A stretch of DNA of 64,000 nt from Candidatus Obscuribacter phosphatis (GTDB lineage Bacteria > Cyanobacteriota > Vampirovibrionia > Obscuribacterales > Obscuribacteraceae): the NCBI GenBank assembly GCA_001899315.1, contig MOYA01000001.1, positions 2,146,599 to 2,210,598 of the forward strand, read 5' to 3'. This document shows, one piece after another, positions 1 through 64,000 of the stretch. Both the position numbers and the translations under genes were made by a program. Within the stretch, counting starts at the first letter, position 1, and the number at the start of each line of letters is the position of its first letter. The notes under the pieces are model-generated. The model had not been told where the DNA came from, did no database searches, and saw only the letters and a program-made list of their open reading frames with translations.

Positions 1-909
1 ATAGTCAAAGAGTCCATGCCTTTTGGCATCCATCAGTTTGGACGTGAAGGCGACAAGAGGAGAAAGAATAATTATCGCCATGATGAAGGTGATGCCCATA
101 ATCACGTAGCGAAATGAATAGAGAGTCTTGCCCTCGAAGATTATCTGCTCAGCCAAGATACCAGCGGCTTGAATGGCAAAGGCAAAAGCCAAGACAGCAA
201 ATTTTGTATGCCCGGTAGAGACGAAGAGTAGCCCTCCATGCCGGTCAGGATGGGTGGGCAAAAGTTTGAGCGGTAGTTTCTGCAAGCGAATCAAAAAAAG
301 ACTCCAGACCAGATAGCGCAAAAGCCAGCGCAGCCAGATAAAGCGTACTAGGGGCTTGGCCAAGTAAATATAGTAATTGAAGGCATAACTGGGCTGATTG
401 CCGCCCGGCAATAGATGCCAGGTTGAAACGACCGGAGCATGGGTGCTGACATCGACCCACTGCCAAAAGAAGACAAGAATGAGCAAAGAAAACTCTAAGA
501 AGTCTGAATTACGTAAGCGCAGGTGATGTTGCACAATGGCACTAAAGCGTTCTTGATCTTGAGCATCGACCAAGTGTTCGCGCAGATACTGCACAACTTT
601 TTTGAGCCAGGGGTCAATAAAAGTCTCGCAAGAAATAAGTAAGGGCACCACAAAGAGATAGCGCACCAACTCCGAAATATCGAACAAAAAAGGCACATGC
701 ACCGAGTGTCCCACCGCCAATCCTTGCATGGCGCTCAAGACAAGCAGAGGCACGAAAGTAAGCAGAAAAGTGATAATTATTCGCAGGCGAATTCCTTCTT
801 TATCACTGTGGGCAATGCCTACTCGACTAAGCAAAGAATGAAGAAAAGCACCGCTGCCGATGGTGAACTCTTCTGAAATTGGTTCTTTTGATTGGGCGGG
901 CTCGGTCAT
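1..909 (-). CDS. Multi-pass membrane protein, C-terminus cut off by window edge
   Basis: I do not recognise the family. The reading frame is open for 303 codons from an ATG at 909 to the window edge, so the C-terminus is missing. The translation begins MTEPAQSKEPISEEF, then shows several hydrophobic stretches (near residues 44-62, 80-95, 137-150 and after residue 230) consistent with a polytopic inner-membrane protein. A conserved-looking HPDRHGGL motif sits in a loop between membrane segments. An AGG-containing ribosome-binding site lies just upstream of the ATG. The start is only 14 bases past the stop of the TMTC-like gene, so both are probably co-transcribed. No catalytic function can be assigned. 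Confidence 0.8.
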   Translation of the reverse strand, partial: MTEPAQSKEPISEEFTIGSGAFLHSLLSRVGIAHSDKEGIRLRIIITFLLTFVPLLVLSAMQGLAVGHSVHVPFLFDISELVRYLFVVPLLISCETFIDPWLKKVVQYLREHLVDAQDQERFSAIVQHHLRLRNSDFLEFSLLILVFFWQWVDVSTHAPVVSTWHLLPGGNQPSYAFNYYIYLAKPLVRFIWLRWLLRYLVWSLFLIRLQKLPLKLLPTHPDRHGGLLFVSTGHTKFAVLAFAFAIQAAGILAEQIIFEGKTLYSFRYVIMGITFIMAIIILSPLVAFTSKLMDAKRHGLFDY

Positions 910-923
910 ATATACCTATTAGA

Positions 924-3173
924 TTATTTAAGCTTTTTTTTGACTACAAGCTCGTTTGGACCTTCGTTATCTAGGTCTTTAGACGGCTTGGGCGGCACCA
1001 CCAAAAATAGCTTAAACTTGCGCTCAATATCCGCATCTCGCTCTAGGGCGAGTTTTCGATACTCTTCGGCAGCCTGCGGACGACCATTTTGTTTCTCTAG
1101 AGCACTCAAGATAAGCAAGGCCTCAGCGGAGGGACTTTCGACATTGTCCCAATACATAGACATAATCTCAAAGCCCTTATTGATGCGACCAGACTCTAAG
1201 GCGGCTCTGGCAAAGAGCAATCTAGTCGCTTCGGTGTTGTGCAGCCTATAGGCTAACTTAGCAGCACCATAAGCCTGTTCCATGCGTTCTTTATAGCCGG
1301 TGGAAAGGGCCGCAAGGGCCACCGGAAAAGCAAATTCGGGATCGTTAAGGTCGAAGCGCCGACCATAGTCGAACTGTTTACAAGCCAGTTCGGGCGATTC
1401 AGGCTTGCCTTCAGCAAAAATGGCACTGCCATAAGCCAGATAATTGCGGGCGGTGGTGGGCTCCCATTTGATGCCATCGAGAGCGCATTCTTTCACTTTG
1501 GCTATGTCTTCTTTTGTCTTCAACTTATCGAGCATAGTCATGGAACGAGCAATACCCCCCCGGGCAAAGCCTTTTATTCGATCTGAAAGTTTGAATTTTT
1601 CGGCTAGTTCAAGCGTTTTTTCATAGTCAAACAAGGCAGCTTGAAAATCGCGGGCAGACTGTTGAAAATTACCCATCGCCAGATAAGCAAGAGGCAATTC
1701 TTGCGATTTCGATAAAGCCAGCTGAGCCTCATCCCGCCCCAGAGGGAGCTTGACGCCGCCATCAAGTGTATGATGAAAAGCCAAAAGTGCAGTTGTATAG
1801 GGATCTTGCTCTTTCTTTATCGGTGACAAAAGGGTCTCATTATTGGCATAAGCGCGGTCTCGCCAGATGGAAAAGCCACTGAGAAGCAAGATCGGCAAAC
1901 TAGCCAGAGCCAGGTATTTTTTACTGTAACCAGTGGCCGCCACTTCTATATCATCCATCTTGATGTGCCCAAGCCGGATGAGAACAGTATCGCTAAGCAA
2001 TAGACTCAAGCCGAAAAGCGAAAAGAAGAAACGAGTTCCTTCACCGCAGGTGGTGGCGGGTAAGAGCAGTTGCGGCAAAAGTCCAATTAAGAATAAATAG
2101 CTGCCCAGGAAGGAAAAGGGCTTGTTGCGCAGAAAATAAAGCGAGAAAAGAGCCAGGGCAATGATGGCAACACCGGCGGATGCAGCCAAGTCGAAACCGG
2201 ATGAAGAAAATAGCTGAGCTGGATAAACAGTTAAGCCAAAGGGCAAAATGAAAGACTTGACCAAGTAAGCCAGTACTTTTAGTTCGGTGGTGAAGTAGCC
2301 AAGCCAATCGAGATTGGGCAGACCTAAAGTAAAAACATCGGGCAGTCGATGGTCCAGCTTCAATATAAAGGGAAGAGCTAGAGCCACCAAAAGAAGCGAG
2401 CCAAGCTCATAGCTTCTCTCGTAAAAGAACGTCTTCCAGTTGGTCTGCCGGGGCTTGCCCATGAGAGTCATAACCAGCATGGTCAAAGGCAGGCTGAGAG
2501 CCGTAGCCGACGAGAACAAAGAAACCACGATGAGCAGATAAGCCGCTAAACTGTAGCCCACCGAAGCAGAAACAGTCTTGGCGTGGAAGCCCTTTAGATA
2601 AGCCAGACAAGCCGACATATAGAGGAAAAAACAAAGCACGGGGGCGCGCCCCGAAATATAACAAACCGCCTCGCTGCTCAAGGGATGGGCGGCGAAAAGA
2701 GCACAGGCAAAGAGGGGGACAAAATTGAGAAAGCCCCTATAGGCGACAAAGCCGCTCTCAGCCAAGACCAAGGCAAAATTATGCAAAAGGAAGAAAGCTA
2801 CGATTATGCCAAGTGCGGTGAAGAGCAAATTAGTGGCATGGTAGACCCCGGGCGCTTCCATATGTCCGCTTTGATAATCGATAGCCATGGTCAGACGCGT
2901 GAGGGGCTCGCTCAGAGGCTTCATGAAAGCGTCGGTGTAAAGCTCGTACCAGATAGGCTCCCACTTCTCACGCTTAACCGAGACGGCACCGAAGGGTCTG
3001 ACATTGAAACGATCATCTAAGACAAAATCGTTCCAAATAGCCGTGCAATGCGAAATAGAAACAGAAAGCAAGAGCAAAGAGGCAAAAAGAGCCGGGCGAA
3101 TACGGACCTTCCAGCCTGGTTGCGGCTTGGCAGTAGTAGTATTGGTCTGTTTCTTTGCCTTCTTAAAGACCAA
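924..3173 (-). CDS. TMTC-like polytopic membrane protein with C-terminal TPR-like repeats
   Basis: The 749-residue protein has about ten hydrophobic segments in its first 450 residues and a soluble helical-repeat C-terminus (about 460-720) of TPR type. The membrane part resembles TMTC/GT-C-fold proteins: an Asp-Asp pair after the first membrane helix (D53-D54), PLSEPLTRLT, and the loop HPLSSEAVCYISGRAPVL (H163, E168, SGR 174-176). TMTC relatives in eukaryotes are O-mannosyltransferases. Bacterial homologues are mostly uncharacterised, so a role in transferring sugar from a lipid donor is inference. Translation appears to start at TTG with GGAG ten bases upstream, inside the end of the preceding gene. 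It lies four bases after the zinc-ribbon gene and before another membrane protein, forming a three-gene operon. Confidence 0.75.
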   Translation of the reverse strand: MVFKKAKKQTNTTTAKPQPGWKVRIRPALFASLLLLSVSISHCTAIWNDFVLDDRFNVRPFGAVSVKREKWEPIWYELYTDAFMKPLSEPLTRLTMAIDYQSGHMEAPGVYHATNLLFTALGIIVAFFLLHNFALVLAESGFVAYRGFLNFVPLFACALFAAHPLSSEAVCYISGRAPVLCFFLYMSACLAYLKGFHAKTVSASVGYSLAAYLLIVVSLFSSATALSLPLTMLVMTLMGKPRQTNWKTFFYERSYELGSLLLVALALPFILKLDHRLPDVFTLGLPNLDWLGYFTTELKVLAYLVKSFILPFGLTVYPAQLFSSSGFDLAASAGVAIIALALFSLYFLRNKPFSFLGSYLFLIGLLPQLLLPATTCGEGTRFFFSLFGLSLLLSDTVLIRLGHIKMDDIEVAATGYSKKYLALASLPILLLSGFSIWRDRAYANNETLLSPIKKEQDPYTTALLAFHHTLDGGVKLPLGRDEAQLALSKSQELPLAYLAMGNFQQSARDFQAALFDYEKTLELAEKFKLSDRIKGFARGGIARSMTMLDKLKTKEDIAKVKECALDGIKWEPTTARNYLAYGSAIFAEGKPESPELACKQFDYGRRFDLNDPEFAFPVALAALSTGYKERMEQAYGAAKLAYRLHNTEATRLLFARAALESGRINKGFEIMSMYWDNVESPSAEALLILSALEKQNGRPQAAEEYRKLALERDADIERKFKLFLVVPPKPSKDLDNEGPNELVVKKKLK

Positions 3174-3177
3174 GTGC

Positions 3178-4296
3178 TCAGAACTCCTTCATTCCGCCAT
3201 CAAGCCATTCTTCATAAGTAGGCGGTTCGGCGGTATTTTCGCTGCCTCGTTTGAAATAAGCGGAGAGGAGTTCGTTATAGCGAGCGATCTTGCTAAGGCG
3301 GCTGGCAGCCTTACTAGTCTCTAACGCGGTCTCGCCACCGGTCTCTACAGTATTCTCAGGAAAAGACAATGACTTCGCCGGCGGTGTCAGCACCTTAAGC
3401 GGAGGGGTAAGTGAATGGTTCAAAGCAGACTTATCATGCGACTTAGCCTCGTGAGAATTCTTTTGAGGCAAGACAGTATTGACTGCTTTATCAAGCTTAG
3501 AGAAGCCTCCATGCTCTTGGATTAACTCGCTGGGAGCCAATCCGGGCGGCAAACTAGAATCAACGTCAACAGTCTGCATAATCACTTGTGAAAACTCACG
3601 AGGCAAGGCTTTATTGGAATTGTCAGTTATCAGCCGCTTCACTTCATCATAATGAGCAAAGCCCGGTGAGATACGACTAAAGGCTGTGACCGCATCACGA
3701 AAATGTCCGCTTTGCTCAAGCTTGAGACCATGGCTGTAAAGACACTGATCAAGCAGGGCTTTGATTTCCTCTCGGCCTTTTAAATTGCGACTGTGATTTT
3801 CTTCCAGGGTGCGACTGAGAAGATTGACGGCGCTCTCATCTTCACCGCGATTGGCATAGCCTCTAGCTTTCTCTAATACGACCCGACTATCTGTCGTGTT
3901 TAGTCCACTCACTGTCTCATAAGCAGTGAAAGCAAAAACAGCACCCAAAACCAGCAAAGAAACCAAAAGACCAGATTTGAAACAATCACTGGCTGAAAAA
4001 CGGGTGCGTCTATAGGCAGCACGGCGTTGGCTTTGCGACTGAAGATCACTAGAATCACCAAAATCAGTAAAGAATGCATCAAAGTCTTGGCTGCAGACTC
4101 GGCGAGAGTTATCCCGCGAGTTATCTCGCGACTTATCTAGAGACTTCTCTAAGAGCACGGGTGTCACATAATCACTGCAATCAAGGCAAAAGTTCTGCCT
4201 ATTGCGGATGGGCTTTTGACAGCTGGGGCATCCCAAAACTTTTGAACTTCTAGTTTGAAATTTCTGGTTTGACATCGATTTCAGTTTAGCACTCAT
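3178..4296 (-). CDS. Zinc-ribbon, single-TM protein with TPR-like C-terminal half
   Basis: The 372-residue protein has an N-terminal four-cysteine zinc ribbon (CPSCQKPI then CLDC), a charged linker with short tandem SRDN units, one transmembrane helix (LLVSLLVLGAVFAF, near residue 115), and a helical region resembling degenerate TPRs (about 140-230). The C-terminus is low complexity. The first ATG gives MSAKLKS; a second in-frame ATG at codon 8 (MSNQKF) is an alternative, and neither has a strong ribosome-binding site. It is the first gene of the operon running into the TMTC-like protein. The layout suggests a membrane-anchored scaffold or sensor; function is unknown. Confidence 0.75.
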   Translation of the reverse strand: MSAKLKSMSNQKFQTRSSKVLGCPSCQKPIRNRQNFCLDCSDYVTPVLLEKSLDKSRDNSRDNSRRVCSQDFDAFFTDFGDSSDLQSQSQRRAAYRRTRFSASDCFKSGLLVSLLVLGAVFAFTAYETVSGLNTTDSRVVLEKARGYANRGEDESAVNLLSRTLEENHSRNLKGREEIKALLDQCLYSHGLKLEQSGHFRDAVTAFSRISPGFAHYDEVKRLITDNSNKALPREFSQVIMQTVDVDSSLPPGLAPSELIQEHGGFSKLDKAVNTVLPQKNSHEAKSHDKSALNHSLTPPLKVLTPPAKSLSFPENTVETGGETALETSKAASRLSKIARYNELLSAYFKRGSENTAEPPTYEEWLDGGMKEF

Positions 4297-4369
4297 CTTA
4301 AATAAGTCCGAGGATTGACTGCACTTTTTGCGCTAAAATTGCGACTGTAGCCCTATTTGATATAAAAAA

Positions 4370-4738
4370 ATGACTGAAGTAGACAGCAAGCTCAGCAAAG
4401 AAGAGCGCCGCAAAGCTATGGAAGAAGCCGAGAAGGCTGAATTTTGGCAATCGGTAAAAGCTTTGTATATACCTTTCTCGCTCTTTATTGCCTGCTGTAT
4501 ATTTGCCGCCGGAGTTTTCTTGGTCTATTACAACGAACCGGCCGGCTGGGGATTTATCGGAACCACAGTAGTGATTGCCATCTCAGCTTTTATTGCCCTA
4601 TTTCGCTTCCAAAACAAATTCAGAGCCAAGGGCATTATTCCTAACCGTGAAGACGAGAAAATAGGCACAAGCACAAAAGGAAAAGCTGCCGATAAAGTCG
4701 GCGGCGGCGCCGGCGTCGCAGAAGAGCAGGCGCAGTAG
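4370..4738 (+). CDS. Small two-TM membrane protein
   Basis: The 122-residue protein starts with a charged amphipathic helix (KEERRKAMEEAEKAEFW), followed by two membrane helices (about residues 34-54 and 62-80) and a polar, Gly/Ala/Lys-rich tail. I do not recognise the family. It is divergent from the zinc-ribbon/TPR gene, with a 73-base AT-rich spacer that presumably holds both promoters. No clear Shine-Dalgarno sequence precedes the ATG, which follows TATAAAAAA directly. Confidence 0.65.
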   Translation: MTEVDSKLSKEERRKAMEEAEKAEFWQSVKALYIPFSLFIACCIFAAGVFLVYYNEPAGWGFIGTTVVIAISAFIALFRFQNKFRAKGIIPNREDEKIGTSTKGKAADKVGGGAGVAEEQAQ

Positions 4739-4800
4739 TCGTATTTTTTTGAACTTAGACTTGAATTGGGCGCTGCTCATATCTAGGCTCGGCCTTGGGC

Positions 4801-4825
4801 GGCTCGGGCTTAGGCGGCCCGAGCC
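4801..4825 (+). terminator. GC-rich hairpin after the small membrane protein
   Basis: A perfect nine-base stem, GGCTCGGGC (4801-4809) and GCCCGAGCC (4817-4825), with a seven-base loop lies about 60 bases past the stop at 4738. There is no clear T-run after it, so it may be a weak terminator or a transcript-end stabiliser. Confidence 0.35.
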
Positions 4826-4861
4826 TTAACTTACTCGAGCTTGCTCATTTAAGATGCCAAA

Positions 4862-4890
4862 AGAGTCGCCAACTTTTTAGTGGCGACTCT
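4862..4890 (-). terminator. Rho-independent terminator of the ribosomal protein operon
   Basis: AGAGTCGCC (4862-4870) pairs with GGCGACTCT (4882-4890). Read on the minus strand, the stem is followed by TTTT. It lies about 30 bases downstream of the rpsI stop, where the long ribosomal cluster ends and converges with the plus-strand gene. Confidence 0.75.
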
Positions 4891-4921
4891 CTCAAAAATA
4901 TTGCCGATAGCAATCGAGCGA

Positions 4922-5320
4922 TTAACGCTTGGAGAACTGGAAGCGTTTACGGGCTCTCTTGCGACCATACTTCTTACGCTCTTTGACGCGGGGGTCGCGG
5001 GTGAGCAGACCTTCGCCTCTCAAAACCGAGCGGTTCTGCGGAGCGGCTTCTGAAAGAGCTCTAGCAATGCCATGACGAATGGCGCCGATTTGACCGGCGA
5101 TACCACCGCCGCGTACCAGCACATGAACGTCGAAGCGTCCCATGGCATCGGCAGCGTGGAAAGAGGTGAAAATCTCTTTACGCAGAGCATCTCTGCCGCC
5201 GACATAGTCGTCCATGGTGCGGCTATTAATGGTCACCTGTCCGGTGCCGGGCACCAGACGCACTCTGGCGGTGGCTGATTTTCTTCTGCCGGTGCCGATG
5301 TACTGAATTACGCTAGACAT
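4922..5320 (-). CDS. rpsI: 30S ribosomal protein S9
   Basis: The 132-residue protein is a full-length uS9. It opens with IQYIGTGRRKSATARVRL and has the typical basic tail ending KYGRKRARKRFQFSKR, whose last residues reach the P-site tRNA in the family. It is the last gene of the cluster, paired with rplM as in most bacteria, and followed by a terminator. No anomaly is seen. Confidence 0.97.
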   Translation of the reverse strand: MSSVIQYIGTGRRKSATARVRLVPGTGQVTINSRTMDDYVGGRDALRKEIFTSFHAADAMGRFDVHVLVRGGGIAGQIGAIRHGIARALSEAAPQNRSVLRGEGLLTRDPRVKERKKYGRKRARKRFQFSKR

Positions 5321-5362
5321 TTGCCTCTTCTTCCTGATTTACCTTAGAAATTCTAATTCCAA

Positions 5363-5809
5363 TTAAGCGGTCACATGTTTGGGCAGCTCATGCTGCGCCG
5401 GTTTTTGGGCGGCGTGCGGATGAGTTGCACCGGCATAGACTTTCAGTTTGGTGAACTGCTGATCGCCAAGACGTGTGTGGGGCAGCATGCCGCGCACAGC
5501 GCGCTCGATTATGGCAATCGGACGTCTTTGTCTTAGATGAGCCAAGCTCTCTTCTTTGAAACCACCCGGGAAGCCGGAATGTCTTCTGTAGAACTTGTCG
5601 GTCTCTTTCTTGCCGGAGACCTGGATTTTCTCAGCGTTAACTACTACGACGAAATCACCACAATCAACGTGAGGTGTGAATTCGGGCTTGTGCTTGCCTC
5701 TCAAAAGATTGGCCACTTCAGCAGCAAGACGACCGAGGGTTTTACCTTCGGCATCAACAACGAGCCACTCTCTTGTGACTTCATCTGATTTAGGGCAATA
5801 GGTTTTCAC
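5363..5809 (-). CDS. rplM: 50S ribosomal protein L13
   Basis: The 148-residue uL13 shows the family core ([45 protein letters not shown]). L13 is an early 23S rRNA-binding assembly protein. Its start overlaps the truA stop by four bases, which suggests translational coupling. The truA-rplM-rpsI order is common in Firmicutes and Cyanobacteria. Confidence 0.97.
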
Positions 5810-6633
5810 TCTCTTAACTCCTCGATGGTCAGCCCTGTGTCATTTTGAAAGAGCTGAAAATGATCAGGGTACCTGACCGCATTTAGCGTCAACCCCCAGG
5901 GGGGAGCAGTGGGGCCGGTGAGCAATCTGTCGTGGCTGGCCAGGGCCTGCTCGACAGCTTCAACACCCCTCTTGCCGAGACCTATATCGATAAGAGTCCC
6001 GACAATAATGCGGACCATATTGTACACGAAGTGATCGGCTGCAATCCAGAATTCAAGCTCGCCTTCACGTAAATTCAATAATTCAGCCCGCCTGACTGTG
6101 CAGATTGTAGAGCTATTATCTGAATTGGAAGACTTAAAAGATGCGAAGTCATGACGGCCCAAAAGGCTGGAAGCCGCACTGCGCATAGCTTTCAGGTCGA
6201 GAGGCTGGCGCACGAAATAGTGAGTATCTTTTAAGAGCGCAGATCTTTGAGATCGGTTCAAAATCCGATACACATATTCTCTTTCAGAGGCACTAAAGCG
6301 TGCATGAAAGTCGGAAGGCGCATTATCTAGAGCAGTTACGCTCATTTCTTTGATGACAATTCCATTCAAACGCCAGGTCAGATCAAATATTTCAGACTGA
6401 CTCAGCGCTTGCCGCCCCTCGGGCAAAACCACATGCACGACTTGCCCTCTGGCGCTGACACCGCTATCGGTGCGGCCGGAAAAAATGGCGCGCAGCGGCT
6501 GACCAAACAAGATGGCAAGAGCCCTCTCAAGCTCTTGCTGAACAGTCAAAACGCCCTCTTGATACTGAGAACCGTGAAATTTCTTTCCGGTGTACTCGAT
6601 CAAAAGGGCGATTTTGTTAGCTTCGACAGTCAA
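5806..6633 (-). CDS. truA: tRNA pseudouridine(38-40) synthase TruA
   Basis: The 275-residue enzyme converts U38-U40 of the tRNA anticodon arm to pseudouridine. The catalytic Asp lies in the [17 protein letters not shown] motif (near residue 57). The N-terminal [17 protein letters not shown] and the C-terminal [14 protein letters not shown] segments are also typical of TruA. The length is normal for the family. It sits between rplQ and rplM, 13 bases after rplQ, so it is expected to be expressed with the ribosomal operon. Confidence 0.96.
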
Positions 6634-6646
6634 CTATCTTGTCTTA

Positions 6647-7072
6647 TTAGACCAGTTGAATGATGGCCATTTCGGTGCAGTCACCGCGACGGGGACCAGC
6701 TTTGATGATGCGGGTGTAGCCGCCGTTGCGATCTTTGTAGCGGGGAGCGAGTTCGTCAAATACTCTGGTGACGACTTCTTTGTCGTAAACAAAGGCGCCG
6801 ACTTGACGACGCAAATGCACAACCCGAGCCACTTTCTTGGCAGCTTCAGCATCACCTTTTTTGGCTTTTTCGTGCAAATCTTTGTAGTCGCCGAACTGAC
6901 CTTTCTTACCTTTGGTGATCAGACGCTCGGCGCAAGAGCGCACTGCTTTAGCCTTGGCGAGAGTGGTGACAATCTCGTCGCGACGCAGAAGCTCGGTGGC
7001 CAGTGCTCTCAAGACTGCTTTCCGCTGGTCGGCGGGGCGTCCCAATTGATTGCCGGGTACTCTATGACGCAT
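6647..7072 (-). CDS. rplQ: 50S ribosomal protein L17
   Basis: The 141-residue bL17 begins MRHRVPGNQLGRPADQRKA and contains the family's RALATELLRRDEIVTT segment and the C-terminal GGYTRIIKAGPRRGD. It follows rpoA as in the classical alpha operon. Length is slightly above the usual 115-130 residues, mainly in the central VFDKE loop area. Confidence 0.97.
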   Translation of the reverse strand: MRHRVPGNQLGRPADQRKAVLRALATELLRRDEIVTTLAKAKAVRSCAERLITKGKKGQFGDYKDLHEKAKKGDAEAAKKVARVVHLRRQVGAFVYDKEVVTRVFDELAPRYKDRNGGYTRIIKAGPRRGDCTEMAIIQLV

Positions 7073-7126
7073 GACTCTATCCTTCTAAGATCCTTTTAGA
7101 TTTGACTTTGATTTGACTTGATTGGC

Positions 7127-8074
7127 TTATTTATCTTTGGGTGTATCAGCCAAAGTAAGACCGAACTGCCTGAGGCGCTCGATTACTTCATCGGCAGACT
7201 TCTTGCCAAAGTTTTTGATATTCATCAGATCATCGTAGGTGAGCTTGAGCAGTTCACCGAGCGAGTTGATGTTGGCTCTCTTCAAGCAGTTGTAGGCTCT
7301 CACCGAAAGCTCGAGTTCCTCGATGGAAATAGAGCTATGCTTGCCGTCTTGTTGCTGAGGCTGGGTTGCAGCCGGCACCATGGGCTTGCCGGAGAGTTCG
7401 GCTATCGGGAGCAGATGCTCGACGATTTGACGAGCAGCTTGCGAAATGGCTTCTGTAGCATCGATAGAACCATTGGACCAAAGCTCGATGGTGAGCTTGT
7501 CGAAGTCGGTTGATTCACCAACACGGGTCGGTTCTACGTTGTATGCCACTTTGCGGATAGGCATGAAGACGGCGTCGATAGGGAGCACGTCGATAGCCTG
7601 TTTGAAATGGCTGTGTGAGTCGGCGGGAACATAACCACGACCACGCTCGACTGTGATCTCAGCTCTCAAACGGCCGCCTTCGGCGAGTGTGCAGAGCTGC
7701 CAGTCGGGGTTGATGATGGTGGCATCGGCGGGACACATGATGTCGCGGCCGGTGACAGGTCCCTGACGATCTATATCTAGATGAAGATACTGAGGGTCGT
7801 TGCTGAAGGTCTTGACGACCAGCCCCTTCAGGTTGAGCATGACGTCGATGACGTCTTCCAGTACGCCGGGCACTGTGGTGAACTCATGAGTTACACCTTC
7901 AATGCGCACTGCACTGACTGCAGAACCATCGAGAGAGGAAAGAAGAACACGTCTGAGGGCGTTGCCCAGGGTTGTTCCATATCCCTTTTCTAGTGGCTCG
8001 ATTACGAACTTACCGTAGATTGAGCCGTCTGTTCCGGTTTTATTCTCTAGGCACTTGATTCTTAGAGGTTCCAT
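7127..8074 (-). CDS. rpoA: RNA polymerase alpha subunit
   Basis: The 315-residue protein has both alpha domains. The N-terminal dimerisation/assembly domain includes GYGTTLGNALRRVLLSSL. The C-terminal domain (about 245-310) has the helix-hairpin-helix-like LELSVRAYNCLKRANINS and NFGKKSADEVIERL, which bind UP elements and activators. It lies between rpsD and rplQ as in the alpha operon. Length is normal. Confidence 0.98.
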   Translation of the reverse strand: MEPLRIKCLENKTGTDGSIYGKFVIEPLEKGYGTTLGNALRRVLLSSLDGSAVSAVRIEGVTHEFTTVPGVLEDVIDVMLNLKGLVVKTFSNDPQYLHLDIDRQGPVTGRDIMCPADATIINPDWQLCTLAEGGRLRAEITVERGRGYVPADSHSHFKQAIDVLPIDAVFMPIRKVAYNVEPTRVGESTDFDKLTIELWSNGSIDATEAISQAARQIVEHLLPIAELSGKPMVPAATQPQQQDGKHSSISIEELELSVRAYNCLKRANINSLGELLKLTYDDLMNIKNFGKKSADEVIERLRQFGLTLADTPKDK

Positions 8075-8137
8075 ATTCTCTCCGTGAATGAATGTGTTTG
8101 ACGAAGCACTATGACCATGACCTCACGGTCAGTCAGA

Positions 8138-8761
8138 TTAACGTGAGTAGTACTCAACGATGAGCGCTTCTTTGATGCTTTGATCCAGATCTTCGCGGGA
8201 CGGCGGATTGATCATGGAGGCGGTCAGATTTTCGATGCTGACTTCCATCCAGTTAGGATGGGCAGCGGCAGGAGAGGTCTCAAGGATGTCCTTGATTACT
8301 TTCTTAGCCTTATCGGAAACCGAAATTACCTCGCCGGGGCGAACCTGGTAGGAGGGAATAGATACGACCTTACCGTTGACGGTGAAATGACCGTGGCGGA
8401 TAAGTTGTCTGGCCTGGGCGCGCGACGGCACGATGCCGGAGCGGTGCACCAGATTGTCGAGACGAGCTTCAAGCAATTGCAAAAGCTTGAGGCCGGTGGG
8501 AACTTTCTTTTGTCTTGTCGCTTGCTCGAAATAAGCAGAGAACTGAGACTCAAGAACGCCGTAAGTTTGACGAACTTTCTGCTTCTCTCTCAATTGCAGA
8601 GCGTATTCCGACTGCTTCTTGCGGTCCTGACCATGCTGTCCTGGACCATAACGACGTCTTTCAATAGCGCACTTGGTTGTGTAGCAGCGTGTGCCCTTGA
8701 GGAAGAGCTTGACTCCCTCATTGCGGCAAAGCTTGCAAACTGAATCCGTATACCTGGCCAA
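8138..8761 (-). CDS. rpsD: 30S ribosomal protein S4, zinc-binding form
   Basis: The 207-residue uS4 nucleates 30S assembly and in many bacteria represses the alpha operon by binding its leader. The S4 RNA-binding domain (about 95-160) has [20 protein letters not shown]9, C12, C26 and C31 form an intact zinc site, so this is the C-plus paralogue. It lies between rpsK and rpoA. Confidence 0.97.
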
Positions 8762-8795
8762 CTTCTTAACTCCTCGACTTCTCTATCTCTGCAAA

Positions 8796-9188
8796 TTACA
8801 CGCGACGGCGCTTGGGTGGACGGCAACCATTGTGGGGAATGGGAGTCACATCTTTGATAAGAGTGATTTCCAAACCGGAAGCCTGCAAAGCTCTGATGGC
8901 GGTCTCGCGGCCGGCGCCGGGACCTTTAACCAACACTTCCACTTGTCTCATGCCTTGGTCCATAGAACGCTTGGCCACAGATTCGGCAGCCTGCTGAGCG
9001 GCGAATGGTGTGCCCTTTTTGGCGCCTTTGAACCCGACAGTACCAGCCGAAGCCCAGGCAATGACCTGACCTTGCGGGTCGGTGGAAGAGACAATTGTGT
9101 TATTGAAAGTGCTAGCGATGTGGACGACGCCCTGCAATACATTGCGGCGTTCTTTCTTTTTCGTCCTTGCCTTCGGAGACTTAGCCAT
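8796..9188 (-). CDS. rpsK: 30S ribosomal protein S11
   Basis: The 130-residue uS11 carries [18 protein letters not shown] and ends in the conserved [10 protein letters not shown]. It forms part of the 30S platform near the mRNA exit. Normal length and position between rpsM and rpsD. Confidence 0.97.
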
Positions 9189-9251
9189 AGCGTTCCTGTT
9201 TCTATCCTTTTAATTTCAAGTTGTAGTGATTACTGATTACGCCTTTACGAC

Positions 9252-9638
9252 TTATTTACCAGCTTGCTTCTTACCGGCGACGGTGACGCGCTTGCGACCA
9301 CGACGAGTACGAGCATTGGTTTTGGTGCGCTGACCGCGGGTCGGTAGACCGCGGCGATGTCTCTGACCGCGATAGCAGTTGATTTCAATCAGGCGCTTGA
9401 CGTTCAGACCTTCTACCCTGCGCAGGTCGCCTTCGACCTGGTAGTTGCCGCTCTTCTCTACTTCTTCACGAATTTTGTTGAGTTCTTCTTCGCTCAGATC
9501 TTGAATGCGACGATGGTCGGCGATACCGACCTTCTTGCAAACGTTCTTTGCAGAAGTTCTACCAATACCGTGAATGTAGGTAAGGGCGATTAAGGTTCTT
9601 TTGTTTCTCGGCAGGTCAACACCGGCAATACGGGCCAT
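9252..9638 (-). CDS. rpsM: 30S ribosomal protein S13
   Basis: The 128-residue uS13 starts [19 protein letters not shown] and has the [16 protein letters not shown] helix-turn motif and the basic tail [20 protein letters not shown]. It contacts the P-site tRNA and 50S bridges. A 120-base spacer with a nested inverted repeat precedes it (9709-9753), in the place where S4-responsive leaders occur in other bacteria. Confidence 0.97.
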
Positions 9639-9708
9639 TTATCCTCCAACTGACGCTTTTTTTGCGCTCTATTCTCTTGATTGCGCTGAATCTTTATAGA
9701 TAGACAAT

Positions 9709-9753
9709 AAGTTAACCCGGATATCTCTTGAATATCCTAATTGAAGTTAACTT
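9709..9753 (-). promoter_or_regulatory. Nested inverted repeat in the rpmJ-rpsM spacer
   Basis: AAGTTAAC (9709-9716) can pair with GTTAACTT (9746-9753), and inside it GGATAT (9719-9724) pairs with ATATCC (9732-9737). Together they would form a two-tiered RNA hairpin about 70 bases upstream of the rpsM start. There is no T-run on the minus strand, so a regulatory or processing structure is more likely than a terminator. Alpha-operon control by S4 acts in this spot in E. coli; any such link here is inference. Confidence 0.5.
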
Positions 9754-9761
9754 CTTAGTTC

Positions 9762-9875
9762 TTAACCTTGGCGCTGTTTATGCTTGGGATTTTCACAAAT
9801 GATCGCAACGCGACCTTTGCGTCTTATCACTTTGCACTTATCGCAAATCTTTTTGACTGAAGCTCTTACTTTCAT
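9762..9875 (-). CDS. rpmJ: 50S ribosomal protein L36, zinc-binding form
   Basis: This 37-codon gene encodes a protein that begins [17 protein letters not shown] and ends [10 protein letters not shown]11, C14, C27 and H32 make the C-plus zinc site of bL36. It lies between infA and rpsM, the usual bacterial position, and has normal length. Confidence 0.95.
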
Positions 9876-10008
9876 TTTCGGCTCTCTGTGCGGCTTTTGC
9901 CGCTTTTACTGTAGGTGAAACGATGCTAACAATTCTAACGAGGAAGCCAAGCCCTGCCCGCATTTGCATGCAAAACAAGGGGCAACCAGACAAACGTCTA
10001 ATTGTACA

Positions 10009-10230
10009 TCAATCTTTGATTCTGTATGTAATTCTTCCGCGCGTAAGGTCGTACGGGGTGAGCTCTACACGCACTCGATCGCCTGGAAGTATCTTAATAA
10101 AGTTTTTGCGAATCTTGCCCGAAATGTGGGCCAAGACCTTGTGACCGTTATCGAGCTCTACCCGAAACATGGCATTGGGCAAGGATTCGCGGATTGTTCC
10201 TTCAAATTCGATGACGCCCTGTTTAGTCAC
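10009..10230 (-). CDS. infA: Translation initiation factor IF-1
   Basis: The 73-residue protein is a full S1/OB-fold IF-1: [19 protein letters not shown], then [19 protein letters not shown] and the final [10 protein letters not shown]. It occupies the A site during initiation. Its start overlaps the map stop by four bases, indicating translational coupling. Confidence 0.97.
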
Positions 10231-11018
10231 TCAATTACCTCGGATGGACGCTTAGTAAGTACTTCTGGATAGCCTTCAGTGATTAACAAAGAATGTTCAA
10301 AATGTGCTGAAGGTCTGTAATCTTGCGTTACAACAGTCCAGCGATCAGACTTTAGTCTGGTCTTATCGCTGCCCAAATTGAACATAGGCTCGATCGCTAT
10401 AACCATACCAGGTTTCAACTTGGTCTTGCTACCGGTACGATAGTTGAAGATGAATGGATCTTCATGATAGTCAGGCCCTATGCCATGTCCACCATAATCT
10501 CTCACTATGCCGTAATTGCCGGCGACTCCCACATCCTCTACGGCACCGCCGATTTCGTCGAGGGTGGCACCACCCCTGGCGGCTTTAATGGCAGCGTAAA
10601 GTGAAATCTGCGTATCTTTCAACAAACGGGCGACCACATCGGAAACTTTGCCCACAGCCACTGTCACTGCGGTGTCGCCGATATAATCGAACTTTTTGCC
10701 GTCTTTTTGTTTACGTACCGATACACCAAGATCAAGACTGATGATGTCCCCGTCCTTGAGTACCTTACGTTTATTGGGAATTCCGTGAACTATTTCTTCG
10801 TTTACTGAAGCGCAGACAGTGGCTGGAAAGCCTTTATAGCCTTTGAAAGTGGGAATGTGTCCGGCCCCGCGAATATTCTTCTCGGCTAATTCGTCCAATT
10901 CCCAGGTGCTAATTCCCGGCTCCACCGCCTTGCTGCACAATTCAAGAGTTTCACCGGCCAGCTTGCCGGCCTCCCGGATGAGCTTCAAGTCTTCTTCAAC
11001 AGTGAGTATCATGGCCAT
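10227..11018 (-). CDS. map: Methionine aminopeptidase, type I
   Basis: The 263-residue metalloprotease removes the initiator Met from nascent chains. The metal ligands are visible: Asp in ISLDLGVS, Asp in YIGDTAVTV, His in GGHGIG, Glu in AIEPMF and the final Glu in [11 protein letters not shown]. No N-terminal zinc extension or type II insert is present. It lies between adk and infA. The ATG at 11018 begins [11 protein letters not shown]; an internal ATG at codon 3 is possible. Confidence 0.96.
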
Positions 11019-11020
11019 CT

Positions 11021-11683
11021 TTACTTGTGACTTCCCTGATTGAGGGTTTCCAATATATCGGCGAAGATTTTTTCTTGCTCGCCTTCGCCATTAACCGATA
11101 CGAGAATTTGTTTGGCTTTATAAAAATCAATGAGGGGGCTGGTCAGCTCGTGATAGACAGCCAATCTTTGTTTGACTAGTTCCGGCTTGTCGTCGGAACG
11201 GTGGCTCAGTTCGGTACCGCAAAGATCACAGATGCCGTCTTTTTTCGGTTTAGAAAACTTGATGTGGAAAACGGCATTACAGGCTTTGTTTGGACAAACT
11301 CTTCGTCCGGTAATGCGGTCTTCTAATAGGTCATCTGATGTCTTGAGATCGATGACACGATCTAAATTGGCTTTCAACTCACCAAGCAAGAGATCTAGAC
11401 TCTCAGCCTGAGCGCGGTTGCGAGGGAAGCCATCCAGAATAAAACCGTTCTTGCAGGATGCATCATTGAGCTTCTCGCGAAATAAATCGATGAGGACATT
11501 GTCTGGAACAAGCTTGCCCTGGTCCATAAACTCTTTGGCAGCCAGTCCGGCTTGGGTGCCATTCTTGACGGCATCACGCAAAATATCGCCGGAAGAAAGA
11601 TGGGCAAGACTTAGCTTGGCGGAGAGCTTCTTGCACTGAGTGCCTTTGCCGGCGCCCGGTGCGCCCAGAAAAAGAATACGCAT
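11021..11683 (-). CDS. adk: Adenylate kinase, zinc-LID type
   Basis: The 220-residue enzyme interconverts ATP + AMP and 2 ADP. It starts MRILFLGAPGAGKGTQ, with the P-loop at residues 7-14, and contains LDGFPRNRAQAE. The LID domain is the long form with four cysteines (CPNKAC and CDLC), consistent with structural zinc. I chose the ATG at 11683 although the frame stays open upstream, because MRILFLGAPGAG is the canonical N-terminus and the ATG overlaps the secY stop as TAATG, a usual coupling signal. Confidence 0.96.
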   Translation of the reverse strand: MRILFLGAPGAGKGTQCKKLSAKLSLAHLSSGDILRDAVKNGTQAGLAAKEFMDQGKLVPDNVLIDLFREKLNDASCKNGFILDGFPRNRAQAESLDLLLGELKANLDRVIDLKTSDDLLEDRITGRRVCPNKACNAVFHIKFSKPKKDGICDLCGTELSHRSDDKPELVKQRLAVYHELTSPLIDFYKAKQILVSVNGEGEQEKIFADILETLNQGSHK

Positions 11684-13137
11684 TAGAGTTCCTTCTTGTC
11701 GTAGGTCTTGAACAGCCCTCTGGCCTGATAACGAGCCGAAAGAGCATGGGTGAGAATCTGTCTTTGTGTGTCGATGGCCACACCTACGAGAATGATGAGC
11801 GAAGTAGAGCCCAAACCCTGCAAGGTTGTGACCATGGTCGCTTGCTCCACGTGAATGGGAGCGATGGCGATGAAAGCTACCGAAGTAGCCCCTATAAAGG
11901 TAAGGCGATTGAGTGTCTTCTCTAGAAACTCTGTCGTCGGTCGACCTGGTCTGACGTGTTGAATAGCTCTGCCGCTGCGGCGCAGATTGTCCGACATGTC
12001 TCGCACAGGCAAAACGATGGAAGAGTAGAAGAAGGCAAAGAAAAGAATGAGCGAGAAATAGAGAACTGAATGCTCCCAAGCGTAATAAGAGAGGCAGTTA
12101 TTGAACTCTTGCGCGATAAAAGCCCAGCTGTCTTTCACCCAGGTAATCTTGGCAAACTCTACAAAAGCCGGTCCGATGGAAGGCAGGTTTTTGATGGCAT
12201 CATAGAAAACCATGCCGGGATCACCCTGATTTTGCTTTTGCAAAAACTGCATGATAGTGCTTGGAAACATAAGCAGGGAAGAAGCAAAGATGATGGCCAT
12301 AACGCCGGAAGGATTAACCGGCAGATACATATAATCATCTGGAGCAGCAAAAATCTGACGCCCGACATTACGTCTTGAACCAAGCACCATGACTTTGCGA
12401 ACGCCCTGCTGCAAGCGCACAATAAATGCCACCACCAGAAGGAAGAAAGCGGTCAGGGCCAAAACGCCGAAAAGCTGTGTTTGTCCGGTCTGCACTGTTT
12501 CATAAGTATTTTTGACCATGACCGGCAGGCGGGCGGCAATACCCAAGAAAATGAGCAGTGAGGCACCGTTGCCGACACCACGCTCGGTGATTAGCTCGCC
12601 CATCCACATAATAAACATGGCGCAAGCAGAGAGAATCAGAGTGGTGGTGCAAAGAAAGAGAGGACCAGGGGTGATTACCACACCAGGAATGCGGGAAAGA
12701 AGCTGAGCCAACATAAAGCTCTGGAATACAGCCAGACCGACTGTAACCAGACGCGTCACTTGGGCAAGCTGTCTTCTACCTTGCTCGCCTTGCTCTTTCT
12801 GCATATTTTCGAGCTTAGGTATGACAACCGTCATCAGCTGCATAACAATTGAAGCAGTGATATAGGGTCCGATACCCATTGAAAAAACTGAGAGCTTGTT
12901 GAGGGCACCGCCGGTGAAGAGGTCGATCATGCCAAGCAAGTTTTGAGCCAGTTCAGGGTGCTCGGTGAAAGCACCTGGATTGACGCCCGGAATGGGAATA
13001 TGAACACCCACTCTATAAAGAACGATCATGGCCACTGTGAATAGAATTCGTTCTTTCAAGCCGGCGGCACCAAGAAGACCTAACCAGTCTTCAGGACCAC
13101 CTATTTTGGAACCGCGCTTGGCAACACTCTCAGACAT
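11683..13137 (-). CDS. secY: Preprotein translocase subunit SecY
   Basis: The 484-residue protein is the channel subunit of SecYEG, with ten predicted membrane helices. It has GVHIPIPGVNPGAF near the plug/TM1 region, a central GVGNGASLLIFLGI helix and GRAIQHVRPGRPTTEFLEKTL before the last helices. It is somewhat longer than the usual 420-440 residues. It follows rplO after an unusually long 139-base spacer that can form a strong stem-loop, and overlaps adk by one base. Confidence 0.97.
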   Translation of the reverse strand: MSESVAKRGSKIGGPEDWLGLLGAAGLKERILFTVAMIVLYRVGVHIPIPGVNPGAFTEHPELAQNLLGMIDLFTGGALNKLSVFSMGIGPYITASIVMQLMTVVIPKLENMQKEQGEQGRRQLAQVTRLVTVGLAVFQSFMLAQLLSRIPGVVITPGPLFLCTTTLILSACAMFIMWMGELITERGVGNGASLLIFLGIAARLPVMVKNTYETVQTGQTQLFGVLALTAFFLLVVAFIVRLQQGVRKVMVLGSRRNVGRQIFAAPDDYMYLPVNPSGVMAIIFASSLLMFPSTIMQFLQKQNQGDPGMVFYDAIKNLPSIGPAFVEFAKITWVKDSWAFIAQEFNNCLSYYAWEHSVLYFSLILFFAFFYSSIVLPVRDMSDNLRRSGRAIQHVRPGRPTTEFLEKTLNRLTFIGATSVAFIAIAPIHVEQATMVTTLQGLGSTSLIILVGVAIDTQRQILTHALSARYQARGLFKTYDKKEL

Positions 13138-13178
13138 CTGGTTATTTGTACCTGTTTTTACTTACATACAATATTTTA

Positions 13179-13243
13179 GACCCGTCTCCGTCATTTCATT
13201 TCCCCCTAATTCAGAGGTGAAACTACTTAAACGGAAACGGGTC
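13179..13243 (-). promoter_or_regulatory. Long stem-loop in the rplO-secY spacer
   Basis: Bases 13179-13191 and 13231-13243 pair over 13 positions with one mismatch (outer arms GACCCGT and ACGGGTC, inner arms TCCGT and ACGGA). The 39-base loop includes TTTCA and TGAAA that can pair further. The element ends about 40 bases upstream of the secY start. No T-run follows on the minus strand, so I read it as a structured RNA that may affect secY expression or mRNA processing. Confidence 0.5.
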
Positions 13244-13276
13244 ATACTTGACTACCCGGCAAATTGATTTTGCGCA

Positions 13277-13759
13277 CTAGTCTCTGTTTTTAGGATTACG
13301 GGTCGGAGCTGCAGGCTGCAATACTTCGTAGCTGCCGCCAGCGGCTTGAATCTTGTCGATAGCGCCCTGAGAGAAATGATGAGCTTTGATATTGAGCGCC
13401 ACTTTCAGTTCGCCATTACCGAGAATACGCAGAGAATCGGTGGGCTTGCGCAACACTTTATGCAACAAGAGCGATTCGGCTGTAACTTCAGAACCGGCAG
13501 GCAAGTTGTTCAAACTGCCGACATTAACTACGACCCAATCACGGCCGGGCACTTGATCAAAGTTGTGAATCTTGGGCAGTCTGCGGAAGAGGGGAGTTTG
13601 ACCACCTTCAAAACCGAAGCGCTTCGATTCACCGGAACGCTGACCTTGTCCGTTGTGACCACGAGTAGAGGTTTTACCGTGGCCGGAGGCGCGTCCTCTG
13701 CCGACTCTCTTTTTGTTACGGCGTGAGCCTTCTTGAGGTCTCAGTTCGTCTAATTGCAT
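13277..13759 (-). CDS. rplO: 50S ribosomal protein L15
   Basis: The 160-residue uL15 has the glycine-rich N-terminal region (GRGRASGHGKTSTRGHNGQG) and the conserved GFEGGQTPLFRRLPK. The start at 13759 (MQLDELRPQEGS) is chosen because AAAGGAG precedes it at good spacing; the frame is open ten codons further upstream without support. It follows rpmD as in the spc operon. Confidence 0.96.
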   Translation of the reverse strand: MQLDELRPQEGSRRNKKRVGRGRASGHGKTSTRGHNGQGQRSGESKRFGFEGGQTPLFRRLPKIHNFDQVPGRDWVVVNVGSLNNLPAGSEVTAESLLLHKVLRKPTDSLRILGNGELKVALNIKAHHFSQGAIDKIQAAGGSYEVLQPAAPTRNPKNRD

Positions 13760-13831
13760 TGTCTTCTCCTTTACCTTACGCCCCGGCAAAATCTCAGATT
13801 TGCACTGGAACTCGGTAGTTTTTGTTCTTAC

Positions 13832-14023
13832 TTATTTTTTGGTCTCGGCGGGAACAACAGAAATCAGGTGACTGACTTTGTTGACCATACCGCGGATGGT
13901 GGGGCTGTCTTGATGAACGACTTCAGAGCCGAACTTACGAAGACCGAGAGCGCGAACCACTTTTACTTGGTCCTCACGCTTGCCGACCAGACCGCTTGTT
14001 AGTTTGATGCGTATAGCTGACAT
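13832..14023 (-). CDS. rpmD: 50S ribosomal protein L30
   Basis: The 63-residue uL30 starts MSAIRIKLTSGLVGKRED and contains VVRALGLRKFGSEVVHQDS, as in the family. It is present in the spc operon of many bacteria but is missing from photosynthetic cyanobacteria, which is of some taxonomic interest here. Confidence 0.95.
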   Translation of the reverse strand: MSAIRIKLTSGLVGKREDQVKVVRALGLRKFGSEVVHQDSPTIRGMVNKVSHLISVVPAETKK

Positions 14024-14060
14024 GACTAATTCCCTTATTAGGTTGACTTAGCTTGCTTGA

Positions 14061-14675
14061 TTAAGCGAAGAGCTGGCGGATGCTGATGCCTCTCAGGCGA
14101 GCAGCTTCTTCAAAGGTACGAAGACCTTTGAGACCGTCAATGGTGGCACGAGCCACGTTGAGCGGAGAGCGCGAACCGAGTGACTTGGAGAGCACGTCGC
14201 CGACACCGGCCAATTCCAGAATGGCGCGGGCTGCACCACCGGCGATGACACCAGTACCTTTGGCGGCGGGCTTGAGCAAGATGCGGGATGAACCACGCTT
14301 GCCCACAATCTGGTGAGGAATTGTGCTGCCGACGAGCGGCACATTCACCAGAGATTTCTTAGCGTCTACGACGCCTTTTTGAATGGCGGAAATAACTTCA
14401 GCGGCTTTACCGACGCCGATACCAACCTGACCCTTGCCATTGCCTACAGCGACAACTGCACGGAAGGAAAGTTTCTTACCGCCCTTGACCACTTTGGTGA
14501 CGCGGCGAACTTGAATGATTTTTTCTTCCCATTCAGATTCGACACGCTCGCGCTTGGTCTCATCGGACGAACGGCGATTGGACTCGCGGCTGGAGGTGCG
14601 ACGACCACGACGTACGCCATCACCGGCTGCACTGGGAGCTTCCTCGAATCCGCCCACCTTATCTTCTTTATCCAT
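14061..14675 (-). CDS. rpsE: 30S ribosomal protein S5 with charged N-terminal extension
   Basis: The 204-residue uS5 has its double-stranded RNA-binding-like domain (about 48-115: [37 protein letters not shown]) and the S5 C-terminal domain. The first 45 residues are a highly charged Arg/Ser-rich extension not needed for the core fold. S5 contributes to decoding accuracy. The gene lies between rplR and rpmD. Confidence 0.96.
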
Positions 14676-14707
14676 CTAGGAGTAACCTCTTCCTCTTTTA
14701 TCGAATA

Positions 14708-15076
14708 CTAGAAATCGAGACCGGCTTCACGGGCAGCCTCAGCCACAGCGGCAACACGACCATGATAGATATAACCACCGCGGTCAAATACCACCTGTTC
14801 AATACCTTTTTCTTTAGCGCGCTTAGCGATAAGCTCACCAACGGCACGAGCAGACTCAACATTCCAGCTCTTAGGAGCATCTTTTTTGAGATCTACGTCG
14901 AGGGTGCTGGCCGATACCAAGGTGGCAGCTGCACTGTCGTCGATGATCTGAGCATAAATGTGCTTGTTGGAGCGATAGACGCAAAGTCTCGGACGCTCGC
15001 TGCAACCTTCAACACGGCGACGAATACGTCTATGACGTGTGATTCTGCTGGCTTTTCTATCTTGTTTATTGATCAT
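14708..15076 (-). CDS. rplR: 50S ribosomal protein L18
   Basis: The 122-residue uL18 has the basic start ([17 protein letters not shown]) and the conserved core [18 protein letters not shown] and [18 protein letters not shown]. It binds 5S rRNA. Normal length and position between rplF and rpsE. Confidence 0.97.
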
Positions 15077-15167
15077 TTCTTCTGGGTCCTTTGCCCTTTT
15101 GTTTCTCCCAACGCTGGCCCTCTTTCAGTGCTACGCAGGGATACTTGAACTTGCCATTATCGGGGGC

Positions 15168-15713
15168 TTACTTCTTCTTACCAGCGGCTTTACCAGCTTT
15201 TCTGCGAATGTATTCGCCTTGGTACTTAACGCCTTTGCCTTTGTAGACTTCGGGCGGTCTCTTACCACGGATGAAGGAAGACATGTCGCCGACAGCTTGT
15301 TTGTCGGCACCGCTGACGGTGATGACGTTGCCCTTACCAACGGCAATGGTTATGCCTTCGGGCGCATCGATTTCCACCGAGTGCGAGTAACCGAGCTGCA
15401 TGACGAGCTTCTTGCCGTCCATGGAGGCACGATAACCGACGCCGACGATCTCTAAGGTCTTATCAAAACCAGTCGAGACACCTTTGACCATATTGGCCAA
15501 AAGAGTACGGCTCAGTCCGTGCAGGCTTCTGACCGAACGGTCTTCAGACTTGCGCAAGACGGTGATGGTGTCGCCTTCTTGCTTGAAGGCAATCTCCGGA
15601 CGAAACTCTTTGGTGAGCTGACCTTTGGGTCCCTTGACCGAGACCTTGTTGTCGGCAAACTGCACGGTTACGCCGGCGGGCACTGTGATTGGTGCTTTAC
15701 CTATACGAGACAT
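15168..15713 (-). CDS. rplF: 50S ribosomal protein L6
   Basis: The 181-residue uL6 starts MSRIGKAPITVPAGVTV and has two L6 repeats, with the family C-terminal signature RGKRPPEVYKGKGVKY near residues 153-168. It sits near the sarcin-ricin loop and factor-binding site. Normal length; the gene ends about 90 bases before rplR. Confidence 0.97.
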   Translation of the reverse strand: MSRIGKAPITVPAGVTVQFADNKVSVKGPKGQLTKEFRPEIAFKQEGDTITVLRKSEDRSVRSLHGLSRTLLANMVKGVSTGFDKTLEIVGVGYRASMDGKKLVMQLGYSHSVEIDAPEGITIAVGKGNVITVSGADKQAVGDMSSFIRGKRPPEVYKGKGVKYQGEYIRRKAGKAAGKKK

Positions 15714-15724
15714 TGCTTAACTCC

Positions 15725-16126
15725 TTACCACACTTCGGCGACAACTTCGCCGCCGAGGTTGCTCTTGCGAGCCTGACGGTCGGTCATCAGCCCCTGGCTG
15801 GTGCTGACGATGGCGATTCCGAGACCGCCGTATACTCTGGGCATTTTGTTGGCTTGTCTATAAACTCTTAGACCCGGTTTGCTTACGCGTTTGAGTCCTT
15901 GAATCACGACTTCGCCTTTGCCGCCGTACTTAAGAACAATGCGCATGCGCTGCTCGGGCGAACCCAGAGCTCTTGTCTCGTACGACGAAATGAAGCCTTC
16001 TCTGCGGAGAAGCTCGGCGATCGCCACTTTTTGTTTCGATGCGGGCATCTCCACTGCCGAAGCTTGAACGCGGATTGCGTTTCTGATGCGTGTGAACATG
16101 TCCGAAATTGGATCTGTGACCGGCAT
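15725..16126 (-). CDS. rpsH: 30S ribosomal protein S8
   Basis: The 133-residue uS8 starts MPVTDPISDMFTRIRNAI and ends with the conserved GIAIVSTSQGLMTDRQARK region. In E. coli S8 is also the spc-operon repressor, acting at rplE; whether that holds here cannot be seen. It lies between rpsN and rplF. Confidence 0.97.
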   Translation of the reverse strand: MPVTDPISDMFTRIRNAIRVQASAVEMPASKQKVAIAELLRREGFISSYETRALGSPEQRMRIVLKYGGKGEVVIQGLKRVSKPGLRVYRQANKMPRVYGGLGIAIVSTSQGLMTDRQARKSNLGGEVVAEVW

Positions 16127-16136
16127 TTGCTATCTC

Positions 16137-16343
16137 CTACCAGCTAGATTTGGTGAGTCCAGGGATTAAACCATCATGTGCCATCTTTCTCAGGCATAGA
16201 CGGCAGAGTCCGAAATCGCGGTAATAACCGCGCGGACGACCGCAAATGCGACAGCGGTTGTGCAAGCGCACTTTAGGGTATTTGCCTTTGGCGGCTTCTA
16301 CCTGGCGCTTGTGCTCCTTGTCAATCATGGATGTTTTAGCCAC
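16137..16343 (-). CDS. rpsN: 30S ribosomal protein S14, zinc-binding type Z
   Basis: The 68-residue protein is the short zinc form of uS14, with C31, C34, C47 and C50 in [17 protein letters not shown] and RLC. It is a few residues longer at the N-terminus than the usual 61. It lies between rplE and rpsH as in Gram-positive bacteria. Confidence 0.96.
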
Positions 16344-16399
16344 GTTGTGCTTTCCTCTCCTTGGACCTTTTTCCTAGTTTGTTTGTTGCTTACGACGAA

Positions 16400-16939
16400 T
16401 TACTTTTTGAACGGCATACCCATTGCAGCCAGAAGCGCATGTGCTTCCTGGTCTGTGGGGGCGGTGGTGACGATGGAGATGTCCATACCGCGCACCGCAT
16501 CGATCTGCTCGTAGTTGATTTCCGGGAAGATGAGCTGTTCTTTGATACCCACCGAGAAATTGCCGCGACCGTCGAAAGACTTGGAAGAAAGTCCACGGAA
16601 GTCACGAATACGGGGCAGAGCCACGTGTATAAGTTTGGCCAGGAAGTCATACATGCGCTTGCCGCGCAGTGTGACCGAAGCGCCAACCGGCTGACCTTTT
16701 CTCAGTTTGAAGGTAGCGATTGATTTGCGGGCGCGATTGACTACGGGTTTCTGACCGGCAATGGTAGCCAGTTCTTTCACGCCGCTGTCGATTGCCTTGG
16801 CATTGTTGGCCGCTTCGCCAAGACCCATGTTGATCACGACTTTGACCACACGCGGCACTTGCATTTCGTTTTGGTATCCGAACTGCTTGGTCAGGTGTGC
16901 CCTGACTTGCTTTTCGTATTGTTCTTTGATGTCCAGCAT
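16400..16939 (-). CDS. rplE: 50S ribosomal protein L5
   Basis: The 179-residue uL5 has the conserved [15 protein letters not shown] and [16 protein letters not shown] segments. I place the start at ATG 16939 ([11 protein letters not shown]), which gives the standard length and has AGGAAAAGAG upstream; an ATG at 16984 in the same frame adds 15 residues that do not resemble L5. It binds 5S rRNA and contacts P-site tRNA. Confidence 0.95.
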
Positions 16940-16993
16940 TTCTCTTTTCCTGTTTTCTATGAAGACGGTCTTTGTCGTCTTCAAATCTATAGA

Positions 16994-17446
16994 TTATTCA
17001 AGACCCAGGGTCTTGCGGGCTTCGGCTCTAACGGGCTTTTTCTTCTCGTTGGAGTAGAGCATCACTTTAGAGGCGAAGATTGGAGCTTCTTCTTTAATGA
17101 TGCCGCCCTGTTGACCGCCATAGGCAGCCTTAGATTTCTGGTGGCGGGTCTGAATGTTTACACCCTCGACGACGATTTTGCCGGTTTTGGGGAATACTTT
17201 CAGAACTTTGCCGATTTTGCCTCTGTCACCTTCAAGCTTGGTGCCGTCTTTCTTGGTGCGGGTGCGAGCACCCGAGATCACCATGACCAGGTCGCCGCGC
17301 TTGACGTGAATATGAGGAACGAGGTTTGTGGCGGCAGGCTTGACGAGAGCGCGCGAGACAACCACCTTGTTGCCCATCTTTACTTTGGTTTTGATGGCTG
17401 AATTGGTGAATCTTTTCGATCTACCTTCAGTCGAATTGGCTGTCAT
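16994..17446 (-). CDS. rplX: 50S ribosomal protein L24 with N-terminal extension
   Basis: The 150-residue uL24 is longer than the usual 100-110. The KOW core (about 48-105) reads HVKRGDLVMVISGARTR then IGKVLKVFPKTGKIVVEGVN. It contains a short basic insertion (RTKKDGTKLEGDR) not typical of the hairpin, and about 45 extra N-terminal residues. The long start is supported by GGAGGTG eight bases upstream of ATG 17446, embedded in the rplN 3' end. L24 is an assembly initiator near the tunnel exit. Confidence 0.93.
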   Translation of the reverse strand: MTANSTEGRSKRFTNSAIKTKVKMGNKVVVSRALVKPAATNLVPHIHVKRGDLVMVISGARTRTKKDGTKLEGDRGKIGKVLKVFPKTGKIVVEGVNIQTRHQKSKAAYGGQQGGIIKEEAPIFASKVMLYSNEKKKPVRAEARKTLGLE

Positions 17447-17448
17447 AG

Positions 17449-17817
17449 TTAGAGCACCTCCGGAGCCAATGAAATTATCTTGGTGAAGTTCTTGTCGCGA
17501 AGTTCGCGAGCAATCGGTCCGAAAACGCGTGTACCTTTGGGGTTGCCGTCTTTCTGAACGATGACGGCGGCGTTGTCGTCAAATCTGATGGTGGAACCGT
17601 CAGGACGTTTGACATGATTGGTCACACGCACTACGACGCAACGAACCACATCTGATTTCTTGACCGGCATGTTAGGCAGAGCATCTTTCACGACACCGAC
17701 TATGACATCACCAACCGAGGCATATCTCTTGTTGGAGCCACCAAGAACGCGAATACACATAAGTTCGCGGGCGCCGGTGTTGTCTGCGCAGGTAAGTCTT
17801 GTCTGTGCTTGAATCAT
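17449..17817 (-). CDS. rplN: 50S ribosomal protein L14
   Basis: The 122-residue uL14 begins [20 protein letters not shown] and contains [19 protein letters not shown]. It is exactly the usual length. It overlaps rpsQ by four bases and is two bases from rplX, whose ribosome-binding site lies within its last codons. Confidence 0.98.
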
Positions 17818-18089
17818 TGGCTGGACACCTCACTTGCAGCGTTGGAAATGGAGTGACCGGTGATTTCGATTACTTGCCACTTCTTGTCTTTGGAGACAGG
17901 AGGACATTCTTCGATACGCACCACATCGCCCATTTGACATTTGTTCTCGGGGTCGTGGGCTTTGAATTTGCGTGTCTCTACCATTTGCTTTTCATACTTA
18001 CGGTGCGGAAAACGGTTTTCTACCGCTACCACAACGGTCTTATCCATTTTGTTGGATACAACCTTTCCGACTAATACCTTCCTTGGCAT
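17814..18089 (-). CDS. rpsQ: 30S ribosomal protein S17
   Basis: The 91-residue uS17 has the OB-fold signature [18 protein letters not shown] and [19 protein letters not shown]. It binds 16S rRNA early in assembly. Normal length; its stop overlaps the rplN start. Confidence 0.97.
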
Positions 18090-18145
18090 TTCTTCGACCC
18101 CTTAGCCTTTAACTCTTTACTGTCTATCTAAACTTGCTCTGAAAG

Positions 18146-18343
18146 TTAGCCTTTGACGGCGTCTTTCTCGGTCATGATGGTGAGCATCTGCGCCAGCTCT
18201 CTCTTAGTTGTACGGATTCTGGCGGGATTCTCCAGCTTTCTCATCGCCAGCTGGAATCTCAGTTCCACCAGGCTCTTTCTAGCTTCGTCAATGCGACCGG
18301 TGAGCTCTTCTTTGGAAAGCTCTCTCAATTCCTTGACTTTCAT
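18146..18343 (-). CDS. rpmC: 50S ribosomal protein L29
   Basis: The 65-residue uL29 reads [18 protein letters not shown] and later FQLAMRKLENPARIRTTKR, as in the family. The start at 18343 overlaps the rplP stop as TAATG; the longer open frame upstream overlaps rplP and has no family similarity. L29 sits at the exit tunnel near the SRP and trigger-factor site. Confidence 0.95.
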   Translation of the reverse strand: MKVKELRELSKEELTGRIDEARKSLVELRFQLAMRKLENPARIRTTKRELAQMLTIMTEKDAVKG

Positions 18344-18765
18344 TACTTGGCACCTCCGGCGTGTCTTTCGACAACACGACACTTGACCGGCAATTTTTGA
18401 GCGGCCAGCTCGAGAGCGTGATGAGCATCTTTTTGAGCTACACCAGACATTTCGAACATGACACGACCGGTCTTGACCACGGCTACCCAAAACTCGGGGT
18501 TACCTTTTCCGGAACCCATACGGGTCTCAGCCGGCTTTTTAGAGACCGACTTGTCCGGGAATACGCGGATCCACATTTTGCCGCCGCGTCTTACACTTCT
18601 CACCATGGCTTTACGAGCGGCTTCAATCTGACGGGAAGTGATCCAGGCGGGCTCCAGAACTTGTAGTCCGTAGTCGCCGAATTGCACCTCGACGCCTCTG
18701 GATTCAGCGCCACACATTCTGCCACGCTGATGCTTGCGATATTTGGTTCGCTTGGGCATTAGCAT
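18343..18765 (-). CDS. rplP: 50S ribosomal protein L16
   Basis: The 140-residue uL16 has the signature [17 protein letters not shown] and [20 protein letters not shown]. It organises the A-site region of 23S rRNA. Two in-frame ATGs are available (codons 1 and 3). The first is better spaced from AGG at the end of rpsC. Confidence 0.96.
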
Positions 18766-18770
18766 TGTTC

Positions 18771-19517
18771 TTAACCTGCCTTCCTGGATCTACGACCAGA
18801 CTTGACGGGACCTCTCGCTTCGCGAGAGCCCTCTTGGGAACGCTCAGACTGAGACTTGATATTGGGCGGAGACCATTGACCGGGCTCGAGTTCACCTCTG
18901 AATACCCAAACTTTGACTCCGATGATGCCCATGAGAGTAGTGGCTTCAGCGGTGGCATAGTCGATGTCGGCGCGCAGAGTCTGCAGCGGAATACGACCTT
19001 CTTTAGCCCACTCGGTTCTGGCGATTTCAGCACCGCCGAGACGGCCGGCCACCATGATCTTGACGCCGACAGCTCCGGCGCGCATGCAACGTTGCATAGC
19101 TTGCTTCATGGCGCGACGGAAAGCCACACGCTTCTCCAGCTGCTGAGCGATGGATTCAGCCACCAGCTTAGCTTCGAGATCGACGCGATTGACTTCAAGA
19201 ATGCTTATTTTCACATCCAGACCAGGGCGGTTAATCATGCCGCGAATCTTGGCGCTCAAGGTTTCGATACCAGCGCCGCCCTTGCCTACTACCACACCGG
19301 GACGAGCAGTGAAGATTTCAATTTGAATCTGATCCGCTTTTCTAGAAATGTCTACTTTCGAGACACCGGCTCCGGTGAGTTCCTTCTTGAGGAAGGTTCT
19401 GATTCTGTGGTCTTCCTCGATAAGCGGTGCGACGTCTTTCTTATTGACAAACCAATTAGAAGACCAGCCCCGGTGTATACCGACGCGGAAACCAACAGGA
19501 TTTACTTTCTGACCCAA
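18771..19517 (-). CDS. rpsC: 30S ribosomal protein S3
   Basis: The 248-residue uS3 starts [21 protein letters not shown] domain carries the GxxG loop in [12 protein letters not shown], and the S3 C-terminal domain follows ([20 protein letters not shown]). The last 35 residues are a basic Ser/Arg-rich tail. It forms part of the mRNA entry channel. Confidence 0.97.
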
Positions 19518-19557
19518 CTTACTAGCTCCTCTAAATAAGATGCTTACCGGTTACTGA

Positions 19558-19905
19558 CTAAATATCGGACAATTTGAGTGTGATGTGGCTGGAACGCTTA
19601 AGGATGGGATAAGCCCGTCCTCTGGCGCGAGGCTGGAAGCGTTCCATGGTCGGACCCTGGTCGCAGAAAGCCTCTACCACTTTGAATTTGTCCGCTTCCC
19701 CTTCGGAAACCGGATTCTGCTCGGAGTGTACGAGATTGGATACGGCCGAGTGCAGAAGCTTTTCGACCACGCGGGCAGCTGCGTACGGCATAAATCTCAG
19801 CATGACGCGAGCTTTAGCCACTTCCTTACCGCGAATCTCATTGACTACACGGCGCACCTTACGCGGTGACATGCGTACCCATTTTGCGCAAACTTTGCTT
19901 TCCAT
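19558..19905 (-). CDS. rplV: 50S ribosomal protein L22
   Basis: The 115-residue uL22 has WVRMSPRKVRRVVNEIRG at the start and the extended beta-hairpin tip region RFQPRARGRAYPILKRSSH, which lines the exit tunnel. Normal length and location between rpsS and rpsC. Confidence 0.97.
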   Translation of the reverse strand: MESKVCAKWVRMSPRKVRRVVNEIRGKEVAKARVMLRFMPYAAARVVEKLLHSAVSNLVHSEQNPVSEGEADKFKVVEAFCDQGPTMERFQPRARGRAYPILKRSSHITLKLSDI

Positions 19906-19910
19906 GAGAC

Positions 19911-20192
19911 TTAACCCCTTTTGGCAGCTTTATCACCGCCGGCGTGACCTTTGAAATGTCTGGTGAGCGCAAACTCTCCGAGACGATGACCGATCATCTG
20001 TTCTGTGACATAGACAGGAACATGTTTGCGGCCGTTGTATACAGCGATGGTGTGACCAATCATTTCGGGCACAATCATCGAAGCGCGCGACCAAGATTTG
20101 ATGACGCGTTTGTCGCCCTTTTTGTTCATATCCTCAACTTTTTTGATGAGTGAGGGATGAACGAACGGTCCCTTTTTAAGCGATCGAGACAC
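19911..20192 (-). CDS. rpsS: 30S ribosomal protein S19
   Basis: The 93-residue uS19 starts [19 protein letters not shown] and has [19 protein letters not shown] and KLGEF-type sequence ([15 protein letters not shown]). It sits in the 30S head next to S13. Normal length. Confidence 0.97.
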
Positions 20193-20201
20193 AGTATCCT
20201 C

Positions 20202-21032
20202 CTACTTGGTTCTGCGCTTGACGATGAAACGACTTGAAGTCTTATGCTTGCCGCGACGGGTTTTGTAACCCATTGCCGGTTTGCCCCACGGAGTCTGAGG
20301 CTTGCCACCGATAGGAGACTTGCCTTCGCCACCACCGTGCGGGTGGTCGACAGCGTTCATAACAACGCCGCGGTTGGTCGGTTTGATACCCATCCAGCGC
20401 TTGCGACCGGCTTTGCCGAGACGCACGTTCTTAGCATCAGGGTTACTGAGCTGACCGATGGTGGCCATACATTCCATGTGCACCATGCGCATCTCACCGG
20501 AGGGCAGACGCAGGGTGGCATACTTGCCTTCTTTAGCGAGGAGCTGAATCTGAGCGCCGGCAGAGCGACCAAGCTGACCACCTTTACCGAGGGTCAGTTC
20601 AACGTTGTGAACCATGGTACCCAAGGGGATGGCGCGCAGAGGAAGAGCATTGCCGTTCTTGATTTCAGCAGCCGGTCCGGACATAACTTTGTCGCCGACC
20701 TTAACGCCGAGAGGGGCAAGAATATAACGTTTTTCACCGTCTACATACTGCACCAGTGCGATGCGGCAGTTACGGTTGGGATCGTACTCAACGGTTTTGA
20801 TTTCGCCGGGTACATCGTGCTTATCGCGTTTGAAATCGATTACACGGTAGGCTTTTTTGTGACCGCCGCCTTTATGTCTGACGGTCAGGCGCCCCTGGTT
20901 ATTGCGACCACCGGTCGACTTGAGGGGGCGAAGCAGGCTTCTTTCGGGCTTGTCTGTCGTGATCTCCGAAAAATCGGCGAGCGACATATTGCGTCGTCCT
21001 GCTGAGGTTGGGTTCACTTTGCGGGTAGGCAT
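20202..21032 (-). CDS. rplB: 50S ribosomal protein L2
   Basis: The 276-residue uL2 has [19 protein letters not shown] and the family signature [20 protein letters not shown] near residues 222-241, the region near the peptidyl transferase centre. Its length is the usual one for bacterial L2. Confidence 0.98.
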
Positions 21033-21094
21033 TTTCTTTTCCTATGAGTTCTTTTGAAGAGCCTTCAATTTCCCTTAACTGTGGGAGCTCTCTC

Positions 21095-21400
21095 CTAGGC
21101 GGAGAACAACTCCAGCGGTTCACCAGATATGGTGACTATCGCTTTCTTGCTATCTTTCGGGGCGCGTCCATGACGCTTGCTTCTTCTGAAGCGGCCGCGA
21201 ATAGCAGATGTATTTACCGAGACAATCTCGCTCTTGGACTTGGGATAAAGTTCTTTGAGGATTTGCTCGAGCGCCTGGGCGATTTCCACCTTGTTGGCGT
21301 TTTTGGCGACTTCGAAGGTGTACTGCCCTTTTTCCATCTGAGCAGCAGATTTCTCTGTGATCAGCGGACGAATGATGATTTCAGAATGTCTTTTATTCAT
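21095..21400 (-). CDS. rplW: 50S ribosomal protein L23
   Basis: The 101-residue uL23 has IIIRPLITEKSAAQMEKGQ and FEVAKNANKVEIAQALE. It forms the docking site for trigger factor and SRP at the tunnel exit. It is separated from rplD by three bases. Confidence 0.97.
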   Translation of the reverse strand: MNKRHSEIIIRPLITEKSAAQMEKGQYTFEVAKNANKVEIAQALEQILKELYPKSKSEIVSVNTSAIRGRFRRSKRHGRAPKDSKKAIVTISGEPLELFSA

Positions 21401-21403
21401 CTC

Positions 21404-22249
21404 TTAAGCGTCCTTCTTAGTCTGGGCTGATTTTTTAGCAGGAGCTGCACCATCGGCCTTGGTTGCTTTTTTGGCCGGCTTTTCTTCGCCAGACTTGGCG
21501 GCTTTCTTGGGCGCTTCAGCTTTCTCCTTAGCCGGAGCTTTCTCAGCTTTCGCCTTCACAGCTTTCTCGGCAGGAGCTTTTTCCTTCACCGGAGCAGCAG
21601 CGCCTTCGCTCTTGCAAGACTTGAAGCGTGTGTTGATAACTTCAAGAGTGCGAACGTCGGTGAGCAACACTTCATGGTGAAGCAAATCTTTTACGTTGAG
21701 GTTGGAAGCACGGATTACTTTCACACCCTCGATATTGCGAGCAGCCAACTCGACTTTGGCGCAGGTCTCGCAAGCATAGTCGAGCACTACCAGTACTTTC
21801 TTCTCGCAAAGACCGAGGTCTTTGAGAATCTGACAGAACTGCTTTGTTTTGGCTTCTTTGAGACCATCGAAATTCTCGACGATTACGAGATTCTCGGCGC
21901 GAGCGGCAAGAGCTGATTTGAGTGCCAGCACTCTCATCTTCTTGGGCATCGAAATGGAATAATCGCGGGGCTTGGGACCGAAAGTCACACCGCCGCCGGC
22001 CCAGAGAGGCGAACGGATGGAACCAGCGCGGGCGCGACCGGTACCCTTTTGACGCCAAGGCTTGCGTCCACCACCGGAAACTTCGGAGCGAGTTTTGGTG
22101 GAGGCATTGCCTCTTCTAGCATTGGCGAGCTGTCTGACCAGAGCACTGTGCATAACGCCCTGATTAGGCTCGATGGCGAAGACTTCATCAGCGAGATTTA
22201 CTTCGCTGAGCTTCTTACCTTTGAGATCTACTACTTGCGCGGATGTCAT
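21404..22249 (-). CDS. rplD: 50S ribosomal protein L4 with Lys/Ala-rich tail
   Basis: The 281-residue protein contains a complete uL4 core (about 1-217), with the tunnel loop SGGGRKPWRQKGTGRARAG and GGGVTFGPKPRDYS. It is followed by about 60 residues made almost only of Lys, Ala, Glu and Pro (KAEKAPAKEKAEAPKKA type). Bacterial L4 usually ends near 205-210, so the tail is an addition. L4 autoregulates the S10 operon in E. coli; this has not been shown here. Confidence 0.95.
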   Translation of the reverse strand: MTSAQVVDLKGKKLSEVNLADEVFAIEPNQGVMHSALVRQLANARRGNASTKTRSEVSGGGRKPWRQKGTGRARAGSIRSPLWAGGGVTFGPKPRDYSISMPKKMRVLALKSALAARAENLVIVENFDGLKEAKTKQFCQILKDLGLCEKKVLVVLDYACETCAKVELAARNIEGVKVIRASNLNVKDLLHHEVLLTDVRTLEVINTRFKSCKSEGAAAPVKEKAPAEKAVKAKAEKAPAKEKAEAPKKAAKSGEEKPAKKATKADGAAPAKKSAQTKKDA

Positions 22250-22269
22250 TTTTCTTCTCTCTTACTGAT

Positions 22270-22914
22270 TTAGTTCCACTTGGTTTTGGAAGGAGTGACA
22301 ACAACAAGAGCCCCATCACAGCCAGGGATAGATCCCTTGACCAAAAGGAGGCCCTTTTCGGTGTCTACTTTTACAACTTTGATGCGGCGAGCACAGGTAT
22401 TGTCGTCGCCCATATGACCCGGCATGTGCAATCCACGGAAAACACGACCGGGAGTGGTGCCGGCGCCGATAGAACCCATTGAGCGGTGGAATTTAGAACC
22501 ATGGCTCATCGGTCCGCGGCCGGCGTTATAACGTTTGATTGTGCCCTGGAAGCCTTTACCGATGGAACGTCCACGGACATCCACACGCATTCCAGCTGAG
22601 AGAATCTCTTCTACTTTGAGAGCTTCGCCGACATTGTAAGCACAAGCATCGTTGCACTTCAGTCTGAACTCTTTAAGAGGCTGCATGGGAGCCAATTCTT
22701 TCTTTTTAAAGCCGCCCAGCTCAGGTTTATTGAGCTTCTTCTCGGCAACTTTGAAGCCGCCCACTTGGACAGCCTGATAGCCATGCTTATCTTTAGTCTT
22801 CACTTCGGTGACGATATTGTCGCCCAGTTTGACCACGGTGACGGGAACAGCCAGGCCGTTCTCATCGAACACCTGAGTCATTCCAACTTTTTTGCCCATT
22901 ACGCCTAATGTCAT
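22270..22914 (-). CDS. rplC: 50S ribosomal protein L3
   Basis: The 214-residue uL3 begins MTLGVMGKKVGMTQVFDENG and has the family segment FQGTIKRYNAGRGPMSHGSK, followed by IGAGTTPGRVFRG. Its central extension reaches the peptidyl transferase centre. Normal length, second gene of the cluster. Confidence 0.97.
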   Translation of the reverse strand: MTLGVMGKKVGMTQVFDENGLAVPVTVVKLGDNIVTEVKTKDKHGYQAVQVGGFKVAEKKLNKPELGGFKKKELAPMQPLKEFRLKCNDACAYNVGEALKVEEILSAGMRVDVRGRSIGKGFQGTIKRYNAGRGPMSHGSKFHRSMGSIGAGTTPGRVFRGLHMPGHMGDDNTCARRIKVVKVDTEKGLLLVKGSIPGCDGALVVVTPSKTKWN

Positions 22915-23006
22915 CGTCTGTTCCTTTTAAATCTCTATGCTTTGCGCTTTTCGAGCTCTCATTTGGAGCTAATCAAAAAGCATTACTGCCTAAGAGTTTT
23001 ACTTCT

Positions 23007-23360
23007 TTAGAGTTTTACTTCTATATCCACACCAGCCGGGAGATCGAGACGCATAAGGGCGTCGGCGGTGGTGGGAGTGGGATCATTTATGTCGATCAAT
23101 CTCTTGTGCACTCTGATTTCGAAGTGCTCACGAGACTTTTTGTCTACGTGGGGTGAACGCAATACGCAATAGACGCGCTTCTTGGTCGGCAATGGCACGG
23201 GTCCGCTGACGGTAGCCCCGGTGCGCTTGGCTGTATCGACAATCTGGTCAGAAGACTTATCGAGCAGCCTGTGGTCGTAAGACTTCAAACGGATTCTGAT
23301 ACGCTGCACTTTTGCTGTACCTTGTGCACCTTCGGTCTTTTGGTTTTTGGCACGTGCCAT
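23007..23360 (-). CDS. rpsJ: 30S ribosomal protein S10
   Basis: The 117-residue uS10 has [20 protein letters not shown] and [21 protein letters not shown] place the start at ATG 23360 (MARAKNQ) with GGGAG about 11 bases upstream; an ATG at 23468 in the same frame adds unrelated residues. It has a short N-terminal extension relative to the 102-residue standard. It is the first gene of the 31-gene cluster. S10 also acts with NusB in antitermination. Confidence 0.95.
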
Positions 23361-23894
23361 TTCGTCTGTCACTCCCTGGTTCTTACTAGAACTTCCTAGA
23401 ACATATCTTTTGCTTGTCTTTCGAATATCGCGAGACAGGGCGCAAGATTCCGCACGACTGAAACTCATCCAGAACCTCTCGCTTCAAGCTCGAACATTAA
23501 GCTCGTCTTATAATCGAGGGCGGCACGGGATGACCGTTCCAGCGAACGAACCACACATTGTACATATAAGACATAGTCGCTCAGAGTAAATTTATCTCAC
23601 CTTTTGATGTCAAGCGACAACTGCTTGTCCCCAAGTTTGGCGGGCACAGTCAAAAGCCTTACCAGCAGGGGCTTCCGGCGCTCGAAAAAGATCCCCAGGA
23701 TAGCAATGAGAATAAAACGTCAACTTTAACAACTGCAACACAAGAGCCAGCTTGAGTTTCAGCCAAGTAGTCAAATACAGCAAACTCAACAAAGCCTTAA
23801 TAATTGCCGTTTTTCAACTTTATATATGTACACAGCGAAAGTGCACCAAAATTACAACTAAAATAGAGACTGCTCTTACTAAGTAAATTAAGCA
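23361..23894. other. Divergent intergenic region: S10-operon leader and TPR-gene upstream region
   Basis: No convincing gene is seen in these 534 bases. The part nearest rpsJ would be a leader of about 218 bases transcribed from the promoter at 23585-23613. The rest is AT-rich toward the GTG start of the plus-strand TPR gene. I found no clear terminator or riboswitch fold by eye. Confidence 0.6.
23585..23613 (-). promoter_or_regulatory. Sigma-70-type promoter for the S10-spc-alpha cluster
   Basis: On the minus strand TTGACA (23613-23608) and TTTACT (23590-23585) are separated by exactly 17 bases. The -35 is a full consensus match and the -10 matches four of six. Transcription would start near 23578, giving a leader of about 218 bases before rpsJ. 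Confidence 0.65.
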
Positions 23895-24836
23895 GTGACC
23901 GTGAATAAGCCGATTCTCATTACAATCATAACTATGTCCTTGATAGTCACCCTCGCTCTCTTGGCTTCGGTGGTCTATCTATCGAGCGAAACGCAGAGAC
24001 AAGGCGGCACCGACCATGGCTCCATCAGCCATAAGCTAGAGAGCCGCAGCAAGCCCGCCCAAGTCTATGAATTTATGGAAGAGTCGGCTCTAGATGCCGT
24101 CGAAGACAAAGAATACGACGCAGCAGTGGGTATCTTTTCAGCAATGAGGCCCTTGGCCAGAGGCTTTACTGATAAGAAAAGATATTTGGATTGCACCGAA
24201 AAACTAGCCGATCTCAGTCTTGATAAAACCGAGAACTACGCAAAGGCTACTGAACTATTCCAAGAACTCTTGCAAGAAAAGAAAGAGAGCGGCTCCCCTA
24301 AAGAAATGGCTTCACTAAAGCTTCGCCACGGCAAAGCAGAATTGGGATACGGTTCTTACCAGGAAGCAATAAAGATATTGCAAGAGGCCCTTGGCAAAAT
24401 CACCGCCACTGGTGACAAGAAATTAGAAGCCGATTGCAACTACAGCATCGCCGACGCCAAAATGTATTTGCACGAATGGCAAGCAGCCATTCCTTATGCT
24501 GAAAAGGCGCTGGACCTTCTTTTGAAAAACCCTCAGCTTGGCGATAAGTTAGAGATGGCCAAATACTATCAAGAGCTAGGTTTGTGTAAATTTCACACGG
24601 GCAGACTGGTTGAAGCGGCCGACCTTATAGAAAAGTCTATTGCCCTTTCAAAAGAGGCAGGAAAGACAGAAGCAGAATTGGTCTCCGATCTGCGCAACCT
24701 TGGTTGGCTTTATCTCAGTATGGGCGATAAAGAAAAATCTAAGAGCTATCTAGAAAAAGTGGCTGAGCTAGAAAGTTCAGATAGTTCTGAAAGTTCCGGA
24801 AGTACGGCGGAAGCTTATATATTGCGAAGATTCTAA
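23895..24836 (+). CDS. Membrane-anchored TPR protein
   Basis: The 313-residue protein starts at GTG (MTVNKPILIT). It has one N-terminal membrane anchor (IITMSLIVTLALLASVVYLS) and then consecutive TPR-type helical hairpins across about residues 60-300, for example DEAKMYLHEWQAAIPYAEKA-like spacing and LGWLYLSMGDKEKSKSYLEK. TPR proteins act as protein-protein scaffolds; the partner is unknown. It stands alone, divergent from the S10 operon and convergent with tuf, and is followed by a strong terminator. Confidence 0.85.
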   Translation: MTVNKPILITIITMSLIVTLALLASVVYLSSETQRQGGTDHGSISHKLESRSKPAQVYEFMEESALDAVEDKEYDAAVGIFSAMRPLARGFTDKKRYLDCTEKLADLSLDKTENYAKATELFQELLQEKKESGSPKEMASLKLRHGKAELGYGSYQEAIKILQEALGKITATGDKKLEADCNYSIADAKMYLHEWQAAIPYAEKALDLLLKNPQLGDKLEMAKYYQELGLCKFHTGRLVEAADLIEKSIALSKEAGKTEAELVSDLRNLGWLYLSMGDKEKSKSYLEKVAELESSDSSESSGSTAEAYILRRF

Positions 24837-24855
24837 GCTGAAATTGAAAAAGAAA

Positions 24856-24883
24856 AGAGAGGTCGGATTACTCCGACCTCTCT
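24856..24883. terminator. Bidirectional terminator between TPR gene and tuf
   Basis: AGAGAGGTCGGA (24856-24867) and TCCGACCTCTCT (24872-24883) form a perfect 12-base stem with a TTAC loop. It is followed by T-rich sequence on the plus strand and by TTTTCTTTTT when read on the minus strand. It can therefore end both convergent transcripts. Confidence 0.9.
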
Positions 24884-24904
24884 TTTTTATTGCTTTGTTC
24901 GCTA

Positions 24905-26089
24905 TTAGGCGATGATGCTGGCTACAACACCGGCGCCTACGGTACGTCCACCTTCGCGGATGGCGAATCTCATACCTTCTTCAACGGCTACGGGTTGAAT
25001 CAGTTCAACGTCCATTGCGACGTTGTCACCAGGCATAACCATCTCAACGCCGGCAGGCAGAGTGATGGAACCGGTCACGTCGGTTGTACGGATGTAGAAC
25101 TGCGGTCTGTAACCAGGGAAGAACGGGGTGTGACGTCCGCCTTCTTCTTTGGAGAGAACGTAGACTTCAGCCTTGAATTTGGTGTGGGGCTTGATGGAAC
25201 CAGGCTTGGCGAGCACTTGACCGCGCTCGATCATGGTTTTGTCTACGCCGCGCAGAAGGATACCGACGTTGTCACCGGCGATACCGGAGTCGAGGGTCTT
25301 CTGATACATTTCAACACCGGTAACGGTAGTTTTACGGGTCTCTTGCAGACCAACGATTTCAACTTCGTCGCCCACTTTGACTTGTCCGCGCTCGATACGA
25401 CCGGTGGCAACGGTACCACGGCCGGTGATGGAGAACACGTCTTCAACAGCGAGCAAGAACGGTTTGTCGATTTCGCGCTCGGGGGTGGGGATGTAAGCAT
25501 CGATAGCTTTCATCAGTTCGAGTACGGCTTCTTCAGCTTTGGCATCACCTTCCAAGCACTTCAAGGCAGAACCGCGGATGAAGGGGATTTTGTCGCCGGG
25601 GAAGTTGTACTTGTCGAGCAATTCGCGGGCTTCCATTTCGACGAGGTCGAGAAGCTCGGGATCGTCAACCATGTCGCACTTGTTGAGGAACACGACGATG
25701 TGGGGTACGCCTACCTGACGGGCGAGCAGGATGTGCTCACGGGTCTGGGGCATAGGACCGTCGGAGGCGGAGATAACCAAAATGGCTCCGTCCATCTGAG
25801 CGGCACCGGTGATCATGTTTTTGATGTAGTCAGCGTGACCAGGGCAGTCTACGTGGCTGTAGTGACGATTGTCGGTTTCGTATTCAACGTGAGCGGTGTT
25901 GATCGTGATACCACGTGCTTTCTCTTCGGGAGCAGCGTCGATCTCATCGTACTTTTTAGCTTTCGCTTGACCTTTCTTAGCGAGGGTCATTGTGATAGCG
26001 GCTGTGAGCGATGTTTTGCCATGATCAACGTGGCCGATCGTTCCAACGTTCACGTTTGGCTTGTTGCGTTCAAACTTTTGACGGGCCAT
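24905..26089 (-). CDS. tuf: Elongation factor Tu
   Basis: The 394-residue GTPase delivers aminoacyl-tRNA to the ribosomal A site. G1 is GHVDHGKT (near residue 18), G3 is DCPGHADY, G4 is NKCD, and [14 protein letters not shown] is the switch I region. Domains II and III are complete ([40 protein letters not shown]). It is transcribed after three tRNA genes and is not joined to fusA/rpsG/rpsL here. An AGGAG-containing site lies upstream of the ATG. Confidence 0.98.
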
Positions 26090-26157
26090 CCTCTTCTACT
26101 CTCCTTAATTAACGCGGTAATGGCATTTCTTGAATTAGATCAAGACCCTAAAAAAAA

Positions 26158-26232
26158 TGGAGCCCATGACGAGATTTGAACTCGTGACCTCCCCCTTACC
26201 AAGGGGGTGCACTACCACTGTGCTACATGGGC
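26158..26232 (-). tRNA. tRNA-Thr (anticodon GGT)
   Basis: The minus strand folds as a cloverleaf: acceptor GCCCATG/CATGGGC, anticodon stem CCCCC/GGGGG around loop TTGGTAA (GGT), and T arm with TTCAAAT. The 3' CCA is encoded, followed directly by a T-run. It lies about 70 bases upstream of tuf. Confidence 0.95.
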
Positions 26233-26355
26233 GCGCATCTAATTATGTATGGACTCACCCGGAGTCCTTAGATTCTCCAGTTTTTCTTATGGATCTAGTT
26301 TTGGTTTGCTTGCATCCGGCTAAGATGCAAAATTTGCTCTTTCAAGCAAAAAGTT

Positions 26356-26438
26356 TGGGCGGAGCTGGATTCGAACCAGCGTAGGCTTGCGCCAACGAGT
26401 TTACAGCCCGTCTCCTTTAGCCACTCGGACATCCGCCC
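26356..26438 (-). tRNA. tRNA-Tyr (anticodon GTA)
   Basis: The minus strand gives acceptor GGGCGGA/TCCGCCC, anticodon loop CTGTAAA (GTA), a class II long variable arm (GGCGCAAGCC) and T loop TTCGAAT. CCA is not encoded. It is the middle gene of the tRNA-tuf transcript. Confidence 0.95.
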
Positions 26439-26441
26439 ATA

Positions 26442-26513
26442 AGCCGGTGATGGGATTCGAACCCGCAACCTACGGTTTACAAAACCGTTGCTCTACCGTT
26501 GAGCTACACCGGC
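26442..26513 (-). tRNA. tRNA-Thr (anticodon TGT)
   Basis: The acceptor is GCCGGTG/CACCGGC, with anticodon stem ACGGT/ACCGT around TTTGTAA (TGT) and T loop TTCGAAT. The T stem has one C-A mismatch and one G-T pair by my fold. CCA is not encoded. It is the first gene after the promoter at 26552-26581 and only three bases from tRNA-Tyr. Confidence 0.93.
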
Positions 26514-26551
26514 AAGCGCGCAAGGTCACCCATGCACGAGACAAGAATCAG

Positions 26552-26581
26552 ATTCTACATAACTGAATTTCATCGTGTCAA
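26552..26581 (-). promoter_or_regulatory. Promoter of the tRNA-Thr-Tyr-Thr-tuf operon
   Basis: On the minus strand TTGACA (26581-26576) and TAGAAT (26557-26552) are 18 bases apart; this is 6/6 and 5/6 consensus. Transcription would begin about 30 bases before the first tRNA. Confidence 0.75.
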
Positions 26582-26676
26582 ACAAAAGCCCGTGAACGCG
26601 GCTATCTCGCTACAGGAACTTAATATAATTTTTGTAACGAAGATTGCTTTACAACCAAACTTGCAAGCAAGTAGGC

Positions 26677-28434
26677 TCAGGAGTTTTGCCGAACGATCTC
26701 ATAGAAAACCACACCAGCAGCCACTGAAGCATTCAATGATTGAACACTGCCTTGCATCGGGATTTTCAAGAGCATATCGCAGTGCTCTGCCACCAACCGA
26801 CTGATGCCATCAGACTCTGAACCAATAACTAGAGCCAGAGGTCGCTTGAGATCACTCTTGTAAAGCGACTCGCCCTCAAGACTGGTACCGGCTACCCAGA
26901 AGCCCCTGTCTTTGAGCTTTTCAAGCGTAGAGACAATATTGGTCACGCGCACCACGGTCATGCTAGCCAGCGCACCGGCACTTACTTTGGCAACGGTGGC
27001 GGTCAAACCGGCAGATCTTCTCTGAGGCAAAAGAATCGCTTTCACGCCGGCAGCATCAGCGCTGCGAATGATGGCTCCGATATTGTGAGGATCTTCTATC
27101 CCATCAAGAATTGCGATGACATAGCCGTCCATCGAACGACCGGCTTCTTCGCTTTCTTTCTTTGCAGCGTCAAGTCTGTCCAAGAAATCGGGCAGCTCTA
27201 CAAATTCGCTTGCCGCCAACTGCGCGACCACACCTTGATGGCGGTCACGATCGCCAATTAGAGTCGACAACTTGACCTTATCGCAAACCACAGTAGGAAT
27301 GCCATTCTCTTTTGCCAAAGCATTGATTTTGTCGATTCGCTTGTCGGCATCTATATCTTTAGCGATAAAGATCTTATTGACCGGAGCCTCACCTCGCTCA
27401 AGAAAAGCGACTACAGAATTTCTGCCGTAGATGAACTCGGCATCAACCTGAGCCTGGGTCTCAGCATCGAATGAAGGTAACTCGGTAACTGAATGACTGC
27501 CGTATCTACCGACCCTTGTTCTTTCAGGCGGAGCTTCTTCATCAAGGTTAGCCAGATCGGCGGCTGCACTTCCTGGACCGTCAAAGCGCCGCGGTCTGCG
27601 ATCGTCAAAATCTCTCGGTCTTCTATCTCTGGGGCTATCCGAATCTTCAAAACGTTTACGCGGTCTGTCTCCCGCTTCTCCATATGTTCTCCGCGGTCTG
27701 TCGCCCGAATCTTCAGAAGGTCTCCGCGGTCTGTCGCCCGCTTCGCCATAAGTCCGACGCGGCTTGTCTCCGGAGTCTTCAAAACGTTTACGCGGTCTGT
27801 CGCCCGCTTCTCCATATGTTCTCCGCGGTCTGTCGCCCGAATCTTCATAAGGTCTCCGCGGTCTGTCACCCGCTTCGCCATAAGTCCGACGCGGCTTGTC
27901 TCCAGAGTCTTCAAAACGTTTACGCGGTCTGTCTCCCGCTTCGCCATATGTTCTCCGCGGTCTATCGCCCGAATCTTCATAAGGTCTCCGCGGTCTATCG
28001 CCCGCTTCGCCATAAGTCCGACGCGGCTTGTCTCCAGAGTCTTCAAAACGTTTACGCGGCTTATCCCCAGACTCTTCAAAGCGCTTACGCGGTCTGTCGC
28101 CCGAATCTTCATAAGGTCTCCGCGGTCTGTCGCCCGCTTCGCCATAAGCCCGACGCGGCTTGTCTCCAGAGTCTTCAAAACGTTTACGCGGCTTATCCCC
28201 AGACTCTTCAAAGCGCTTACGCGGCTTGTCTCCAGAGTCTTCAAAACGTTTACGCGGCTTATCCCCAGACTCTTCAAAGCGCTTACGCGGCTTATCCCCA
28301 GAGTCTTCAAAACGCTTACGAGGCTTTCTGTCATCAGCCCCTGCTTTCTTTCCGCCGAAAGAACGTCCTTTTCCTTGGCCCGGCCTTGATTTGGAGCTTC
28401 CTCCACCCTGGGGGCGTTTTTTGCCGCTATTCAT
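26677..28434 (-). CDS. rlmB: 23S rRNA 2'-O-ribose methyltransferase, RlmB/SpoU type, with repetitive basic N-terminus
   Basis: The last 250 residues are a full SpoU (TrmH-type, knotted SAM-dependent) methyltransferase. They include the substrate-binding domain FIYGRNSVVAFLERGEAPVN and the three motifs ILDGIEDPHNIGAIIRSADA, LVIGSESDGISRLV and IPMQGSVQSLNASVA. RlmB methylates G2251 of 23S rRNA in E. coli; TrmH-like substrates are not excluded. Residues 37-267 are 21 tandem eleven-residue units (RPRKRFEDSGD type), unusual for RlmB, which is normally about 250 residues. The unit composition is strongly cationic and predicted disordered. It is a single gene between the tRNA operon and a plus-strand small gene. 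Confidence 0.9.
   Translation of the reverse strand: MNSGKKRPQGGGSSKSRPGQGKGRSFGGKKAGADDRKPRKRFEDSGDKPRKRFEESGDKPRKRFEDSGDKPRKRFEESGDKPRKRFEDSGDKPRRAYGEAGDRPRRPYEDSGDRPRKRFEESGDKPRKRFEDSGDKPRRTYGEAGDRPRRPYEDSGDRPRRTYGEAGDRPRKRFEDSGDKPRRTYGEAGDRPRRPYEDSGDRPRRTYGEAGDRPRKRFEDSGDKPRRTYGEAGDRPRRPSEDSGDRPRRTYGEAGDRPRKRFEDSDSPRDRRPRDFDDRRPRRFDGPGSAAADLANLDEEAPPERTRVGRYGSHSVTELPSFDAETQAQVDAEFIYGRNSVVAFLERGEAPVNKIFIAKDIDADKRIDKINALAKENGIPTVVCDKVKLSTLIGDRDRHQGVVAQLAASEFVELPDFLDRLDAAKKESEEAGRSMDGYVIAILDGIEDPHNIGAIIRSADAAGVKAILLPQRRSAGLTATVAKVSAGALASMTVVRVTNIVSTLEKLKDRGFWVAGTSLEGESLYKSDLKRPLALVIGSESDGISRLVAEHCDMLLKIPMQGSVQSLNASVAAGVVFYEIVRQNS
27634..28326 (-). repeat. 33-base minisatellite coding 21 eleven-residue units in rlmB
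   Basis: Twenty-one contiguous 33-base units encode variants of [KR]PR[KR].[FY].[ED][SA]GD. Units 10-13, 14-17 and 18-21 repeat as a 132-base higher-order block (TYGEAGD, PYEDSGD, TYGEAGD, KRFEDSGD). The array is in frame throughout, and because it lacks stops it also keeps other frames open. Confidence 0.9.
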
Positions 28435-28511
28435 CGAAATCCTTTTATATGCGGGTTACACCATAGACGACTGCATCAGAATTGATTACTTTTGCCACTA
28501 GAGGACAAATC

Positions 28512-28730
28512 ATGCTATTCGACGTACTCTTCTTCGGCTTTCCCCTGGTTCTGTGCATCTGCATGGGCGCACACGCTATACGTGAGGCAGATAGACGCTT
28601 CTGGATGCCGGCCTTCTCGTTCTTTTCCTACTGCCTCTTCTACCTGGCCGGGGGCAGAGACGTAATACTATATCTCACTTGCTGCCTCTGCATGATGGGA
28701 GGATGGGCAAGCTTCGGCTTTGGCCTTTAA
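28512..28730 (+). CDS. Small hydrophobic membrane protein
   Basis: The 72-residue product is almost entirely hydrophobic, with two or three membrane segments (VLFFGFPLVLCICMG, FWMPAFSFFSYCLFYLAGG, VILYLTCCLCMMGGWASF) and five cysteines. The start ATG at 28512 has AGAGG upstream at good spacing; an earlier ATG at 28482 is less likely. I do not recognise it. It converges with the HTH gene. Confidence 0.55.
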   Translation: MLFDVLFFGFPLVLCICMGAHAIREADRRFWMPAFSFFSYCLFYLAGGRDVILYLTCCLCMMGGWASFGFGL

Positions 28731-28739
28731 TATTCGTAA

Positions 28740-28988
28740 TCACTGTTTCTTGCGAGTGGCCGGCGTGGCAACGGTGGAGTGCCGATTCTGTTGGGCTTCT
28801 GCCAAAGAACGCATGGCTATATTATGCTTTTTGAGCCACCGAGAAATAGTATTTGGATCGCACCATTTATTCTCAGTCTCTCGGTAAATTTTGGCAATCT
28901 CCACCGTGCTGAGCTTCTCCTTGACGTATTTCTGCACAAGCCAGTCTTTATCTTGATATAAGGTCTTGGTTCTTAATGTCTTGCCCAC
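28740..28988 (-). CDS. Small helix-turn-helix protein
   Basis: The 82-residue protein contains a Hin/recombinase-like HTH at about residues 25-57 (STVEIAKIYRE, then PNTISRWLKKHNIAMRS) and a basic tail. Such modules occur alone or in homing-endonuclease and transposase fragments. No nuclease part is present. Translation likely starts at GTG 28988 with GAGGGG eight bases upstream. Function is unknown; it is divergent from selA. Confidence 0.6.
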   Translation of the reverse strand: MGKTLRTKTLYQDKDWLVQKYVKEKLSTVEIAKIYRETENKWCDPNTISRWLKKHNIAMRSLAEAQQNRHSTVATPATRKKQ

Positions 28989-29164
28989 AAGCGTCGCCCC
29001 TCAGCTCATCGAAATAATAGAAACGGCAAATCTATTACTAAATCCAGTAATAAAACCCGGTCGAATCATTTACTACATACTCTAATTGTGGTTCTTTCAA
29101 ACGCTTCTGACAAGGGGCGGAGTATTATTTAAGGAGAAAAGCCACTTTAATTATTCGGTGCAAA

Positions 29165-30622
29165 GTGTCAAAACCAGAAAGCCAAGCCAATAAGCTCTCT
29201 CAAGAGAAAACTTTCAGACCCCCGCAGATAGATCTTATTTTGAGACAAAAAGCCCTGGCCGAGCCTCTGCAAAGCTTTAGACGCTCTGTCGTGAAAGAAC
29301 TGGTTAAGGAGTCAATCAAGGCGCTAGCACAAAGCCACTCAGGGGCTCTAGCTGAACTCAGCCAAGAAGAATTAGCCATTAAGTTGGCCGAAGACAGCGC
29401 TGAAAAGTTGAAGGAAACTATGGACTCGCTGGGCATTAGAGAGGTGATCAATGCCACCGGCGTGCTTTTGAGCACCAATCTGGGACGAGCACCGTTGCCC
29501 GAATTTGCCGCTCACAATCTTTATAGAGCCGTTAGAAGATACTCCAACCTAGAATTCGACCTAGAAGAAGGTGAAAGAGGAGAGCGGACCAAGGGCATAA
29601 CGCGACTGATAAAACTAATCACCGGTGCCGAAGCCGCTATTGTAGTGAACAACAATGCTTCTGCCGTCATGCTTGCCGTAAGAGCGCTGGCCCTCGATAA
29701 AGAAGTCTTGGTCTCGCGGGGTGAACTAATAGAAATTGGCGGCAGTTTCAGACTGCCCGATGTCATCGAAGCCTCAGGCGGACAGCTAAAAGAAGTCGGT
29801 GCCACAAACAAGACCCGCATTCAAGATTTCGAAAGAGTTCTGCAAAAAGACAATAATGTTGGCATGCTTTTGAAATGCCATCAATCTAATTTCCAGATCA
29901 TTGGATTCACTGAAGAAGCCAGTCTTACCGAAATGATAAGCCTGGGCAAAAAGCACGACAAACCAGTGGTTTATGATTTGGGCGGCGGCTCTTTCGTTGA
30001 TCTGTCAAACTTTGGACTGAAGAAAGAACCAACAGTAGAAGAGACATTAGAGGCGGGAGTCGACTTGGTGCTCTTCTCAGGCGACAAACTCTTGGGTGGA
30101 CCGCAAGCTGGAATAATTGCCGGCAAGGCCAGGCTGGTGGAAAAGCTGAGAAAGTGTCCTATTTACAGAGCTTTGAGAGCCGACAAAGTAGTCATCTCTC
30201 TGGTGGAAGCCGCTCTCAGTCAATACCTGCTAAACAAGGGCTTTGAGAACTTGCCGGTCTTCCAGATGGCTGGTCAAACTGTGGAGGAGCTGCGCAAGAG
30301 AGCGGCAAATATATTGGCAGAACTGGCAAGCGTAGATAATCTGCAATACCAAATAGAAGTGGGAGACAGCCTTAGCACCATGGGAGGAGGCAGCCTGCCT
30401 GGAGAGAATTTAGCGAGCGCCGGATTGAAACTGAAGTCAAAGCGCAAAGACCTGCCGGCAAAAGAAATGGCCACTATATTGAGAAAGCAGTCGCCAGCTG
30501 TGATTGGCACAGTTTCAAAAGAAGCAGTCAATATAGATTTACGTACCGTCTTTGCCGACCAAGACAAAGCGGTAATAGAGGCGCTGAAGGCACTAAACCT
30601 GAATATGTGCTATTTTGTTTAG
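29165..30622 (+). CDS. selA: L-seryl-tRNA(Sec) selenium transferase
   Basis: The 485-residue PLP enzyme converts Ser-tRNA(Sec) to Sec-tRNA(Sec) using selenophosphate. Family signatures are NATGVLLSTNLGRAPLP, RYSNLEFDLEEGERGERT, NNNASAVMLAV and the PLP lysine in LFSGDKLLGGPQAG. A GTG start (MSKPESQ) is used, with an N-terminal helical domain as in bacterial SelA. selB, selD and selC are not in the window. The next gene follows after about 50 bases. Confidence 0.95.
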   Translation: MSKPESQANKLSQEKTFRPPQIDLILRQKALAEPLQSFRRSVVKELVKESIKALAQSHSGALAELSQEELAIKLAEDSAEKLKETMDSLGIREVINATGVLLSTNLGRAPLPEFAAHNLYRAVRRYSNLEFDLEEGERGERTKGITRLIKLITGAEAAIVVNNNASAVMLAVRALALDKEVLVSRGELIEIGGSFRLPDVIEASGGQLKEVGATNKTRIQDFERVLQKDNNVGMLLKCHQSNFQIIGFTEEASLTEMISLGKKHDKPVVYDLGGGSFVDLSNFGLKKEPTVEETLEAGVDLVLFSGDKLLGGPQAGIIAGKARLVEKLRKCPIYRALRADKVVISLVEAALSQYLLNKGFENLPVFQMAGQTVEELRKRAANILAELASVDNLQYQIEVGDSLSTMGGGSLPGENLASAGLKLKSKRKDLPAKEMATILRKQSPAVIGTVSKEAVNIDLRTVFADQDKAVIEALKALNLNMCYFV

Positions 30623-30673
30623 CCCGGAATGAACCAAAGAACTCAATTCTCAAAAGCGGGCGCGAAGTTTTAA

Positions 30674-30934
30674 ATGGAAGAAAACAAAGAAATCAAAAAA
30701 CTGGAAGCCAAGCTGGATGTCTTGAGCAAAAAGCTGGATGAGCAAATGCGCATCAGCCGCAATCTCACGGCCCTCTGCACGACAGTGATCATTGGTGTCA
30801 TGTTCTTTATTTTCACCCAGACGATTCAGCATCTGCCTTCCATAATAGTTTTTCACTATATGAGCAACTTAGACGCCATAGTAAAAGAGTGGAAGCAGAC
30901 CGAAAAGGCCATGGACGCTGCCAAATCGAAATAA
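30674..30934 (+). CDS. Small coiled-coil plus TM protein
   Basis: The 86-residue protein has an N-terminal heptad-rich helix (KEIKKLEAKLDVLSKKLDEQ), one membrane helix (LCTTVIIGVMFFIFTQTI) and a charged C-terminal helix. I do not recognise the family. It follows selA closely, but the product gives no hint of a selenium role. It converges with the 756-residue coiled-coil gene. Confidence 0.6.
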   Translation: MEENKEIKKLEAKLDVLSKKLDEQMRISRNLTALCTTVIIGVMFFIFTQTIQHLPSIIVFHYMSNLDAIVKEWKQTEKAMDAAKSK

Positions 30935-30941
30935 CTCTTTG

Positions 30942-30974
30942 CCTGCTTAATCGGAAGCTTACTTCTTAAGCAGG
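30942..30974. terminator. Hairpin between convergent genes
   Basis: CCTGCTTAA (30942-30950) pairs with TTAAGCAGG (30966-30974), and GAAG/CTTC inside can extend the stem. It covers the last codons of the 756-residue gene and follows the 86-residue gene by a few bases. There is no T-run, so termination is only suggested. Confidence 0.4.
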
Positions 30975-33229
30975 GCTTGCCGTCTCTTTACTTCAGATTC
31001 AACTTCGTCGGGTGATATACCGTTCACCTGCATTGGTCCGGCACAAATCTCACGCCAAGGCGCCCCAGCCAGAGCCTGCCTGACAATCACCTCAAAGACC
31101 TGGGCTCTCACACCACTACCATGCCTGCCGGAGGCATTTGGGAGAGGGGTGGTAGGTGCAGCCACCTGAGGACGTGGGATGGCCTGAGATGACACACCAG
31201 GGGTAGTACTAGGCACAACGGGGTCTGGTGTGGGAGCCAAAGTCTGCGCAACCGAGCCCAAACCGGAAGATGCCACAGCATTGGCACCGACTGCCAGAGA
31301 ATTAGGAGCGCCAACCGCCCCCATACCAGCACCAGGCTGCGGCACAGAATTGGGCACTGAGGTTGGCATCGGATTTGGTACCGGGTTCGAGAGAGAATTA
31401 GGTGCAACTATGGCTGCCGGATTTGGTTGACTGATATTTTGGGCCGGTATCGGATTTGGTGCCGGCATATTGACATTTGTCGAGTTTTCAGCCGGCGTAA
31501 ATAGCTGTTCCCGGCTGGGTTCGGCACTGAATAAATTATTGGCAGGCTGAGCCGGCGCATCAAAGAAGCTGGTCTGCGGTTTAGGAGCTGCCAATCTTGC
31601 TGCTTCCTCCATAGCCTGCTTAGTGCTTGTCAGCTGTCTTTGCAGGTCCGCCACCATGTCTTTTGTCTGATCGCGCATCTCTTCTAATTGCGATTTTAGC
31701 TGTGTAATCTCAGAATCTTTGATTGCTATTTCAGACTGCACCTTAGCCATCTCAAGGTCTTTTTCAGCCTGAATCTTCGCCAATTCAGACTCTTTCTTTA
31801 TGAGTTCTTCATTGCGATCGCGCATCATCTCAGAAAGCTGTTCATAGCGATTGCTAAAGTCTTCCCACCGAGAATTGAGCATCTCCTGGGTTTCGACAAC
31901 TTCTTGCTCTTTAGACTGCAAAAGCTCCGAGAACTCAAGCTCTCTTTGGTCCATCCGAGCCTTGAGTTCATCATTAGCCCTGCGCAAATCATCCAGCTGC
32001 GCAATCACCGTCTCATCTGGAACATACTGAATTTCAGTCACCACATTTGGTGAAGGACCGGAGGCAGAACCGACAGAAGAAGAAGCAGAAAAAGGCGGTG
32101 CCTCAGCCGATTGCACTGCATCATAAGCAGCACGGAATAATTCACCGGTCAACTTCTGCGTACCCAACAAATCAACCAATTTGCGCAACAGGTCGGCGGC
32201 TTGCTCTGAAGGGAAAACAGCCATGTATGCGCATTTGAATGTCCATGGATCAATTAGATTTTTACTAAGCTGATCAGCCAACGAGGTGACCAGTTGCTCC
32301 GGGGTAAGAGCCGGTTCTTCTTTCTTGCCTTCATCTTTGCTGGCGATTGTAGAAACCAAAGTATCGATGGAAGGTACTAACTCGCCCACTGCCTTCATCG
32401 GTTCAAGGGCTGCCGACATCGACTCGCTCAAACTATTCAAACTCAGTCCGATTTCACCAAAAGCCTGATGCTGCACGGTCTCTGACAGATTACGCACCAA
32501 CTCAAGTTGTTCATTGGCGGCCTTAGCAATCTGAGAAAGATTGACCGAGCAAATTCCTATCTGCTGGTCCAAACTGTTCAAAAGTTCCAAGACCTGGCTG
32601 TTATCAACCTGCACAGTGACAGGAGCTGCTGCTGCCTCTTCGCTGTCTTTCTTCTCTTTCTTGCCACTCTTGTCCGACTTGTCCTTCTTATTGTCGGGCT
32701 TTGGTTCTGGTTCTGAAAACATATCGGCAGAAAGAGCAGAAGAGGAAGAAAATGCCATGGGTGAAACTTCGTCATTAACAAGATCAACTGCATCTTCAGC
32801 CGGCTCGTTAATAGATTCAGAAACAGACTCAGTTACGGATTCGGATAAAGATTGATGTGGAGCTTCGGGCACTGGAAAGTTATCAGTCAAAGGCAGATCA
32901 ATTGCGGCTCCGGCATTCTCCAAAGGGAGTGTATCTTCTAGACCGTCAACAGCGTCTCTGGCGCCAATGTCGCCGACACTGGCTTCTCTAATGTTTTCCG
33001 GGCTGTTCTCGGAGCTGTTTTCAGAGCTTTTATGATCGGCAGCGGATTCAGTCTTGCTACTTTCGAAAGGACTTGGAACATAGGGATCGGGCGGGGCTAT
33101 CTGTTTGGACAATGAACCACGCAGGCGTGCGCGCCTAGCAGCCAGAGAGCCGGCGTCCTGTTCTCCCGACTTGCCAGAAGCGATGTCTTGATTAGATCCG
33201 GCAGCGCTCCCCTTGTCCTCGCGAGCCAT
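30959..33229 (-). CDS. Large coiled-coil protein with Ser/Pro-rich linkers
   Basis: The 756-residue protein has no signal peptide (MAREDKGSAAG). It has an acidic Ser/Glu-rich N-terminal third (to about 200), then a helical region with LLNSLDQQIGICSVNLSQIA (about 215-235), a long coiled coil (about 400-530, rich in Glu/Gln/Lys heptads), a Pro/Asn/Ala-rich linker (about 545-700), and a short conserved-looking end (GVRAQVFEVIVRQALAG, then PWREICAGPMQ). I do not recognise it. The start has AAGG upstream. It is divergent from the two-ATPase operon, which suggests a structural or regulatory partner of that system. Confidence 0.75.
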   Translation of the reverse strand: MAREDKGSAAGSNQDIASGKSGEQDAGSLAARRARLRGSLSKQIAPPDPYVPSPFESSKTESAADHKSSENSSENSPENIREASVGDIGARDAVDGLEDTLPLENAGAAIDLPLTDNFPVPEAPHQSLSESVTESVSESINEPAEDAVDLVNDEVSPMAFSSSSALSADMFSEPEPKPDNKKDKSDKSGKKEKKDSEEAAAAPVTVQVDNSQVLELLNSLDQQIGICSVNLSQIAKAANEQLELVRNLSETVQHQAFGEIGLSLNSLSESMSAALEPMKAVGELVPSIDTLVSTIASKDEGKKEEPALTPEQLVTSLADQLSKNLIDPWTFKCAYMAVFPSEQAADLLRKLVDLLGTQKLTGELFRAAYDAVQSAEAPPFSASSSVGSASGPSPNVVTEIQYVPDETVIAQLDDLRRANDELKARMDQRELEFSELLQSKEQEVVETQEMLNSRWEDFSNRYEQLSEMMRDRNEELIKKESELAKIQAEKDLEMAKVQSEIAIKDSEITQLKSQLEEMRDQTKDMVADLQRQLTSTKQAMEEAARLAAPKPQTSFFDAPAQPANNLFSAEPSREQLFTPAENSTNVNMPAPNPIPAQNISQPNPAAIVAPNSLSNPVPNPMPTSVPNSVPQPGAGMGAVGAPNSLAVGANAVASSGLGSVAQTLAPTPDPVVPSTTPGVSSQAIPRPQVAAPTTPLPNASGRHGSGVRAQVFEVIVRQALAGAPWREICAGPMQVNGISPDEVESEVKRRQALLKK

Positions 33230-33570
33230 CTAGTAACCCTTCCAAGTTTCCAATGCTTACTTCATCTTATGAATATGTACCCAAGGGGCCAAAGACTTCA
33301 AACCCCCGCCCCCTGCAATTCCTAGTATATACCCGTGAGGGTCGGGCAAGGGAAGATCGCTGCCATGCTTGACAACGAGATGAGATATCTGTAACATTCG
33401 CCGTGTAGACAAGAAATTACTAGTCAGAGATTGAGTTCAGGCTCAACAAAGAACACACTAAACGGTGTCCCTGGCATGGCAAGACCAGCAGGGGACTGTC
33501 TGATATATCAAGATAATAATTAGACAGGGCGAGGTACTAATTAAGGTAGGTCCTGTTTCGGAGCTTCAAA
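33230..33570. other. Divergent intergenic region between coiled-coil gene and ATPase operon
   Basis: No gene is seen. It includes a good plus-strand promoter (33369-33397) and a ribosome-binding site (GGAG, eight bases before GTG 33571). The long untranslated stretch of about 165 bases after the promoter leaves room for leader regulation, but no specific fold is evident. Confidence 0.6.
33369..33397 (+). promoter_or_regulatory. Sigma-70-type promoter of the ATPase operon
   Basis: TTGACA (33369-33374) and TAACAT (33392-33397) are 17 bases apart, matching consensus at 6/6 and 4/6. It points to the gene starting at 33571, about 165 bases downstream. Confidence 0.6.
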
Positions 33571-36500
33571 GTGGACATCAACATCTGCCCGGCCTGCGGT
33601 GCAGTCTACAAACCGAAAAGTACAGACTGCTCCAACTGCGGAGCGGTCCAAGCGAGAGCGGCTTCCACTCTCATTTCTACGATGGCTGGGGCGGTTGCTC
33701 CCATGGTGGTGTCTGTAGCGCCTGACCGCTTGATACTGGAAAGAATTGTCACCGGACGACAATTGAACGCTCTGGCACCCAGTAATTACTTCGGCGACTC
33801 CGATTCTTACGGTACAGATGATTTTGCCGCTGAGTTTCTTGAAACCTTTGGCGGTACTTCCAGCGGCTCAGATGATGAAATGATTGCAGCCCAGCGCTCC
33901 AATCAAAGACAAGAAGAAGGACAGGCTCAAGACTTTTTCGGGTCCGAGACCAAAGTCGGCGGCGCTGCGCTGTTGGGGACTCTGGGCGGTGTAGCTGCGG
34001 CGGCAGCAAGCGGTGATTTCTTTGCCGGAGCAGCCGCAACCAATCAAGAACTGGCGGGAGTGGCCCCGGCCCGTTCGGAGAACCCGGTGGAAGTCTTTGT
34101 TCCCGAGCCAGAAGAAAGAGAAGAAGACGCTTTCGATACTCAAAATCTAAAAGCCTTAAAAATGGACCCCGAGGAAGAGCAGTCATCGGCACCGCCTGAT
34201 TTCGCCAACTTCTCACCGGCTAAAGCCGAGAATATTACCGAGAGTCCCTTTGTGGCAGAGCTCAAAGAAAAAACCAGGATAGAACAACCAGAAGCCAGCA
34301 AAATCAAAGAGCATATTGCAGAACCGGCTCCGGCTCCAGTTGCAGTACCGGCACAGAATGCTCGCCCGCAGGTGGCTGGTCCTGCAGAAAACAGACCCAG
34401 GGTCGAGAAAGCAGAAAATAGCACCTATAAAGTACCGACTCCAGCCACAGCCGAAGCCTTTGACTTTTTCCAAGCCGGCAGTGCCAACCAAGTCCGCACC
34501 AGTAGCAAGCCTCTACGTGAGTCAGCGGAAAAGGCAAGCAGCGACGATCCACATTCAAGCTTTGAAAGTCTTCTATCAAAGAGTTCCAAATCGGGAAACT
34601 ACAAGACCAGCTCGCATGATCTGAGAGAGCAGGAAGACAGCGATGACACCCACGAGAGAGAAGCTTTGAAAACTGCCAATAAGAAAGTTAAAGCGGTGGA
34701 AGCAAGCGACAGCTACTCAGATGATTCTGATGATTCCGAAGATGAAGACGATAGAGATGATGATGAGAGAAGAAGACCGACAAAGAGCAGTTCAGCCAAG
34801 TCAAAAAAGGCTCAGCCCAAGTCGGTAATCAAAAAAAATCGCCGCTCAGAATCAGATGATGACGATGACGATGACGACGATGATGAAACAGCAGAAGAAA
34901 AGGCGATTCCAGCTCGTCGTTCCTTCAGCGGTGACCCATCTTCGCTAAAGCCCACTCAAAGACCAGCCGCCAAAAAAGCAAGCCGTCCTGCCGCAGCCAG
35001 AAAGAGCCGCGGCAATGAAGACGATGACGATGATGATGACGAAAAATCGAATCTGAGAGAGAAATTTCAAGGTGGCTCATTTAGTATCGGCGGCTTCCCA
35101 GTCGACATCAAAGTGATTGCAGTAAGCCTCGGAGTGCTTGGTCTCTTTGCCTTTGCCATCTTTCACATTGTCGGCAACTTCTCTACATTGCTAAAGGCAC
35201 CGCAGACTGCAGGGACAGGGCAACCAGGCTTGGGCAACCCACTTGGCGGTTTGGTGGCGGAAGCGCCAAAAGTCTCAGGGCGCTGGGTTCTGAACGCCTT
35301 TCAGAATGGCAATAGCTATCCAAACATTATCGAGATCAGGCAAAAGGGTGCCGAGCTAGATGGCATCGGTGTCGACCAAAAGGTCGGTCGTTTTTCGCTG
35401 AAGGGCAACCTGACCATGGAAAACGGTCAGCCGGTAATGCAGTTCAAGAAACAATTCTTAGATGCAAACAAAAGACCGCTTGGACCACCTATATTTTTTA
35501 GAGGGCAGCTCTTTCTAGAGCGCATCCCTTTGACTGCCGCCGGTCAGTGGCAATTCAAAAAGGTATCGCCAAGAGGACGTTTCGGTCTTAATCGCCAAGA
35601 ACCACAAATGGTGAACGGTGAATGGCAAGCGATGCTGCAGAAGCCAATCGAGCCTGAACAAGGCGGTACGATATCGCAACTGCCTTCAATGGGAATTGGC
35701 GGAAGCGGTAGTGGTGCAGCCCCTGAGGACGGCGGCAAATTCAACATCATCACCTTTATGATGAAGAACGGCTTGATTGTAGCGATAGGCGCTGGGATAG
35801 CCTTCATCACTGGCACCTTCACTCTATTTGGACCCAACGGTCTGATCAATATTTGGAACAAGCAACAATACATTCCCAGTCAGGTCAAGGCTCAGCACAA
35901 TAAAATAAAAGCTCAGCTTGCCAAACCAGTCAAAAAGGGCAGTCTCCCCTTGGGACAGAGAGTGGAGTGGAAGTGGTGGTTCCCCATGCCATGGGTGGTG
36001 AAAGATTTAGCCATTCCGCCGGATTTGCGCAAGGTCAACCCGCACGTATTGATCTTGGGTCAAGGCGGCAAAGGCAAATCGAGACTGGTGGCAAAAATGC
36101 TCGCCACCGACATAGAAGCAGAAGATCGCGCTGTGGTAGTGGTCGACTCAGATGGTTCGCTGGTCGATTTGATGATAGCCTGGATTTCGGCTCATCCAAG
36201 AGGACGAGAGATGGCTAAGCGGGTCATTCTAATTGACCCCACCTACAAGAAAGGCGGCTTTGCCTACAACCCACTCAATCTGCCTGACATGGGCGATTTG
36301 CAGACAGCGGCAGCTTCAATAGTCGACGGCTTCAAAGCCATCTATACAGAGCCGCCTGGTTCTCAAAGCCAATGGAACGCACAGACCGCCGACATTCTCA
36401 GAAACGCCATTCTCTTACTTATAGGCAACAATAAGACACTAATCGACCTGCCTACTTTGTTGAACGAAAACGACTTCCGCGATGTACTGTTGGAAAATAT

Positions 36501-37362
36501 CGAGAAGAAGAAAAATCAGCGCGTCGAATTCTCTACACTGCTCGACCAGTGGGGCAGATATAAGAAACTAGCTAGAACAGACCAGTGGATCACCTGGGTA
36601 GAGCCTATCCTCAACCGGGTCAACCCAATGCTTTCCAATCCCAGAATCAGAGCGATTCTGACCAAGCCGCAAGGCGACTTAGACATCATGGATGTAGTCA
36701 CCAAGAAGAAAATTCTCTTTGTCCGCATTCCTCAAGGTGATTTCGGACAAGACGCCAATCTCTTGGGCTCGCTCATTGTCTCAGGGGTGAAGCAAGCCTG
36801 CTTGACCCTCTCCACCACAGGCAATAAACAGGCTCACAATCCTGTGTCTCTTTATCTCGATAACTTTGATAACTTCATCGAGAAAAATACAATCGAGGCA
36901 ATCACATCAGAAACCAAGAAATTCAAAATCGGTCTCATCGCCGTCACAAAGAGTTTGCAACATCTGCCTGAAGACTTCCGCAACCAGCTGATTATCAATA
37001 TCGGCACACTGTGTACCTTTGCTCTTTCCAAAAAAGACGGCGACTTGCTTGGTCCGCAGATGTTCCCTATTGATGGACGAAAAGTCAAACACCAAACCAT
37101 GTCGAACATCTTCAACCCAGTCAACACCGCGCCTCAGTTCGAACTTGTCTCTGACGAAGAAAAACTGAACATAGACAAAATCGTCAGACAAGAAGAGAGG
37201 ACATTCTTCTGCTATCGCATGGGCGCCGAAGCTGGTCTATTCAACTTGAAGTCGCATACCTTTGACGACATACCCGAATCGAAGATCAAGAAGAAACTAA
37301 TTGACAAGATGCACGCCGGAGCAAGCAAAAGATCTGAAAGTTCGGATAACGGAGACGACTGA
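33571..37362 (+). CDS. Membrane-anchored TraG/HerA-type ATPase with N-terminal zinc ribbon
   Basis: The 1263-residue protein starts at GTG with GGAG upstream. It has a zinc ribbon (C6, C9, C20, C23), a long acidic low-complexity region (to about 500, including a run of ten Asp), and membrane helices near 515-536 and 733-755 flanking a beta-rich domain. A FtsK/HerA-superfamily ATPase follows (about 815-1230). Walker A is GQGGKGKS (830-837). Family-typical parts are ADILRNAILLLIGNN, LIDLPTLLNENDFRDVLL and LGSLIVSGVKQA. Walker B reads SLYLDNFDNF (1093-1101), with Asn where the catalytic Glu normally stands. The closest analogues I know are T4SS coupling-protein-like ATPases. A translocation or DNA/protein-moving motor is inferred. 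It leads an operon with the HerA-like gene. Confidence 0.85.
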   Translation: MDINICPACGAVYKPKSTDCSNCGAVQARAASTLISTMAGAVAPMVVSVAPDRLILERIVTGRQLNALAPSNYFGDSDSYGTDDFAAEFLETFGGTSSGSDDEMIAAQRSNQRQEEGQAQDFFGSETKVGGAALLGTLGGVAAAAASGDFFAGAAATNQELAGVAPARSENPVEVFVPEPEEREEDAFDTQNLKALKMDPEEEQSSAPPDFANFSPAKAENITESPFVAELKEKTRIEQPEASKIKEHIAEPAPAPVAVPAQNARPQVAGPAENRPRVEKAENSTYKVPTPATAEAFDFFQAGSANQVRTSSKPLRESAEKASSDDPHSSFESLLSKSSKSGNYKTSSHDLREQEDSDDTHEREALKTANKKVKAVEASDSYSDDSDDSEDEDDRDDDERRRPTKSSSAKSKKAQPKSVIKKNRRSESDDDDDDDDDDETAEEKAIPARRSFSGDPSSLKPTQRPAAKKASRPAAARKSRGNEDDDDDDDEKSNLREKFQGGSFSIGGFPVDIKVIAVSLGVLGLFAFAIFHIVGNFSTLLKAPQTAGTGQPGLGNPLGGLVAEAPKVSGRWVLNAFQNGNSYPNIIEIRQKGAELDGIGVDQKVGRFSLKGNLTMENGQPVMQFKKQFLDANKRPLGPPIFFRGQLFLERIPLTAAGQWQFKKVSPRGRFGLNRQEPQMVNGEWQAMLQKPIEPEQGGTISQLPSMGIGGSGSGAAPEDGGKFNIITFMMKNGLIVAIGAGIAFITGTFTLFGPNGLINIWNKQQYIPSQVKAQHNKIKAQLAKPVKKGSLPLGQRVEWKWWFPMPWVVKDLAIPPDLRKVNPHVLILGQGGKGKSRLVAKMLATDIEAEDRAVVVVDSDGSLVDLMIAWISAHPRGREMAKRVILIDPTYKKGGFAYNPLNLPDMGDLQTAAASIVDGFKAIYTEPPGSQSQWNAQTADILRNAILLLIGNNKTLIDLPTLLNENDFRDVLLENIEKKKNQRVEFSTLLDQWGRYKKLARTDQWITWVEPILNRVNPMLSNPRIRAILTKPQGDLDIMDVVTKKKILFVRIPQGDFGQDANLLGSLIVSGVKQACLTLSTTGNKQAHNPVSLYLDNFDNFIEKNTIEAITSETKKFKIGLIAVTKSLQHLPEDFRNQLIINIGTLCTFALSKKDGDLLGPQMFPIDGRKVKHQTMSNIFNPVNTAPQFELVSDEEKLNIDKIVRQEERTFFCYRMGAEAGLFNLKSHTFDDIPESKIKKKLIDKMHAGASKRSESSDNGDD

Positions 37363-37426
37363 CAGTTGGCTTTGCTGTTGCTAAACTTAAGTTACTTAAG
37401 GAACCCCCACAGTCAAAGAGACTAAG

Positions 37427-40400
37427 ATGACTCAAGATGGACATAGTCGCAGTATTTGGGAAGAGAGAATAGCGGATCTCAGACGCTATGACCTTGACAA
37501 TCTAGAGTCTGAACCGGTCGATCCGGCTTCTCTGACAAGTTGGCCTATACCAGGCTTAACTTTCGTGCGCGTCGACGGAATTCTGCGTTCATGGGATATC
37601 GAGAGAGAGAAACAGCAGCAGGGTCAGAACGTCCAGCAAGATCCTGACCCGACCAAGCCGCCCAAGCGCATGTACCTTATGGAAGATGCTCTCACCGGCT
37701 TGCACAGCCAGAAAGCGAACTTAGCCTTTTTGGTACTCGGCGACAAAAGCGGTGTGCACTACTATATGGGTATATCGCTGCCCAGCGCAGTCGAAACAAC
37801 TGAACCTGGCACAGATCCATCCAGTATTTGCTATAACAGCCTCAAATCAATTTTGCATAGCGTTTATGGCGGCGTCGATGTATTTAAAAAGCCATTTTCG
37901 GCTGAAGAAATGCATACTATGATCAAGCCGATGACGAAGTATACCGGTGTTGTCACAGGCATACCAGCCTTAAAATCAACTGCCGGTGATACCACTGACT
38001 CGGAACAAATAGAGAGACTGGCAGCCGGTTTGCAAGGCAATGAATTTGGCATGCTTATCTTGGCCGTGCCGATACCAAGTAAAAATGTCACTCGGGAAGA
38101 AACAGCGGTAGTAGATCAGATTCAACGAGCGCAAGAAAACGAAGACCCAGAGAAAAAGCGAAAAATCAAGTATTATCTCGAACTGCAAGACTCTTACCTA
38201 AAGCACATTCAGCTCGGCACAGCTTTAGGCATGTGGCTGACCGTGCCTTATTTCTTCGCCCCCAAACGAGATGTATTCGTCAGACTACAATCGCTGCTTC
38301 GTGCCACATATGTTGATGAAACAAGTCGGCCTACCCCTTTGCGCACTCACGAAGTGGAGGGCTTGTCTGATCATATCCAAAAATTCGGACTGCTGCGCAC
38401 AAAAAGAGAAGGCGAATACTTCCAAGAATTGCTGGAATATCGTTTTCTCTCACCACTTAACTCGCGCATGTTATCAGCGTTTGTGCATCTGCCCAAACGC
38501 GAAATGCCGGGCTTTAGGATCAGGCGTTCAGCTGAATTTTCCTTAGCCGAAATTCCGCCCAAAGACCCCAACAGGGTGATAGCCATCGGCAACATTCTCG
38601 ACCGTGGTGAAGACACAGGTAACCTCTATTACATCGATGTAGACGCGCTGCAAAAGCACACCATCGTCTGCGGGGTAACCGGCGGCGGTAAGACAAACAC
38701 TTGCTTCTATCTAGTGGGTCAGCTATGGCGATACGGCATTCCCTTTATGGTCTGCGAGCCAGCAAAATCAGAATATCGACATATGATGCTCATGTCCGAG
38801 ACTTTCAAAGGCGTCGGACAAGCATTTTCTCTTGGTGACGAAACAGTCTCGCCCTTCCGTCTCAATCCCTTCGAGATTATGAAAGGCGTCAAAGTACAAA
38901 CCCACTTAGACGCGCTCAAGTCAGTCTTTAACGCCAGTTTTGAAATGTATTCTCCGATGCCCCAGGTGCTTGAAAAAGCCCTCAACTCAATCTATTCGGT
39001 ACGAGGCTGGGACTTGATCAATAACGTCAACAGACGCCTGCCTCCAGGCATGAACCCGGGCGACCCCGATTGCCCACCCGAGATTTATCCCACCATGAAA
39101 GATCTCTACGAGATCATCGATCCAATCGTAGAGGGCTTCGGCTATTCAGACAGAATCGGACCCGACGTACAAGCAGCGCTAAAAGCCAGAATCGGCTCGC
39201 TGCTCATCGGTGGTAAAGGGCAAATGCTCAACACCCGCCGCTCCATTCCAATGAAAGATCTTTTTGGAAAACCCACTGTAGTCGAACTGAAGATGGTTTC
39301 AGAAGACAGTGAAAAGTCCTTCCTGATTGGCATGCTTTTGGTCTTCCTTTATGAGTACAGAGAAGCGCTGGGACCGCACGATCACTTGCAGCACGTCATG
39401 CTGGTAGAAGAGGCTCACCGTCTCTTAAAGAACGTGCCCACCGGTCAGAGTGGCGAATCAGCCAACCCAGCCGGTAAAGCCGTAGAATTTTTCACCAACA
39501 TGCTTGCAGAAATTCGTTCATATGGACAAGGCTTCATCATCGCCGACCAAATTCCAAACAAGTTGGCACCAGAAGCCCTGAAAAATACCAACCTAAAGAT
39601 TATGCACCGTATCGTCGCCGTAGACGACCGCGACTCTATGGGCGGTGCCATGAACCTCGACGATGTGCAAAAGAGACACGTAACAGCTCTTGGACAAGGT
39701 CGCGCCATAGTTTATGCCGAAAAAATGGAGCAGCCTTATCACTTGCAAATCATGTTCGACAAGACCAAAGAGGTGCCACCACCAGAGACACCAGAAGAAT
39801 CTGATGAAGTAGTAAGACAGGCGATGAGAGGTCTGAACATCATCGGCACCTACGACCGTCACCTGGGCTGTAAATTCTGCTTGCACAGATGCGACTCACA
39901 GATTTTGGACACAGCCATTCCTGTAGCCGACGACCCTATATTTAGACAAGTCTATAACCGCTATGTTTTGTCCACTCTGAAAGATCTGACCCAGTTGGTT
40001 CATTTCCGAGCCCAGATCATTCACGAAATTCAAAGGGTTATAGGCGGTAGAGCCCGCACAGGCAACATCACCGGTATCACATGGTGTGCGCTCACACAAG
40101 CAACCGAGCGTTATTTCGAAAGAAAGGGTGAGAACAATTATTGGTTCTACGACCAAGTGCAAGAACAGCATTTGCGTTGGCTCAATCTGCTAAGACCTGC
40201 TTTTCAGCCGACCGAGGTCAATCGCCGTCTCGATATCGCCATTCTCAGACAATGGCGCGACGACTTCCTCGAGCTACACAAGCTAGATCAGGGTCCGCTT
40301 CCCACTTGTGCCCCGTGCACGTCAAAATGTCTTTATCGCTTCGAAGTATCCGAAGTAGTGAGAGATCCAAAGATCAAATTTGACTTCAACAGCTCCATCA

Positions 40401-40630
40401 ACCGTAAAGACACGCCGGCTTCCGACTCAGCTGCCTGGTTCTGCCGTTTGCTCACAGAAAGACTGATAGGCATGCCCGACGTCGACCTAGCTTACTGCCT
40501 AGCCGCTCACCTAATCAAAGATCAACAACTTTCAACCGATGCTCAGTTGGTTCTGCTGCATAAAGTCAGAACTGCTCTGGAAAACTTCCAAAACGAAGCC
40601 GAGGCAGGAGAGCAAGGTGGAGGAGAATAG
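37427..40630 (+). CDS. HerA-like ATPase with Cys-rich C-terminal region
   Basis: The 1067-residue protein has a HerA/DUF87-type ATPase core from about 385 to 800: Walker A GVTGGGKT (416-423), EPAKSEYRHM after strand 2, Walker B HVMLVEEAHRLL with E662, and a sensor-like IADQIPNKLAPEALKNTN. The N-terminal 380 residues have no recognised fold. The C-terminal part has two CxxCxxxC motifs (C815, C818, C822 and C961, C964, C968) that could hold zinc or an iron-sulfur cluster. HerA proteins form hexamers that move DNA; some FtsK/HerA relatives drive protein secretion. The gene follows the TraG-like ATPase by 64 bases and overlaps the 254-residue gene by 14 bases, which indicates one operon. Confidence 0.85.
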   Translation: MTQDGHSRSIWEERIADLRRYDLDNLESEPVDPASLTSWPIPGLTFVRVDGILRSWDIEREKQQQGQNVQQDPDPTKPPKRMYLMEDALTGLHSQKANLAFLVLGDKSGVHYYMGISLPSAVETTEPGTDPSSICYNSLKSILHSVYGGVDVFKKPFSAEEMHTMIKPMTKYTGVVTGIPALKSTAGDTTDSEQIERLAAGLQGNEFGMLILAVPIPSKNVTREETAVVDQIQRAQENEDPEKKRKIKYYLELQDSYLKHIQLGTALGMWLTVPYFFAPKRDVFVRLQSLLRATYVDETSRPTPLRTHEVEGLSDHIQKFGLLRTKREGEYFQELLEYRFLSPLNSRMLSAFVHLPKREMPGFRIRRSAEFSLAEIPPKDPNRVIAIGNILDRGEDTGNLYYIDVDALQKHTIVCGVTGGGKTNTCFYLVGQLWRYGIPFMVCEPAKSEYRHMMLMSETFKGVGQAFSLGDETVSPFRLNPFEIMKGVKVQTHLDALKSVFNASFEMYSPMPQVLEKALNSIYSVRGWDLINNVNRRLPPGMNPGDPDCPPEIYPTMKDLYEIIDPIVEGFGYSDRIGPDVQAALKARIGSLLIGGKGQMLNTRRSIPMKDLFGKPTVVELKMVSEDSEKSFLIGMLLVFLYEYREALGPHDHLQHVMLVEEAHRLLKNVPTGQSGESANPAGKAVEFFTNMLAEIRSYGQGFIIADQIPNKLAPEALKNTNLKIMHRIVAVDDRDSMGGAMNLDDVQKRHVTALGQGRAIVYAEKMEQPYHLQIMFDKTKEVPPPETPEESDEVVRQAMRGLNIIGTYDRHLGCKFCLHRCDSQILDTAIPVADDPIFRQVYNRYVLSTLKDLTQLVHFRAQIIHEIQRVIGGRARTGNITGITWCALTQATERYFERKGENNYWFYDQVQEQHLRWLNLLRPAFQPTEVNRRLDIAILRQWRDDFLELHKLDQGPLPTCAPCTSKCLYRFEVSEVVRDPKIKFDFNSSINRKDTPASDSAAWFCRLLTERLIGMPDVDLAYCLAAHLIKDQQLSTDAQLVLLHKVRTALENFQNEAEAGEQGGGE

Positions 40631-41381
40631 TCCCACTGCAAACCCTGACGCTTCAGGCGAAGACCAAACTTCGCCGCAACAAGCTGCACCAAATGTCGCG
40701 GCCGAAAATACAGCAAGCCAACCCACTGAGCTTTCCATAGAAGAGCAAGAAAAACTAGATCAAGAAACAGACGAAGAATACAACCGTCTTTTTAAGAGGG
40801 CAGAGCACAAACCTCCCAAAGATTTCTTCGAAGGTGCTCCCTCTAGATTTGGAGACAAGAAGCCATTAGCAGAAGAACTCGGCATAGAGGATATCTATAA
40901 TCCGCTGGTAGGGGCACATGGACGTGTCTTTTGCGCAGCCGGTCCCGATACACCACTGGTGGTGATCGACGAAGAAGCTCTAGTCATACATCCGCCTCAA
41001 TTGCCACTGATGCAAGACGGGCAAGCAGAAACTTATGGAGTCCAAGTCAGTCCAAGGGGCATTTTGCTGGACTTCAACGGTACAGAAAAGAAAATTCCCA
41101 TGGCCAAATATAGAGGTCGGCCGATTTACTACTTTGGCGAATGCGTGCCTGGCAGCTACAGACATTATGCCGTGGTCGAAGATGCCAAAGGCGATATTCA
41201 CTACATCTATGACCGAGACAGCAGAGAAAAGCTATCGGTAGATGAAGTCTTTAGACTGAGAAATCGCACGCATGACAGCGAGATAGGCAGATATCCCCAT
41301 CTAATTTCAAGCATTGACGAATTCACAAGTGAGCCGGAAAGAGTAAATCCTGAAGGAACTACAGACATCTCGCTAGACTGA
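40617..41381 (+). CDS. Unknown 254-residue protein coupled to the HerA-like gene
   Basis: I do not recognise the family. The start is GTG 40617 with AGGAG six bases upstream, inside the last codons of the HerA-like gene; the open frame further upstream is only overlap. The first 65 residues are acidic and disordered-looking. The rest is a compact beta-rich region (for example RVFCAAGPDTPLVVIDEEA, VSPRGILLDFNGTEKKIP, RPIYYFGECVPGSYRHYAVV). No membrane segment or signal is visible. Coupling to the ATPase suggests a subunit or adaptor. Confidence 0.75.
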   Translation: MEENSPTANPDASGEDQTSPQQAAPNVAAENTASQPTELSIEEQEKLDQETDEEYNRLFKRAEHKPPKDFFEGAPSRFGDKKPLAEELGIEDIYNPLVGAHGRVFCAAGPDTPLVVIDEEALVIHPPQLPLMQDGQAETYGVQVSPRGILLDFNGTEKKIPMAKYRGRPIYYFGECVPGSYRHYAVVEDAKGDIHYIYDRDSREKLSVDEVFRLRNRTHDSEIGRYPHLISSIDEFTSEPERVNPEGTTDISLD

Positions 41382-41395
41382 AAGTTCATACATAG

Positions 41396-41441
41396 AGATT
41401 TCTGTACTGATAGATTTCTGTACTGATAGATTTCTATACGG
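41396..41441. repeat. Three 16-base direct repeats at the convergent gene ends
   Basis: AGATTTCTGTACTGAT occurs at 41396-41411 and 41412-41427, and a diverged third copy starts at 41428. The array spans the gap between the 254-residue gene and the stop of the giant gene, reaching into its last codons. Confidence 0.8.
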
Positions 41442-44400
41442 AGAGCTTTCTGCCAGACAAGAATCTTTCGCAATACTTTGCCCAGTTCTGACTCAACTCG
41501 TTCTGCACCATTTGCCCAACAGCAACAGAGGGCAAATCAATCGATATCGACTTACGGCGTCCATCTCTAGAATACTCATGGCGAGTGGAAGAATCATCTC
41601 CCACCTCATAAGCAAGCACTGGTATCCAGTTCTCACCATTCAATACTTCAAGCTGTTGCTTATTCAGTCTACGACCGGACACTTCAATTTCTACCTTGAC
41701 CAATCGGCAAGTCTGAGAAAATGCTTCGATAGTGCGAGTGCCTTCGACTTCCAGCAAATGACTGTCTCCCGCTCTAGAAATGACCGGTGCCGGCACCGAC
41801 GGCGGATTAGAAGGCGACACACCGGCCTCAGGCAGACTTAGTGTTGTCTTGTCATTGTCTATATGGGTAGTCTCAAGATTGGGTGATGTAATCACCGTAT
41901 GGTCATCGTCTAGAGGTGAAGTGGGAATGCCTTGGGGCAAAGCAAAAGTAGTTGCTTGGTCTTCAGGCGCAGAAGATACCGGCACGCTCTCGAAGACATA
42001 GCCGCAAGCAGGACAGAGCGATGCCGACTGACTAAGCAAGCGGTCACAACCACCGCAGGGCTTGGTGGCAAATTCGAGTATGGCTCGTGAAGACATATTT
42101 TGAGGCTCGAAGACAACCGGCTTGGCAGGCGAAGACTCAGAACGATACGCCGATATCTCTTCAGCCGAAGGAATGGTCAACTGCGCACCACGAATCAATA
42201 CCGCCAGCGGTGCGCCTTTGGAATCAGTATCGGTAGACAAGCCATTCTTTACGGCAAGCAGCTTCCAGAGTGTCACATCACGAAGGTCGGGATGCTTCAT
42301 GGCAATAGAGCGTAAAGTGTCGCCTAATCTAACTGAATAGACAGAGCCTTCCAAACCGTCATTAGACTCTCTAATCTTACCGATAATCTTCTCAATATTA
42401 GCCCGACGCTCATCTTGACCAGCATTACCAGGAACCGCAGCCATACCTCGCCCTGTCGCTTCTTGGCTGGACTTGGGACCAGAGCCGACGCGAGCCAGCC
42501 ATTCTCTCACCTGTCTCGGGCTAGGCAAGATCAAAACCGTGCCGGGTTTGGCGTAATAGCTACGCTTACCACCAGTCCAACGCACTTCAACCGACTTCTT
42601 GTTCAGTTCAAATATAAGGTCTGCGACGCGAGGGTCCTTAAACTTGCGAACAGCAATCATGGTCAGGTCTTCATTCTCCCGCACCACATATTTCTCTTGC
42701 AGGTTGTCCTTGCGGATCATTTCCTGCAACACTTCTCTTTCCTGCCTAATGCGCAATTCACGAGCGCGGGCTTCTGCTTCAGACTGTTGTCTTATGGCCA
42801 GCATAATTGCCATTTCTTCAGCCAGGCGACGTTCTTTTTCGTGATCGCGATCTTTGCGATCTTTATCGTCATCCAGTCGTTTCTTGGCTTCAGAAACCAG
42901 ACGCTCTTTTTCTTTATGCTCAAAATCGAGCCGTCTTTCTTTCTCAAGTTCGCGAGCGTGAGCTTCTTCAAGCTCTTTGATATACCGAGCCTGACTATCG
43001 AGTTCGGCAATCAAACCGCCGGAACCATGCATAACATTATCAAGCATTTCAGAGGCGCGAGTGGTCAGTTCTTCAGCTTGTTGCCTGGTGCTTTCGGTCA
43101 ACGAGCCCAAGGCTTCAGCAAAGCTACGCTGAGCATCCATCAAATCTTGCCATTTCGCACTATTCTCATCAGGAAGATGCTCATCGATTTGATACTGCAT
43201 GGCAGCTTGGTCAATTCTATCGCCGGGTTGAACAAACGGCTCACTCTTATCAGGTACGGCTTCATAACCGATGCCTTCTTTTGCAGAAGGATCGCTCGGT
43301 CTAACTGCATCGTTATGGCGAACCTCGCTCTCGGAATCAGGCTTACCTTTGGTATAGAAGGAAACCAAATCATCAACTGATTGCGAAGCAATGAGAGCAT
43401 CATCGGCATTGAGAATGCTTGCAGGAGTGACAGGAAGATTCTGGAAGGCAGTCTGATCATCGGCATCGCTGTGGATTGCAAGCATCGGATCGCTATAAGG
43501 CACACCGAAACTACCGCCGTAGATAGGATCGGCTGGAGACTGCGGCACGAAGTTGGTCGTTGAATCGGAGTATGGGCTGCCGAAACCTGCGTAGGCAGCA
43601 CCATCAGTGGGTGAACCTTCAGGAATCGGTGAACCAAACGAGCTACCTTCAATGGCACTATTACCTGTCTGATTCATCCAGCCAGGATAATTACTAGCAA
43701 TGTAGTCATCGATTGGACCGTAATAAGTAGCCGAATCTATGGTGGGCTGTCCCCAACTATTGGCTTGATTTGCTTGTGTAGAATCGACGGAAATACCCGG
43801 CACTTGCACCGCATTCAATTGTTGAAGCAAAGCTAGTTCTTCGAGCCTGGCCATCTCAGCTTGTCGGAGGCTCTCTATATCAGCTTGGCGCTGAGCCTCT
43901 TGCTGGCGTATGGCCTCTTGTTGCCTTAGAGCCTCCTGCTGAATAATCAGGTCTTGTTGCCTTTGCGCTTCCTGCAATTGAGCGAGCTCTTGGGCCCGCG
44001 CCTGGGCGTCGAATATCTGATTATTATCAACAGCAGGCGTATTCGACGAGTTCGAACTACTGAATGCAGAAGAGCTAGTCTGTCCGAAATTATCTGACAG
44101 AACTGAATTCAGAATTGTATCGAATACTTTCTCAACAATCTGAGCATCAGTAGGGGCGGCAAGGGGCGATACGTTGATTGAATTGGGCAGATTTAGAGGC
44201 TCAATCACCGTGCTAGTATCTGGTTGAGTTATTGATACCGGCTGAACTGGAACCGATTCTGGAGTTGGATTTGGAGATGGAGTTGGAGCTGGAGTTGGAG
44301 CCGGAGCGGAGACAGAATCGGAGCCGGCGCTAAGTTGAGATGCCACATAGATAATGTTGGCAATTATGGTTTCAGATGCCGAGACCGTTCCATCGCCATT

Positions 44401-47400
44401 AAAATCAGGATTGATGACCAAATTGGTCGGCGAAGGGCTATTGCCACTCTGGGTCTGATTGACAAGATTGATATAAACCTGCAGCAGCTGATCTTGACTG
44501 AGTTGCTCGAGTGGAACACCATTGGTCTGAGGCAGAATGACATTGTAGACAGGCTGCGAAATCTGCGAAGATTGAATATTCTGCACAGGATTGGTATTGT
44601 CTGACTGAGCTTGAGTTTGCTGAGCCGTCTGTTTAGGTTGGCCATTTGGATCTTGCTGGGTAGCTTGCGCTGGCTGACCATTTGGATCTTGCTGGGTAGC
44701 TTGCGCCGGCTGACCATTTGGATCTTGCTGGGCAGCTTGACTAGATATATTGGAGGGATCGTTAGAATTAGCGGGACCACTAAAGCTGGGGGTAGCGCTT
44801 TGATCGTTCGACTTAGCACCACCAGCCGATGTAGCAGCACTAGATGCAGTGGAGGTGCCACTGCTGCCGGGGTCACTAGCAGAACCTGTCGGCATAATGG
44901 GCGCGGAAGTAGAATTTGGTGAAGGTTGAGCACCAGTGGCGGCACCAGATGACTGGTTGCCGCCACTGCCACCGGAAGCGATACCAGTTCCACCCGCAGA
45001 GGAACCAGTTCCAGTCATCGAACCAGTACCAGTCGTCGAACCAGCACCAGTCATCGAACCAGTACCAGTGCCGCCGACGGAGGAGGGAGATGATGTTGAT
45101 GCCCCCGTTGAGGCTATGCCGGTAGTAGTAGTAGTATTACCGGTGGCAGAAGTAGTAGAACTAGTTGAAGTAGCAATATTTCCGGGCGTCGAACCTGCAG
45201 AATCTTTGGCAGAAGTCGCTACAGTGACTCCGCCAATGGTGACAGATCCGCCGACTGAAACTCCAGAAGGTCCAGCCTGAATATTGATGGAAGCACCATC
45301 TTTAGCATTACCTACAGAAGCTGTGACAGAAACCACTTTACCAGCTGCATCTACAGTAACTCCTGTCGACTGGCCGGAACTGGAGCCGCCTGCAGAACTT
45401 GATGTTGAGGTGGGCTCTTTGGTAGTAGAACTAGTGCCATTAGAGATTGAACCGATGTTGCCGGCTTGCTGATTGCCCGCAGCGTTTGCAGCAGCCTGAC
45501 CGCCTTGAACATTAGCTGCAGAACCCTGGGTTGAAACTTGAGAGACGATTCCAACTGCCGGAGTTTGAGCCGCGCCAGTTGGATTAACGGCAGAAGTGGC
45601 TCCTGCAGCCGTAGAATTTGTGCCAGATGGAGCGTTTCCAGTAGCAGCTGAAGTCGCAGAAGTTGTACCACTAGGACTTGTTCCTGCACCAGCTTGTGAT
45701 AGGATACCACCAGACTGAGTGGCAGTGCCTGAGGTCTGTGCGTTGGAGATAGAACCAGCATTGGCATTCCCGGCCCCAGTGGTTGTGTTTCCGTTAGCAG
45801 AATTAACCGAATTCGAATGCCCCCCGCTAGGATCTTTCTGCTGAGAAGTGGTTTGAGCCGCACTTCCAGCCGAATTACCGGTTGCAGAGCCGACGGGCGA
45901 AGTGCTCTGGCTGGATGAGGCATTGCCTGTCGTAGCAGATGTCGAAGCCGTTGTGCCGGTCTGAGTACTTGCCTGGGCACCGGACTGGGTGGCATTTCCG
46001 ATGCTCTGAGAATTACCGCCAGTTTGCCCCGATATGCCACCGGTCTGCATAGCTGAACCAGAGCCAGCTTGCGAGATGTTGCCACCTGCTTGGGGTGTGG
46101 CAGCACCTGATTGGGTGACAGCGCCGGTCTGTGATGCACCTCCAGAAGTGCCACCCGCCTGGTTTCCGGAGGCAGCCTGAGATAGACCACCTCCAGTCTG
46201 GGTTGCCGAACCAGCTTGAGCAGTTGTAGCGCCGGTCTGAGTTGTCGAGCCAGCTTGAGCAGTCGTACCACCGGTCTGAGTCACATTCCCAGTCTGTGCG
46301 GCGGTTCCACCAGCTGTACTATTCGCCTGGGAGCCAGATGCAGCCTGAGATAAGTTGCTTCCGGTTTGTGCAGACGCGCCTGTTTGCGAGGCAGCGGCAC
46401 CAGCACCGGTCGTGGCTCCTGTTTGAGCAGCACCACCAGTTTGAGTCGTCGCCCCGGTATGAGCAGTAGCACCACCAGTAGCACTGTTGCCCTGGGAGCC
46501 TGATGCAGCCTGAGACAGGTTGCCACCTGCTTGGGTTGTCCCTGTTTGCGAGGCGGCACCACCAGCTTGGGTTGTCGAGCCAGTTTGAGCAGAGGTTCCG
46601 CCTGCTTGCGTTGAACCTGTTTGCGAGGCGGCACCACCAGCTTGGGTTGTCGCGCCTGTTTGAGCAGAGGTTCCGCCTGCTTGAGTTGTCCCTGTTTGCG
46701 AGGCGGCACCACCAGCTTGGGTTGTCGAGCCAGTTTGAGCAGCAGTTCCGCCTACTTGGGTTGAACCTGTTTGCGAGGCGGCACCACCAGCTTGGGTTGT
46801 CGCGCCTGTTTGAGCAGTAGTTCCGCCTGCTTGAGTTGTCCCTGTTTGCGAGGCGGCACCACCAGCTTGGGTTGTCGCGCCTGTTTGAGCAGCAGTTCCG
46901 CCTGCTTGAGTTGCCCCAGTCTGGGTAGCAGCACCGCCACCAGTAGCACTATTTGCTTGAGAGCCTGATGCCGCCTGTGATAGGTTTCCGCCTACTTGAG
47001 TTGTACCTGTCTGGGCGGAAGCACCACCAGCTTGAGAAGTCGCTCCTGTTTGAGAGGCAGCTCCACCAGCTTGAGTTGTCGCTCCTGTCTGAGCAGCAGT
47101 TCCACCTGCTTGCGTTGATCCTGTTTGAGCAACAGTTCCGCCTGCTTGCGTTGATCCTGTTTGAGCAGCAGTTCCACCTGCTTGCGTCGAACCAGTTTGA
47201 GCAGCAGTTCCGCCTGCTTGCGTTGAACCAGTTTGAGCAGCAGTTCCGCCTGCCTGCGTTGAACCTGTTTGAGCAGCAGCTCCACCTGCTTGCGTTGAAC
47301 CTGTTTGAGCAGCAGATCCACTAGTTGCGCTGTTCGCCTGAGAACCGGAAGCAGCCTGAGACAGGTTGCCACCTGCTTGCGTTGCCCCAGTCTGAGTAGC

Positions 47401-50400
47401 AGCTCCACCTGCTTGCGTTGTTCCAGTCTGAGCAGCAGCTCCACCTGCTTGCGTTGCTCCAGTTTGAGCAGCAGCTCCACCAGTCTGAGTTGTCGCTCCT
47501 GTCTGAGCAGCAGTTCCGCCTGCTTGCGTTGAACCAGTTTGAGCAGCAGTTCCGCCTGCCTGCGTTGAACCTGTTTGAGCAGCAGCTCCACCTGCTTGCG
47601 TTGAACCTGTTTGAGCAGCAGACCCACTAGTTGCGCTGTTCGCCTGAGAACCGGAAGCAGCCTGAGACAGGTTGCCACCTGCTTGCGTTGTTCCAGTCTG
47701 AGCAGCAGCGCCACCTGCTTGCGTTGAACCTGTTTGAGCAGCAGCTCCGCCTGCTTGCGTCGAACCAGTTTGAGCAGCAGTTCCACCTGCTTGCGTCGAA
47801 CCAGTCTGAGCAGCAGCTCCACCTGCTTGCGTTGCTCCAGTTTGAGCAGCAGCTCCACCAGTCTGAGTTGTCGCTCCTGCCTGAGCAGCAGTTCCGCCTG
47901 CTTGCGTTGAACCAGTTTGAGCAGCAGTTCCGCCTGCTTGCGTTGTTCCAGTCTGAGCGGCAGCGCCACCTGCTTGCGTTGAACCTGTTTGAGCAGCAGA
48001 CCCACTAGTTGCGCTGTTCGCCTGAGAACCGGAAGCAGCCTGAGACAGGTTGCCACCTGCTTGCGTTGTTCCAGTTTGAGCAGCAGTTCCACCTGCTTGC
48101 GTCGAACCAGTTTGAGCAGCAGCTCCACCAGTCTGAGTTGTCGCTCCAGTCTGAGCAGCAGCTCCACCTGCTTGCGTTGCCCCAGTCTGAGCAGCAGCTC
48201 CACCTGCTTGCGTTGCCCCAGTCTGAGCAGCAGCTCCACCAGTCTGAGTTGTCGCTCCCGTTTGAGCAGCAGATCCACTAGTTGCGCTGCTCGCCTGAGT
48301 GCCTGAAGCCGCCTGAGACAAATTGCCACCTGCCTGCGACGTATTTCCGGTTTGTGCAGCACCAGTCTGAGCTGTCGCTCCAGTCTGAGCTGTCGCTCCA
48401 GTCTGAGCTGTCGCTCCAGTCTGAGCAGTAGCTCCAGTCTGGGCAGTCGCTCCAGTCTGAGCAGTTGCACCAGCCTGAGCAGTCGCTCCAGTTTGAGCAG
48501 TCGCTCCAGTCTGAGCAGTTGCCCCAGTCTGAGCTGTTGAAGTATGTTGAGCTGCGCCACTGGCAGTAGAAGCATTTGTCTGCGCACCAGCTGCCGCCTG
48601 CGATAGGTTTCCGCCGGTCTGTGCAGCAGTTCCTGTCTGTGCAGCAGTTCCTGTCTGTGCAGCAGCTCCTGTCTGCGCAGCAGCTCCTGTCTGTGCAGCA
48701 GTTCCGGTCTGAGCAGCAGCTCCTGTCTGTGCAGCAGTTCCTGTCTGCGCAGCAGCTCCTGTTTGTGCAGCAGTTCCTGTCTGTGCAGCAGCTCCTGTTT
48801 GTGCAGCAGTTCCTGTCTGTGCAGCATTCCCTGTGTGAGTAGCAGCACCGGTCTGTGCGGCACCTCCAGCAGCAACCTGTGCAAGGTTGCCTCCAGTTTG
48901 GCTTCCAGCAGGATTGGCGGCACCCGCATTTGCAGCAGTCTGAGTGCCTTGGTTCGCTTGTCCCGCAGCTGAACCGGCAGATGCTGCAGGCTGCGCTTGA
49001 TTAGCGGCGCCTCCCGCTGCGACCTGAGACAGATTACTGCTGCCTGTATTTTGGCCTTGAGAAGCCTGTCCGGCATTAACCTGTCCTTGCGCATTCTGCG
49101 CTGTGCCTTGGGAACCTTGCTGTGCCCCCTGGGCAGATTGACCTGCCGGACTTACAGCGTTCACTTGCCCCGTTGCTGCCACCTGTGACAAATTACCGGA
49201 AGCTGCTCCGCCAGGCTGCTGTGCCGTCTGCGTTCCAGCAGGCGGTTGAACTGCGGTCTGCTGTCCAGCAGTTTGTTGTCCGACCGCCCCTGCCGGAGGC
49301 TGACTGCCTGCCGCAGGCGGGCTACCTGCTGGCGGCTGATTTCCAGCCTGTTGTTGCTGACCTGTGACCGCGCCCGCGTTCACGGCACCAGCAGTACCTG
49401 TGGCAGCTGCTTGAGCGAGATTTCCAGAGGCAGGTTGAGCGGCGGTTGCTGCACCAGCCTGCGGTTGAGCCGCACCAGAATTCTGTGCGGGGTTGGGCGC
49501 CGCAGGATTCGGACCTGGAGCAGGTGCTGGTACTGGGGCTCCTCCATGGGCTGGTACCGGTGCAGGTGCCGGAGCCGGTACTGGAGCCGGTGATGGTGCC
49601 GGTGCTGGCGCCGGAGCAGGTGCTGGAGTCGGATTTGGATTCGTATTATTAGGAACGGCTCCAGTTTTTGAAGCATCAGTTACAACACGAGATGGATCTG
49701 TTGTGGTGGCAGTTCCAGTGGTGGTACGCGGCAGTTCAGGCACAACGACTCTGCTTGAGTCAGTATTTGTTGTCGGGCGTGCATCGACCACAGCAGGTCG
49801 CGCTGCTTCGGTAGCGATAGCTCTGGCAGCTGCACTATCAGGTGGGGCTGGCTTAGTTGCTTCAACTGGAGGCTTATAAACTTCAGTTGGAGGCGGCATC
49901 TTGATTGGCTCTGGAGCTGCAACCTTACCGGATTCGGGAGTCGCTGGTGCTTTCGCCAGATCACCGCCCGGCTTAACACCAGTATCCACAACAATAGGTT
50001 TACTTGGTTCAACTGTTGGAGCAACCTTGCCGAGATCACTTGTAGGCGTTGCAGTCTTAGCAGGATCAGCACCGGCCGCAGGCTTGGTCTCCGGCACAGG
50101 AGCAGGTTTGGCAGTCTCGACCGGTGCGGCAGCGACCTTCTCTTTAACGATAGCATTCTGCAATGCTTGCTGAGCAGCTAACTGCGCCGCCTGTTGAGCG
50201 GCAGCATTATCAACGGTTGACTTGACCGGCTCCGCTGACTTAACTGGCTCCGGCGCCTTAACGGTTTCGGCAGTCTTCGGTAGTTCTGGAGCCTTAGCCG
50301 GGTCTACCTTCAGCGGATCCTGCTTCGCTTGGGTGGGGTCCACCGCCACAGGAGGCAATTTTGAAGGATCAGCCTTGGCAGCTTCTGCCTGTTTAGCCAG

Positions 50401-53400
50401 CTCGGCAGCTTTCTGCTGCTCAACGGCGCGAGCTTGCTCGGCAGCCTTTTGTTGCTCAACAGCACGAGCTTGTTCAGCTGCTCTCTGCTGTTCAGCACGC
50501 TGTGCTGCAAGCTTGTTGCCTTCGGCAGCTGCTAGAGCAGCAGCCGCAGCCGCGGCGGCAGCTGCCGTAGTCGCGGCATCGGCTGCTGGTCGAGGAGCCT
50601 CAACTACCTTATTACCATTGCCATCGAAACGCTCGACTGTACCTGTCTTGGTATCAGTAACAACCTTAGAATTGTCTGCATTAGTTTGGGTTGTTATTCC
50701 AGTATTTCTGTTCTCTTCAATCTTGACGCCTGTCTGTTTGTCGATTGTTGTTACGACATTCTTAGCTGCATCCTCAATCTTGATTGTTGTAGCAGTCTCG
50801 GTCTTGATGGTCTGATTTGCGAAGTCTTTAGTGACAGTGGTGCCATTAAGCATGTGGGTTGTTTCGACATTAGCAGTCTTGTCCATGACGACAATATTGC
50901 CCTGCTTGTCAAAACCGATAGACTGCCCTGCCTCAACTTTGATGTCTCGAGCTGGCATTCCAGCTTGCTCAGGCATCTTAATCATGGCTGAGCCGTCGGC
51001 GTTGTAGATCACTTCACCCTTGCTAACGCCGTTTCCATCTGTGATTGATGTCTTGCCATTAGCAGTAGTGAGCACAGAGGTCACATCACCGTGGCTGTCA
51101 AAGTTGCGCAGAACAGAAATGGTTCCGTCTGCAGATACAGTCCTCTGGCTGACCAGACTATTGCCTTGCCACGAGTACTCGACTTTATTGCCGTTCTCGC
51201 CGATGTATTGAATAACTTTTCCATCTTTGCTGTAGGTCTCGCTGCTTCCATCTGTGTGTAGATTGGTGCGCGATCCGTCAGCATGGGTGATGACAGGCAA
51301 CCCTGACTTAGCATCGACCGTGATGCTATCGCCTGCCCCGTTCATCTTGACCGACAAGCCAGTATTTACTCGGTCAACAGAGGTATATTCGCCGTTGGGT
51401 CCAACTTGATAAACAAAACCCTTACCGTCGGCATCGAGCTTACTCAATACACGTCCATTGGCATCGGTCGTAATAGTGCCGCCCTTATCGTCATAGGCAA
51501 CTCTGCTAACCACATTGCCGCTAGAGTCTAGGTTTGTTACTACAGGCAACTTAGAATTGGCATCGACAGCTATAGGACCGTTAACTGACTCAAATGTCTT
51601 GCCACCATCTTTGCTGATTTGCATAGCGCTAACATTTGGAGGCACGCCATCATACTTATAAAGAACGTTGCTGTCGGTTCTATAGAGTCCACCAACAACC
51701 TCACCTTTATCATTCTGAATAGGTCGATAGGCTTCGCCGGTATTGCGCGCATACAGATACTCACCACCGGCGGTGCTTATGGTGCCTTCCCATACTCTTT
51801 GCGCTTCTTTCGGTAGGTCAACTGTCTTGGTATTATCAGTAGGCGAAATAGCGGCTATCTGCTTCCACTGAGTGTCACCAGTGATAGGATCGCGAGGTGA
51901 ACCTTCGACGTGAGCCCAAACTCCTTCTCGGTTCTTGATTTGAACAAGCTGTCCGGCCTCGTCATACTTGAATTCGTACTTAAAGCCGTCGGTCTTGTCT
52001 AAAATCGACTCCAGACGTCCATCGGTGTTGAAGCTCTTCTCTTGATTCTTGATGTAATCAGTTACAACATAAGAGCCATCTGCCTTATAGAGGGCGCTGA
52101 TACCATTGAGAGTACTGTATTCGATACTACCATCAGCATTCGCTTTCGCCGCCGAAATCTGTTCGGTGCTGCCATCAGGCTTGGTGCGCACATAAGAGCC
52201 ATCATCATTCCGGGCAATAGTGCTACCATCTGATAGCCTCGCCGAAACTATATTGCCATTGGCATCGAGAACAGCATCCATCTTACTGCTGCTTACTCGT
52301 TCCGAGACAAAGTTACCATTTATGTCATAAACCGATTCGGTTTTGACTCCATCTTTGACTTCGCTAAACTTGTGGCCAAAGTCTTTCTGTAGAGTCTCAG
52401 AGATATTCTGAGCCCTATACAAGACAAGCTCTCCGGTAGCTTTATCGTATACCGCGTATGGTGGCTGAGCATTCTTATCTGCAGCGTCGACAAGCTTGAA
52501 TGACTCGGTCTGCCCATCAGGCAGCTTCATGTTTACACTGCGGGTGCCATCAGAGTTATATTCAACTTTAACTTCCCCAGCTGGTCCAACCTGCGAAGTC
52601 AGCATGTTGTCAGACGAATACCAGCGGTAATTCTTGGCGTCGGCGGTAAATTCACCGCGGGTGCCATTATCCAGCTGAACAATCGAAGAGCCATCAGGTT
52701 TAGTTATGTTGACAAAGCCACGCTCGTCGCGTTCAAGGTTGTAGCCGCTCTTGCCGTTTTGATCTACATAGATAAATTTCTCTGGATTGGATGGATCTTG
52801 AACCCTCTTAATATCGCCGATATAGTCGCTGCTGATGCGAGCGACCTTGCCATCTTTGTCATACTCGGTGACAAGGTGACCGGCCGCATCATTCATGACC
52901 ACGCGTGAACCGTCCATCCTCAGTGTCTGCCTGATTCCATCAAGCGACTCGTAGGTAAAGTTACCGCTCTCACCGTCAAAAGAAGCGCCTTTCAGCTTCT
53001 CAACAGTATTGCTCTTAGTATCGAGACGACTCCACTCTCCGGTGCTGGTGTCTTTGGTGAACTGGTCAGCGCCTCTCAAATATCCAATCAGTTCGCCATT
53101 GCTGTCGAAACTCCGACTAGATACGACCTTGCCGTCGACCAGCTCAGCTCGGGTGTAAGCACCATTTCTTCCATAAGTATCTGATGTATTGTCTAAATTT
53201 CTAGCGGTGAAAGCCCCTGTGGTCTTATCATAAGAAAGACCTTCAATCGCCATATTGTTTCGACTCCAGACATTGGAAGTGGAATCGAAAGAATAGACAT
53301 CAGCACCTCGTACAATCTGAGTCGGATTACCTTCAGCATTAAGATTGACAGTCTGATGGACCCCGTTTGCCGAAGTGGAAGTAATAACGCTCTCACCGTT

Positions 53401-56400
53401 GGCAAAGGTTGTAGTGCGCGTGCCATCAGGCTCCACTTTTATACTCTCGCCGGCTTTCTCTATGGCAAGATTGCCGCTCATATCTAAAGCAAGCTTGTCT
53501 AGCTTTTGACCATCTGCACTTTGCCAGATTTTGGTCCCTGGTGCATTAGGGTCATCTACTTGGCTATAGACGGTACCTCCATCGGTGACCGATACCAGAT
53601 TGCCATTCTTATCAAATTTACCGGAATAGCCCCCAATAGCGCTAGTCAAAACCTTATCAGTACCCTCACCAAAACGCAGGCTGGTTGCTGATGTGACAGA
53701 CACATCTACAAATCTGCTTCTGGCGTCAAAAGATACATTTTGATAGACCTTACCGTCAGCATCCTTCCAATTTTTGGCTGATTCGTCGTAAGTGAAAGTA
53801 CTACCCGATATGCTCACCGATCTGAGCGAACCATCGGCCTTATAGCTTGCAGTGGTTGCTCCAGACCCACTATCAGGATAAGTCAGAGTGTAATCGCCGC
53901 TGCGCTCTCTTGTCTCCAGCTTACCATCGAGATGCTGCAGCTTAAGTGTGCCCTTCTCAGAGTCCACAGAAATATCTTTATAGACCTTACCATCGGTGGA
54001 TACCCACTGCCCATCAGCATTCTTCTTAAAGTTAGGCGGCACCTCGGTAAACTTGCCGGTGCTCGAATCACCAAAAGCCCAATTGTAGGCACTTGAAGCC
54101 GCGCCAGTCACCGTATCGTAGGCAGAAGAAGCTCCATCTTTTACCGTTTGCCAGAGGCTTTGACCCGCTTTGTCGGCATTAGCTTGGTCTACCGCAGCGG
54201 CGGTTACAGCCTCTTTCGATGGCGCAGCGCCGTCTGCAGCGATGGCTGGATTTACTTTGGTCTGCACAGGTTTGGCAGCGTCGCCAGATACCATCTGCCT
54301 CTGTAAAGCGATTCTGTCCAGAAGATTTCCCGGTCTGGTCTGAGCGGCATCTATGCCAGCTGAGCTGCCAGAGACCGGTTTGACATCTACAGGAACAATC
54401 AGTTTACCGCTGCTGTCATAGCGATCAACTTTGCCACTTGGAGCTGTCACAGTGCGACTACCATCAGTTGCAATAACTATCTTATTGCCGGTCGCATCCG
54501 TAGAGCTAATTCTTCCTGATTTGTCAACCGTCGCATCAGTACCGACCACGATCTGCGTGCCATTTGCAGCTTTGACCACGCGATTGCCATCGCTGTTCGT
54601 TGTAACGTCCAGCTTGGCGCCGCTGCCGTTCCTCACACTGAAATTGTCGCCCTTGCGTTCCACAACAGTCGTATCTGAGCCACTATAATATTCCTGCCTA
54701 ATGCTACCGTCGGACCTGGCCAAAGTGCTCTCGATGCGTCGCCCATTTTCATATTTGAAGTTCTTGACCGAACCATCTGCACCAACTTGAGAGAGCAACA
54801 AACCATTGGCGCTAGAAGTTTGGTAACCGCCCACGGTATCGTATTTAGTGACAGATTTATCACCATGGGTGATGATAGGCATGCCGGTCTTAGAGTCAAC
54901 CGTTATCTTCTCGCCGTCTTTATTTAGTCTTGTATCTACAATACCGCCCCGAACGGTCATAACACTGGTATACTCACCCTTCTCATTCAAGCTATAGGTG
55001 ACACCATTACCAGAGGCATCAAGCTTGCTTAGCACCCGCTTGTCACCATCTGTGGTGGTAGTATTACCACGGTCATCATAACTAACCTTGGTCAATATTT
55101 TGCCGTCAGTGCCGCGGGTGACTATAGAAGGCAGCTTGGAACCAGACTCCTGCACGACTTCGCCCGGAACGGTCTCGAATGTCTTGCCGCCGTCTCTACT
55201 TATTGATAAACCCTTAATATTGGGCGACACCCCATCATACTTATATTGCACACCGTTGCTACCAATATAGCGAGAGCCTATTTCTTCACCGGCAGCGTTT
55301 TGCTCAGGGCGCAGGTTGTCGCCCGTTTTTCTAGAGAAAGTGTATTCATTACCTTCAGTACTGATCGAACCTTCCCAAACAAGACGGCTTTTCTCGGGAA
55401 CCTCTTTAGTCTCGAAAGGCGGGGTTTTCGATATCTCAGAAACTCGTTCCCACTTCGCATCACCGGTTACCGGGTCTCTAGAGCTTCCGTCAACTACACG
55501 CCACTGTCCAGCACGGTTAGTCACTTCAGAAAGCTGTCCATCATTGCCATATTTGAACTGATAGACAAAACCGTCCTTGCTATCGGTCATGGAAACCATT
55601 CGACCGTCGGCATCAATATCTTTTGTTACGCCGCGGAATCTATCTTCAATTTTGGAAGAGCCATCAAGATTGACGCGATGAACTTCACTGCCCGAAGTGT
55701 ACTCGATACCGCCGTCGGAATTGGTACGCACATCAAGAACATACTCGCTTTGTCCTTGCCTATCGGTGCGAACATAGGCACTGGAACCATCAGGACTATC
55801 GTATTTGTCTATGCGACTGCCGTCAGGTAACTCCGCACCAACTATGCCACCACTAGAATCAAGTCTATAGCTTACTTTATTGCCATTTACCTGGTCATAA
55901 AGGTAGCCGCCATCGCGACCATAAACGGTCTCAGGCTCTCTACTATCGATAGAATCGGCGAAGCGACGGGTAAAGTCACTCTGTAGTGTTTCAGTAACCC
56001 CATTTCCTCTATGCAGAACAAGGTCGCCGCTTTCTTTATCGTATGTAGCATAGGGAGGCAGACCAGACTGATCATCCTTGACCAACTGAAAGGTCTCGGT
56101 TTCTCCAGTCATAGAAAACCGCACCACACTCTGCGAGCCATCGGCAGCGGTTTCAACCTTTAGATAATCAGAAAAACTAGACTGATCTACGAATGAATTA
56201 TCGGCCCCGTACCAACGGGTGGCGCTATTGTCTGCTGCCGACTCAGATCTTGTGCCGTTGGTAGTCTGCATGATCTTATCGCCGTTCGGCTTGACTATGT
56301 TGACATTACCGAACTCATTTTGACTGACGCTATAGCCGCCCAGATTTTGTTCATCGACAAAGGTGCTGGCTTTATCGCCAACTTGCACCTTATGCAAATA

Positions 56401-57840
56401 ACCAACATGATCACTGCTAAAACCGGTCAATTCACCGCTTGCTGAATACTCATAACGCAAGTTACCTGTAGACTCAGGTCCTTGCACCACTCTGTCGCCA
56501 TTAGCTTTGAGAGTTTCCTTGCTGCCGTCTTTGAGATCAAAGGTGAACTCTTTCGAACTTGAATCATAATTTGCGCCGGCTAAGATATCGGTCTTGCCGG
56601 TGGCGGCATCATAACGTGACCAGACTCCTGATTTTTCATCTTTGATGAAACTCTGATCGCCGCGAACATAAGCAGTCAAGTTTCCGTTAGCATCAAAATC
56701 TGCCTTGGCGGTAACTTTGCCGTCGGCAATTTCAGCATGGCTAGACTTACCGTCTTTGCCGTAGGTATTGCGACTGCCATCAAGATTATCGAGAGTAAAA
56801 GTGCCCTTGCTTGCATCATAACTGGCACCATTGAACGGCTCGCCATTTTTAAGCCAGCTATTGGTTGCCGGCACAAAACGATAACTATCACCATTCAATG
56901 TTATTGAAGACAAAGAACCATCGGCGTTATTAACGACCTTAAGACCTTGTTCTGCACCATCAAAGCCCGTAGACGGTGCACGACCGACCGGCTCTGATGG
57001 AGCGAAATTGAGATCGTTGCCCGTCTGGCTTAGAGGAGGCAGTTCGGCGAGACCTTCCCCCGACGAAACAGGAGCCGCTTCAGCCGACATTGGGGGCATT
57101 TCTACAGTCAAACCATCGCGGGAAACGGCAGTAGGACGGCTAACCGGCAAGGAGCCGTCGCCCACCTGGGCAGGCGGCTTGGCGGCGGAGACAGAGGCAT
57201 CTACGCCCTTACCAACTTGAGAAGGAGGCTGACCAGGGACGACTGTATCGCCAATTTTGACCGAATAACCGTCTGATGAAGAACCGTTCTGAGGCTTGGC
57301 TACTTCGCTAGATTTATTAGCATCGCCAGACTTATTAGCTTCGCCAGACTTATTGGCTTCGCCAGACTTATTGGCTTCGCTAGTTTTATTGGCGGAGTTG
57401 TCTTTGCCTGAGTTATCACCTTGTTTAGAGACGGCGGCCGAATCGGGCGAAGCAACTGCATTAGCCCAAGCCAGCATGTCTTGGTCATCGACAGTCGCCT
57501 TATCTTTCTCGGCATCGTCTTTTTGGCTGGGCTTGATTTTGTCTAGAGAAATCGGCGGGGCGCCGACTTTCGAAGAGGCGGAAGAACCACCATATTTCGA
57601 TTCGATGTCCTTAAAGCGGGGGTCGCTCGAAACCGGCGGAACAAAAAGTGTGTCGTCTGAAATCTTCTTCTCGGTAGTCGGGACGCCCTGCGTCTTCTCA
57701 ACAGCCGGCACATTCTGAGCTTGCCCGGGCTTGGCTACAACTTCCTCTGCCATGGCAGCAGAAGCTTTGTCTTTACCTGCTTCAGCTGCCTTTTCAGCGG
57801 GCTGATCGGTGTTTTTCTTCTTTTCTGTATCGTCTGCCAA
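41434..57840 (-). CDS. Giant (about 5,470-residue) YD-repeat, LysM-like surface-type protein
   Basis: The frame is open from GTG 57882, but TTG 57840 has GGAG eight bases upstream and gives MADDTEKKK, comparable to MAGTNDK of the next gene, so I prefer it. In order it has: a disordered N-terminus with SGEANK repeats; YD/RHS-like beta repeats in two super-repeats (about 313-1080 and 1510-2267); an Ala/Gln helical stretch; a Pro/Ala segment; an AQTG-rich repeat field (about 2997-3887); Ser/Thr/Gly sequence; an EF-hand-like loop DFNGDGTVSASE (about 4479-4490); coiled coils (about 4900-5045); and two LysM-like domains (about 5046-5115, 5150-5235). It ends with a four-Cys zinc ribbon (CGGC...CPAC) and a C-terminal domain shared with two neighbours. 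No signal peptide, RHS core or toxin tail is seen. A surface or matrix role is inferred. Confidence 0.85.
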   Translation of the reverse strand: MADDTEKKKNTDQPAEKAAEAGKDKASAAMAEEVVAKPGQAQNVPAVEKTQGVPTTEKKISDDTLFVPPVSSDPRFKDIESKYGGSSASSKVGAPPISLDKIKPSQKDDAEKDKATVDDQDMLAWANAVASPDSAAVSKQGDNSGKDNSANKTSEANKSGEANKSGEANKSGDANKSSEVAKPQNGSSSDGYSVKIGDTVVPGQPPSQVGKGVDASVSAAKPPAQVGDGSLPVSRPTAVSRDGLTVEMPPMSAEAAPVSSGEGLAELPPLSQTGNDLNFAPSEPVGRAPSTGFDGAEQGLKVVNNADGSLSSITLNGDSYRFVPATNSWLKNGEPFNGASYDASKGTFTLDNLDGSRNTYGKDGKSSHAEIADGKVTAKADFDANGNLTAYVRGDQSFIKDEKSGVWSRYDAATGKTDILAGANYDSSSKEFTFDLKDGSKETLKANGDRVVQGPESTGNLRYEYSASGELTGFSSDHVGYLHKVQVGDKASTFVDEQNLGGYSVSQNEFGNVNIVKPNGDKIMQTTNGTRSESAADNSATRWYGADNSFVDQSSFSDYLKVETAADGSQSVVRFSMTGETETFQLVKDDQSGLPPYATYDKESGDLVLHRGNGVTETLQSDFTRRFADSIDSREPETVYGRDGGYLYDQVNGNKVSYRLDSSGGIVGAELPDGSRIDKYDSPDGSSAYVRTDRQGQSEYVLDVRTNSDGGIEYTSGSEVHRVNLDGSSKIEDRFRGVTKDIDADGRMVSMTDSKDGFVYQFKYGNDGQLSEVTNRAGQWRVVDGSSRDPVTGDAKWERVSEISKTPPFETKEVPEKSRLVWEGSISTEGNEYTFSRKTGDNLRPEQNAAGEEIGSRYIGSNGVQYKYDGVSPNIKGLSISRDGGKTFETVPGEVVQESGSKLPSIVTRGTDGKILTKVSYDDRGNTTTTDGDKRVLSKLDASGNGVTYSLNEKGEYTSVMTVRGGIVDTRLNKDGEKITVDSKTGMPIITHGDKSVTKYDTVGGYQTSSANGLLLSQVGADGSVKNFKYENGRRIESTLARSDGSIRQEYYSGSDTTVVERKGDNFSVRNGSGAKLDVTTNSDGNRVVKAANGTQIVVGTDATVDKSGRISSTDATGNKIVIATDGSRTVTAPSGKVDRYDSSGKLIVPVDVKPVSGSSAGIDAAQTRPGNLLDRIALQRQMVSGDAAKPVQTKVNPAIAADGAAPSKEAVTAAAVDQANADKAGQSLWQTVKDGASSAYDTVTGAASSAYNWAFGDSSTGKFTEVPPNFKKNADGQWVSTDGKVYKDISVDSEKGTLKLQHLDGKLETRERSGDYTLTYPDSGSGATTASYKADGSLRSVSISGSTFTYDESAKNWKDADGKVYQNVSFDARSRFVDVSVTSATSLRFGEGTDKVLTSAIGGYSGKFDKNGNLVSVTDGGTVYSQVDDPNAPGTKIWQSADGQKLDKLALDMSGNLAIEKAGESIKVEPDGTRTTTFANGESVITSTSANGVHQTVNLNAEGNPTQIVRGADVYSFDSTSNVWSRNNMAIEGLSYDKTTGAFTARNLDNTSDTYGRNGAYTRAELVDGKVVSSRSFDSNGELIGYLRGADQFTKDTSTGEWSRLDTKSNTVEKLKGASFDGESGNFTYESLDGIRQTLRMDGSRVVMNDAAGHLVTEYDKDGKVARISSDYIGDIKRVQDPSNPEKFIYVDQNGKSGYNLERDERGFVNITKPDGSSIVQLDNGTRGEFTADAKNYRWYSSDNMLTSQVGPAGEVKVEYNSDGTRSVNMKLPDGQTESFKLVDAADKNAQPPYAVYDKATGELVLYRAQNISETLQKDFGHKFSEVKDGVKTESVYDINGNFVSERVSSSKMDAVLDANGNIVSARLSDGSTIARNDDGSYVRTKPDGSTEQISAAKANADGSIEYSTLNGISALYKADGSYVVTDYIKNQEKSFNTDGRLESILDKTDGFKYEFKYDEAGQLVQIKNREGVWAHVEGSPRDPITGDTQWKQIAAISPTDNTKTVDLPKEAQRVWEGTISTAGGEYLYARNTGEAYRPIQNDKGEVVGGLYRTDSNVLYKYDGVPPNVSAMQISKDGGKTFESVNGPIAVDANSKLPVVTNLDSSGNVVSRVAYDDKGGTITTDANGRVLSKLDADGKGFVYQVGPNGEYTSVDRVNTGLSVKMNGAGDSITVDAKSGLPVITHADGSRTNLHTDGSSETYSKDGKVIQYIGENGNKVEYSWQGNSLVSQRTVSADGTISVLRNFDSHGDVTSVLTTANGKTSITDGNGVSKGEVIYNADGSAMIKMPEQAGMPARDIKVEAGQSIGFDKQGNIVVMDKTANVETTHMLNGTTVTKDFANQTIKTETATTIKIEDAAKNVVTTIDKQTGVKIEENRNTGITTQTNADNSKVVTDTKTGTVERFDGNGNKVVEAPRPAADAATTAAAAAAAAAALAAAEGNKLAAQRAEQQRAAEQARAVEQQKAAEQARAVEQQKAAELAKQAEAAKADPSKLPPVAVDPTQAKQDPLKVDPAKAPELPKTAETVKAPEPVKSAEPVKSTVDNAAAQQAAQLAAQQALQNAIVKEKVAAAPVETAKPAPVPETKPAAGADPAKTATPTSDLGKVAPTVEPSKPIVVDTGVKPGGDLAKAPATPESGKVAAPEPIKMPPPTEVYKPPVEATKPAPPDSAAARAIATEAARPAVVDARPTTNTDSSRVVVPELPRTTTGTATTTDPSRVVTDASKTGAVPNNTNPNPTPAPAPAPAPAPSPAPVPAPAPAPVPAHGGAPVPAPAPGPNPAAPNPAQNSGAAQPQAGAATAAQPASGNLAQAAATGTAGAVNAGAVTGQQQQAGNQPPAGSPPAAGSQPPAGAVGQQTAGQQTAVQPPAGTQTAQQPGGAASGNLSQVAATGQVNAVSPAGQSAQGAQQGSQGTAQNAQGQVNAGQASQGQNTGSSNLSQVAAGGAANQAQPAASAGSAAGQANQGTQTAANAGAANPAGSQTGGNLAQVAAGGAAQTGAATHTGNAAQTGTAAQTGAAAQTGTAAQTGAAAQTGTAAQTGAAAQTGTAAQTGAAAQTGAAAQTGTAAQTGTAAQTGGNLSQAAAGAQTNASTASGAAQHTSTAQTGATAQTGATAQTGATAQAGATAQTGATAQTGATAQTGATAQTGATAQTGATAQTGAAQTGNTSQAGGNLSQAASGTQASSATSGSAAQTGATTQTGGAAAQTGATQAGGAAAQTGATQAGGAAAQTGATTQTGGAAAQTGSTQAGGTAAQTGTTQAGGNLSQAASGSQANSATSGSAAQTGSTQAGGAAAQTGTTQAGGTAAQTGSTQAGGTAAQAGATTQTGGAAAQTGATQAGGAAAQTGSTQAGGTAAQTGSTQAGGAAAQTGSTQAGGAAAQTGTTQAGGNLSQAASGSQANSATSGSAAQTGSTQAGGAAAQTGSTQAGGTAAQTGSTQAGGTAAQTGATTQTGGAAAQTGATQAGGAAAQTGTTQAGGAATQTGATQAGGNLSQAASGSQANSATSGSAAQTGSTQAGGAAAQTGSTQAGGTAAQTGSTQAGGTAAQTGSTQAGGTAAQTGSTQAGGTVAQTGSTQAGGTAAQTGATTQAGGAASQTGATSQAGGASAQTGTTQVGGNLSQAASGSQANSATGGGAATQTGATQAGGTAAQTGATTQAGGAASQTGTTQAGGTTAQTGATTQAGGAASQTGSTQVGGTAAQTGSTTQAGGAASQTGTTQAGGTSAQTGATTQAGGAASQTGSTQAGGTSAQTGSTTQAGGAASQTGTTQAGGNLSQAASGSQGNSATGGATAHTGATTQTGGAAQTGATTGAGAAASQTGASAQTGSNLSQAASGSQANSTAGGTAAQTGNVTQTGGTTAQAGSTTQTGATTAQAGSATQTGGGLSQAASGNQAGGTSGGASQTGAVTQSGAATPQAGGNISQAGSGSAMQTGGISGQTGGNSQSIGNATQSGAQASTQTGTTASTSATTGNASSSQSTSPVGSATGNSAGSAAQTTSQQKDPSGGHSNSVNSANGNTTTGAGNANAGSISNAQTSGTATQSGGILSQAGAGTSPSGTTSATSAATGNAPSGTNSTAAGATSAVNPTGAAQTPAVGIVSQVSTQGSAANVQGGQAAANAAGNQQAGNIGSISNGTSSTTKEPTSTSSSAGGSSSGQSTGVTVDAAGKVVSVTASVGNAKDGASINIQAGPSGVSVGGSVTIGGVTVATSAKDSAGSTPGNIATSTSSTTSATGNTTTTTGIASTGASTSSPSSVGGTGTGSMTGAGSTTGTGSMTGTGSSAGGTGIASGGSGGNQSSGAATGAQPSPNSTSAPIMPTGSASDPGSSGTSTASSAATSAGGAKSNDQSATPSFSGPANSNDPSNISSQAAQQDPNGQPAQATQQDPNGQPAQATQQDPNGQPKQTAQQTQAQSDNTNPVQNIQSSQISQPVYNVILPQTNGVPLEQLSQDQLLQVYINLVNQTQSGNSPSPTNLVINPDFNGDGTVSASETIIANIIYVASQLSAGSDSVSAPAPTPAPTPSPNPTPESVPVQPVSITQPDTSTVIEPLNLPNSINVSPLAAPTDAQIVEKVFDTILNSVLSDNFGQTSSSAFSSSNSSNTPAVDNNQIFDAQARAQELAQLQEAQRQQDLIIQQEALRQQEAIRQQEAQRQADIESLRQAEMARLEELALLQQLNAVQVPGISVDSTQANQANSWGQPTIDSATYYGPIDDYIASNYPGWMNQTGNSAIEGSSFGSPIPEGSPTDGAAYAGFGSPYSDSTTNFVPQSPADPIYGGSFGVPYSDPMLAIHSDADDQTAFQNLPVTPASILNADDALIASQSVDDLVSFYTKGKPDSESEVRHNDAVRPSDPSAKEGIGYEAVPDKSEPFVQPGDRIDQAAMQYQIDEHLPDENSAKWQDLMDAQRSFAEALGSLTESTRQQAEELTTRASEMLDNVMHGSGGLIAELDSQARYIKELEEAHARELEKERRLDFEHKEKERLVSEAKKRLDDDKDRKDRDHEKERRLAEEMAIMLAIRQQSEAEARARELRIRQEREVLQEMIRKDNLQEKYVVRENEDLTMIAVRKFKDPRVADLIFELNKKSVEVRWTGGKRSYYAKPGTVLILPSPRQVREWLARVGSGPKSSQEATGRGMAAVPGNAGQDERRANIEKIIGKIRESNDGLEGSVYSVRLGDTLRSIAMKHPDLRDVTLWKLLAVKNGLSTDTDSKGAPLAVLIRGAQLTIPSAEEISAYRSESSPAKPVVFEPQNMSSRAILEFATKPCGGCDRLLSQSASLCPACGYVFESVPVSSAPEDQATTFALPQGIPTSPLDDDHTVITSPNLETTHIDNDKTTLSLPEAGVSPSNPPSVPAPVISRAGDSHLLEVEGTRTIEAFSQTCRLVKVEIEVSGRRLNKQQLEVLNGENWIPVLAYEVGDDSSTRHEYSRDGRRKSISIDLPSVAVGQMVQNELSQNWAKYCERFLSGRKLSV
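44371..44406 (-). other. EF-hand-like calcium loop in the giant protein
   Basis: The codons give DFNGDGTVSASE: Asp1, Asn3, Asp5, Gly6, Val8 and Glu12 match the canonical 12-residue calcium loop, followed by a hydrophobic helix (TIIANIIYVASQL). It is a single loop, as in half-dockerins, not a pair. Confidence 0.6.
44636..44743 (-). repeat. Three 36-base repeats (QATQQDPNGQPA)
   Basis: Three contiguous in-frame 36-base units at 44636, 44672 and 44708 encode the 12-residue unit QATQQDPNGQPA with minor changes. They lie between the Ser/Thr-rich part and the EF-hand loop. Confidence 0.85.
46180..48850 (-). repeat. AQTG/QAGG repeat field in the giant protein
   Basis: About 890 residues consist of short units such as AAQTGTT, TQAGGTA and AAQTGA. 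They are divided every 60-150 residues by GGNLSQAASGSQANSATSG-type blocks. The composition is almost only Ala, Gln, Thr, Gly and Ser. The DNA is a degenerate tandem array with near-identical blocks, so it may vary in length between strains and be hard to assemble. Confidence 0.9.
51030..53310 (-). repeat. YD-like super-repeat, copy 2
   Basis: This about 760-residue region aligns with copy 1 (54600-56900) in the same order: VWSR...GASF, LDG..QTLR.DGSRVV, PPYAVYDKATGELVLYR, GFKYEFKYDEAGQLVQI, VWEGTISTAGGEYLYAR and YKYDGVPPNVSAMQIS. The offset between copies is close to 3.59 kb. Confidence 0.8.
54600..56900 (-). repeat. YD-like super-repeat, copy 1
   Basis: The region has many short beta-strand repeats built around G.L..[YFV]..DG, including PPYATYDKESGDLVLHR, FVYQFKYGNDGQLSEV, VWEGSISTEGNEYTFSR and YKYDGVSPNIKGLSIS, each with a counterpart in copy 2. 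The copies have diverged at many residues, so the duplication is old. Confidence 0.8.
57302..57390 (-). repeat. Five 18-base repeats (SGEANK) near the N-terminus
   Basis: Five consecutive 18-base units encode S[GS][ED][AV][NA]K-type hexamers within the disordered N-terminal region of the giant protein. Confidence 0.8.
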
Positions 57841-58097
57841 AACTGACACTCCGGCGAATATCGAGAAGGTGGACCTACTCACTCTAAGCTCTGACCGGAC
57901 GGCCTTGAAAGAAAATTGGCTAAAGAATGCGGACTAGTAAATTGACGCCAGTTTTCCGGGTTATCCGGCCCAACCGGTCTCCCGGTTTAGAACTATATAA
58001 TATATGCTTTTCAAGCCCATAAATACTGTTAGCCACACAACAAATTTTGCCTCGGAGGCAGCCGAAGCCAAGCGAAAGCCCAGATTTAACATTAAAC

Positions 58098-61000
58098 CTA
58101 GTGGGGCGGCTGAGTTTGCGGCGCCTGAGTCTGAGGAGGTGGATTCTGGGGCGGTTGAGCCTGCAGCATAGAGAGAAAGGCTCGGCAATATTGCAGCCAC
58201 TTAGTAGCCAGATCATTATCAGCCAGTTCAGATACAGTGGACGGCGGCAGGTCAATTCGCACCGACTTACGTTTTCCTCCAGGCATATATTCATGCCTTA
58301 CCGAGTTCTGAGCAAAGACTTCATAGAAGATCACCGGGTACCAAACACCAGAGATCAGCATCTCAAGTTGCTCCCGATAGACACCGATGGAAGGGTCCCA
58401 GCGCATACAAGACTTGACTATGCGCACTCCAGGACGAACCTCCCACATCAAACGGTCGCCAGCCACAACCGGGGGACGACTGAAGACCTCGAGCCCGGTT
58501 GGTAGTGGCTCCGTATCAGGCGCAGTTTGCGGAGCCTGTTGATTGGTCACCGATACAGAGGTGCCAACATTTGTAGTTGGATTTGTATTCACAGGTGCAT
58601 TAGAAGCGCGAGAAAGCGCTTCAGCTGTCGGCACCACTGCCGGCGATGGCACTGCAGGCGGCACTGCGTTAGGCATCACGGGTGGCACCGCATTAGACAC
58701 CACTGGCGATGGTGCTGGTGCCACCACAGGCTGTGCCATTTGCGACGGTATCTGCGGCTCCTGCGATACTACAGGCGCTACCATATCAACATTTGCAGCA
58801 GGTGAAACGGCAGGTATTGGCATGGTCTCATCTTGGCTGGCCAAGGTTTGTAAGTTGACTCCGGCAGCGTTATAGCCAAAGACTGGAAGCGGCTTGGTCA
58901 AGTCACCCTGAGAACCCGAAACAACGGCTTGAGAGCCTTCAACCGATTGAAGCGGCTGAATCGGAGGCTGCGCTTGCGGAGTTTGAGCATGCGGAGCTTG
59001 CTCTATGCTGTCATCGTCAAGCTCATCTTCATCTATGTCATCTTCATCTATGTCATCTTCATCTGGTTCAGGCTCGGCGGCGCCCTCTTCGCGACGCATC
59101 TGCTCTGCGTAGGCTGCAGCTGCCGCCCTGGCAGCCTCTTGCAAACGAGCAGCCTCTATCTCAATGCTCTCTTCAGGTGAGCTTGAATCTTCCTCACCCG
59201 GTAGATGCTCCGGTAAGTCTTCGAACTCTTTTTGCGCCTCCCGATATTCGGCGATTTCTTGGGGAGTCGGCAAGTTGAGAACCATACCGCGCTTTAAGAC
59301 AGTGCGAGGCTTACCTTCATCATCAGAGTCATCAGAAATCTCGTTTAAAGAAGCTAGCAGCGGCCACAAGGAGCTATCCTTTAATGCCGGATGCTTGGCG
59401 GCGACGCCATCGAGACTGTCACCTAGACGAACTATATATCTGATGCGTCCGGTGTCTACTGTGCGACTTGAAATAGGACCAAGTATCTTCTCGATATTTG
59501 CTCTTCTTACCTGGCTTTTAGCCACGGCGGCACCGAGCATACTGGCATGGGCGGCTGACTCAGACTTTCCATCCCAGTTTGTGCCAAAGCGCCCACTCAG
59601 CTCTTCTTCAACTGTAAGGTTGCTACTAGACTGTTCGCTGCGTGCACTTGTTGCATTAGAGCGTCCGCCGGCATAGAGCCTTGAACGATACTCACGAATA
59701 TCTAGCTCGGAAGGCAGCCAAATAGAAGTGCCAGGTCTAGGATCTACGGTCTGCTTGCCTCTCTCGGTACGAACCGGCAGCATATGTTTGTTGATCTCAT
59801 AGATCAAAGCGTGCAAGCGCACATCTCTCAATTGTTTTTTGGCAATAGATTCAAGAGTGTCTTTTTCTTTGACTAGATACTTACGGCGCTTGTCCTCGCC
59901 TTTTTTCTTCGCGTCTTCAACCAAAAGTTGTCTATCCTTCTCCGCCTGTTCCTGCTGCTTCTTCTGATTCATCATGGCAGCGAGCATTGCCGCCCTGGCA
60001 TTATTTTGCTTCTCGTCCTCTAGCTTATCTTCCTCGCTTTCTTTCTTTTTACCCTCAAGCTTGTCCTTAAGGCCAAGCATTGTTTCATCTTTATCACTCA
60101 GCTGACCGTCTTTTGTCTTAGCATCAGAGTCTTTAGTCCAAGAATCGCCACCGTCCTCAGGTTGGGCTAAATCTATACGGTGAGACGAAGCAAAATCGTC
60201 TCGACTGGAAAGGGAGGAATGATCGATTCGACTTTCAGCTTTGGCGACGCCATCTCGGCTCTCAGCCTTCTCGACTTTATTACCTTCCAATTTGGCAGTT
60301 TCGGTTTTCTCAGCCTTAATAGGCTCAGCCTTCACTGCTTCAGGTTTATCAGCTTTCTGAAGCTCGGGCTTAGCATCTTGCTTGGCGATGTCTGACTTAA
60401 TCTGCCCACTCTCAGCTTTGCCTAGATCAACTTTGCTTAAATCGGCTCTCCCTAGATCCGATTTAAGTGCATCAGCTTTGCCTTCCAGCTTGGCTTGGGC
60501 ATCAGCACCAGTGCCGGCAGTCTTATCGGTGATGGCTGTTTTCCCTTGTTGACTGCTTAATTCAAAACCAAGTGCGGCGGCACTAGTTGTCGCCTTTCCG
60601 GCAGCAGCAGCATCGACAGCCTTGAGATCACCGATGCCGGCGGCAGTCTTCAACCCGGCTTCGCCCACGCCCCCTTTGGCAGACTCTCCCAAAGGCGCAG
60701 TCTTGCTATCTACTTGGCTCTTAACTAAAGCTTCCACAGCCTTTATATCAAGGCTAGCAAGGGTCTTCGCATCCAGAGGCGGAAGCAGTTTCCCGTCTGT
60801 CGACTTCATTCCCTCGGGGGCAAGCATGGGCTTACCATCAGGACCTAGCACTAGACCTAGCTTGTTTTGGGCCAGTAGGTTGGAAAACTCCTTGATGTCC
60901 AAGCGCCCATCTTTTCCAATCAAATTGGGACAGTCGCCGCCACCTTTCTCTGCCGCTTTCATAGTCTGGCTAAGGTCTTTCAGACGAGCGACAAACTGCT

Positions 61001-62498
61001 CTTCTTGGGGGGTCAGTCTAGGCGGTTGTTGGGCATCGGTTTTCGGCATCTGCCCACGCTCCAAACCGCGAGGATCGACGCCATCAGGGCGACTTTCTCG
61101 CCCGTCTTGTCTGCCGTCTGGTCTGCCATCAGGTCTTCCGTCCGGTCTAAGTTCTGTGCCTCTTTGAGTTTGAGCCGCTTCCATGGCACGCATGTTCTGC
61201 GCCATCTGCTGAGGCGTCAAGTTTGTGCCGGCAGAAAAATCTTTAGCTTCTCGTTCGCGCCCATCGCGCTCACCTCGCCCTTCTCTTTCACCTCTAGTGC
61301 CAGAGCCAGGATCATTTGGTCTAGGTCCACCCTGGTTATCACCGCGGTTTGACACTTCAATGGGGCGCACCACCGGTTCAGCGGAGCGAGGCACAGCGTC
61401 GGGCGTCTTAGGGGGCTGATCTGGTCGGCCTTCAACTCTGGGTTCTACTCTCGGCTCTACTCTGGGTTCAGTTTTTGCTGGTTCTACTCTGGGCTCTACT
61501 CTAGACTCAGGTTTCGCTTCTGACTTTGGACCGTCCGCCCTAAGGCTTTCATTGCCTTTAACAATAGCCGCCTGCACACCGGCGTTTATTGTGCGCGACT
61601 CAGCTGGAGCGAGTCCCAAATCTTTAGCAATGGCAGCATCGCGTCTTGCCTCGCGAGCCTGGATTTCACCGAGATTGCGAGATGCTAGATCTCTTTGAAC
61701 CAAATCAATCTGAGCTTGGTTTAGGACCGGAGCGCCACTGTTAGTCTTTATTTCAGGAGTCGGTACCACCCTATTATCAGGGACCGTACCAGGTCTGACA
61801 CCAGCATCAACTACCGGTGCGGCTTTTGATTCAGATACTGGTGGCGCTTTCACCTCGGCACCCACAACCACCGATCTGGTATCGCTGGAAGGAGGTGCTT
61901 TACCATCTGAAGAAGCGGCATTACGAGGCTCGACAATACGCACTTCATTGGGATTGACCTGACTCAAAGACTTGGCCATTATTGAAGAAGCCGAAGGTGC
62001 GGCAACATCTAGAGAGGTCAGGGGTCGCGACGCAGCCTGGTCAGCCGGCTTTGAGACCGTGTCTCCCGAGCGCGGCGCTGAGTCGTTCTGAGAACGAGCC
62101 GGCACAAATGCACCGTTTGCATCTTTGACAAAACTACCGGTTGGGGTGACATAGGTCTCGTTTGTTCCCTTAGTGACCACAGAGGCCCTTACCGGGTCTC
62201 CTCCCACCGATATTGTCTGCTGCCTGATTGTACCTACGGCATTTAGATCAGAGGCGACGGCTCTGGCGACGTTATTGCCTTCGGCAGCAGAGGGAGGCAG
62301 CCTGAAAAGTGCAGTATCAGCCTGGAACTTACTGACGCTGTCGGGCGTGGTGGCAGGAGCTTCGGTGCCCTTATCGCTGGCTCTCGCCGCAGTGGGAGGC
62401 TCGACGAAAATAGGCGTATCGATTTTGTTTGCTTGGTTTTGACCGGCGGCAGGCGCAGCCGTATCGCCAACATTGCTCTTGTCGTTTGTACCGGCCAT
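58098..62498 (-). CDS. 1466-residue LysM-like protein, paralogue of the giant protein's C-terminus
   Basis: The ATG at 62498 (MAGTNDKSNVGD) has AGGGGG upstream. The first 850 residues are charged, disordered-looking sequence rich in Pro, Arg, Asp and Lys with short repeats (RVEPRVEP, RPDGRPDG). They contain a degenerate EF-hand-like piece (IGKDGRLDIKEF). Two LysM-like domains follow at about 870-940 (KYLVKEKDTLESIAKKQLRD) and about 1000-1085 (IRYIVRLGDSLDGVAAKHPA). They are joined by RRANIEKILG, also present in the giant protein. After an acidic and Pro-rich linker the C-terminal domain (about 1343-1455) has VWYPVIFYEVF, SVRHEYMPGGKRKSVRIDLP and KWLQYCRAFLS. No signal peptide is visible. It lies upstream of the giant gene on the same strand with a 215-258-base gap, so co-expression is plausible. 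Confidence 0.85.
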   Translation of the reverse strand: MAGTNDKSNVGDTAAPAAGQNQANKIDTPIFVEPPTAARASDKGTEAPATTPDSVSKFQADTALFRLPPSAAEGNNVARAVASDLNAVGTIRQQTISVGGDPVRASVVTKGTNETYVTPTGSFVKDANGAFVPARSQNDSAPRSGDTVSKPADQAASRPLTSLDVAAPSASSIMAKSLSQVNPNEVRIVEPRNAASSDGKAPPSSDTRSVVVGAEVKAPPVSESKAAPVVDAGVRPGTVPDNRVVPTPEIKTNSGAPVLNQAQIDLVQRDLASRNLGEIQAREARRDAAIAKDLGLAPAESRTINAGVQAAIVKGNESLRADGPKSEAKPESRVEPRVEPAKTEPRVEPRVEPRVEGRPDQPPKTPDAVPRSAEPVVRPIEVSNRGDNQGGPRPNDPGSGTRGEREGRGERDGREREAKDFSAGTNLTPQQMAQNMRAMEAAQTQRGTELRPDGRPDGRPDGRQDGRESRPDGVDPRGLERGQMPKTDAQQPPRLTPQEEQFVARLKDLSQTMKAAEKGGGDCPNLIGKDGRLDIKEFSNLLAQNKLGLVLGPDGKPMLAPEGMKSTDGKLLPPLDAKTLASLDIKAVEALVKSQVDSKTAPLGESAKGGVGEAGLKTAAGIGDLKAVDAAAAGKATTSAAALGFELSSQQGKTAITDKTAGTGADAQAKLEGKADALKSDLGRADLSKVDLGKAESGQIKSDIAKQDAKPELQKADKPEAVKAEPIKAEKTETAKLEGNKVEKAESRDGVAKAESRIDHSSLSSRDDFASSHRIDLAQPEDGGDSWTKDSDAKTKDGQLSDKDETMLGLKDKLEGKKKESEEDKLEDEKQNNARAAMLAAMMNQKKQQEQAEKDRQLLVEDAKKKGEDKRRKYLVKEKDTLESIAKKQLRDVRLHALIYEINKHMLPVRTERGKQTVDPRPGTSIWLPSELDIREYRSRLYAGGRSNATSARSEQSSSNLTVEEELSGRFGTNWDGKSESAAHASMLGAAVAKSQVRRANIEKILGPISSRTVDTGRIRYIVRLGDSLDGVAAKHPALKDSSLWPLLASLNEISDDSDDEGKPRTVLKRGMVLNLPTPQEIAEYREAQKEFEDLPEHLPGEEDSSSPEESIEIEAARLQEAARAAAAAYAEQMRREEGAAEPEPDEDDIDEDDIDEDELDDDSIEQAPHAQTPQAQPPIQPLQSVEGSQAVVSGSQGDLTKPLPVFGYNAAGVNLQTLASQDETMPIPAVSPAANVDMVAPVVSQEPQIPSQMAQPVVAPAPSPVVSNAVPPVMPNAVPPAVPSPAVVPTAEALSRASNAPVNTNPTTNVGTSVSVTNQQAPQTAPDTEPLPTGLEVFSRPPVVAGDRLMWEVRPGVRIVKSCMRWDPSIGVYREQLEMLISGVWYPVIFYEVFAQNSVRHEYMPGGKRKSVRIDLPPSTVSELADNDLATKWLQYCRAFLSMLQAQPPQNPPPQTQAPQTQPPH

Positions 62499-62762
62499 TA
62501 AGCCCCCTCAATCTCAATAAAGCAAAGAAATCGCCCGAATCTACTAGTAATTTGCCAAACAATAATAATATGAAACGCCGAACCGGTTGTCAACAGAACA
62601 AGCGCCCACCATTTCACTGTTTCGCCCATTTTGCAGGAAAGCGGTGGAAAAAACACCGATTTAATCTTGGCAACTGTCCAGGACGGCAAACTCCGGTATA
62701 GAAACGACCGTGATGCATGCATCCGATTTTCTTAAAGGCTTTGGACGAGGACGACCACCAAT

Positions 62763-63776
62763 ATGCGGCAAACTCATGAACGATCTAGCCCGCCACTAAA
62801 CGGCAGACTATTCCACGAAATAGAAGCAGGCGAGAGCCTGGCTTCCCTAGCCATGAAAAGACTAGGAGATACTCGTTTCGCTCGCCTAATTTTCACTATC
62901 AATCGCGGCGAGATACCGGTAAGATGCGATGGTTTCAACACCTACGCCTATATATATCCTGGTCAAAAGATCTTGTTGCCCACAGCCGAAGAGGCATCAG
63001 TCTATAAGAAGAACTTCCTCACCGAATCAGCCCGCAATAAATTCGATCTGGCCCACTATGCCAGACCGGCGATGCCTTCAGACAGCATCCCAGTAAGTTT
63101 CAAGAACTTGAAAGATGAAACGAAAATTGCTGAGAAATACAACTCTTTCCAGGTCATAGACTGGGGTACGCCCCACAGTGATGTCGGCAATAGTGCGGCG
63201 ACGGCGGCTCTAAACTGGCAAGACAGCAATGACAGTGCAAGCCAAACACAGGAACTAGAGCCAGAAGAAACAGGAGAAGAGAAAGAAAGGGATGAAGCTT
63301 TCGACATGGCTCCTCCGGCGCAAGAAAGCCCAAGAATTATGAAGCCTTGGCCGCAAGCTGGACAATCATACACTCGCCTGCTGGCACTCAAAACCGATGA
63401 ACAAGACTTGCTCTATGGTCAGGGCAATCTAGAAATCACCACCCTATCGCATTACTGCAGAGTGATGAAATTCGAGTCTCTGTCTGAAGAAAATGAAGTG
63501 CTAATCAAACTGCAGGTTTTCGACAATCGCCGTTGGCAAACAATCTCTTCCTATACCATCAAGAAAGACCAGACAATGCGCATTTCGCATTATGCCGACG
63601 GCACCGCCGATAGAGTCAGTATGGAAATTCCAACCAGCATCGCCCGCGAAATTTCACTTGGTGATTTCACAAAAAATTGGAAGAACTACACAAAGGTATA
63701 TTTCAATCACAAGGAAAATTCCAGACTGCAGCAAGCTTTCGGTAATTCAACCGGCAACTTCAGACAAGCGGTCTAG
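62763..63776 (+). CDS. 337-residue protein: one LysM-like domain plus shared C-terminal domain
   Basis: This is the minimal member of the family. The LysM-like domain (about 15-80) reads LFHEIEAGESLASLAMKRLG and ends GQKILLPTAEEASVY. A polar acidic linker follows, then the C-terminal domain (about 230-325) with SHYCRVMKFES, RRWQTISSYTI, MRISHYADGTADRVSMEIP and FTKNWKNYTKVYF. These match position by position the ends of the 1466-residue and giant proteins. No signal peptide is seen. It is divergent from the 1466-residue gene across a 264-base spacer. Confidence 0.8.
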   Translation: MRQTHERSSPPLNGRLFHEIEAGESLASLAMKRLGDTRFARLIFTINRGEIPVRCDGFNTYAYIYPGQKILLPTAEEASVYKKNFLTESARNKFDLAHYARPAMPSDSIPVSFKNLKDETKIAEKYNSFQVIDWGTPHSDVGNSAATAALNWQDSNDSASQTQELEPEETGEEKERDEAFDMAPPAQESPRIMKPWPQAGQSYTRLLALKTDEQDLLYGQGNLEITTLSHYCRVMKFESLSEENEVLIKLQVFDNRRWQTISSYTIKKDQTMRISHYADGTADRVSMEIPTSIAREISLGDFTKNWKNYTKVYFNHKENSRLQQAFGNSTGNFRQAV

Positions 63777-63810
63777 GTCTAGTTCTAGTTCTAGTTCTAG
63801 TTCTAGTTCA
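63773..63810. repeat. TCTAGT hexanucleotide repeat
   Basis: About five to six copies of TCTAGT lie immediately after the stop of the 337-residue gene, in the 47-base gap before the convergent gene at the window edge. Confidence 0.85.
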
Positions 63811-63823
63811 AAATCCGCAATAG

Positions 63824-64000
63824 CTAGCTTGTCTTCTCATCTTCGCCGGTAGTTTCGACGTTCTGTTTAGCCTGCTCTTCGGCCTGCTTATCGGCATTGA
63901 GAGAAGCCAGTATCTCTGGTTCAAAGAAGACGCCCGGCGGATTGAGTTCATGGATTGAACCTTGGGCATTAGAGAGATTGAGAATCTTGGAGAGATTTTC
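63824..64000 (-). CDS. C-terminal end of an unidentified protein
   Basis: The minus strand is open from the window edge to a TAG at 63824-63826, giving the last 58 residues. They are polar and acidic (NLSKILNLSNAQGSIHEL, then ADKQAEEQAKQNVETTGEDE). The fragment is too short and low in complexity to name. It converges with the 337-residue gene. Confidence 0.55.
   Translation of the reverse strand, partial: ENLSKILNLSNAQGSIHELNPPGVFFEPEILASLNADKQAEEQAKQNVETTGEDEKTS

Follow-up and report, generated by a model that had tools for sequence, protein, structure and literature searches.

Signal-less giant LysM proteins are linked to VirB4/VirD4-type ATPases in the cyanobacterial order Obscuribacterales

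The window, i.e., the whole stretch of 64,000 nucleotides analysed here, is part of a 5.49-Mb genome from the order Obscuribacterales (non-photosynthetic Cyanobacteria/Melainabacteria). It carries a giant protein gene at 41434..57840 on the minus strand. The single frame of about 16.4 kb proposed in a first-pass annotation is present at exactly these coordinates; the plus strand is stop-rich in this region. A mechanical ORF search returns a longer version which starts with GTG at 57882 and codes for 5,482 aa. With this start the protein gains a short, weakly hydrophobic leader, MSRSTFSIFAGVSVLA-DD. We prefer the TTG at 57840 because GGAG sits 8 nt upstream and because a congener (G001) has a matching TTG start, (M)ADPNKPNEQDQ, preceded by an in-frame stop 12 codons upstream with nothing hydrophobic in between, which leaves no possible leader. 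TTG 57840 is thus the predicted start of a protein of 5,468 aa, and all its aa positions are counted from there. The description as one of the longer bacterial proteins holds only loosely: genes of >5 kb are called giant, yet a gene of 36,239 bp has been reported in a planctomycete (PMC5177795). According to the statement in which that paper cites Reva and Tuemmler, giant bacterial genes mostly encode surface proteins or PKS/NRPS (PMC5177795).

The architecture is composite. The N-terminal half contains two beta-repeat (RHS/YD-like) modules of ~830 aa each, module 1 at aa 290-1119 (54484..56973, minus strand like all features of the giant) and module 2 at aa 1488-2324 (50869..53379). They are 39% identical across 845 columns, and the Pfam RHS_repeat match of the giant reaches E=6e-20 (71.5 bits). 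An A/G/T/Q/S-rich repeat field follows (aa 2726-4001; 45838..49665), by composition a run of 1,276 residues free of K, R, D, and E. In other members of the giant family such charge-free runs are shorter or replaced by charged repeats; thus, length and composition of the field vary and its repetitiveness persists. A DxNGDG calcium-type loop (DFNGDGTVSASE) is located at aa 4479-4490 (about 44395-44406, minus strand; window 43.3-43.4 kb onward) and is conserved only in the three members of the genus. The region ahead of the first LysM domain (aa 4611-5045; 42706..44010) is highly charged, with probable coiled-coil-like segments as judged from composition and sequence. The C-terminal module comprises LysM-like domain 1 (aa 5046-5119; 42484..42705; family HMM and structural model), LysM-like domain 2 (aa 5165-5237; 42130..42348; Pfam LysM, family HMM, and model), a C4 zinc ribbon (aa 5260-5286; 41983..42063), and a C-terminal domain, CTD (aa 5363-5462; 41455..41754; family HMM and model). 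All components named in the first-pass annotation, i.e., beta super-repeats, huge polar field, coiled coils, LysM-like domains and zinc ribbon, are therefore accounted for, the coiled coil by composition.

The Pfam LysM score of the giant is 19.7 bits, that of its upstream neighbour 24.4 bits (cut-off 20.9). In the giant, the LysM domains are of a derived type that contains insertions; peptidoglycan binding may be lacking. The zinc ribbon matches UPF0547 with E=1e-4, under the cut-off of this model, yet it is conserved across most homologues. AlphaFold models the LysM domains well; for the CTD it predicts six strands and one long helix (pLDDT about 90). Comparison of the CTD model with the PDB gave nothing below E 0.05; PC4/PUR-type nucleic-acid-binding folds appear as weak matches which are not significant (E about 0.1). 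By sequence, the best PDB match of the C-terminal module is Kbp (E=0.0067). Hydropathy indicates no TM segment anywhere in the giant. Behind the zinc ribbons of the giant (aa 5290-5350) and of ATPase B (aa 30-40; see below) there are Thr-rich motifs, ATTFALP, KTTLSLP, and STLISTM, which could be candidate phospho-threonine sites.

Complete, uninterrupted orthologues of the giant, 2,541-5,933 aa long, exist in seven further assemblies. In the draft genomes G001 and G002 the contigs end inside the repeat field, as is expected of repeats. A comparison with a close MAG (L072) spans only the C-terminal ~1,900 aa and yields rough Nei-Gojobori dN/dS values, as dS is high in the repeats and their alignment approximate: 0.17 for the portion of the repeat field that was covered, 0.13-0.23 for the middle, and 0.02 for the C-terminal module, next to 0.01 for ATPase A. 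Within this part and at this precision, the in-frame purifying selection supports translation in the frame of the giant. Together with the uninterrupted orthologues it argues for one gene, coding for a predicted protein, and against an assembly artefact.

The C-terminal module of the giant is largely common to the next two genes, which the first-pass annotation had missed. The upstream neighbour (58098..62498, minus strand), a protein of 1,466 aa, has a LysM-LysM-CTD end according to sequence and family HMM, without zinc ribbon and without signal peptide. A 337-aa protein (62763..63776, plus strand) consists of one LysM-like domain plus CTD by the same evidence. On the other side of the giant lie, all on the plus strand, ATPase B (33571..37362), ATPase A (37427..40630), and a 280-aa protein of unknown family (40539..41381) for which orthologous loci show counterparts in close relatives only. 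A 756-aa coiled-coil-like protein (30959..33229, minus strand) is found at the same place across the order. Farther away, at 26677-28434 (minus strand), an RNA methyltransferase-like protein carries RKRFEDSGDKPRR-type repeats over a long N-terminal stretch; at the neighbouring locus of relatives the RNA methyltransferase-like enzyme is devoid of such a repeat field.

At its N-terminus, ATPase B carries a zinc ribbon; it also has two TM segments by hydropathy and a TrwB/VirD4/HerA-type domain. It scores 22.3 bits with PF10412 (cut-off 20.5) and matches the VirD4-like model NF045973 with E=8e-9, under the cut-off of that model. The DUF87/HerA domain is recognized in both enzymes, with 25.0 bits in ATPase A and 23.8 bits in ATPase B (cut-off 23.2). 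ATPase A is soluble by hydropathy. Profiles and model divide it into a VirB4-like N-terminal part, a HerA-type ATPase, and a C-terminal part with two nearly invariant CxxCxxxC motifs (aa 815-822 and 961-968), which are unusual for a HerA/VirB4 ATPase and constitute a possible Zn or Fe-S site. The AlphaFold model of ATPase A is good for the N-terminal 350 residues and poor for the ATPase core (mean pLDDT 65, pTM 0.40). In a Foldseek search with this model, TrwK/VirB4 (~876 columns, E=2.7e-11) ranks first, above HerA and TrwB, at TM-scores of 0.2-0.3. The low TM-scores reflect differently arranged domains; we therefore call ATPase A VirB4-like, not VirB4, the nearest fold according to a model of moderate confidence. 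A CedD-like stretch is also detected in ATPase A (E=6e-16), with a score of 58 versus a cut-off of 600.

When the locus is followed through the order, a dimension which escaped the first-pass annotation, it proves to be order-wide. The C-terminal module is found in all 53 Obscuribacterales genomes searched and in none of 46 genomes from other orders of the class. ATPase A is present in 48 of the 53 and again in none of the 46; several of the five genomes without a match are incomplete. The distributions of the two families are thus near-identical. ATPase B is followed by ATPase A and this by the giant in convergent orientation, an arrangement fixed in most genomes of the order: ATPase B is directly upstream of ATPase A at 35 of 43 loci, and a convergent LysM/CTD gene lies <3 kb from ATPase A at 28 of the 39 loci with enough flank. 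Most exceptions belong to a second (sister) family of Obscuribacterales in which ATPase A is duplicated and 58-60% identical; here it adjoins a haemagglutinin-like ORF of great length, whose N-terminus is signal-like, or precedes a LysM-ended protein by two genes. The latter is the case in the sister-family genome L109, where the second gene past ATPase A codes for a 1,019-aa protein with the same kind of LysM domain at its end. In a sister-family genome L104:13313-23170 and L107:2-9625 are overlapping pieces of one haemagglutinin-like ORF (about 6,300 aa, signal-like N-terminus), which stands between the duplicated ATPase A genes.

Across the family, ATPase A sequences share ~80-88% identity, and that of the nearest named record, an Obscuribacterales MAG, is 99% identical. 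Further copies of the module are encountered in other genomes, in several proteins per genome with long low-complexity N-termini; a Pfam search of eight such proteins uncovered no enzymatic payload. The C-terminus of the giant is constrained (dN/dS 0.02), and the N-termini evolve fast and lineage-specifically. EF-Tu, ribosomal and selA-like genes, named by eye, flank the locus in several genomes, which suggests vertical inheritance. Judged from these comparisons, the locus is order-wide and apparently vertically inherited. Outside the order relatives of ATPase A are scattered among photosynthetic cyanobacteria (7 of 291 other genomes). There (L117-L123), they occur in three settings, i.e., with FHA plus pilin-like proteins, with FKBP plus coiled-coil proteins, and with MreB/Hsp70-like proteins.

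HMM searches of the own genome for further T4SS components gave no match for VirB6 (PF04610, a poorly conserved family) and none for VirB9 (PF03524). VirB10 (PF03743) appeared only below cut-off at an unrelated locus (C1:718 kb), where the neighbourhood is ExbB/ExbD-like by eye; a T4SS at this site was rejected. VirB8 (PF04335) was without a match, as it was in the control genomes. WXG100 (PF06013) gave no match in the own genome. Because such families are easily missed by HMM, these absences carry little weight. Two motor features of a T4SS are in place and VirB6, VirB9 and VirB10 were not found; hence, we do not class the locus as a T4SS. From the sequences, it may at most work like a reduced one.

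How, then, does a signal-less giant with surface-type content operate? The claim of a missing export signal is borne out for the TTG start, and a signal peptide is lacking in every complete orthologue, all of which start hydrophilic, charged or polar as judged by sequence inspection and hydropathy. Among the possible starts only GTG 57882 provides a short weak leader, and this is excluded by the congener at the matching position. The giant beside its motors probably either takes an export route that has not been described or has an intracellular role. This alternative was formulated in the first-pass annotation, with the nearby motors as candidates. The motors have indeed turned out to be a conserved partner and their VirB4/VirD4-type features sharpen the idea of export; on the other side, channel components were not found and the zinc ribbon favours the cytoplasm.

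The reading we tentatively prefer is that a reduced VirB4/VirD4-type system, so far undescribed, takes the giants as clients and uses the C-terminal module as a handle. Favouring this are the client-like evolution of the giants, the missing signal peptide, the shared distribution and conserved linkage of module and ATPases, the recurrence of the module in several proteins per genome, the VirB4/VirD4-type pair, and the surface-type content; the idea is sharpened by the VirB4-like fold of ATPase A and by the VirD4/TraD-type domains and two TMs of ATPase B. The giant, made without signal peptide, would be the largest client of a chromosomally fixed VirD4-like (B) plus VirB4-like (A) system. Its C-terminal module (LysM-LysM-zinc ribbon-CTD) would be engaged by the motors, the disordered charge-free chain and the beta-repeat modules would be moved across the inner membrane, and the LysM domains would anchor the resulting long fibre or brush at the wall. 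C-terminal signals for VirD4 are known from T4SS effectors (XVIPCD), i.e., C-terminal client signals are a T4SS habit. Speaking against export, the locus is without an outer-membrane partner, and linkage of the genes for giants and ATPases is no proof of transport.

The main competing view, which we hold to be possible, is that the giant stays inside as a cytoplasmic scaffold. Through its zinc ribbon, derived LysM domains and CTD it would dock to the ATPase complex in the membrane, or these parts would dock to one another; the disordered chain would serve as a spacer or as a condensate which organises something at the membrane. Three points favour a scaffold: the C4 zinc ribbon is conserved and hints at a reducing compartment; the LysM domains have a derived form; and channel genes were not detected (by HMM searches in easily missed families). 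Further, the N-termini are hydrophilic and signal-less, ATPase B too carries an N-terminal zinc ribbon, and Kbp, the best PDB sequence match of the module, is a precedent for a cytoplasmic LysM protein. The surface-type content, i.e., RHS/YD repeats, polar repeats, and the DxNGDG loop conserved in the genus, does not fit easily; known scaffolds, to our knowledge, do not typically contain RHS repeats or charge-free repeats.

Improbable in our view is that the ATPases form a DNA-handling machine (HerA/VirB4/Ced-like), with the giants as accessory or tethering factors in DNA transfer or segregation. The CedD-like stretch of ATPase A points in this direction, as does Ced itself, a chromosomal, reduced T4SS-like DNA import system (PMC11868833); yet the resemblance of the CTD to nucleic-acid-binding folds is below significance, no relaxase was noticed, and a channel gene is missing from the matches here as well. 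An ordinary surface adhesin on a known route, be it Sec (the leader having been overlooked) or type I through TolC-like proteins, the ATPases being linked for other reasons, is very improbable: the GTG start would supply a leader and the genome has ten TolC-like genes, but the congener and the leaderless orthologues speak against Sec and against a Sec surface protein or autotransporter, and the locus has no type I genes.

Other assignments were rejected. A phage or mobile origin is disfavoured by one pattern-based scan of viral contigs, which returned no relative of the module, and by the position beside EF-Tu/ribosomal genes in several genomes. As for a defence system, the ATPases gave only generic HerA and mad8 matches and the giant and its neighbour none. 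A type VII secretion client would call for WXG100, for which the own genome gave no match. A baseplate/CIS reading found little backing: baseplate proteins match the LysM domains only weakly, and the locus showed no further CIS gene.

Export by the motors can be phrased more specifically, and then becomes rather doubtful: Obscuribacterales would possess an undescribed export machine in which a VirB4/VirD4-type pair without a classical T4SS channel moves signal-less giants, the longest of about 6,000 residues, with a LysM-zinc ribbon-CTD handle. If the giants are indeed exported by the motors, a whole non-photosynthetic cyanobacterial order would have a T4SS-derived route for signal-less proteins of thousands of residues. 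If the giants stay inside, they would be unusually large cytoplasmic scaffolds with >1,000 consecutive uncharged residues. In both cases, the locus is found throughout the order under strong constraint, has no assigned function, and offers a small, testable gene set.

A limited literature search, which is no proof of absence, retrieved no paper describing a signal-less LysM-CTD giant family. Several known systems share individual traits. FimV/HubP polar landmark proteins have a LysM-like domain and a long low-complexity region; the giant differs in that it has no TM and its LysM domains are C-terminal, and FimV_core matches only the upstream neighbour (E=0.055). RHS/YD polymorphic toxins resemble the N-terminal half with its RHS/YD repeats, whereas the C-terminus is a conserved LysM-ZnR-CTD end without a toxin family match in the parts searched; the toxin assignment was rejected on these grounds. 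Giant1-5 of Apilactobacillus kunkeei, with 3,000-8,000 aa, a long repeated middle and a conserved C-terminal segment, are similarly built, yet they carry Sec/SP1 signal peptides (PMC12863079), unlike the Obscuribacterales giants, which have none and are encoded beside ATPases. Crenarchaeal Ced (CedB/CedD) is likewise a reduced T4SS-like system, with HerA/VirB4-clade ATPases encoded on the chromosome (PMC11868833); here, a CedA-like channel was not seen, giant LysM proteins are linked, and the CedD score stays far below cut-off. Further traits are shared with the VirB4/VirD4 pair TrwK/TrwB of R388: TrwK/VirB4 is the nearest fold of ATPase A, and ATPase B has VirD4/TraD-like domains and two TMs. 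The Obscuribacterales pair deviates from T4SS by an additional domain of ATPase A which bears the two CxxCxxxC motifs, by the zinc ribbon of ATPase B, by the lack of matches to VirB6 and VirB9 with VirB10 only below cut-off elsewhere, and by its order-wide location, which is next to housekeeping genes and not on a mobile element. What is new is the linkage of such T4SS-type motors to an unnamed family of signal-less LysM-CTD giants.
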